Shown here piece by piece: positions 1 to 22,404 of a stretch of 22,404 nucleotides of DNA. Source of the stretch: a virus. Positions within the stretch are counted from its first letter, which is position 1. The number at the start of each line of letters is the position of its first letter. Made by a program: the position numbers and the translations under genes. The notes beneath the pieces were generated by a model that was given only the letters and a program-made list of their open reading frames with translations, searched no databases and had not been told where the DNA came from. The stretch lies in the IMG/VR virus record IMGVR_UViG_3300033149_003493, positions 1 to 22,404 of that record; one strand, written 5' to 3'.

Positions 1-326
1 TTATAGGAATATTTATTTTCATCAATTAGTTTCGCTCCAGTAAGTGTACATATAGGTTTATATCCGTCTTTTATACCAAAAAACTTTTGCAAGCATTTCA
101 TTTCAAATACAGAATTATGGCAAATAAAAGACTGATTATCAACTATTGGAAGTGTAACACTTACATTCACATAACAAGAATTTGTTCCATTATACAAGGA
201 AAATCCTACCATTTCCATTTCTGAATAATCAAGAGAAGTTGTTTCAAAGTCAATAGAAATAGGATTAGTCCAATTTTCTTTGCACCAATTTTCAAATTCT
301 TTATTGTCTTTTATTATTGTTTTCAT
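1..326 (-). CDS. DNA polymerase I-type 3'-5' exonuclease domain, partial
   Basis: The reading frame opens with ATG at 326 and stays open to the left edge, giving about 108 residues, so the 3' part is outside the window. The protein begins MKTIIKDNKEFENWC. It shows the DEDD-exonuclease first motif SIDFETTSLD near residue 27, with D and E as metal ligands. The second motif CHNSVFEMKCLQKFFG near residue 70 matches the HNxxFDxxxL box of family A polymerases. A TGAKLIDENKYSYK segment then corresponds to the usual 'T.. A.LLDEN...LK' stretch. This is the proofreading region of a phage PolA-like enzyme. A free-standing DnaQ-like exonuclease is the alternative, because the polymerase domain is not visible. 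The ATG directly follows the TAG stop (327-329) of the membrane-protein gene upstream, so the two are translationally coupled in a leftward operon. Confidence 0.8.
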   Translation of the reverse strand, partial: MKTIIKDNKEFENWCKENWTNPISIDFETTSLDYSEMEMVGFSLYNGTNSCYVNVSVTLPIVDNQSFICHNSVFEMKCLQKFFGIKDGYKPICTLTGAKLIDENKYSY

Positions 327-650
327 CTAATCTTCATTTGCAAATAAATGTAAAGCTAAAATAGTAACTATTACTGGAAGTAAAGTTTCAAATCCCCCAA
401 TAAATCCATATTTAGCAAATCCTGTATAAAATGCTCCTGCAATAATAATAACCATCACTGCATAATCAATAGTTTTATTTGATGTCAAATCTTGAATCCA
501 TTGTGATATTGTTCTTTCTTTTTTCCATACTAAATAAAGGTCTATAACTCCTGCTGCTATCAAAGGAATATAAGCCAAACCAGTTTCCAATAAAATAAAC
601 AACACAAAACTTCCCAATAAACAACCTGCACCAATTTTTTGCAACTTCAT
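327..650 (-). CDS. small multi-pass membrane protein, unknown function
   Basis: This is a 107-residue protein that I do not recognise. It has about four hydrophobic segments: roughly residues 8-22, 24-42, 62-80 and 84-103. A charged stretch containing WKKERT lies between the second and third. There is no cleavable signal peptide and no catalytic motif. The gene starts one base after the TAA of the upstream 92-residue gene and is followed with no gap by the exonuclease gene, so it belongs to the leftward early operon. Membrane proteins in early phage operons can be host-takeover or superinfection-exclusion factors, but nothing here shows that. The frame is well supported by its tight packing, and the function is open. 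Confidence 0.7.
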   Translation of the reverse strand: MKLQKIGAGCLLGSFVLFILLETGLAYIPLIAAGVIDLYLVWKKERTISQWIQDLTSNKTIDYAVMVIIIAGAFYTGFAKYGFIGGFETLLPVIVTILALHLFANED

Positions 651-651
651 T

Positions 652-930
652 TTAATTCTCCAATTTCATTTCTCTTAATTCTTCTCCTGTTAATTTACAA
701 TTTTTCATTTTATCAGCAATAAATCTCCCAGTTGTTTTATACCAATCTGGATATTTTTGTTTAGTTACTGTAAGTGCCTGATAAATTATTTCTATTTGTT
801 CCAATGTTTTCACCCCATTATCAAAGATAAATTTTATTGGGTTATATCCTTTTGCTTCTATTTCTTGTAATACTGGTAACCAAATCAATATTTGTTTTTG
901 TTCATCTGACATTTCTTTTATAGGAATCAT
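652..930 (-). CDS. hypothetical protein, 92 aa, helical
   Basis: This is a soluble protein, predicted mostly helical, that I do not recognise. It carries alternating charged and hydrophobic residues and a central segment rich in I, L and E, and it has no Cys motif or membrane segment. The start at 930 is preceded by GGAG with five bases of spacing, which is a strong ribosome binding site. This favours 930 over the internal Met at 912. The 5' end overlaps the preceding small membrane-protein gene by 29 bases. That is longer than the usual four-base overlaps in this window, but both frames have credible starts. It sits in the leftward operon between membrane-protein genes. Confidence 0.65.
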   Translation of the reverse strand: MIPIKEMSDEQKQILIWLPVLQEIEAKGYNPIKFIFDNGVKTLEQIEIIYQALTVTKQKYPDWYKTTGRFIADKMKNCKLTGEELREMKLEN

Positions 931-1129
931 TTTTACTCCATTTAGTAAAATTTATAACATTTAGAAAAAAAGCTGGAATTGTTATAATAAGCAAACCATA
1001 AATCCCTGTCCTTAAAGCAATTACAGTCCAAAGAATAGAACCAATTATATGAAATACAAAACCTATTCTGGCTTTTTCTCCAACAAAATACTTACCTATC
1101 AATTCAAATATACCAGCCAAAACATCCAT
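902..1129 (-). CDS. small two-pass membrane protein (PnuC-like fold resemblance)
   Basis: I place the start at the ATG at 1129 rather than the longer frame opening at 1213. The upstream gene's TAA (1131-1129) shares its last base with this ATG, a TAATG coupling seen repeatedly in this phage. The 75-residue product has two hydrophobic helices, roughly residues 21-38 and 42-60. The second ends in NVINFTKWSK, with a basic tail after it. The pattern of glycines, an aromatic in the first helix and an N..N..KW ending recalls small phage membrane proteins that resemble single repeats of PnuC/SWEET-type transporters. That is a resemblance only. The function is unknown. Confidence 0.6.
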   Translation of the reverse strand: MDVLAGIFELIGKYFVGEKARIGFVFHIIGSILWTVIALRTGIYGLLIITIPAFFLNVINFTKWSKNDSYKRNVR

Positions 1130-1326
1130 TATTTTTTCCAAACAAAAAATATATATGCAAGTGTAAGTAAAGACAAAGGGCCAAGAAATAGTTGTCCTAT
1201 CATTATAGTCCAATTATGCTTTCTAAACTTTATTCCTCTAAATAAATCAATTATAATACATAACAAATTTGATAACAAACCACAACCAAACCAGAATATA
1301 AATACAGCCGATAAGATTTTTAACAT
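1129..1326 (-). CDS. small membrane protein, 65 aa
   Basis: The product is a 65-residue hydrophobic protein with two likely transmembrane helices (about residues 3-26 and 44-62). A short basic loop containing RGIKFRKHNW joins them. The start is preceded by AGGAGATAAAAA, a strong ribosome binding site. Its stop overlaps the next ATG by one base (TAATG). I do not recognise a family. Together with its downstream neighbour it forms a pair of adjacent, translationally coupled two-helix proteins, which could act together as small two-component membrane proteins of phages sometimes do. That is inference only. Confidence 0.65.
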   Translation of the reverse strand: MLKILSAVFIFWFGCGLLSNLLCIIIDLFRGIKFRKHNWTIMIGQLFLGPLSLLTLAYIFFVWKK

Positions 1327-1337
1327 TTTTTATCTCC

Positions 1338-1580
1338 TTAAATTCTTTCATAAGTTTTATTAAATACATCATTTGAAATTGGATAAACATTACCTTCTGA
1401 ATCAAAAGCTAACCAGCCATCTTTACAGAACATAAGACCTTCTGATGTTTCAACTTTAAATGACCCATCCACACGAACAGCTAAAGTTGTTAATTTTTTA
1501 CGATAATGCCCCCATCTTAAATCATAAGTTGGAAAAGGTAGATTGTTTTTATTATATACTGGTATTTTTTTATCTATCAT
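1338..1580 (-). CDS. small phage protein of the 'YPI..DxFxxTYE' type
   Basis: The product is an 80-residue soluble protein. Its second half, with YRKK near residue 27 and then GWLAFDSEGNVYPISNDVF and NKTYE near the C-terminus, matches the layout of a widespread small phage protein. In that family a YRKKP-like start is followed by 'GD.li.g..G..YP...D.F..TYE'. The function of the family is not known to me. The start has an AGGAG site (AAAGGAGATAAAAA) directly upstream. The gene lies between the 48-residue gene and the small membrane-protein genes of the leftward operon. The match rests on motif layout, so the family call is moderate while the gene itself is convincing. Confidence 0.7.
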   Translation of the reverse strand: MIDKKIPVYNKNNLPFPTYDLRWGHYRKKLTTLAVRVDGSFKVETSEGLMFCKDGWLAFDSEGNVYPISNDVFNKTYERI

Positions 1581-1635
1581 TTTTTATCTCCTTTCCCATT
1601 TTTTTAAATAAAAAGGTAAAGAACTTCTTATTTGT

Positions 1636-1782
1636 TCATCTCTTCTCCAACTCTTTTTCAAAATTATTTAGACATTCAATAGCTTTATAAATTAACTCTC
1701 TTTGTTTCTTTCGAGAACCAATAAGAGCTAATTCAAGAAACCTATAAGCCTCTTTGAGATAGTATTTAGAATCCCCGTCCAT
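1636..1782 (-). CDS. hypothetical protein, 48 aa, helical
   Basis: This short frame begins at ATG 1782 and ends at TGA 1636-1638. The product starts MDGDSKYYLKEAYRFLELAL and ends EKELEKR. It looks like one long amphipathic helical hairpin, with regular L/I/A spacing and many charges. A GGAG site sits seven bases before the ATG. The first 17 bases overlap the end of the upstream zinc-ribbon gene in another frame. I do not recognise a family. Support comes from the ribosome binding site, the coherent amino-acid composition and the fact that it fills what would otherwise be an unusual gap in the operon. A helical small binding or anti-host protein is possible but unproven. Confidence 0.6.
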   Translation of the reverse strand: MDGDSKYYLKEAYRFLELALIGSRKKQRELIYKAIECLNNFEKELEKR

Positions 1783-1948
1783 TCATTTTCTCCAAACATC
1801 TTTTACATATTTTCTTTTCAGATTCTATTTCCCAGCCAAATGTAATCTTATTATCATTATTATACACTTTTTTCCTTCGCTTGTCAACAATAAAATTAAC
1901 TTTTTCTTTAGGTTTTGAAGATTTTCCGCATTTATCACACACAAACAT
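1766..1948 (-). CDS. small zinc-ribbon protein, 60 aa
   Basis: The product is a 60-residue protein with two CxxC knuckles, C4-C7 near the start and C48-C51 near the end, the layout of a one-domain zinc ribbon. Between them lies a basic stretch containing VDKRRKKVYN. It probably binds zinc structurally and may contact nucleic acid or protein. No finer function can be read from the sequence. Its ATG overlaps the TAA of the upstream regulator gene (TAATG), so it is coupled to the regulator. Two coupled genes, helix-turn-helix followed by zinc ribbon, head the early operon, which fits a regulatory role without proving it. Confidence 0.7.
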   Translation of the reverse strand: MFVCDKCGKSSKPKEKVNFIVDKRRKKVYNNDNKITFGWEIESEKKICKRCLEKMNGRGF

Positions 1949-2295
1949 TAAAATTTCCTTCTTATTTTGTATTTTTTTTCAAGATATTCATAACTTATTG
2001 TTTCAATACTTTCTTCTGTGTCAAAATAATTCTCTCGACTAAATGTTTCTCCTAAATTAGTTATTCTCCAAATATGATTATGTAAATTATCTCTCTCTCT
2101 TCGAGATACATTCCTTATTCCTTCAAATCTTTCCCAGGCGTCAGGATGATTTCTCTTAAATCTTTCCAACCTTTTTTTAACAGCAATTTCTGAAATTCCT
2201 AATTTTTCAGCCACTTCTTTTATTTTCAATCCTTCACCCAGAGGCCCTGGTGTGATTAACAATAATACTTCTATTTGCTTCTTTGTCGGTTTCAT
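1948..2295 (-). CDS. helix-turn-helix transcriptional regulator-like protein
   Basis: The product has 115 residues. Residues 23-47 (LKIKEVAEKLGISEIAVKKR) form a clear helix-turn-helix of the sigma-region-4/LuxR/MarR-like class. A hydrophobic helix precedes it and a charged, presumably DNA- or protein-binding tail follows. It is the first gene of the leftward operon. The A of its ATG lies where transcription from the promoter at 2302-2330 should begin, so the message would be leaderless. A regulator encoded first in an operon and facing a divergent intergenic region is a usual place for an early switch protein. I cannot tell whether it represses, activates or replaces host factors. I saw no convincing operator dyad over its own promoter. 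Confidence 0.75.
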   Translation of the reverse strand: MKPTKKQIEVLLLITPGPLGEGLKIKEVAEKLGISEIAVKKRLERFKRNHPDAWERFEGIRNVSRRERDNLHNHIWRITNLGETFSRENYFDTEESIETISYEYLEKKYKIRRKF

Positions 2296-2301
2296 AGCAT
2301 C

Positions 2302-2330
2302 ATTATAACAAAAACCAAATTACAAGTCAA
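2302..2330 (-). promoter_or_regulatory. sigma70-type leftward promoter
   Basis: On the minus strand TTGACT (2330-2325) is followed by a spacer of exactly 17 bases (2324-2308) and a perfect TATAAT (2307-2302). The -35 box differs from consensus at one base. The predicted first transcribed base is 2295, which is the A of the regulator's ATG (2295-2293). This leaves no room for a ribosome binding site upstream. Confidence 0.8.
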
Positions 2331-2470
2331 GTGAAAAATTTGAAAAAATAAAATATTTTTTCCTAAAAAATATAAGTCAAAGATGCCTAAAAACATATAC
2401 TAAATGGGATGGCTGATAGAGAGACGTATGTTATTTGACAAATATATAATGATTTATTTATTTATGGGAC

Positions 2471-2624
2471 TTTCTATGACAACGGGATTGGCGACTTAAG
2501 GCCCATATTTAGACAGGATATGGGCTTTCCCAGAGGGAATCTTGGCGACCCGACTTTATACTGACAAAGTATAAAAAATCAGCTAAACTTGAAGTCAACT
2601 AAGTTTGGTTGATTTACCTGACAA
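2471..2624 (+). ncRNA. candidate structured RNA, unknown class
   Basis: Three strong hairpins follow one another. The first pairs 2498-2508 with 2518-2528 (core GCCCATAT/ATATGGGC, loop of 9). The second pairs TTTATACT (2555-2562) with AGTATAAA (2568-2575, loop of 5). The third is a 14-bp stem pairing AATCAGCTAAACTT (2577-2590) with AAGTTTGGTTGATT (2601-2614). A smaller TTCCC/GGGAA hairpin (2527-2537) competes with the base of the first, and CGGG/CCCG (2483-2486, 2549-2552) could close the 5' domain. The third stem needs two G-U pairs and the first needs one. These are valid on plus-strand RNA and would be A-C mismatches on the other strand, so the element is probably RNA read rightward. An 8-base direct repeat TTGGCGAC (2488-2495, 2542-2549) lies inside. 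The ends given are approximate. It does not match any RNA family that I can name. Confidence 0.5.
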
Positions 2625-2644
2625 GGGCAACGGCTCTATACCTC

Positions 2645-2674
2645 TTGATAGATTGTTTAATAAATAAATATAAT
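2645..2674 (+). promoter_or_regulatory. candidate rightward promoter
   Basis: TTGATA (2645-2650) is separated by 18 bases from a perfect TATAAT (2669-2674). The -35 box matches consensus at five of six positions. Transcription would start near 2681 and run into the terminase and head genes. The surrounding DNA is very AT-rich, so chance -10 boxes are common here. The spaced pair is the best rightward candidate I found. Confidence 0.5.
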
Positions 2675-2750
2675 TATTATATCAAAAGTATATTAGTCTT
2701 TTATTATATACCATATAAATAATATATAATATATAATATAATATATTATT
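2652..2750. other. AT-rich block, possible unwinding element
   Basis: By hand count only 7 of these 99 bases are G or C, about 93% A+T. It includes a dyad AATAATATAT (2718-2727) / ATATATTATT (2741-2750) with a 13-base spacer. It is flanked by the arms of the 12-bp inverted repeat and lies between divergent operons. An origin or regulatory melting region would fit. No iteron array or DnaA-box cluster was seen. Confidence 0.4.
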
Positions 2751-2850
2751 TTGTCAGGTAAAGAATAAAAGACAGAAGTCGCGGTACGTAAATAGAAAAG
2801 TAAAATAAGTCCGATAATGAAAGAATAGTAATTGTTGAAAAATACTTCTA

Positions 2851-3042
2851 ATGTATCGAAAGTTAAAACATTGTGATTGTTGTAAACGATGGTTGGATAT
2901 AAGGAATTTTCTAAAAAGAGAAGACAGAGAAGGATATTATTCTTGGTGTTTTGATTGTATGAAGGAAAGAGGCAGAACTGGGGATTATCCGCCTTTGAGG
3001 GAAAGAGGAGGTGGAACGATAGATTTAGGGGATAGAGACTAA
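2851..3042 (+). CDS. stand-alone zinc finger resembling the N-terminus of Endo VII-type HNH proteins
   Basis: The product is 63 residues with C8-C11 and C33-C36 zinc ligands. It matches in order and spacing the N-terminal finger of the HNH gene in this window (C8, C11, C34, C37). Shared features are the basic K-x-C start, an LD..NF step between the cysteine pairs and a DGY/EGYY turn before the second pair. The nuclease domain is absent; after the finger comes only a short Arg/Gly-rich tail. It could be a remnant of a decayed homing endonuclease or a small DNA-binding protein in its own right. The start at 2851 lacks a good ribosome binding site. The stop is five bases before the small terminase start. 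Confidence 0.55.
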   Translation: MYRKLKHCDCCKRWLDIRNFLKREDREGYYSWCFDCMKERGRTGDYPPLRERGGGTIDLGDRD

Positions 3043-3046
3043 TAAC

Positions 3047-3643
3047 GTGGCTAATATACCAAAAAAGAAGTTTGAAATAAAGAAAAGGGCAAGATTCGAT
3101 GCATCCTGGCTTCCTGTAATTCAAAATCTTACTGCGTTAGGATTAAATGAAAGTGATATAGGAGTAATCCTTGGTTATACTGGAAAGAATGCCAGGGATT
3201 GGCTTAATAATTTAAAGAAAAACCATCCAGAAGTAAAGGATGCTTGGGAATTAGGTAAAAGAATAGCTGATGTTCAGTTAGTAACCAAAGCCTTTCTTGC
3301 TGCAACTGGATATGATTATAAGCAAGAGAAAGTAAAATATAAAGCAGTAACAAAATACGATGGTGATAAGCCTTATACTGATTGGGTTGAAACAGAACGG
3401 GAAGAAGTTTTAAAGCACGCTAAATCTGACCCTGCTGTTTTGAAATTTTTGTTGTGTAATAGACTTCCTGAATTTTTCTCTGAAACTAAAAGATTGGAAA
3501 TTGATAAAACAATTTTGAGTCTTGAGGGAAAAGATATGGAGGCAGAGATTAAAGCTTTTGCCGGTCGTCTTTTTGAGATTGCTGATAATAAAACGATAGA
3601 TGCTGAATTTGTGGATAAGGAAGCAGATGAAGCTACCAGATAA
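3047..3643 (+). CDS. terminase small subunit
   Basis: The product has 198 residues and starts with GTG at 3047. TerS recognises the packaging site on phage DNA and regulates the large subunit. Residues about 28-55 (GLNESDIGVILGYTGKNARDW) form a helix-turn-helix-like DNA-binding segment. The following region with AATGYDYKQEKV resembles the 'A..YDY.E..v' stretch of small terminases, and SDPAVLKFLLCNRLPEFF matches the typical 'DP.a..f.L.nR.P..w' element. Position supports the call, because the large-terminase ATPase gene overlaps its end by 17 bases. No close ribosome binding site precedes the GTG; AGGGGAT lies about 14 bases upstream. Sequence identity between TerS families is low, so the exact family is uncertain. 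Confidence 0.75.
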   Translation: MANIPKKKFEIKKRARFDASWLPVIQNLTALGLNESDIGVILGYTGKNARDWLNNLKKNHPEVKDAWELGKRIADVQLVTKAFLAATGYDYKQEKVKYKAVTKYDGDKPYTDWVETEREEVLKHAKSDPAVLKFLLCNRLPEFFSETKRLEIDKTILSLEGKDMEAEIKAFAGRLFEIADNKTIDAEFVDKEADEATR

Positions 3644-4541
3644 TCCAAAAGCATTTTATGATTTAATTCCAACGGATATTCAAGAAAATCTGAAATTTAG
3701 GATTAGACTGCATAATTTACTTGCAAAAGATAAAGGGCTGCAAGATTTTTATTTAGGATTATGTTTAGAATATTTTCCGATATTATTTTCAAGTTGTTTT
3801 TGGACATATAATCCACAAAAGCCACCAGGAGAAAGAAATCAACCGTTTATTTTAAGGCCAAAACAAATTGAGACTGTTAATGTTTTGGATTGGTGTGTTA
3901 AAAATGAAAACGATTTTGCAATAAATAAAAGTAGAAAAGAAGGTGCTTCGGAGATTATTGTTAAATATTTTGTTGGGTATGCTCTTCTAAACGAAGATAC
4001 ACATTTTATTTTAGGTTCTCGAACAAAAGAACTTGTTGACAATATTGGAGACCCTACTACTTTATTTGCCAAAGCAGATTATACTCTTAACTCTTTACCT
4101 TCTTGGTTAAAAAAGCGGATTAGATATAATCCTAAAACAGACAGAAAAGATATGCAATTAAAGATAAGGGCTACTAATTCTTCTTTATCTGGTTCAACAA
4201 CGAATGAAAGTTTTAGTGCTGGCAGTAGGGCAACCGCATTATTGTTAGATGAGAATGGCAGAATTTGGCCTCTCAATTTAGCTGAATCTATCGAAGGTTC
4301 TGTACACGATATTTCAAATTGTGTTATTTATAATTCTACTCATTGGTTTGGAGAGAATCATCCGTTTAATAAAGCTATTCATAGAAAATCAACAAAAGTT
4401 GTTACTCTTTTTTGGTGGGAAAATCCAGAGAAGGCAAAATTTCTTTATTCAACTCCTGAACCTGGAGTTGTAGAATTGCTTGATGTTGAACGATATAAAG
4501 AAAATTATCCTGAATTATTTGATTATGCAGAAAAAGACTAA
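3627..4541 (+). CDS. terminase large subunit, N-terminal ATPase part (split gene)
   Basis: This 304-residue protein is only the motor half of TerL. It has the adenine-binding Q-like motif FILRPKQ (73-79), a variant Walker A KSRKEGASE (101-109), Walker B ALLLDE (204-209) and a coupling segment YNSTH (235-239). It stops after DYAEKD at 4541. The nuclease domain that follows in ordinary TerL is encoded 450 bases on, in another frame. I choose the start at 3627, because AAGGAAG lies just upstream of it and it gives a sensible N-terminus. The longer frame from 3600 has no such site. The 17-base overlap with TerS suggests coupling. The ATPase motifs are intact, so the protein is probably made and would have to work with the separate nuclease. 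Confidence 0.85.
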   Translation: MKLPDNPKAFYDLIPTDIQENLKFRIRLHNLLAKDKGLQDFYLGLCLEYFPILFSSCFWTYNPQKPPGERNQPFILRPKQIETVNVLDWCVKNENDFAINKSRKEGASEIIVKYFVGYALLNEDTHFILGSRTKELVDNIGDPTTLFAKADYTLNSLPSWLKKRIRYNPKTDRKDMQLKIRATNSSLSGSTTNESFSAGSRATALLLDENGRIWPLNLAESIEGSVHDISNCVIYNSTHWFGENHPFNKAIHRKSTKVVTLFWWENPEKAKFLYSTPEPGVVELLDVERYKENYPELFDYAEKD

Positions 4542-5013
4542 AATTTGTAAAAAATGCAAAAAAGAGTTAGATTTTAATTCTTTTTATAAAAACAAAGATG
4601 GAAAAGACGGGTATCGAAATGTGTGCAAAATTTGTTCACGAAAATCTCAACGAGATTATAAACGGAATAATTATAAAAAGAATCCTGAATATTATAAAAA
4701 AGCAGTAAATAAATGGAGAAAAAATAATCCTAAAAAAGTGAAAAAAACAAAGAAAAATTGGCAATTGAAATCTGATTATGGGATTACATTGGAACAATAT
4801 AATGAGATGTTTCAAAAACAACAAGGATGTTGTGCTGTTTGCGGTAGACATCAATCTGAGTTAAAAAGAGCTTTAGCCGTTGACCACAATCATAAAACAG
4901 GACAGTTAAGAAAATTGCTTTGTGATAGATGTAATGTTGGTCTTGGCTTTATTGAAGATTCAGAATATTTGAAGAAAGCGATAGAATATTTGAATGAATT
5001 CAATTTTATTTAA
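4525..5013 (+). CDS. endonuclease VII-like HNH nuclease inserted in the terminase
   Basis: The product is 162 residues from ATG 4525. An N-terminal zinc finger (C8, C11, C34, C37) is followed by a very basic linker (about 40-80). A His-Me/HNH domain of the recombination-endonuclease-VII type follows: YGITLEQY, zinc cysteines 103/106 and 133/136, the catalytic DHNH at 120-123, and KTGQLRKLLCDRCNVGLG with the conserved Asn 137. It overlaps the ATPase gene by 17 bases and the nuclease-half gene by 20. It occupies almost exactly the break in TerL. Such freestanding HNH genes act as mobile homing nucleases that cut alleles lacking the insert. Neither the 4525 start nor the alternative TTG/ATG at 4480/4483 has a well-spaced ribosome binding site. 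Confidence 0.85.
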   Translation: MQKKTKICKKCKKELDFNSFYKNKDGKDGYRNVCKICSRKSQRDYKRNNYKKNPEYYKKAVNKWRKNNPKKVKKTKKNWQLKSDYGITLEQYNEMFQKQQGCCAVCGRHQSELKRALAVDHNHKTGQLRKLLCDRCNVGLGFIEDSEYLKKAIEYLNEFNFI

Positions 5014-6097
5014 ACATAATAAACCGATTAGGATTGTTGTTGATAAACTTCCTAAACATTTAAGAAAACTCTTTATTGCAGATGGCGGATTGAATTTACC
5101 TTTACCCTTACGTTCTCCTTGGCATGATGAAGAAGAGGAAAAGAGAAGAGGGAATAAAAGAGATTTTTATTGTAATATATGGGGAACTCCTATTGGTTCT
5201 TCTGACTCTGTATTTGATGTTAATATTTTAGCTAAAATTGAAAAAAGATGTAAGCCTCCTAATTATGTTGGAGAGATTATTTTTGATTATGATGACTTTG
5301 GTAAAATCTCAACGAGTAATTTTATAGTTAATCACGGCAGAAAAAGATTAAAATGGTGGGGAGAACTTAAAAACAATCGTCCTAATCAAGAACATAATTA
5401 TATTATTGGATGCGACCCTTCTTATGGAATGGGTTCTTCTAATTCAGTTGCAAGTATCTATGATGTGAATACTTCTGAAGAAATAGGAAAATGGGTTTGT
5501 CCTAATACCCCACCAGAAGATTTTGCTGACCTTGTAGTTGCTTTAAGTAGATGGATAGGAGGGATAAATAATCCCTTCATAATTTGGGAGAATAATGGAG
5601 GACACGGAACTAATTTTACTAATCGGCTTGTTTGGCATCGTTATCCAAGATTATATACACAAAAAACCGAAGATACTAAAATTAGAAAAATTGGTAGAAG
5701 ATATGGATGGAGAAGCAATAAAAATACTAAAGAACAACTTTTAGGAGAACTGGGAGTAGCTTTAAGTGGAGGATTATTAGATAAAAAATATAAAGCAATA
5801 AAAATTTATGATATAGACCTCTTAAATGAATTAAGAGATTATATGTATGTTGGAAGTGAAATAACGTCAAGTGCGAAAGCTGATTTATCTTCTGGTGCAA
5901 GAGAAAGACACGGAGATAGAGTTATAGCTGCTGCTCTTTGTGTTTTAGGGACAAGGGATGCTCCTCCTGGATTTTGGGAAAGAAAAAATGATGCTCCCTT
6001 CGGAACTTTCGCCCATAGGTTTTTTGAAGAAAAGAAAAAAGACCAAGAAAAAGAAACAAAAGAAAAATTTAGAAGAAGGGAATACTTATTTAGATGA
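4994..6097 (+). CDS. terminase large subunit, C-terminal nuclease part (split gene)
   Basis: The product has 367 residues and is the headful/cos-cutting nuclease half of TerL. It begins in the linker to the nuclease domain: RSPWHDEEE at about 40-48 matches the conserved 'RSPW.D.E' step before this domain. The RNase H-fold acidic residues follow: D141 in IIGCDPSYG, E199 in FIIWENNGGHG, and D308 in ERHGDRVIAAA. The C-terminus is highly basic. In frame, a TGA (4991-4993) immediately precedes the ATG, so this part cannot be read through from upstream. No ribosome binding site is apparent, which suggests coupling to the HNH gene. Its stop overlaps the portal start (ATGA). Confidence 0.85.
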   Translation: MNSILFKHNKPIRIVVDKLPKHLRKLFIADGGLNLPLPLRSPWHDEEEEKRRGNKRDFYCNIWGTPIGSSDSVFDVNILAKIEKRCKPPNYVGEIIFDYDDFGKISTSNFIVNHGRKRLKWWGELKNNRPNQEHNYIIGCDPSYGMGSSNSVASIYDVNTSEEIGKWVCPNTPPEDFADLVVALSRWIGGINNPFIIWENNGGHGTNFTNRLVWHRYPRLYTQKTEDTKIRKIGRRYGWRSNKNTKEQLLGELGVALSGGLLDKKYKAIKIYDIDLLNELRDYMYVGSEITSSAKADLSSGARERHGDRVIAAALCVLGTRDAPPGFWERKNDAPFGTFAHRFFEEKKKDQEKETKEKFRRREYLFR

Positions 6098-7833
6098 GCC
6101 AAAGAGTTATTGACCTATACGAACATAATTTGAAACAAAGTTTTCCAGCTAAGTTGCAAATAATGGCAAAGGCTTGGCGGGAAAAGTGGAAAGAGCCTTT
6201 AAGAAAAAATCAGAAATTGCTTAAATTGTGGGCTTCTGGATATTTTTCTTCAACTTATGATAGGGAACATTTGATAAATCTTATTGATAGAGCTTTATTT
6301 ACTATTGTCCCTTATCTTGTAGAAGGAAATCCTGAAGTCCTTGTGGAAACCAAAATTCCTAATATCAGACCGTGGGCAAAAACAGTTCAACTGGGATTAA
6401 ATTTTCTTATGGAGAAATATAACTTTGCTGAAAATGTTTTAATCCCTGTTGTGATAAACTCAATGTTTGGAGCTGGAATAACCAGAACAATTTTTGAATA
6501 TGATAGGGTTATTTCTTTAGATAATGATGTTATTAAAGCTGGTTCTCCAAGAGTAATAGTTATTGACCCTGCGAATTATATTGGAGACCCTTCGGCAAAA
6601 AGACGTAGTGATTTTGTGATTGAGGGAGATATTTATAGGCTTCCAACAGATTATGCAAGGGATTTATTTTCAAAATATGCTGACCATATTAAACCTGATT
6701 GTAAATTAGCTACAAAATTTGGCGCAGAAGAAATATCTTCTCCGAATTTTGATTACAATAGAATGTCATTAAGGAGTTACAGCACCTTTATTGATATTTA
6801 TTGTAAAGATGATAATACAATTAAAACAATTATGCCAGAAGGAAAGAAGGCTGTTATTTTAAGAGAGGTTGAATGGGATGGCCCTCGTGGCGGGCCTTAT
6901 GATTATTTGGCTTATCGGTGGTATCCTGATACTCCTATTCCCCTTCCCCCTATGTGGTTTATTCACGACCTTGATGTTACTATGAATGTGTTAGCCAAAA
7001 CTGCAAGGGAACAAGCAGAAAGTCAAAAGAACATTGTTTTCGTTCCTCCTGAAGCAAGAGAGGCTGGAAAGAAAATTGTTAATGCTAAAAACTTAGATGT
7101 TTTAGAAGCATCTTCTACTGAATTGATTAAGGCTATTTCTCTTGGTGGAGTAAATCCGGAGAATTATACTTGGATGGGTTTTGCAGAAAATGCTTTTACA
7201 AAAACAGGAGTAAATGCAGATGTAGTTGCAGGAAGGGGTGCACAATCTCCTACTTACGGTCAGGAAAAGATGATTTTTCGTAATGCCAGTAGAATAATTG
7301 AAACAATGTATAATCGTTTTCACTCTTTTACTGAGTCTATTTTGAAGAAGTTTGCTTGGGGGATATTAACAGACCCTTCTGTTTATATTCCAGATATTAT
7401 TAAGATACCTGGAGTTGGAGAACTGCCGGTTGTTCTTTCTCAGGCTGATAAAGTTGGAGATTTTTATGATTTGATTTTCAAAATAATTCCTTATTCAACA
7501 CAGCGAATATCTCCAGAAGAGAAATATGCAAAAACTATGCAGTTTGCTACACAGTGGTTATTACCAACAATGCAAATTGCTGCTGCTCAAGGTGCTCAAT
7601 TGGATATACCTCTTGTAACAAAGATTATGGCCTCTTATTTTGGTCTTGATAATTTTGAACATTATTATAAAACTGTTGTACCTACTAATGTTGATAATGC
7701 TCCTTTTATGATGTTTCCAAAGAAAAATAAATTTGGACAAACTTCTGACGCTTTTGGAACAAACCAACAAAACAGGGAAGCTAATTTTCAACAACAGCAG
7801 GAACGCACTGCTTTGGAGGAGGAAGAAGAATGA
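6094..7833 (+). CDS. portal protein
   Basis: This 579-residue protein follows the terminase directly and has the composition and layout of a portal, the dodecameric ring at the capsid vertex through which DNA passes. An N-terminal helical segment is followed by WASGYFSSTYDREHLINLIDRA. A wing region contains VIVIDPANYIGDPSAKRRSDF, where 'DP...DP.A...D' is characteristic of podovirus- and siphovirus-like portals. A long helical stem/crown segment contains EQAESQKNIVF and SLGGVNPENYTWMGF. The C-terminus is Gln-rich and ends in a run of Glu. Those Glu codons (GAGGAGGAAGAA) also supply the ribosome binding site for the next gene. The start overlaps the terminase stop by four bases. Length is normal for a portal. 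Confidence 0.85.
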   Translation: MSQRVIDLYEHNLKQSFPAKLQIMAKAWREKWKEPLRKNQKLLKLWASGYFSSTYDREHLINLIDRALFTIVPYLVEGNPEVLVETKIPNIRPWAKTVQLGLNFLMEKYNFAENVLIPVVINSMFGAGITRTIFEYDRVISLDNDVIKAGSPRVIVIDPANYIGDPSAKRRSDFVIEGDIYRLPTDYARDLFSKYADHIKPDCKLATKFGAEEISSPNFDYNRMSLRSYSTFIDIYCKDDNTIKTIMPEGKKAVILREVEWDGPRGGPYDYLAYRWYPDTPIPLPPMWFIHDLDVTMNVLAKTAREQAESQKNIVFVPPEAREAGKKIVNAKNLDVLEASSTELIKAISLGGVNPENYTWMGFAENAFTKTGVNADVVAGRGAQSPTYGQEKMIFRNASRIIETMYNRFHSFTESILKKFAWGILTDPSVYIPDIIKIPGVGELPVVLSQADKVGDFYDLIFKIIPYSTQRISPEEKYAKTMQFATQWLLPTMQIAAAQGAQLDIPLVTKIMASYFGLDNFEHYYKTVVPTNVDNAPFMMFPKKNKFGQTSDAFGTNQQNREANFQQQQERTALEEEEE

Positions 7834-8501
7834 GAAAGAGATTTTTAATACCCTTGATGTTATCTTTTTTGTTATTGTTTAGTATTAAGATAAACGAATA
7901 TATTCATCCTGTTTTTCCAGAAGCTGTTAAAATAAAAGTTCAAGGAATTTATTTTTCTGAATGGGGAGGAGGTTTAGAAAGTTGGGAAGGGTCTGCTGTT
8001 TTTATAGATGATAATTTATTGTTAACTGCTGGACATTGTGTAAAGGATGCAAATAATATAACTATTGTTTATGCAGATGGTAGAGAATGTAAAGCTGCAA
8101 GTTGGTATTTGCTTGATGAGTATATTACAGATTTAGGTATTATTAGGGTAGATACTCCTGAAATTGAACCGAAAGCAGTATTTTCTAATCCTAAAGTCGG
8201 AGAGAGTGTTATAGTTATCGGTAATCCATTTGGGTATTGGCCGGTAAGAACTGAAGGAATTATTTCTGCTGTAAATATAGATGAAGATTTTTTTGGTGAA
8301 AAGAATTTAGTTTTAACAGATGCTGCTATAAATCCAGGCAATTCAGGTTGCCCAGTTTATAATAAAAGAGGGTATATATTGGGTATTGTTGTGGGTGCAA
8401 TTAGAGGAGCACAAGGAAATAACTTTATTGTACCTGCTAAAATTTGTAAAATTGTTATAGATAAATATAAAATAGAGAAAGAATTAGAGGAGATGGATTA
8501 A
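7830..8501 (+). CDS. HtrA/trypsin-like serine protease with N-terminal signal anchor
   Basis: The product is 223 residues. After basic residues, 5-19 form a hydrophobic signal peptide or anchor (FLIPLMLSFLLLFSI). A chymotrypsin-fold protease domain follows with the complete triad: H69 in LLLTAGHC, D101 in TDLGII, S172 in DAAINPGNSGCPV. The last motif is the hallmark of the DegP/HtrA (S1C) group, although the usual GNSGGP carries Cys in place of the second Gly. There is no PDZ domain; the protein ends soon after the protease domain. It sits between portal and scaffold, where phages often encode a prohead protease, but the signal anchor would send it to the membrane or out of the cell. The ATGA overlap with the portal shows coupling. 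Confidence 0.85.
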   Translation: MRKRFLIPLMLSFLLLFSIKINEYIHPVFPEAVKIKVQGIYFSEWGGGLESWEGSAVFIDDNLLLTAGHCVKDANNITIVYADGRECKAASWYLLDEYITDLGIIRVDTPEIEPKAVFSNPKVGESVIVIGNPFGYWPVRTEGIISAVNIDEDFFGEKNLVLTDAAINPGNSGCPVYNKRGYILGIVVGAIRGAQGNNFIVPAKICKIVIDKYKIEKELEEMD

Positions 8502-8738
8502 GTGTTTGAAAACATAAAATCAGGTGAATTTACTTTTTGTTCTGTATGTGGGAAAATTTGTCATTTAGGGCCAAAAGAGTTTATTTGTAAAAAATGTTCG
8601 TTTTCACATCCTATTGATAGGTGGGGAACTTTAACAGAAGAAGATTTTTTATATGCGAGTTTGGAATGTGATATATCTGATATTATAAAGAAATATAGAC
8701 AAAAATTAAATGTTTTAAGAAACGAGGAATTAAAATGA
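8502..8738 (+). CDS. small zinc-ribbon protein, 78 aa
   Basis: The start is GTG at 8502, directly after the TAA of the protease gene, with an AGAGGAG site upstream. Cysteines at 13, 16, 29 and 32 (CSVC and CKKC) form a zinc ribbon; C20 is extra. A helical tail rich in Lys/Leu follows. I do not recognise a specific family. It ends with an ATGA overlap with the next, very basic gene. It is the first of several Cys-rich mini-proteins between portal and scaffold. Confidence 0.65.
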   Translation: MFENIKSGEFTFCSVCGKICHLGPKEFICKKCSFSHPIDRWGTLTEEDFLYASLECDISDIIKKYRQKLNVLRNEELK

Positions 8739-8983
8739 GACTTAGAAGGAAAAAGAGAGGCAAGGGTAGTATTTCCAAAGCTACTGCTGCAAAAGAAGAG
8801 CACGAAAAAGTAATGAAAAAAACTCCTCCTGGCGAAGGAGGGCGTTTTGCACATTTGAAAAAAGTTTTAGGGAAACGAAAAAAGATTAAAACTCCTGGAG
8901 CTTTGGCTGCTTGGATTGGTCGTAGAAAATATGGTCAAGCCAGGTTTCAAAAAATGGCAGCAAGAGGTAGAAGGAGGAGTTAA
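8735..8983 (+). CDS. small basic phage protein ('AAWIG.KKYG' type)
   Basis: The product is 82 residues and highly basic (MRLRRKKRGK at the start, RGRRRS at the end). The middle, GEGGRFAHLKKVLGKRK then TPGALAAWIGRRKYGQARF, matches a common small protein of uncultured phages in which a 'G.RF..L...L' segment precedes 'ALAAWIGRKKYG...F..M.A.GR'. Its function is unknown to me. The charge suggests nucleic-acid or capsid-interior contact. AGGAATTAAA precedes the ATG, and the four-base overlap with the upstream gene shows coupling. It is always a small late gene in the phages where I recall the pattern, and that recollection is not verified here. Confidence 0.7.
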   Translation: MRLRRKKRGKGSISKATAAKEEHEKVMKKTPPGEGGRFAHLKKVLGKRKKIKTPGALAAWIGRRKYGQARFQKMAARGRRRS

Positions 8984-8985
8984 TT

Positions 8986-9180
8986 ATGCCAGCAGTTAGT
9001 AAATCACAACAGATAGCAGCAGCTTTAGCTCTTGCAGCAAAAAGAGGGAAATTTCCTGTGGATAAACTTAAAGGTTCTGCTTTGAGTATGTATAATAGTA
9101 TGACTGTGGAAGAACTTGAGCATTATGCAAAAACAAAAAGAAAGGGATTACCAAAGAGACTACGGAGGAAAAAGAAATGA
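8986..9180 (+). CDS. DUF3008 family protein
   Basis: The product is 64 residues, and nearly its whole length follows the DUF3008 pattern. It opens MPAVSKSQQIAAALALAAKRG, continues with a VDKLKGSALSMYNSM segment and ends ELEHYAKTKRKGLPKR. The known pattern is 'MPA.SKAQQ..A..ALA.KRG..P...LKG....M...M...EL...A.TK.KGLP'. The family is found in phages and bacteria and has no assigned function. A basic tail RLRRKKK is added at the end. The codons for that tail (CGGAGGAAAAAG) provide the ribosome binding site of the next gene, which starts with an ATGA overlap. Confidence 0.85.
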   Translation: MPAVSKSQQIAAALALAAKRGKFPVDKLKGSALSMYNSMTVEELEHYAKTKRKGLPKRLRRKKK

Positions 9181-9419
9181 AGAGAAAATGGGGACAGAAG
9201 ATTTACATAGAATGGATTGATGCAATAGAAAAGTCAGGATGGAAGTCAACATCACAAGTGATAAAACCTGATGATGAAGTTTTGTGTTTTACAAATGCTT
9301 TTTATATTGGTGAAGATAAAAATTTTATAAAAACTGCTCATACAATAGGAAAAGATATTAAAAATGATGTTACTGGTATATTATGGATACCAAAGAAAAC
9401 AATAACAAAAATTAAATAA
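9177..9419 (+). CDS. small phage protein, 80 aa, beta-rich
   Basis: The product is 80 residues. It begins with IEWIDAIEKSGW, carries a middle GEDKNFIKTAHTIGKD and ends ILWIPKKTITKIK. This layout ('V.W.Ds....gW', then 'g.li.e..d.i.la', then 'i.IPk..I..i') is shared by many small phage proteins of unknown function that sit in late operons. The start overlaps the DUF3008 stop, and the GGAGG ribosome binding site lies inside that gene. No catalytic or metal-binding residues stand out. Confidence 0.7.
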   Translation: MKRKWGQKIYIEWIDAIEKSGWKSTSQVIKPDDEVLCFTNAFYIGEDKNFIKTAHTIGKDIKNDVTGILWIPKKTITKIK

Positions 9420-9429
9420 GGGGAAATAA

Positions 9430-9813
9430 ATGGCTGCTGCTTGTAATGTTTCTGTTATAGCTGAAGTAACTGGTCTTGGAAAAGAGCTTTCTTTTATAGA
9501 AAAGTTTTCAACTACAACTCCTGAAAAAGTAATGTATAATTATGACGAAATTGATACTGCTGAGGAGGAGGCTTTAGATGTTGGTCAGATTTTAGAAGAT
9601 GGTGGTACTGTTGAATTTATTATAATAAAAAATCTTGATAGTACAAACTATGTTGAGATTGATTGTAATTATACTGCATCGACTTTTCGTGCAAATATTT
9701 ATCTTGCTGCTGGGGATGTAGCAATGTTTAAGCCTTCCGGTACGGTTTATGCAAAAGCGAATACTGGTGCTGTTCTTGTAGAATATGTGGTAATTGGTAA
9801 AAATGCTGCATAA
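9430..9813 (+). CDS. probable virion structural protein, beta-rich
   Basis: The product is 127 residues, mostly beta-strand-forming. It contains IIIKNLDSTNYVEIDCNY, then an AAGDVAMFKPSGTVYAKANTGAVLVEYVVIG ending. The pattern 'IkN.d.tnyVeig....... L..Ge...f......iYa.antg...veyvv.G' occurs in small structural proteins of tailed phages, in neck, decoration or tail-tip positions. The precise role cannot be assigned. It resembles in style the two small beta proteins at 16094-16804. A GGGGAAATAA site precedes the ATG. Confidence 0.6.
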   Translation: MAAACNVSVIAEVTGLGKELSFIEKFSTTTPEKVMYNYDEIDTAEEEALDVGQILEDGGTVEFIIIKNLDSTNYVEIDCNYTASTFRANIYLAAGDVAMFKPSGTVYAKANTGAVLVEYVVIGKNAA

Positions 9814-9822
9814 AATGCAGCA
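9804..9822 (+). other. hairpin spanning a stop codon
   Basis: TGCTGCAT (9804-9811) and ATGCAGCA (9815-9822) form a perfect 8-bp stem with a three-base loop. The TAA stop (9811-9813) of the 127-residue gene lies at the stem-loop junction. No T-run follows, so it is not a standard terminator. Confidence 0.4.
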
Positions 9823-9853
9823 AAATTAGAAAAGGTAATTAAAGGGAATTAGT

Positions 9854-10225
9854 ATGCCAAAATATACTGCCAGATGTATTGATTGTAAAAAGGTTTTTAA
9901 TTATTTTTCTACTATTGCTGAAAGAAACAATTCACCTAATTGTGAATGTGGTGGTAAAACAAAAAGAGATGTAGAATCTGAATTATCAAATTCAGGCAAT
10001 TTTAATGAACTTAATAAAGATAGAGAAAGATTATCAAATGCTCTTGCAATTTATCCTTCTCAATTAGAAGAAGCAAGAAAAGTTCATCCAGGGGCAGAAT
10101 GGGTTAAAAAAGGACATAGGCTTTGTATGAAGATAAAGAATAGAGCAGAGAAATTACAGAGAATGAAAGAGCGGGGCTTTTGTGAATATCCGCCTAATCT
10201 TTTTGACCAGCTCCAAGGAGATTAA
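9854..10225 (+). CDS. FmdB-like zinc-ribbon protein with C-terminal extension
   Basis: The product is 123 residues. The first 40 are an FmdB-type zinc ribbon: MPKYTARCIDCKKVF, then a TIAE segment, then C30 and C32 in NCECGGKTKRD, matching 'MP.Y.y.C..CG..F........C..CGG...R'. A helical region with NELNKDRERLSNALAIYPSQ and KVHPGAEW follows. This pairing of a short zinc ribbon with a PSQ/hPg segment is familiar from phage late regions; its function is not known. GGGAATTAGT precedes the start. It begins a row of four adjacent Cys-pair proteins. Confidence 0.7.
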   Translation: MPKYTARCIDCKKVFNYFSTIAERNNSPNCECGGKTKRDVESELSNSGNFNELNKDRERLSNALAIYPSQLEEARKVHPGAEWVKKGHRLCMKIKNRAEKLQRMKERGFCEYPPNLFDQLQGD

Positions 10226-10226
10226 A

Positions 10227-10370
10227 ATGTTATGTTCTAATTGTGGTAAAAAATTAACTAATAAACAAACATATTTTATTGTACAATCTTTTATTAACCA
10301 TCGAAAGAAAGTATTAGAAAAAATAAAAAGCCCAGTATGTAAAAAATGTAAAGGAGATAGAAATGTATAA
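10227..10370 (+). CDS. small zinc-ribbon protein, 47 aa
   Basis: I place the start at ATG 10227, which follows an AAGGAGATTAAA site one base after the upstream stop. The in-frame ATG at 10182 lies inside the upstream gene and has no such site. The product has CSNC (C3, C6) and CKKC (C38, C41) and is otherwise basic and helical, a minimal zinc ribbon. It overlaps the next gene by eight bases. The function is unknown. Confidence 0.65.
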   Translation: MLCSNCGKKLTNKQTYFIVQSFINHRKKVLEKIKSPVCKKCKGDRNV

Positions 10371-10668
10371 TACCAAAGAGTGCCCTGTCTGTCATTGTAA
10401 TTTCCGTCCAACGGAAAAAAATCCAGATAAATGTGATTTATGTACAAGGGAGGGAAGAGAACCTCCTCAACCAAAAAAAGATATTTTGGTTGAATCTTTA
10501 TCTGAAAAGAAAATTCAAAGATTGATTGATGAGGCAATTGGGAGACATATTAAACAAGACCACGAAGTTGAAAAGAAAATTACATATAAAAAGAAATGTG
10601 TTAAATGTGGGGAGGATTTTGAAGCAAAAAGTACAGCGACAAAATACTGTGATATTTGTAAGAAATGA
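10363..10668 (+). CDS. double zinc-ribbon protein, 101 aa
   Basis: The product has 101 residues with Cys pairs at both ends: C7/C10 and C24/C27 in the N-terminal third, C79/C82 and C96/C99 at the C-terminus (KKCVKCGEDFEAKS, YCDICKK). A helical, charged middle (LSEKKIQRLIDEAIGRHIKQ) links the two ribbons like a dumb-bell. The overall form resembles adaptor-like DNA- or RNA-binding proteins, but I recognise no family. AAGGAGATAGAA precedes the ATG. It overlaps the previous gene by eight bases. Confidence 0.65.
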   Translation: MYNTKECPVCHCNFRPTEKNPDKCDLCTREGREPPQPKKDILVESLSEKKIQRLIDEAIGRHIKQDHEVEKKITYKKKCVKCGEDFEAKSTATKYCDICKK

Positions 10669-10679
10669 GGAGATAGAAT

Positions 10680-10859
10680 ATGTGTGAGCATAATAAGCTA
10701 ATTGCGATAGATGATTATACGGGTATCCAAGGGAATTTTGAAAACAAAACTAATTCGCAAATCTGTGGAATGTTTGTTTATAAAAAATATAAATGTGAAG
10801 ATTGTGGTAGAATTATAACAGTATTAAATGCCGTTGTTGAGGAGATAAAAAATGTCTGA
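10680..10859 (+). CDS. small Cys-rich protein, 59 aa
   Basis: This frame opens at ATG 10680, seven bases after an AGGAG site, and ends at TGA 10857-10859. The product begins MCEHNKLIAIDDYTG. It contains a CEDCG knuckle (C39, C42), with C2, H4 and C29 as possible further zinc ligands. It overlaps the scaffold start by eight bases, the same spacing as the junction between the two zinc-ribbon genes upstream. The size is just below usual gene-calling limits, but the ribosome binding site, the overlap and the Cys pattern support a real gene. It is the fourth Cys-pair protein in a row. Confidence 0.6.
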   Translation: MCEHNKLIAIDDYTGIQGNFENKTNSQICGMFVYKKYKCEDCGRIITVLNAVVEEIKNV

Positions 10860-11766
10860 AATAGAAAATCAGGAAACAGAGAATCCAGAAGTAGAAAGTC
10901 AAGAAACTGATATTGAAACAAAGGAAATTGAGGATATAGAGGAAGAAAAAACAGACGCAGAAAAAGAGGTTGAAGAAAAAGAGAATCTTGTTACTCGTTT
11001 AATAAATAAAGTAATGGGGAAAAAGGAAGAGGAGGAGAATGAGGAAGAGGGTGATTTTCTCCCTGATTCTTTTGTGGAAGCAGCAAGAAAAGCTGGGATG
11101 ACAGACGAAGAAATTATTGAAACCTCTTCAGATTTTAGTGATGAAGAATTAGAGGAAATGGCTTCGCTTTTAGCAGAGATGGGGACAGAGGAAAGTTTGG
11201 AAGAGTCTGAGGAACTTCCAGAAAAGGAAACAGAGGAAGTAAAAGAAGTTTCTAAAGAGGATGCTTCTGAATTAGCAAAAATAAAGCAAGAACTTGACAA
11301 CCTAAAGAAAGAATTAGGTAAAGTCAAAGAAGATGAAACTGAAAAGTTTCTCATTGATTTAGAGGATTATGCCAACAAAGCGTTTGATGAGGCAAGTAAG
11401 GATTTTGAGGTTTTTGGTTTAACAAAGGATTTACCAAAATTTACATCTGGCCCAAATAAAGGAAAATATCTTCCTTTAAGTCCGGCATTTCAGGCAAGAA
11501 GTCAAGTATATGACGTATATCTGAAATTTGTTCAGCTCGGACAAGAAAAAGAAGATGCAATGAAAAATGCTTTGGCTTGGTATAAAGGATTGAATTTGGA
11601 AAAAGATGTTGAAAGAAAGGCTATTCAAAGATTAAAAAAGAATGAAAAAAGACTTTCTGCAAAACATCAGGATAAGGATTTGGTAAGGGAATATGTGGAT
11701 GAAGATGAGGCTAAAGCTGATATAGTAAGACAAATTGCAGCTAAAGCCGGTGTTAAGATGGATTAA
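10852..11766 (+). CDS. capsid scaffolding protein
   Basis: The product is a 304-residue, very acidic and helical protein immediately before the major capsid gene, the usual place for a scaffold. Residues 1-130 are Glu-rich and probably disordered. Residues about 135-165 (ELAKIKQELDNLKKELGKVK) form a coiled coil with heptad spacing. The C-terminal region is basic and helical (KNEKRLSAKHQDKDLV; end RQIAAKAGVKMD) and could bind the capsid shell. Scaffolds line the inside of the procapsid and leave or are degraded before DNA fills it. Whether the upstream serine protease plays any part in that is unknown. GGAGATAAAA precedes the ATG. Confidence 0.8.
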   Translation: MSEIENQETENPEVESQETDIETKEIEDIEEEKTDAEKEVEEKENLVTRLINKVMGKKEEEENEEEGDFLPDSFVEAARKAGMTDEEIIETSSDFSDEELEEMASLLAEMGTEESLEESEELPEKETEEVKEVSKEDASELAKIKQELDNLKKELGKVKEDETEKFLIDLEDYANKAFDEASKDFEVFGLTKDLPKFTSGPNKGKYLPLSPAFQARSQVYDVYLKFVQLGQEKEDAMKNALAWYKGLNLEKDVERKAIQRLKKNEKRLSAKHQDKDLVREYVDEDEAKADIVRQIAAKAGVKMD

Positions 11767-11793
11767 AATTAGTGAGAAAGGAAAGGTAATACT

Positions 11794-12894
11794 ATGGCAA
11801 GTCCAAGTTTTGAACAAGCGTTGGATATTAAGAAAGCTACACTTGAGGCTATTTTGAGAAAGAACCCTCCTCTGGCGACTTATGCTTATCCAACGTATCA
11901 ATTTTTTAACACTTATTTTAAGGGAAATGTTCAGCAAACTGGTGGGGATGAATTAGTTGGTAATGTTACTCTTGCTTCAGAGGGTAATGTAACGACTGGT
12001 AGTTTTTATACTCCTGACTCTTTAGTGAAAAAGAATATCAATCAAGAATATAAATTGAAGTGGAGACGTTCTTCTGCTGGTATGCTTTATAGTTTGATTG
12101 AGCAGGATATTAACAAAGGCCCGTTGCAGATTTATAATACAACGGAACAACAGGAAAAGTCAATGATAAAGGATTTGGTTGAAGAAGTTATGTTAAGATG
12201 TGTTCTTGGGCCTACCAGTGCAACGGATACCGATAATCCTTATGGTATATCGAGCTGGCTTTCTCTTGGAACTACTGGTCAAACTGGTGGTTTTAATGGT
12301 TATTATGGCTGTTACAATGATGGAAATACTCCTGGCAATACTTTTGCGAAGGCTGGGGTTACTTGTACATCTACAGTCAATCCAGATTTTGCAAATTATT
12401 TTGCTGACCACGATGGTAACATTGATGATAGCTTATTGACTATTCTTGATTTAGCTAATTTGGAACTTAATTTTCAACCTCCTGTTATTCCAAGAACTTT
12501 GGAAATGGAAAGAGTTACTTTTGCAACCTATACTAATAAAAATGTTATTAGTAAATTAAATTCTTTTTATGCTAAATCAGATGATAATATGGGCTATCAT
12601 CCTAATAGTCATTATGGTACTCCAACATTTAATGGTATTCCAATGGTGTATTGTCCACCTTTGAATACTGCAAATACTTCAGTTTATGGAACTGACCCTA
12701 TTTTCGGGGTTAACCATAATGTATTGTATCCTGTGATTTTGAAAAACTGGAACTTTAGAGTAGTAACTCGTCCGGTTGCTGATAATCATACGATGGAAAG
12801 TTTGTTTATTGATTTGGTTTATCAGAATTGGTGCAATTCCAGTCCTAAATACGCAGGCTATTTAATTACGAACTCTACCGCAACTCCTTCGTAA
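11794..12894 (+). CDS. major capsid protein
   Basis: The product has 366 residues, a typical size for an HK97-fold shell protein. It follows the scaffold and precedes a decoration gene. The N-terminal helix (SFEQALDIKKATLEAILRKN) leads to a beta region. WRRSSAGMLYSLIEQDINKG and EKSMIKDLVEEVMLRCVLGP fit the E-loop/spine-helix region. ISSWLSLGTTGQTGGFNG resembles a segment seen in capsid proteins of T7/P22-like and many uncultured phages. The C-terminal domain has VILKNWNFRVVTRP. There is no obvious N-terminal delta domain to cleave, consistent with the separate scaffold. The fold call rests on context and motif layout, not on alignment. An AAAGG site precedes the start. Confidence 0.8.
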   Translation: MASPSFEQALDIKKATLEAILRKNPPLATYAYPTYQFFNTYFKGNVQQTGGDELVGNVTLASEGNVTTGSFYTPDSLVKKNINQEYKLKWRRSSAGMLYSLIEQDINKGPLQIYNTTEQQEKSMIKDLVEEVMLRCVLGPTSATDTDNPYGISSWLSLGTTGQTGGFNGYYGCYNDGNTPGNTFAKAGVTCTSTVNPDFANYFADHDGNIDDSLLTILDLANLELNFQPPVIPRTLEMERVTFATYTNKNVISKLNSFYAKSDDNMGYHPNSHYGTPTFNGIPMVYCPPLNTANTSVYGTDPIFGVNHNVLYPVILKNWNFRVVTRPVADNHTMESLFIDLVYQNWCNSSPKYAGYLITNSTATPS

Positions 12895-12965
12895 TAAAAG
12901 AGTTTATAAATGAATAGTAAAAATGGATTATTTGGATAATTGTTTAGAAAGAAAAGGAGAATAAT

Positions 12966-14201
12966 ATGTCTATTCCTATGACTTATGGAAACCCTCGTGC
13001 TCAAAGAATTAGAGTTTATTATGAGGGTACAGATACTTTATATGAAGGTAGCCCAGTTTGTTACAACTATGATACTACCAGTAACTGGTATGGAGTAGAT
13101 ACTTATGATAATTCGGAAAGTTCCACAACTACGGATGGGTATCAAAATGAAGGTAAGTATCTACGAGTAGAAGTACCTTCTGCGGACAATGCTGAATTTT
13201 TTGCTGGTGTTGTGGCTGAAGGTTTTGGTGGTATTACGAATCCAGGTTTGATTGATATTTATGTTCCAAATGGGGCTATTGTTCCTGTTTATACAGATAA
13301 GAGCATTACGATAAAAGACCCATTATATCTTGAACACGGGGAAATTACTCTTGTAAATGCGACACAAGTTGGTATGGGTGTTTGTGTTGCTGAAGCAGTT
13401 GAGACCGTTGACCGTTCAAGTACAGCAGGTGTTGTATTGGCGAGATTGCACGAACCCTCTGAAAGAACTGTTTATAATGGAACTCTTGGAATTGCTCCAA
13501 GTGAGGCTCTTTGGGAAGATTGTCCTTGGGAAGAAATAGAGAGAAATCCTGGTCTCGGTATCGTCTATTTCAACGATTTTATGGGTACGGAAAATCTTGC
13601 TTCAGGCGAAGGTTGGACAATTACTCAAGTTACATCTGGTACAATGTCTTTGCTTGCTGCTGAGGGTGGAGCATTGCACGTTGATTCAGGTGGACACGCT
13701 TCGGCAGATGATGGTGTTCAAGGACAGTTGTTGAATTGTAGATTTCTTCCTGCTGCTGGCAAAACTATTTGGTTTGAGGCCAGAGTTAAGATGAATGACG
13801 CAACTGACCAGTATTATATTGGTCTTGCTGAAACTGATACTACTCTTATTGATGGTGGTGTAATAGATGATGCAAGTGATAAATGTGGATTTTTCCATCA
13901 CGCTGCATCTACTGATAATAAGATTAGTTGTATTTGTTCTCGTGCTGATGCTGATGAAACTACCGCTAATGTTGCAGATAATACCGATGGTACTTATATG
14001 ACAGTTGGTTTCAGGATTTCAGGTTTGACTTCTGTTGAATTTTATGTTAATGGTGTTTTGGTAGAAACCAGTTCAACTACTACAAAGATTCCTAATTCTG
14101 CTATGTGTTTAAGTGTTGTTGCTCAAGTTGAAGCAACAGATGAAGATGCTGAAATGGATATTGATTGGGTAAAGATTGCACAGTTAGGCGCAAGAGCATA
14201 A
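12966..14201 (+). CDS. head decoration protein fused to a LamG-like domain
   Basis: The product is 411 residues in two parts. Residues 1-175 are a beta-rich region containing SITIKDPLYLEHGEITL and a 'GVCVAEAVETVD...AGVVLARL' strand series. This is the pattern of capsid decoration/DUF2190-like proteins, where a cargo phrase 'dpLy......' precedes 'G.a.e.v.....g.v.vrL'. Residues about 190-411 look like a concanavalin/LamG jelly roll: FNDFMG at the start, FEARVKM, MTVGFRISG, VEFYVNGVLVE and a final MDIDWVKIAQ. The second domain would be displayed on the capsid surface and might bind glycans. A strong AAGGAG site precedes the ATG after about 70 non-coding bases. Confidence 0.75.
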   Translation: MSIPMTYGNPRAQRIRVYYEGTDTLYEGSPVCYNYDTTSNWYGVDTYDNSESSTTTDGYQNEGKYLRVEVPSADNAEFFAGVVAEGFGGITNPGLIDIYVPNGAIVPVYTDKSITIKDPLYLEHGEITLVNATQVGMGVCVAEAVETVDRSSTAGVVLARLHEPSERTVYNGTLGIAPSEALWEDCPWEEIERNPGLGIVYFNDFMGTENLASGEGWTITQVTSGTMSLLAAEGGALHVDSGGHASADDGVQGQLLNCRFLPAAGKTIWFEARVKMNDATDQYYIGLAETDTTLIDGGVIDDASDKCGFFHHAASTDNKISCICSRADADETTANVADNTDGTYMTVGFRISGLTSVEFYVNGVLVETSSTTTKIPNSAMCLSVVAQVEATDEDAEMDIDWVKIAQLGARA

Positions 14202-14236
14202 TTTTTAGTCAGCAAATTTATTTTTAGGAGACAGTT

Positions 14237-14518
14237 ATGTTAATAGATTTTAGTAGTAAGTTTTATGATTTAGATGGAGAGGTAATAAAGGATAAAGACA
14301 AGGAGGTTACGCTTGGTTCTGTTTGTGCAAATGCTCTTTTAGTTCCACAAAAAGAAGAAGAAGGAGCAATTAAGGCTAATAAATATGATTTAGCCTTGAA
14401 GGTTTATAAAGCTTCCGAAGTTGAGGTATCCGCCGAAGATGTTGTTCTTCTAAAGAAGGCAATAAATAAGGCTTATGCTCCTCTTATTGTGGGCCAGGCG
14501 TTTAGGATGTTAGAATAA
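14237..14518 (+). CDS. conserved small phage protein, 93 aa
   Basis: The product is 93 residues. 'LTLG..CANALL' (TLGSVCANALLVPQ) is followed by KANKYDLALKVYKASEVEVSAEDVVLLKKAINKAYAPLIVGQAFRMLE. The order 'vc.nALl......K..rY.LA.kI.....v.l.aEdi.liK..i...y.plivGqa...Le' recurs in small late proteins of many tailed phages. No function is assigned to it that I can name; assembly chaperone or head-completion roles have been guessed from position. AGGAGACAGTT precedes the start. It is the last gene before the double-hairpin element. Confidence 0.7.
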   Translation: MLIDFSSKFYDLDGEVIKDKDKEVTLGSVCANALLVPQKEEEGAIKANKYDLALKVYKASEVEVSAEDVVLLKKAINKAYAPLIVGQAFRMLE

Positions 14519-14526
14519 TTATTTTT

Positions 14527-14589
14527 GAGACGGAGATTCTCTGTCTCCTTAGATTTGGTTGGAGGCCCGAAAGGGCTTCCTTCCAAATC
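14527..14589 (+). other. tandem RNA hairpins between head and adaptor genes
   Basis: Hairpin 1 pairs GAGACGGAG (14527-14535) with CTCTGTCTC (14539-14547), nine pairs including one G-U. Hairpin 2 pairs GATTTGG (14552-14558) with CCAAATC (14583-14589), then a symmetric TT/TT internal loop, then GGAGGCCC (14561-14568) with GGGCTTCC (14573-14580), closed by a GAAA tetraloop (14569-14572). The G-U pairs and GNRA loop are valid on the plus strand. No T-run follows either hairpin, so a simple intrinsic terminator is unlikely. It may be an mRNA processing or stability element. Confidence 0.6.
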
Positions 14590-14606
14590 GTTTATGAGGG
14601 ATAAGA

Positions 14607-15305
14607 ATGAGTAGTTTGCGACTAACATTTGAGGATGTGTATAATAGAGTATCTGAGTTTTTGGGTTCAGGTTCTGCCCCTTCGGATTCTGATGTTTTAA
14701 CCTCTGTTAAAGAGTTAACCTATCGAGGTTATCGTAGATTCCTTTTTCCTATTGACCCTGAAACAAAATTTCCTTATTATTGGAGTTTTTTAAGAAAACA
14801 AGCTACTTTAAAAGTAGAAGATGGAAAATGGGTTTATCTTCTGCCTGATGATTTTGTAAATCTTGTAAGTGGTTTTAAGTTTATTACTGGAGAGGATAAG
14901 GATAATCCTGAACTTAGAAGCGAATCTCAAATACTTGGTATGCGAAGTGAGTCTATTGCTGAAGGAACGCCTTCTTATTATGCAATAAGACCTTCGACTT
15001 ATGAACGTACAGTAGGTCAGAAACAGGAAGTAATTTTTTGGAAAACGCCTGACGCTTCTTATGATTATTCTTATACATATATTTTTGACCCTGAAAAGCC
15101 TATCGATACTACTGATGTATTTGTTGGAACTGCCAGAGTTTCAGAGATAATTTTGCAATGTGCTTTAGCTGCTGCTGAACTTCAGGAAGATGAAGAAGTA
15201 GGCCCACAAGAAGCTAAAGCTGCTGAAATGATAAATGCTTTAATGATACAGGATAAGGCTTTCCCTCGAATGTATGACCCTAATCTTTATACTGGAAGGA
15301 CATAA
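14607..15305 (+). CDS. head-tail adaptor-like protein, copy 1
   Basis: The product is 232 residues. LTFEDVYNRVSEFLG at the start, RGYRRFLFPID, YYWSFLRKQATLKV and WVYLLPDDFVNLV match phage adaptor proteins of the T7-gp11-like/DUF6682-like type, which sit below the portal. A later region TPDASYDYSYTYIFDPEKP and a helical end with VSEIILQCALAAAELQED complete the pattern. It is a clear paralogue of the next gene over its full length. GAGGGATAAGA precedes the ATG. It follows directly after the double hairpin. The adaptor call is from motif and position and could also be read as a neck connector. Confidence 0.7.
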   Translation: MSSLRLTFEDVYNRVSEFLGSGSAPSDSDVLTSVKELTYRGYRRFLFPIDPETKFPYYWSFLRKQATLKVEDGKWVYLLPDDFVNLVSGFKFITGEDKDNPELRSESQILGMRSESIAEGTPSYYAIRPSTYERTVGQKQEVIFWKTPDASYDYSYTYIFDPEKPIDTTDVFVGTARVSEIILQCALAAAELQEDEEVGPQEAKAAEMINALMIQDKAFPRMYDPNLYTGRT

Positions 15306-16063
15306 TGGCAAAACTAAGTTTAACATTTTCTGATATATACAAAGAAGTTGCTGAATTTCTTGGTTTTACTGATTCCCCTACGGATGCTGATAAAAAGAAA
15401 GTTAAGAAGATAGTCTGGAGGGGGTATAGGAATTTTTTATATCCTCTTGATATTACAGGTAAATTACATCACTGGAGTTTTCTGAGTAAGCATTATACTT
15501 TCACAACTAATAGTGAATGGAAATATGCTTTACCTGACGATTTTTCAGAGATATTAACTGACCCTGTTTTTGATAAAGATACAGGCTATCCTCAATTAAC
15601 TAAAGTTGATGGAAATTGGATAATGCGAAAAAGGGCAGCAGCAGAATATAGTACTTATCCTGAATATTATGCAATTGTTTCAACTGGATATAGTTTGGAA
15701 ACAGGTACAAAATATGAAATGTGGTTGTACCCTACTCCAAATCAGGGTTATTTACTTTCTTTTTTCTATCGTTTTGACCCATCGAAACCAGAGGATGTAA
15801 CTAATTTGTTAGTTGGTGGGGTGAGATTAAGCGAAGCTATATTAGAGTCGTGTTTAGCTGTGGCTGAACATCAATATAAAGGGGAGCTTGGAATACATAA
15901 CCAGTTAGCAACCGAACTAATTAGAAGGATGGTTGTTGCTGATAAGGTAATAAATGGTAGTTATATTGGAAATTTATATGGGCCTCATTTAATTTGGCCT
16001 CGTGATTACAATACGATTTCAGATGTGGACATCACAACTGAAAATATGTACAGTGGAGATTGA
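15305..16063 (+). CDS. head-tail adaptor-like protein, copy 2
   Basis: The product is 252 residues and parallels the preceding protein: LTFSDIYKEVAEFLGF, RGYRNFLYPLD, HHWSFLSKHYTFTT, WKYALPDDFSEIL, LLSFFYRFDPSKP, VRLSEAILESCLAVAEHQ. Its C-terminus is longer (a NLYGPHLIWPRDYN segment). The start overlaps the upstream TAA by one base (TAATG). Two adjacent paralogues might form a mixed ring or two stacked rings in the neck, or one may have taken a new role. The general family call is fairly secure; which copy contacts the portal cannot be told. Confidence 0.7.
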   Translation: MAKLSLTFSDIYKEVAEFLGFTDSPTDADKKKVKKIVWRGYRNFLYPLDITGKLHHWSFLSKHYTFTTNSEWKYALPDDFSEILTDPVFDKDTGYPQLTKVDGNWIMRKRAAAEYSTYPEYYAIVSTGYSLETGTKYEMWLYPTPNQGYLLSFFYRFDPSKPEDVTNLLVGGVRLSEAILESCLAVAEHQYKGELGIHNQLATELIRRMVVADKVINGSYIGNLYGPHLIWPRDYNTISDVDITTENMYSGD

Positions 16064-16093
16064 TTAAACTAAAACATTTAATGGAGAAAAATT

Positions 16094-16447
16094 ATGTCTG
16101 TTACGAATTATTTTGAGACAAGACGCAAAGCATACGATTTTCGTACGAAAGCGGTTACCGCTGATTACACTACAAGAGCGGGTGGAACAAGTGATGATTT
16201 TGTTGAGGATAGAGTAATTACTGTTAGTGATGCTCCCGAGAATTTTACTATTACTGTTTCTGATGGTGTTTATGAAGGCCAGAGGTTATTGATTACAATT
16301 CTTTCTAATGACAATTCAATAACGGTAACTGTAACCACAGATACTGGAGATGATTGCACATTAGATACTGCTGGGGATTATGTTTCCTTGGAATGGGTAA
16401 ATGACACTGCTGGTTGGCAAGAAATACATAGTGAAAAGGCTTCGTAA
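16094..16447 (+). CDS. small beta-rich virion protein, 117 aa
   Basis: The product is 117 residues, mostly beta-strand, with Thr/Val/Asp-rich stretches (RVITVSDAPENFTITVSDGVYEGQRLLITIL and a final YVSLEWVNDTAGWQEIH). This pattern ('d.ViTvs.a....itLpd....Gq.l.i...sd...vtV') is that of small structural domains often attached to tail fibres or capsids. Here it is a separate gene. GGAGAAAAATT precedes the start. A minor structural or decoration protein fits; no enzymatic motif is present. Confidence 0.6.
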   Translation: MSVTNYFETRRKAYDFRTKAVTADYTTRAGGTSDDFVEDRVITVSDAPENFTITVSDGVYEGQRLLITILSNDNSITVTVTTDTGDDCTLDTAGDYVSLEWVNDTAGWQEIHSEKAS

Positions 16448-16459
16448 AGGAGGTAAAAC

Positions 16460-16804
16460 GTGAGTAAATATGAGAATACAGATTGGACAAGAGTGCCGTC
16501 AAGTGGAGGCTCTAATAGAGTAACCATACCAGCTTCTCCTTATCAGATAAGAGGTGGTTCAGGCGAAGATGGGTCAGGAAGTATTCCTTGCAAAGAATGT
16601 ATTATGGTTGCTAAATCAGGAAGTTCAAATATCAGGGTTCGGATTGATTCTGCTTGTACAGCAACTACTGGGATACCAGTTCCAGAAGAACTATTAGCTA
16701 ATGAAAATACGATGTATCTACGATTACCAATAGATGATTTGAATCGTCTTTATTTTATTGGTGAAGCTGAAAATGATGTGGTTGACATCTTATACTGGAG
16801 CTAA
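16460..16804 (+). CDS. small beta-rich virion protein, 114 aa
   Basis: The start is GTG at 16460, with a perfect AGGAGG site upstream. The 114-residue product has a Gly/Ser-rich N-terminal third, then SIPCKECIMVAKSGSSNIRVRIDSACTATTGIPVP and a final RLYFIGEAENDVVDILYWS. It resembles small structural proteins with a 'l...vk..s...n.v.vgi.......gi.lp......l.i.idd...ly..g...g..v.il' pattern, found near tail genes. It lies between the other small beta protein and a basic mini-protein. The function is not assigned. Confidence 0.6.
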   Translation: MSKYENTDWTRVPSSGGSNRVTIPASPYQIRGGSGEDGSGSIPCKECIMVAKSGSSNIRVRIDSACTATTGIPVPEELLANENTMYLRLPIDDLNRLYFIGEAENDVVDILYWS

Positions 16805-16806
16805 CA

Positions 16807-17061
16807 ATGGCTAAAAAATTTACAAGACAGGAGTTAAAAGAGTCATATTTGAAATACTGGAAAAAGCAAAAAGATTTGGGAGTTCCGCCGACCTTAATTT
16901 TTTCTTGGTCAGAATGGCTTAAGCAACTTGAAAAAGAACAAGGAATAAAACTTCCTCCAAGAAAAATAAAAAAACGAACCATAAAGTCTCTTTACATTAG
17001 ACCTAAAACAGAGAAAGCTCTAAAGGAGCTTAGACGAAGAAGGCTCAGGAGGAAAAAGTAA
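16807..17061 (+). CDS. small basic protein, 84 aa
   Basis: The product is an 84-residue, Lys/Arg-rich protein, helical, with an SWSEWLKQLEKEQG core and a C-terminal tail LRRRRLRRKK. It starts two bases after the upstream stop, with TGGAG just ahead. The tail resembles those of the basic proteins at 8735-9180. I do not recognise a family. Contact with DNA or with acidic virion surfaces is possible but only inferred from charge. Confidence 0.55.
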   Translation: MAKKFTRQELKESYLKYWKKQKDLGVPPTLIFSWSEWLKQLEKEQGIKLPPRKIKKRTIKSLYIRPKTEKALKELRRRRLRRKK

Positions 17062-17102
17062 TACCCAAAGGAACTCCAGTAGATTTATATGAGGAAACTT
17101 TT

Positions 17103-17330
17103 ATGATTGTTGAACTAATACCTCCAATAAAGGGTTTATCCAAAGGATTCCCTGTAAATAGAGAACAGCCAGGGACATCTGGTTATATGAATAATGTTCG
17201 TCCTCGTGATGTACTGGAGAAAAGGATTAGATTAGGTCAAAGGCCTGGATTGGATAAATGGGGTACAGGTAGAGTAGGCGACACAGATAATCCAATAGTT
17301 TATATGTGTACTATTACGAGTGTGAGTTAA
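17103..17330 (+). CDS. neck/tail virion protein, N-terminal segment (75 aa)
   Basis: The product is 75 residues. LIPPIKGLSKGFPVNREQPGTSGYMNNVRP then IRLGQRPGLDKWG is the standard opening of a long phage virion protein: 'GL.eG....dQPpGts.~~NVRp.dv...R.RlGqRPGL~K'. In relatives as I recall them this continues in one frame into a beta-propeller-like body. Here it stops at 17330 after PIVYMCTITSVS. The TAA overlaps the next ATG (TAATG), so the body is made as separate, coupled genes. A GAGG site precedes the start. It could be a natural gene split or an assembly frameshift; the intact overlaps argue for the former. Confidence 0.65.
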   Translation: MIVELIPPIKGLSKGFPVNREQPGTSGYMNNVRPRDVLEKRIRLGQRPGLDKWGTGRVGDTDNPIVYMCTITSVS

Positions 17331-17920
17331 TGAGTAGTCCTGTAAGACAATATTATACTGGTTCATACGACTATCATTTTACCGTTAAAGAATCAATAGG
17401 ATATAGATGTGCTCAACAATTTACGGTTGAAACCTCTCACGAAATAGATAGAGTACGGATGTACGTTGGTGAAAATTGTGCTGAGGACAAAAAATTATAT
17501 TGTGATATATGCAGAGTAGATGGAAATGGACATCCAAGTACTGTTATAGGTACTGCTTCTGTTGGAGCTAACGAAATTGGTCTTATATATAAATGGGTCG
17601 ATTTTTATTTTTCCCCTGTTGTGAAGGTTTATGCAGGAAAACAATATACTTTAACTTTAAGGACAACAGCAGGAGGACTTTTTAGTATTTCGTATGATGA
17701 TACTTCTCCAACTTATTCTGGTGGTTATGCTCTTTCAAGCCACGATAGCGGAAGTACTTGGACAGATGAGACTGATATTGATATAAATTTTTACGAATAT
17801 GGTGAAGAGATTACACCAGCAGACTCGCAATATCCAGGTGAAGGTGGTGGTTTCATTGGTAAATATGCAAAAAGACTAATAGCTGTAGCAAATAATAAGA
17901 TTTACTATGAGAATATATAA
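17330..17920 (+). CDS. neck/tail protein, jelly-roll-like middle segment (196 aa)
   Basis: I use ATG 17330, which overlaps the previous stop, rather than the earlier in-frame start at 17306. The product is 196 residues. Residues about 20-150 look like a carbohydrate-binding-type jelly roll. Elements include GYRCAQQFTVETSHEIDRVRMYVG, DICRVDGNGHPSTVIGTAS, a W..F.F..PV.V strand pair (WVDFYFSPVVKVYAGKQYTLTL) and a Gly/Ser loop region. It then ends RLIAVANNKIYYENI, which reads like the next propeller strand of the virion protein started upstream and repeated at the beginning of the next gene (RLVVAGSDLIYYED). The end overlaps the next ATG by one base. Confidence 0.6.
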   Translation: MSSPVRQYYTGSYDYHFTVKESIGYRCAQQFTVETSHEIDRVRMYVGENCAEDKKLYCDICRVDGNGHPSTVIGTASVGANEIGLIYKWVDFYFSPVVKVYAGKQYTLTLRTTAGGLFSISYDDTSPTYSGGYALSSHDSGSTWTDETDIDINFYEYGEEITPADSQYPGEGGGFIGKYAKRLIAVANNKIYYENI

Positions 17921-19584
17921 TGTCAGTATCTCTTACAGAACAAGGTCAGAAGAAGCGGCTTGTAGTAGCTGGAAGTGATTTAATTTATTATGAGGATGTA
18001 GATGTGGCAGCCGGAGATATGGTAGAATTAGATACAAGTAGTGGACCAATAGATACTACTGAACAATTGATAATATTTGAAGCTTTTCAGAAAGGGTTTG
18101 TAGTTAATGGTTCAAATTTAAAAGTAATTGATTTTATAAACACCAAATTATCAACTGCGGATGTTAGACCCAATGATGAAACTAATGTTGCTCCGATGAA
18201 AGGGACAATCCTTACAGGTGAAGGTGGTGCTACTATGATTGTGGATTATTGTAATGCTAATGATGGAGCTGCGTTAATTTATGGTTATGTTACCAGTGGA
18301 ACATTTCAAAGTGGTGAAGTTGTTACAGGGACTAATGCAAGTGGAACTCCAACAGCAGTAAGTTTTACAACTGACGCTGCTCCTGTATCTCCCCCTCATT
18401 GGTATGATTGGACAGAATATCCTACTATTGGTGGTATTTCTTATGGTTCTTTGCCGAATAAAGCATATTTAGGTTGTAGATATTGTGGGAGATGTGTTTT
18501 AAGTGGAAATCCTGAATATCCCAATCAGTGGTATATGTCGAGGCAAGCAAATCCTTGGGATTGGGCTTATGCTGCTAATGATGCTCAGTCTCCAGTTGCG
18601 GGTCAAAATGCTGATGCTGGAGAAATTGCAGATATTGTTAAGGCTTTAATTCCTTATGGTGATGACTTCTTAATGTTTGGTTGTGCTAATTCAATTCAAG
18701 TTCTAAAAGGAGACCCTTGCTTTGGTGGTGGCCCTATTACTGAGTTAAGCTCTACTGTTGGGATATTTGGTGCTCAAAGTTATTGTTTTGATGATAATGG
18801 GAATTTATATTTCTTTGGTACAGATGGTATTTATATGTCTCCCCTAACAGGAGGTGGGCCAGGAAATCCTATATGTATATCTAAATCAGCTATTCCTGAT
18901 ATTATAGATGATAATTCTATTGATGCTGATACTCATAGAATAACAATGGGTTATGATAGAGAAAGAAACGGACTTTTAATTTGTATTACTTTAATAACAG
19001 ATGGCTCTAATTCTAATTATTTTTATGACCTTAATATAAAAGGATTTTATCCTGAAAGTTATCCTGATGAATGTGGCGCATATTCTATATTCTATTATCC
19101 TCATAATGATGAAACATATAAAGGGCTTTTATTAGGATGTAAGGATGGGTATATTAGAGTTTTTGACGATTCTGCAAAAGATGATGATTCAGGAGAAACT
19201 GACACTGCAATAGATTCTTATGCAGTTTGGCCTATTCATCAAATGGGGGAAGATGATAAAGAAGGGAAACTTACTTCTCTGACTTTTGAATTAGCTGGTG
19301 GTGGAACAAGCGATACATTTGGAGATACAAATACAGTAGATTATGAAATTCACGTTGGAGATGATGCAGAAACTGTATTAGAAACTATAATAGATGGAGG
19401 AACTGCGAGGGAGTCGGGAACATTGACGGGCGTAGGAGATACTGATGGAAAGTCCAGACACAAAATTAGAAAAAAAGTAAGGGGGGCTTATTTAGGATTA
19501 AAACTTGGGAACGATACAGCTTCCGAGACTTGGAGTGTCAATCGTGTACTTGCTAATATAAAGCCGAAAGGAAAGATTAAATAA
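17920..19584 (+). CDS. neck/tail virion protein, main body (554 aa)
   Basis: The product is 554 residues, the large C-terminal part of the virion protein begun at 17103. Features of that family are QKGFVVNGSNLKVIDF, a Gly-rich insert, then GRCVLSGNPEYPNQWYMSRQ with ANPWDWAYA, matching 'gRivLsG....Pn.WymSrqgDP.DW'. DDFLMFGCANSIQVLKGDP and TVGIFGAQSYCFDDNGNLYFFGTDGIYM then match 'DD.lifG...si.vl.GDp...G.i..vs...Gi.g..s.c.d..G.lyf....Giy.m'. The repeating strands suggest a beta-propeller. The protein is probably a neck or tail-tip component. It starts with a TAATG overlap and has no strong ribosome binding site, so it depends on the upstream gene. Confidence 0.75.
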   Translation: MSVSLTEQGQKKRLVVAGSDLIYYEDVDVAAGDMVELDTSSGPIDTTEQLIIFEAFQKGFVVNGSNLKVIDFINTKLSTADVRPNDETNVAPMKGTILTGEGGATMIVDYCNANDGAALIYGYVTSGTFQSGEVVTGTNASGTPTAVSFTTDAAPVSPPHWYDWTEYPTIGGISYGSLPNKAYLGCRYCGRCVLSGNPEYPNQWYMSRQANPWDWAYAANDAQSPVAGQNADAGEIADIVKALIPYGDDFLMFGCANSIQVLKGDPCFGGGPITELSSTVGIFGAQSYCFDDNGNLYFFGTDGIYMSPLTGGGPGNPICISKSAIPDIIDDNSIDADTHRITMGYDRERNGLLICITLITDGSNSNYFYDLNIKGFYPESYPDECGAYSIFYYPHNDETYKGLLLGCKDGYIRVFDDSAKDDDSGETDTAIDSYAVWPIHQMGEDDKEGKLTSLTFELAGGGTSDTFGDTNTVDYEIHVGDDAETVLETIIDGGTARESGTLTGVGDTDGKSRHKIRKKVRGAYLGLKLGNDTASETWSVNRVLANIKPKGKIK

Positions 19585-20540
19585 TGGCAAATATTTTAGA
19601 ATCTTTATTAAGTAAGGTAGAAGAGAGAGAAGCTGCTGCAAGAGCAGCTAACATTGCAAGACAACAGAAAGTAGAAGCTATTTTTGATGAAATAATTGGC
19701 AGGTTTCGTCCTGGCGGTGCTTATGGCGCAGGAATGGAAGCTCAAATTGCAAGAGGTAAAACAAGAGATGTTGCTGCTGCTATGCAGCAATTGGTAAGTT
19801 CAGGACTTTATGGTACTACTTTAGCTGCTGGATTGCCTAAAAAATGGGAAGAGGAAATTGGTATGCCTGCCCGCCAGAAGTTAGAAGATATAAGAATGGA
19901 AAGACTTACTCAAGCTCAAATGGGAAAAGCAGGGTTTCTTGAGAGGATACAAGAACCTTATCCTGATTATATGCCATTTATGCAAGCTGCTTCTGCTATG
20001 GGACAAGCTGCTGGTTATGGGGGTAGAATAGCTGGTGGTAGAACAACCACAAGAATAGTAGAACAAACCCCATCTCCCTGGGAAGCTGGTTTTATGGGAG
20101 GCGGCTGGTCTCTTGGAGAACAACCTTGGGAACAACGAGGATATGGTGGAATATCAGGCGGTATAGGCGCTGTTCCACAAGGTGCTGTCCCGCAAGGTGC
20201 TGCTCCACGGGGAGTAACTGTTGGACGTTATGGAGAAGCAGAACCTGAAACCCCTCGTATGGATATTGATTTTGAGAGTAAAGAAACTGCAACAGGATAT
20301 ACTGGTGCTAAACCTTTAAGTTATTCTGATTGGATAAGAGGCCCTGGATTACAAGGATTTAAACTTTATGGTAAGGGTGCTTCTGACCCACGAACAAAAA
20401 AAGCATATCTTAAATATATTGAAGAATTTAAGAAAAAACATCCTGAATATGTTCGATATATTGAGGCGGGAAGGTCGCAAGCATCATCTTCTCCAGCAAC
20501 ATCAACAGGAGCTTATGGTAGAACAAGATTAGGATATTAA
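19584..20540 (+). CDS. Ala/Gly-rich virion-associated protein
   Basis: The product is 318 residues. An N-terminal helical region (ILESLLSKVEEREAAARAANIARQ) and GRFRPGGAYGAGMEAQIARGKTRDVAAAMQQLVSSGLYGTT match a common late phage protein with 'F.pGG..g.g.ea.l.rg....v..g...lvssGl..t'. A middle part is Gly/Ala/Gln-rich and includes a short tandem VPQGA repeat (GAVPQGAVPQGAAPRG, about 201-216). The C-terminus is charged, with KKAYLKYIEEFKKKHPEYVRYIEAG. It could be an internal or ejected virion protein, or an assembly factor. The start overlaps the upstream stop (TAATG). Confidence 0.65.
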   Translation: MANILESLLSKVEEREAAARAANIARQQKVEAIFDEIIGRFRPGGAYGAGMEAQIARGKTRDVAAAMQQLVSSGLYGTTLAAGLPKKWEEEIGMPARQKLEDIRMERLTQAQMGKAGFLERIQEPYPDYMPFMQAASAMGQAAGYGGRIAGGRTTTRIVEQTPSPWEAGFMGGGWSLGEQPWEQRGYGGISGGIGAVPQGAVPQGAAPRGVTVGRYGEAEPETPRMDIDFESKETATGYTGAKPLSYSDWIRGPGLQGFKLYGKGASDPRTKKAYLKYIEEFKKKHPEYVRYIEAGRSQASSSPATSTGAYGRTRLGY

Positions 20541-22404
20541 ATGAGTTTATTACCATTAGTCAAAAATGAAGATTGGAATGCAGTAAGACGTAATTTTCAG
20601 CTCCTATCTTCAAGTTTAAGAATAGGGCCAGACGCTGAACCTACGTTTGCTAATTTATCTTTAACTGGACTAACTGCATCAAGATTATTATCATCAGATA
20701 CAAACAATCTTTTAACATCAACTGATTTAGCTTCCTGGGTAACTGAAACATCAAATCAGGTTCTTGTTGCTGATAATGGGGATGGGACGATTACCCTTTC
20801 TACGCCTCAAGATATTCATACTGCTGCTACTCCTACCTTTGCGGGATTATCTATATTAAGTAGTGGAGATGCTAAAGGAACTTTATCCTGTACTAATTCT
20901 ACGATAACCTCAGATACTACTTTTACAGGTTTAACTCTTGATTATACCAAAACGTCAGGGACGGGCGGTGGATTTACAGGGATAGAGTTAAGTTTAGTTC
21001 ATAATAATAACGCTAATTTAAGTAACTTATATGCTTTAAATGTTGCAGTAGATTTTCAGCAGGGAACTTTAACAGGAGAGTCATATCTCTTTTATTTTAG
21101 TGCCCAGCAGAGCGGCGGAACGATAGAAGATGATATTTATTGTCAACATAATGTTATAAACTTTACTACTGGCTTGTTAGAAGACGATGCTCACGGATTT
21201 TATCAGAGGGTTGGTGTTGGCTCGTCTCATTCTGGAATTAGTGGTAATTTATATGCCTGTGAGTTGGAGGCTTCGGATGTTTATGATAAAGTATCCGGCT
21301 CGGTCTATATTTTATATCTGAAAGGCAATCACGTCGATTATGCCATCTGGGACGCCTCCGGTGCTAACTGGGCTTTGGATGGAGATAACCAGAAAATAAT
21401 TTTCGGTGAAGGGCAGGATAACGAAATCTATCACGATGGTACTGATTTTGTTCTTGACCCTGGCTCAGGCTCGGTTAGTATAACCGGCCCTTTAACGGCC
21501 ACAGGAGCAGGTCATTTCGGAGGTGCTTTAGATACCGACAGTACTTTAGTTGTTGACGGGACAGTAGCGGTAGGAACAACACTTGATTCTACAAAAAATC
21601 TTAATGTTTATAGCTCCGGCAATACGATAACACGGGCGGCAAATCTTAGTGTAAATTATAGTGGTACAAGCCAAAGCTGTTACGGCGTCTATTGTCAAGC
21701 TCTTGGTCGTCAAGATGCTTCTCAAGATAATCCTCGTGCCTACGGTGCGAGATTTCAGGGCATAAACTACCGGATGAAAGACCAAACGGGACTTGCTGGT
21801 ACTTATGGAGGAGATTTCAGGGCACAAGATTATCAGAATACGGTTTATGGTACTGCTGGTGGTACTTATCAGTTTTATTGTGGTTATTTTTATACTCCGA
21901 ACGCAGCAGGCGATTGGACAACTTACGACCCGACTGTAAAAACCTATCGTTTATTCCTAACAGGAACTCCAACCGGATTCGGTGATAACCATACGGATTA
22001 TGCAATATATTCGGCAGGCGGACAGTCTATTCACGCTGGTAATGTAAGAATAGGCTCGACCACTGACCCTGTTCGTACTCTGGATGTTACGGGGGATGCT
22101 ACTTTCGGTGATGGTGGTACTACCGATTATGTCAAGTTTGATACTGATGGTAAGCTTACTTTATATGGTACGGCGAGAGTAGAAAGCCACCTTAGAATAC
22201 CAGCACAGCTATTCAAAAAAGTTGTAGGTGGCAGTCCACCAGGAGAGACAATGGAAGGAATTATACCTACTGTTGACTTTGATGATTCGACAAATGAGCA
22301 GGCTTATTACGTTGAGGTTTCTCCGTTTAAAATGGATACTACAGTAGATATTGAAATAGAAATAGATTGGATGTTTGATACCAATCAGGCTGACGATACA
22401 AAAA
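20541..22404 (+). CDS. tail fibre protein, C-terminus beyond window
   Basis: This frame starts right after the upstream TAA and stays open to the edge, at least 621 residues. It begins MSLLPLVKNEDWNAVRRNFQ, a short N-terminal attachment-like segment with a predicted helix. PTFANLS (34-40) and PTFAGLS (98-104) are two copies of the 'D.H...PTFAGL' unit repeated in phage fibres. The second follows DNGDGTITLSTPQDIHTAA. Later motifs include DNEIYHDGTDFVLDPGSG, SITGPLTATGAGHFGG, and NVRIGSTTDPVRTLDVTGDATF, which resembles the 'NVGIGTTsP...LDV.G' unit of trimeric fibres that carry a C-terminal chaperone. The protein would trimerise and bind the host surface. Base composition rises in G+C in the last two thirds. 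No S74 chaperone is visible inside the window. Confidence 0.75.
   Translation, partial: MSLLPLVKNEDWNAVRRNFQLLSSSLRIGPDAEPTFANLSLTGLTASRLLSSDTNNLLTSTDLASWVTETSNQVLVADNGDGTITLSTPQDIHTAATPTFAGLSILSSGDAKGTLSCTNSTITSDTTFTGLTLDYTKTSGTGGGFTGIELSLVHNNNANLSNLYALNVAVDFQQGTLTGESYLFYFSAQQSGGTIEDDIYCQHNVINFTTGLLEDDAHGFYQRVGVGSSHSGISGNLYACELEASDVYDKVSGSVYILYLKGNHVDYAIWDASGANWALDGDNQKIIFGEGQDNEIYHDGTDFVLDPGSGSVSITGPLTATGAGHFGGALDTDSTLVVDGTVAVGTTLDSTKNLNVYSSGNTITRAANLSVNYSGTSQSCYGVYCQALGRQDASQDNPRAYGARFQGINYRMKDQTGLAGTYGGDFRAQDYQNTVYGTAGGTYQFYCGYFYTPNAAGDWTTYDPTVKTYRLFLTGTPTGFGDNHTDYAIYSAGGQSIHAGNVRIGSTTDPVRTLDVTGDATFGDGGTTDYVKFDTDGKLTLYGTARVESHLRIPAQLFKKVVGGSPPGETMEGIIPTVDFDDSTNEQAYYVEVSPFKMDTTVDIEIEIDWMFDTNQADDTK

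Follow-up and report, generated by a model that had tools for sequence, protein, structure and literature searches.

A predicted pseudoknotted leader RNA at the head of the packaging operon of an uncultured phage

The usual way of finding structured phage RNAs relies on conserved sequence. In phage lambda the 6S RNA is a noncoding leader of about 200 nt; it separates the late genes from their promoter, and elongation is controlled there. The pRNA of phage phi29 serves a protein-primed phage that is not known to have a TerS/TerL pair. Group I introns, for their part, have a core in which the helices follow one another in the order P3, P4-P6, P7, P3', P8 and P7'. In phage HK022 the put RNA, of about 70 nt and with two stem-loops, is found downstream of the early promoters and is a cis-acting antiterminator that works without a dedicated protein; it suppresses termination in cis via the zinc-binding domain of the RNA polymerase beta' subunit, and it shows that a nascent phage RNA can modify RNA polymerase on its own (excerpts of PMC9378689). 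GOLLD and ROOL are large pseudoknotted phage RNAs of unknown function, from 659 nt to more than 800 nt long, which are often located near tRNA islands (excerpts of PMC12286853). The accessible portions of open-licence papers dealing with phage RNAs beside terminase genes or with leader antiterminators (including PMC2864571, PMC4496710 and PMC4604602) describe no element such as the one reported here.

The window, that is, the whole stretch of DNA that was analysed, comprises the 22,404 bases of one virus record in IMG/VR. A gap of 555 bases separates two divergent genes that start at 2295 (minus strand) and 2851 (plus strand), and it is this gap that houses the element. The leftward gene encodes a possible regulator, with a match to PF08281 Sigma70_r4_2 (26.3 bits against a cut-off of 25.7). 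Rightwards come a 63-aa ORF with four Cys, the small terminase (PHROG 309 terminase small subunit, E 7e-11), a split large terminase and gene 6094-7833, which is called the portal from its place. In the window an endonuclease VII-like gene (4480-5013) separates the two ORFs of the large terminase (3600-6097); in the relative L006 the large terminase is a single uninterrupted ORF of 674 aa.

Relatives were sought in viral contigs with the large terminase, the portal and the regulator (one of these searches covered the best 80 of 324 matches). The contigs L002 and L005 represent a near-identical phage, with 0 differences from the window across 1663-2972. Among the matches listed, the closest non-identical relative is L003/L006 (93% identity in the portal and 82% over the first part of the large terminase), and many further relatives are more distant, at about 37-59% identity. 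The regulator search returned only the window phage and L006, whose orthologue is 69% identical, plus one partial match. No relative was found among 84,980 bacterial and archaeal genomes (genome_contigs) by portal alignment, nor among 50,697 phage records by tblastn with the portal. DNA similarity gave 7 records in the phages collection, each covering no more than 7% of the query and taken as chance, and none among plasmids. The stretches of the window matched by the two ends of the L006 contig (G002, 47.8 kb) overlap (768-881), and this genome therefore probably assembles as a circle.

Table 1. Position of the features in the window, and of the short motif found in more distant relatives.
Feature	Position	Strand	Remarks
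Early leftward gene	1948-2295	-	115-aa protein, possible regulator; sigma-70 region-4-like helix-turn-helix
Leftward promoter	2302-2330	-	TTGACT-17-TATAAT, TG before the -10; 11/12 match; ends beside the ATG at 2295
Conserved DNA block	2400-2448	+	49 bp, directly 5' of the structured domain; 40/49 identical to L006 1392-1440
S1 5' arm	2444-2470	+	26 pairs with 2655-2682, 3 of them G-U; p 0.95; AT-rich
Inner subdomain	2483-2552	+	helix 2483-2494/2542-2552 around hairpins 2500-2526 and 2527-2539; p 0.82-0.98
Stem 1	2500-2510/2516-2526	+	11 pairs, p 0.98
Stem 2	2555-2562/2568-2575	+	hairpin 2555-2575, loop GACAA; 8 pairs, p 0.96
Stem 3	2576-2591/2600-2615	+	hairpin 2576-2615; 16 pairs, p 0.98
S2 5' arm	2613-2626	+	inside S1; partner 2749-2762
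Rightward promoter	2645-2674	+	sigma-70-like, TTGATA-18-TATAAT; 11/12; inside the element
S1 3' arm	2655-2682	+	pairs with 2444-2470
Downstream hairpin	2696-2773	+	AT-rich; z -4.9 on +, -5.4 on -; L006 counterpart 1691-1757
S2 3' arm	2749-2762	+	beyond S1
Start of rightward operon	2851-3643	+	four-Cys ORF 2851-3042, small terminase 3047-3643
56-nt motif (model R1)	L034 6184-6238; L039 203-256; L025 152-206		weakly also L026 6074-6128

A preliminary description had placed a strongly folded plus-strand element between the divergent operons, and the folding analysis agrees with it. On the plus strand 2440-2682 folds at -80.1 kcal/mol (z -8.84), and 0 of 500 dinucleotide shuffles, which control for composition, are as good; the minus strand is weaker (z -3.97). 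In the inner part, 2471-2645, the z values are -5.5 on plus and -1.0 on minus. When 890 segments of 200 nt from both strands of the whole record were compared, the first place was taken by the one starting at 2451 on the plus strand (z -7.0), and the best segment outside the element reached z -5.7 (12401, plus strand). The latter, 12401-12600, lies inside a gene and has z -4.8 on the minus strand. Segment 14501-14700 (z -4.7 on plus) adjoins a terminator-like hairpin at 14527-14547.

The three successive stems expected of about 11, 8 and 14 bp were all recovered, with probabilities of 0.96-0.98, the third having 16 pairs rather than about 14. The plus-strand G-U pairs that had been noticed in them are also there (3, 0 and 3 from the first stem to the third), and amount to 12 of the 87 pairs of the whole 2444-2682 fold, which helps to explain the difference between strands. 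The limits 2471-2624 given at first are too short, since an outer stem (S1) and a helix that crosses it (S2) belong to the element, which reaches from about 2444 to 2762. S1 encloses the three inner stems and closes 239 nt; against its 26 pairs, the longest closing stem in 400 shuffles had 19. S2 contains a perfect 12-bp inverted repeat (2613-2624/2751-2762), and its duplex energy of -20.3 kcal/mol was matched by 4 of 1000 whole-domain shuffles. As S2 crosses S1, the element is likely to be a pseudoknot. The 3' arm of S2 is included in the 3' side of the downstream AT-rich hairpin, where the simple fold pairs 2757-2760 with 2709-2712; this arm therefore competes between two partners and can pair either locally or with the domain. 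An internal direct repeat in the element was not significant (23 of 200 shuffles). The sequence TTGGCGAC, which occurs twice in the element, was considered as a motif and rejected as chance, given that 23 of 24 stretches in viral_contigs and 4 of 4 in genome_contigs fold differently; the remaining viral stretch is the same phage.

The comparison with L006 is the one that carries most of the argument. The two phages share a block of DNA that ends where the structured domain begins, and the alignable sequence stops directly after it, with none inside the element. In a search of 47 gaps the block was found only in the window and in L006, the other 45 scoring 17-23 out of 40, like shuffles, and the exact form of its core pattern is present in no other viral contig. 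We regard it as a candidate non-consensus promoter or operator. As in the window, an outer stem starts in L006 at the end of the block (1434-1448/1665-1679, closing 246 nt); when each phage was shuffled 400 times, no more than 3 shuffles had a stem of 12 or more pairs beginning at this point. A second long-range helix follows, again with its 5' arm inside the first stem and its 3' arm beyond it, and its duplex energy was matched by 2 of 1000 whole-domain shuffles. A position-free search for the best crossing pair over 38 gaps chose 2444..2682 x 2613..2762 for the window and, for L006, 1434..1679 x 1610..1751. With the block held fixed, the summed score of the crossing pair was reached by 19 of 500 and 17 of 500 shuffles, respectively, and is thus only modestly unusual, whereas a best crossing pair whose four ends all came to lie 10 nt or less from those of the other phage appeared in 0 of 500 shuffles, for the window and L006 alike; the evidence consequently rests on position and not on score.

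The pairs themselves were also compared. For S1, eight pairs were followed after aligning the 5' arm by sequence alone, and for S2 eight pairs anchored on the shared letters CAAGG. Each helix gave 5 identical pairs, 1 with a single change, 2 with double changes and 0 broken; for the 16 pairs together these numbers are 10, 2, 4 and 0. S2 has 3 further identical pairs (ACC), and two G-U pairs stay G-U in both phages. When the L006 3' partner was slid by 1-6 bases, no more than 6 of the 8 standard pairs were left in S1, and no more than 5 of 7 in S2 (seven pairs considered). As only two distinct sequences are compared, each double change is one event and gives support rather than proof. The long-range architecture is conserved in this relative with compensating changes. 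Compensatory changes, whose absence from homologues would by the preliminary description have spoken against the element, are present in S1 and S2; for the inner stems no homologue was detected. Their covariance model (R2, covering the inner domain) matched only the window among 87 sources, gave nothing meaningful in L006 with the filters off and among 15 records recovered only the same phage, so that the three inner stems remain predictions from a single sequence. We propose to group the window phage and L006 in one pseudoknot family, having found in both the block, an outer stem at its end, a crossing helix at the same offsets and covariation. Between the element and the four-Cys ORF, L006 has a 28-codon ORF (1823-1909) with an AAAGGAG site, a counterpart of which was not seen when the window sequence was read.

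These results bear on two explanations that need no RNA. According to the first, the stems would be chance products of AT-rich inverted repeats and have no function. Such DNA does yield many inverted repeats (23 pairs in the 555-nt gap), and the gaps of most relatives are ordinary (mean z -0.73). We consider this explanation very improbable, as the dinucleotide shuffles already control for composition (0 of 500) and chance would have to account for the matched positions and the compensating changes of L006.

In the second, the locus would act as DNA, as a cos or pac packaging start, a replication origin or an operator cruciform, and the repeats would only resemble RNA stems. The position just upstream of the small terminase would suit it, and when 2444-2775 is folded as DNA, each strand again does better than its shuffles (z -6.8 and -6.7), from which it follows that folding alone leaves a role as DNA possible. 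The GC skew changes sign in the same kilobase, a change that divergent transcription alone would give. The hexamer TGACAA, chosen after the fact, has 5 of its 12 occurrences in the window within 2436-2756, four of them on the plus strand and several in predicted loops or single strands, and this cluster also speaks for DNA. Nevertheless the fold is asymmetric between the RNA strands (z -8.8 versus -4.0), the two phages retain G-U pairs as such, and in the window, L002, L006 and L019 alike the sequence runs on through this place. A DNA-level element is for these reasons distinctly unlikely.

To the left of the element, the promoter of the regulator puts the start of transcription at about the ATG of the gene, which suggests a leaderless message; L006 has the same promoter (1333-1305) and the same arrangement, and L026 has a perfect 12/12 leftward promoter near the same place. 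On the right, the promoter at 2645-2674 had been described as simply downstream of the element and was found instead to lie within it. The scan of 2850-22404 returned only one other site as good, and that of the plus strand of L006 1200-2150 returned no promoter. No consensus promoter was found 5' of the element; a TTGACA near 2435 had been remarked upon as having no good -10, and the scan likewise reports no promoter there. Terminator-like sites number 0 on both strands of 2200-3100, and the plus strand of L006 1200-2150 has none. With no terminator separating the element from the operon, a transcript entering it would probably reach the packaging genes, and on account of this probable run-on we take the element as a leader RNA acting while it is made. 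An attenuator or riboswitch using an intrinsic terminator was rejected, as 2200-3100 contains 0 sites with a G+C-rich hairpin followed by a T run.

The strong promoter inside the element, absent from L006, is the main complication for a leader. If it drives the operon in the window phage, most of the element is outside the leader and would mainly be a separate RNA. The element could then be a free-standing noncoding RNA acting in trans (a regulator, a host-takeover RNA or a scaffold), transcribed from a promoter of its own within the block or cut from a leader, with the operon starting at 2645-2674. The strength of this promoter (11/12) and its place in the 3' end of the element fit such an RNA, and so does the compact fold, which in both phages begins right after the conserved block. 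On the other hand, no plus-strand terminator comes after the element, the 3' arm of S2 and the downstream hairpin lie beyond the promoter yet within the conserved pairing, and L006 lacks that promoter. We hold a trans-acting RNA to be somewhat unlikely, and prefer the leader.

The element was also compared with the known RNA classes. The preliminary description did not recognise it as any of them, and a cmscan of the window against all 4227 Rfam families gave no match at gathering score, nor did ten relatives. With E values up to 10, window 2300-2850 and 2396-2790 and L006 1380-1830 gave only weak matches, far below gathering, to HIV, microRNA, snoRNA, CRISPR-repeat and S15-leader models and the like, which are taken as chance. 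The Rfam models of GOLLD, ROOL and OLE leave the window unmatched. The element resembles GOLLD and ROOL, as far as the excerpts describe them, in being a folded phage RNA with a pseudoknot, and differs from them in its length of about 320 nt, the lack of a tRNA gene in the window and the lack of an Rfam match.

A packaging RNA had been one of the first ideas for this locus, and an RNA of the packaging motor like the pRNA of phi29, made near the terminase genes, would share with the element the neighbourhood of the small terminase and a compact branched fold. This reading is not supported, and we see hardly any likelihood in it: the pRNA family model gave no match either at gathering or at E up to 10, an ordinary small and an ordinary large terminase are both present, and an RNA of about 320 nt with a pseudoknot differs from the pRNA in length and topology. 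With the group I introns the element has in common the order of the crossing helices, a domain that separates their 5' arms and a hairpin that precedes the final arm. The order P3-P7-P3'-P7' is, however, common to any H-type pseudoknot and is a weak criterion, and the joining segments and the crossing helix are longer here than in the intron core. Topology aside, a group I intron was rejected because Rfam gave no match at E up to 10 (2396-2790; L006 1380-1830) and no gene is interrupted.

Elsewhere in the clade, not every phage has a structured leader at this position. The 47 gaps, hand-picked from ORF outputs, have a mean z of -0.73 on plus and -0.76 on minus, and most of them show nothing unusual. 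The crossing-helix test was applied to 38 of them, nine being set aside by length; 0 of 40 shuffles were as good in five (the window, L039, L132, L038 and L151) and 1 of 40 in L006, and most gaps were ordinary. Two further groups of relatives do have covarying structures at the start of the same operon, which counts in favour of a leader role. L034, L039 and L025 carry just before the small terminase operon a common motif of 56 nt, laid out as a stem, a conserved GUAC, a short hairpin and a conserved UUGGCGAU. A model (R1) built from L034 and L039 and run on 87 sources matched L025 (E 1.4e-4) and, only at E 3.1, L026. A pattern search of viral contigs for the motif of L034 and L039 gave 31 stretches, of which only those two phages were judged real, and Rfam had no match in the carriers L025, L026 and L034. 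The window was rejected as a member of R1, its best score in 2296-2850 with filters off being 5.2 bits (E 0.37). In the other group, L109 (1690-1790) and L114 (5272-5369) have a pair of hairpins where the rightward operon begins, and of their 21 predicted pairs 3 differ on both sides.

The reading that we favour, tentatively and as the likeliest of those considered, is that the element is a structured and fast-evolving 5' leader RNA of the packaging and structural operon, acting in cis. The plus strand of 2444-2762 would encode a pseudoknotted RNA of about 320 nt, in which S1, with its 26 bp, forms the base of a branched domain about 240 nt long and S2 ties the 3' part of this domain to the downstream stretch. 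Its transcription, as a 5' leader, would start from a non-consensus promoter within the block (2400-2441) and might be governed by the sigma-region-4-like protein encoded on the opposite side. While being made it might, less certainly, act in cis by binding or holding RNA polymerase; or else it might switch between the pseudoknot and the downstream hairpin, which the two possible partners of the S2 3' arm would allow. The outcome would be a control of read-through into the late genes.

With slightly more reserve, we suggest that a pseudoknotted RNA about 320 nt long, and of a new class, may head the packaging operon of this uncultured phage lineage, keeping its topology while nearly all of its sequence turns over, and that it may be one of several unrelated structured leaders at the same position across the clade. 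Because the two phages, whose portals are 93% identical, have the RNA shape in common although the sequence within it cannot be aligned, searches of the usual kind would overlook such an element. If the class is real, it would suggest that control of late transcription by RNA only is widespread in the clade and has been missed by sequence-based RNA catalogues.

Among the leaders that are known, the late leader of the lambdoid phages (lambda 6S RNA) differs from the present locus in that no terminator-like site follows the element. The put RNA of HK022 would be the functional parallel. Going by the excerpted description of put, both would be folded RNAs in a phage leader, in a comparable position upstream of the genes that are read. 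The element, of about 320 nt instead of about 70 nt, is larger, pseudoknotted, closed by a 26-bp outer stem and placed before packaging genes. If the RNA controls late transcription by itself, HK022 put would no longer stand alone as an example.

Follow-up and report, generated by a model that had tools for sequence, protein, structure and literature searches.

The closest described parallels to the locus analysed here are nrdA of phage Aeh1 and gene 60 of phage T4, phage genes that exist in two working pieces around an HNH endonuclease gene, mobE and mobA, respectively (PMC2988022). Overlaps of 11-24 bases are typical of seg and mob genes (PMC2988022). Genes for the large terminase subunit (TerL) are also known to be interrupted by introns or inteins, and splicing has been shown in several of these cases (PMC7344957, PMC11878797, PMC10448857, PMC3322345, PMC12363816). 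They include phage CB7, the Bastillevirinae, ICP1, the Jug phages, and Campylobacter phage IBB_35, in which the interruption often comes with a homing endonuclease gene. All solved terminases are single-chain, and packaging models disagree about the way in which ATP hydrolysed by the ASCE core sets the lid and nuclease in motion (PMC5727402). In the D6E TerL, the order along the chain is ASCE core, lid, short linker, and nuclease (PMC5727402).

The stretch of DNA considered here, referred to as the window, comes from an uncultivated tailed phage and was recovered as an IMG/VR fragment of 22.4 kb (22,404 nucleotides). As in Aeh1 nrdA/mobE and T4 gene 60/mobA, an essential gene would be translated in two separate pieces that flank an HNH gene, with short overlaps; a preliminary description had cited the Aeh1 case as related, and it is indeed the established closest parallel (PMC2988022). 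The window differs in that the gene is a terminase, the HNH gene is of the endonuclease VII type, and the split recurs across lineages, often without any HNH gene. The split NrdA of Aeh1 has been shown to work, whereas a working split TerL is a prediction for the window. The interrupted terL genes named above are rejoined, or thought to be, by RNA or protein splicing; the window has neither a splicing element nor room for one. With the HK97 gp74 type, the window shares an HNH nuclease gene in the packaging module, although here the gene is embedded in the TerL locus and occurs only sporadically among relatives. The ATPase-module and nuclease folds are those of the large terminases of T4 (gp17), P74-26, G20c, and D6E, each of which is one polypeptide, whereas in the window the ATPase core is apart from the lid and nuclease. 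A search of open-access papers found no description of a terminase that is naturally encoded by two genes.

Organization of the TerL locus

Three overlapping ORFs in three different frames make up the locus. The features are listed below.

3047..3643, + strand: terminase small subunit-like gene (phrog_309, E=7e-11)
3627..4541, + strand: TerL protein 1 gene, 304 aa (phrog_5989 terminase large subunit, E=1e-5), encoding the N-terminal part of the ATPase module together with its ATP-hydrolysing core
about 3921-3950, + strand: Walker A-like KSRKEGAS, in TerL protein 1
about 4236-4256, + strand: Walker B LLLDE, in TerL protein 1
4525..4541, + strand: 17-base overlap of the TerL protein 1 and HNH genes
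4525..5013, + strand: free-standing endonuclease VII-like HNH gene, 162 aa (PF02945, E=7e-23; phrog_2633, E=2e-35)
4994..5013, + strand: 20-base overlap of the HNH and TerL protein 2 genes, possibly with translational coupling
4994..6097, + strand: TerL protein 2 gene, 367 aa (82% identical to residues 315-674 of the TerL of relative L003)
about 5027-5200, + strand: lid subdomain of the ATPase, in TerL protein 2
about 5201-5971, + strand: RNase H-fold nuclease, in TerL protein 2
5414, 5588, and 5915, + strand: nuclease residues D141, E199, and D308, respectively, in TerL protein 2
6094..7833, + strand: gene after TerL, portal-like by position and size only, from the gene order in the window and relatives

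The gene limits and both overlaps given in the preliminary description were reproduced by the ORF analysis. A TGA does stand immediately before the ATG at 4994, and the gene in the break, described as endonuclease VII-like, matches Pfam Endonuclease_7. The small terminase-like gene lies directly upstream of the TerL protein 1 gene and overlaps it. The order would run from small terminase to TerL locus to portal, although the portal-like gene has no significant library match (none in Pfam; best phrog_1078, E=0.075). Across the two TerL proteins, the ASCE ATPase module, lid, and RNase H-fold nuclease follow one another in the order expected of a TerL, and an atypical Walker A, Walker B, and the acidic nuclease triad are all conserved. 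The Walker A motif had been called intact. Its form is shared with the intact relatives, which carry the same KSR.EGA, but KSRKEGAS lacks GK[ST] and is therefore atypical. The three nuclease residues, also claimed to be intact, align with identical residues in relatives. TerL protein 2 as a whole is barely recognised by sequence libraries; among isolated phages, the nuclease part matches a single record, weakly, and the ATPase part matches many TerLs at 24-34% identity. No host or prophage relative was found among the bacterial genome contigs searched.

A separate contig, IMGVR_UViG_3300033150_001288, carries the same three genes with 99.6% DNA identity over 5.9 kb and differs from the window by 26 SNPs, 0 of them in the HNH gene. 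The same layout in a separate contig argues against an assembly slip, a possibility against which the preliminary description had cautioned. A SNP-free stretch at 4467-5720 between the window and L002 is a weak hint of spread by gene conversion and was not accepted as proof of a recent event, its chance probability being 0.05.

Where the break falls in the fold

The nearest relative, L003, is found on another contig and has a single uninterrupted TerL of 674 aa with 82% protein identity to that of the window; a more distant one, L006, has an intact TerL of 661 aa that is about 50% identical. Alignment of both parts with the intact protein places TerL protein 1 on L003 residues 1-302 (82% identical) and TerL protein 2 on residues 315-674, with 7 additional, unmatched residues at its N-terminus. 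The 12 linker residues of L003 in between have no counterpart in the window proteins. At the DNA level, the window has 482 bases, nearly all of them HNH coding sequence, in place of 36 in L003.

A TerL profile gave no match against PDB sequences, and only fold comparison was able to place the break. The AlphaFold model of L003 TerL (mean pLDDT 87.5) matches full T4 gp17 with Z 22.6, both domains being covered, and also matches the domains of P74-26/G20c. The ATPase domains of T4 and P74-26 span residues of about 16-376 of the model, and the nuclease domains begin at about 375-378. In a separate AlphaFold model of TerL protein 2, residues 70-326 match T4 gp17 361-562 with Z 22.9, and matches to TerL nucleases in general (P74-26/G20c included; Z 19-23) extend only from residue 70 onward. 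From these domain limits, the break at 302-314 lies about 60-70 residues inside the ATPase module. It had been proposed to fall in the linker between ATPase and nuclease; by the structural models, it instead separates the ASCE core from the lid subdomain, and the lid remains with the nuclease. When protein 2 is modelled alone, its lid helices have a pLDDT of about 56-72, compared with roughly 66-93 when the intact protein is modelled. This would be consistent with a region that depends on its partner, although it is no proof.

Recurrence of the split among relatives

Nuclease-motif scans and nuclease alignment gathered about fifty relatives. TerL, or the portion of it present on the record, is broken at the same point in 15 records; among these, the L055 contig carries only 51 bases of the first part and the L074 contig none. 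The gap holds an HNH gene in the window, L002, L065, L064, and L074, and a zinc-ribbon ORF in L058 and L047 and also, after the HNH gene, in L064. L096, L084, and L081 have small ORFs there (63, 68, and 106 aa, respectively), and L085 and L086 a short ORF, the L086 insert being about 90 bases. A DNA methyltransferase (phrog_757, E=1e-53) is found in the gap of L083. There is no insert at all in L087 and L055, in which the two TerL parts overlap by 20 and 11 bases. A single in-frame TAA in L041 lies at a different place, and that record was left out of the count. The search for relatives with and without the insert, as had been proposed, has thus returned intact, HNH-split, other-split, and insert-free-split forms.

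Compared at the sequence level, these records show a split point that is not peculiar to the HNH insertion of the window. The HNH ATG of the window lies within a TATG, and in L058, L065, L064, L055, and L087 this position is likewise used as the start of the following ORF or of the nuclease. The split junction is arranged like other tightly packed junctions of the late operon, where the next start lies inside or touches the previous stop. On the best reading, mobile genes have landed repeatedly at the TerL gene junction.

How often the split arose is less clear. In a tree of 41 TerLs (654 columns, ATPase and nuclease parts joined), split and intact forms are interleaved, which requires at least 6 changes. 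The tree pairs the window with L003 (100/100); L065 and L064 are TerL sisters placed among the intact L073, L076, and L078; and L084, L096, L083, L081, and L074 are all split. A single clade of all splits on the gene tree is rejected (AU p=8e-7). The two TerL parts also recombine, as L065 matches L073 at 84% identity ahead of the gap and L078 at 87% beyond it. The joined-part tree therefore gives no more than guidance, and how many events were independent is uncertain. The gap edges are more alike between split lineages than between intact forms at equal overall identity. TerL may have been split at this spot on several occasions, or a single split allele may have been moved by recombination and lost in places; given recombination at the gap, transfer of such an allele between lineages is possible.

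The HNH gene as passenger or cause

The G+C content of the HNH gene is 27.6%, compared with 31-33% for both TerL genes. The HNH nuclease domain stands in its own gene, as in free-standing HNH homing endonucleases, and the empty site in the intact TerL of L003, together with a sporadic distribution, likewise agrees with this class. Related genes are found at other junctions. The window HNH is 45% identical to an HNH gene of the L003 phage, which is flanked by homologues of the window genes at 14607-15305 and 15305-16063; in the window, these two directly adjoin each other. Endonuclease VII-type genes also separate the scaffold and capsid genes in the L096 phage, follow the capsid gene in the L058 phage, and precede the scaffold gene in the L006 phage. 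No HNH gene of the window's family was found on several long contigs, such as G011 (53.7 kb) and G015 (48.9 kb). The HNH genes in TerL gaps share 32-43% identity among themselves, and many are closer to HNH genes elsewhere, which rules out one recently homing family. Between L064 and L065, the HNH genes are 39% identical, while the nuclease genes are 79% identical in DNA. Such divergence, with the presence of these genes at other junctions, is as expected if such genes have repeatedly entered, or replaced one another at, a junction that was already there.

The preliminary description took TerL to have been split by the HNH gene. In this account, the insertion would have divided TerL in the lineage of the window as mobE divided nrdA in Aeh1, mobA in T4 gene 60 being a further parallel (PMC2988022), L003 would preserve the uninterrupted form that preceded it, and the remaining splits would have arisen separately. 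The HNH gene does occupy the gap almost exactly, and L003, sister to the window (100/100), is intact, so that the split in this lineage could be recent and caused by the HNH gene. Other lineages, however, are broken at the same point around other genes or nothing, which makes the HNH gene an improbable cause, and the likeness of the gap edges fits an old or transferred split allele. The L003 phage carries its own HNH relative exactly at a stop-start junction, which suggests that these genes favour junctions already in place. A split made by the HNH gene itself appears rather unlikely. It is somewhat more probable that the split came first and that the HNH gene entered an existing junction later, so the gene is probably a later passenger in a recurrently split terminase. 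Alternatively, the HNH protein may be kept beside TerL as a working part of packaging, like HK97 gp74. T4 endonuclease VII acts on branched DNA before packaging, which lends this idea some appeal. HNH proteins encoded near terminase genes can be required for packaging, as for HK97 gp74 (PMC10448857, PMC8861465), and the best relative of the window HNH, in L008, separates a distant, uninterrupted TerL gene from the gene that follows it. Nonetheless, the gene is in the TerL gap of some relatives only, elsewhere in others, and not found on the long contigs. Its sporadic occurrence is unlike that of a conserved member of the packaging module of the HK97 gp74 type, and a packaging role seems improbable.

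Splicing, frameshifting, and gene decay

Other accounts would restore a single TerL or deny it altogether. HNH-bearing terL introns that are spliced are on record for Pectobacterium phage CB7 (PMC7344957) and Bastillevirinae (PMC11878797), and terL is spliced in ICP1 (PMC10448857), so a self-splicing intron that houses the HNH gene and yields one TerL from a spliced message has precedent. Yet Rfam gave no credible match in the window or in 12 other split loci at either permissive or gathering thresholds. The HNH frame fills the whole insert, as opposed to about 350 non-coding bases in phage introns (PMC11878797), and of the relatives, L087 and L055 have no insert, while that of L086 is too short for a group I core. 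The preliminary description was right to set aside a group I intron on grounds of space, and also an intein, since the insert and its flanks lie in three frames with stop codons; we consider splicing highly improbable. Joining of the parts in translation, by frameshifting or bypassing, draws on the fact that each next ORF is +1 relative to the preceding one in the window, L065, L087, and L055. The window would nevertheless require two shifts through the HNH frame, the frames and gaps differ in L058, L064, L096, L084, L083, and L086, where each ORF has its own start, and no shared slippery site was seen on inspection by eye. Such joining is very unlikely. Finally, the window is a single metagenomic contig, as might be expected to raise suspicion of a broken gene or an assembly error. 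Against this stand the identical layout in the second assembly, the conservation of both parts with their catalytic residues and low dN/dS, and the same kind of break in 15 records, which together leave this explanation barely credible.

Evidence for a probable two-polypeptide terminase

Both parts of TerL are under purifying selection in lineages where every member is split. Their dN/dS is about 0.05-0.10 among the all-split L096, L084, L081, and L083 (dS about 0.6-2), similar to that of intact controls. No second TerL was found on the ten metagenomic-fragment records searched, including a 39-kb sister of the window; its presence would have undermined the working two-subunit TerL of the preliminary description, which these observations, along with the conservation of both parts, support. 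In L065, L064, and L058, a Shine-Dalgarno-like GAGGT lies 6-7 nt before the next ATG, within the conserved P-E-V codons at the end of the ATPase (P-E-V-L-E-Y). In most splits, the preceding gene has its stop in overlap with the protein 2 start, as in coupled translation. The Shine-Dalgarno sequences of the window's own starts are weak.

Taken together, it is likely that TerL is two separately translated proteins, which most likely assemble without a peptide bond, and that their junction recurrently receives mobile genes. The ASCE ATPase core protein (3627-4541) would be made separately from the lid-plus-nuclease protein (4994-6097), and the two polypeptides would assemble non-covalently into a working motor. 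The window is one instance of a split-TerL allele that several lineages within a group of uncultivated tailed phages carry with the same break point. Its junction has repeatedly taken in mobile genes, here a free-standing endonuclease VII-type HNH gene that probably arrived after the split.

Implications for phage DNA packaging

Surveys of TerL can miss or miscount phages of this kind, since neither part by itself scores well against profile libraries. More tentatively, these records may represent a large phage group with a natural bipartite terminase, in which ATP-driven movement passes across a non-covalent interface, with a long-lived, recombining split allele and a junction that serves as a landing site for mobile genes. 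Mobile genes would then have settled repeatedly in an essential structural gene with no intron or intein involved. If this reading is true, nature has repeatedly cut the motor between core and lid, and the covalent link there would be dispensable. The core and the lid-nuclease could then be varied or mixed independently, which would provide a genetic handle on motor coupling.

TerL and the edges of its gap

L058, a relative with a split TerL, has a repeat of the ATPase gene's end on the 3′ side of its zinc-ribbon ORF (L058:8415-8445; AATTACCCAGAAGTATTAGAATATG, which translates as NYPEVLEY). This repeat resembles an additional copy of the split junction that came in with the insert. Close relatives differ in the TerL linker region around the gap, where their sequences fall into several unrelated classes, and recombination breakpoints are located at the gap, both seen in L065 (split TerL) and in L073 and L078 (intact TerL).

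The otherwise intact TerL gene of L041 is interrupted by a single in-frame TAA (L041:1482-1484) where relatives have Glu (GETTNE), which may be a sequencing error, a suppressed codon or the mark of a broken gene. In L083, the ATPase part (L083:26-1043) lies in two frames, with a frameshift near 650-700 and a methyltransferase gene downstream in the TerL gap.

The HNH gene

Among phage contigs, the window HNH gene has its best relative (41%) in L008:1287-3700, where that relative overlaps the 3′ end of a distant, intact TerL gene and is followed by the next gene. Within the 5.9 kb compared between the window and L002, its 99.6% identical second assembly, all 26 SNPs fall outside 4467-5720. The probability of such a SNP-free stretch arising by chance is 0.05, which gives a weak hint of gene conversion there.

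Other genes

A trypsin-like serine protease gene with a GNSG motif, read by eye, occupies 7830-8501, after the portal-like gene and before the capsid genes, and may encode an atypical prohead protease; L008 likewise has a trypsin-like serine protease gene near its TerL. Window 1-2300 carries minus-strand genes (up to about 2295), opposite in orientation to the packaging and structural genes, the first with a protein start (ISIDFETTSLD) like that of a 3′-5′ exonuclease. The adjoining genes 14607-15305 and 15305-16063 are paralogues with about 40% identity, as compared through their homologues in L003, an intact-TerL relative, and in that phage an HNH gene lies between the two homologues.
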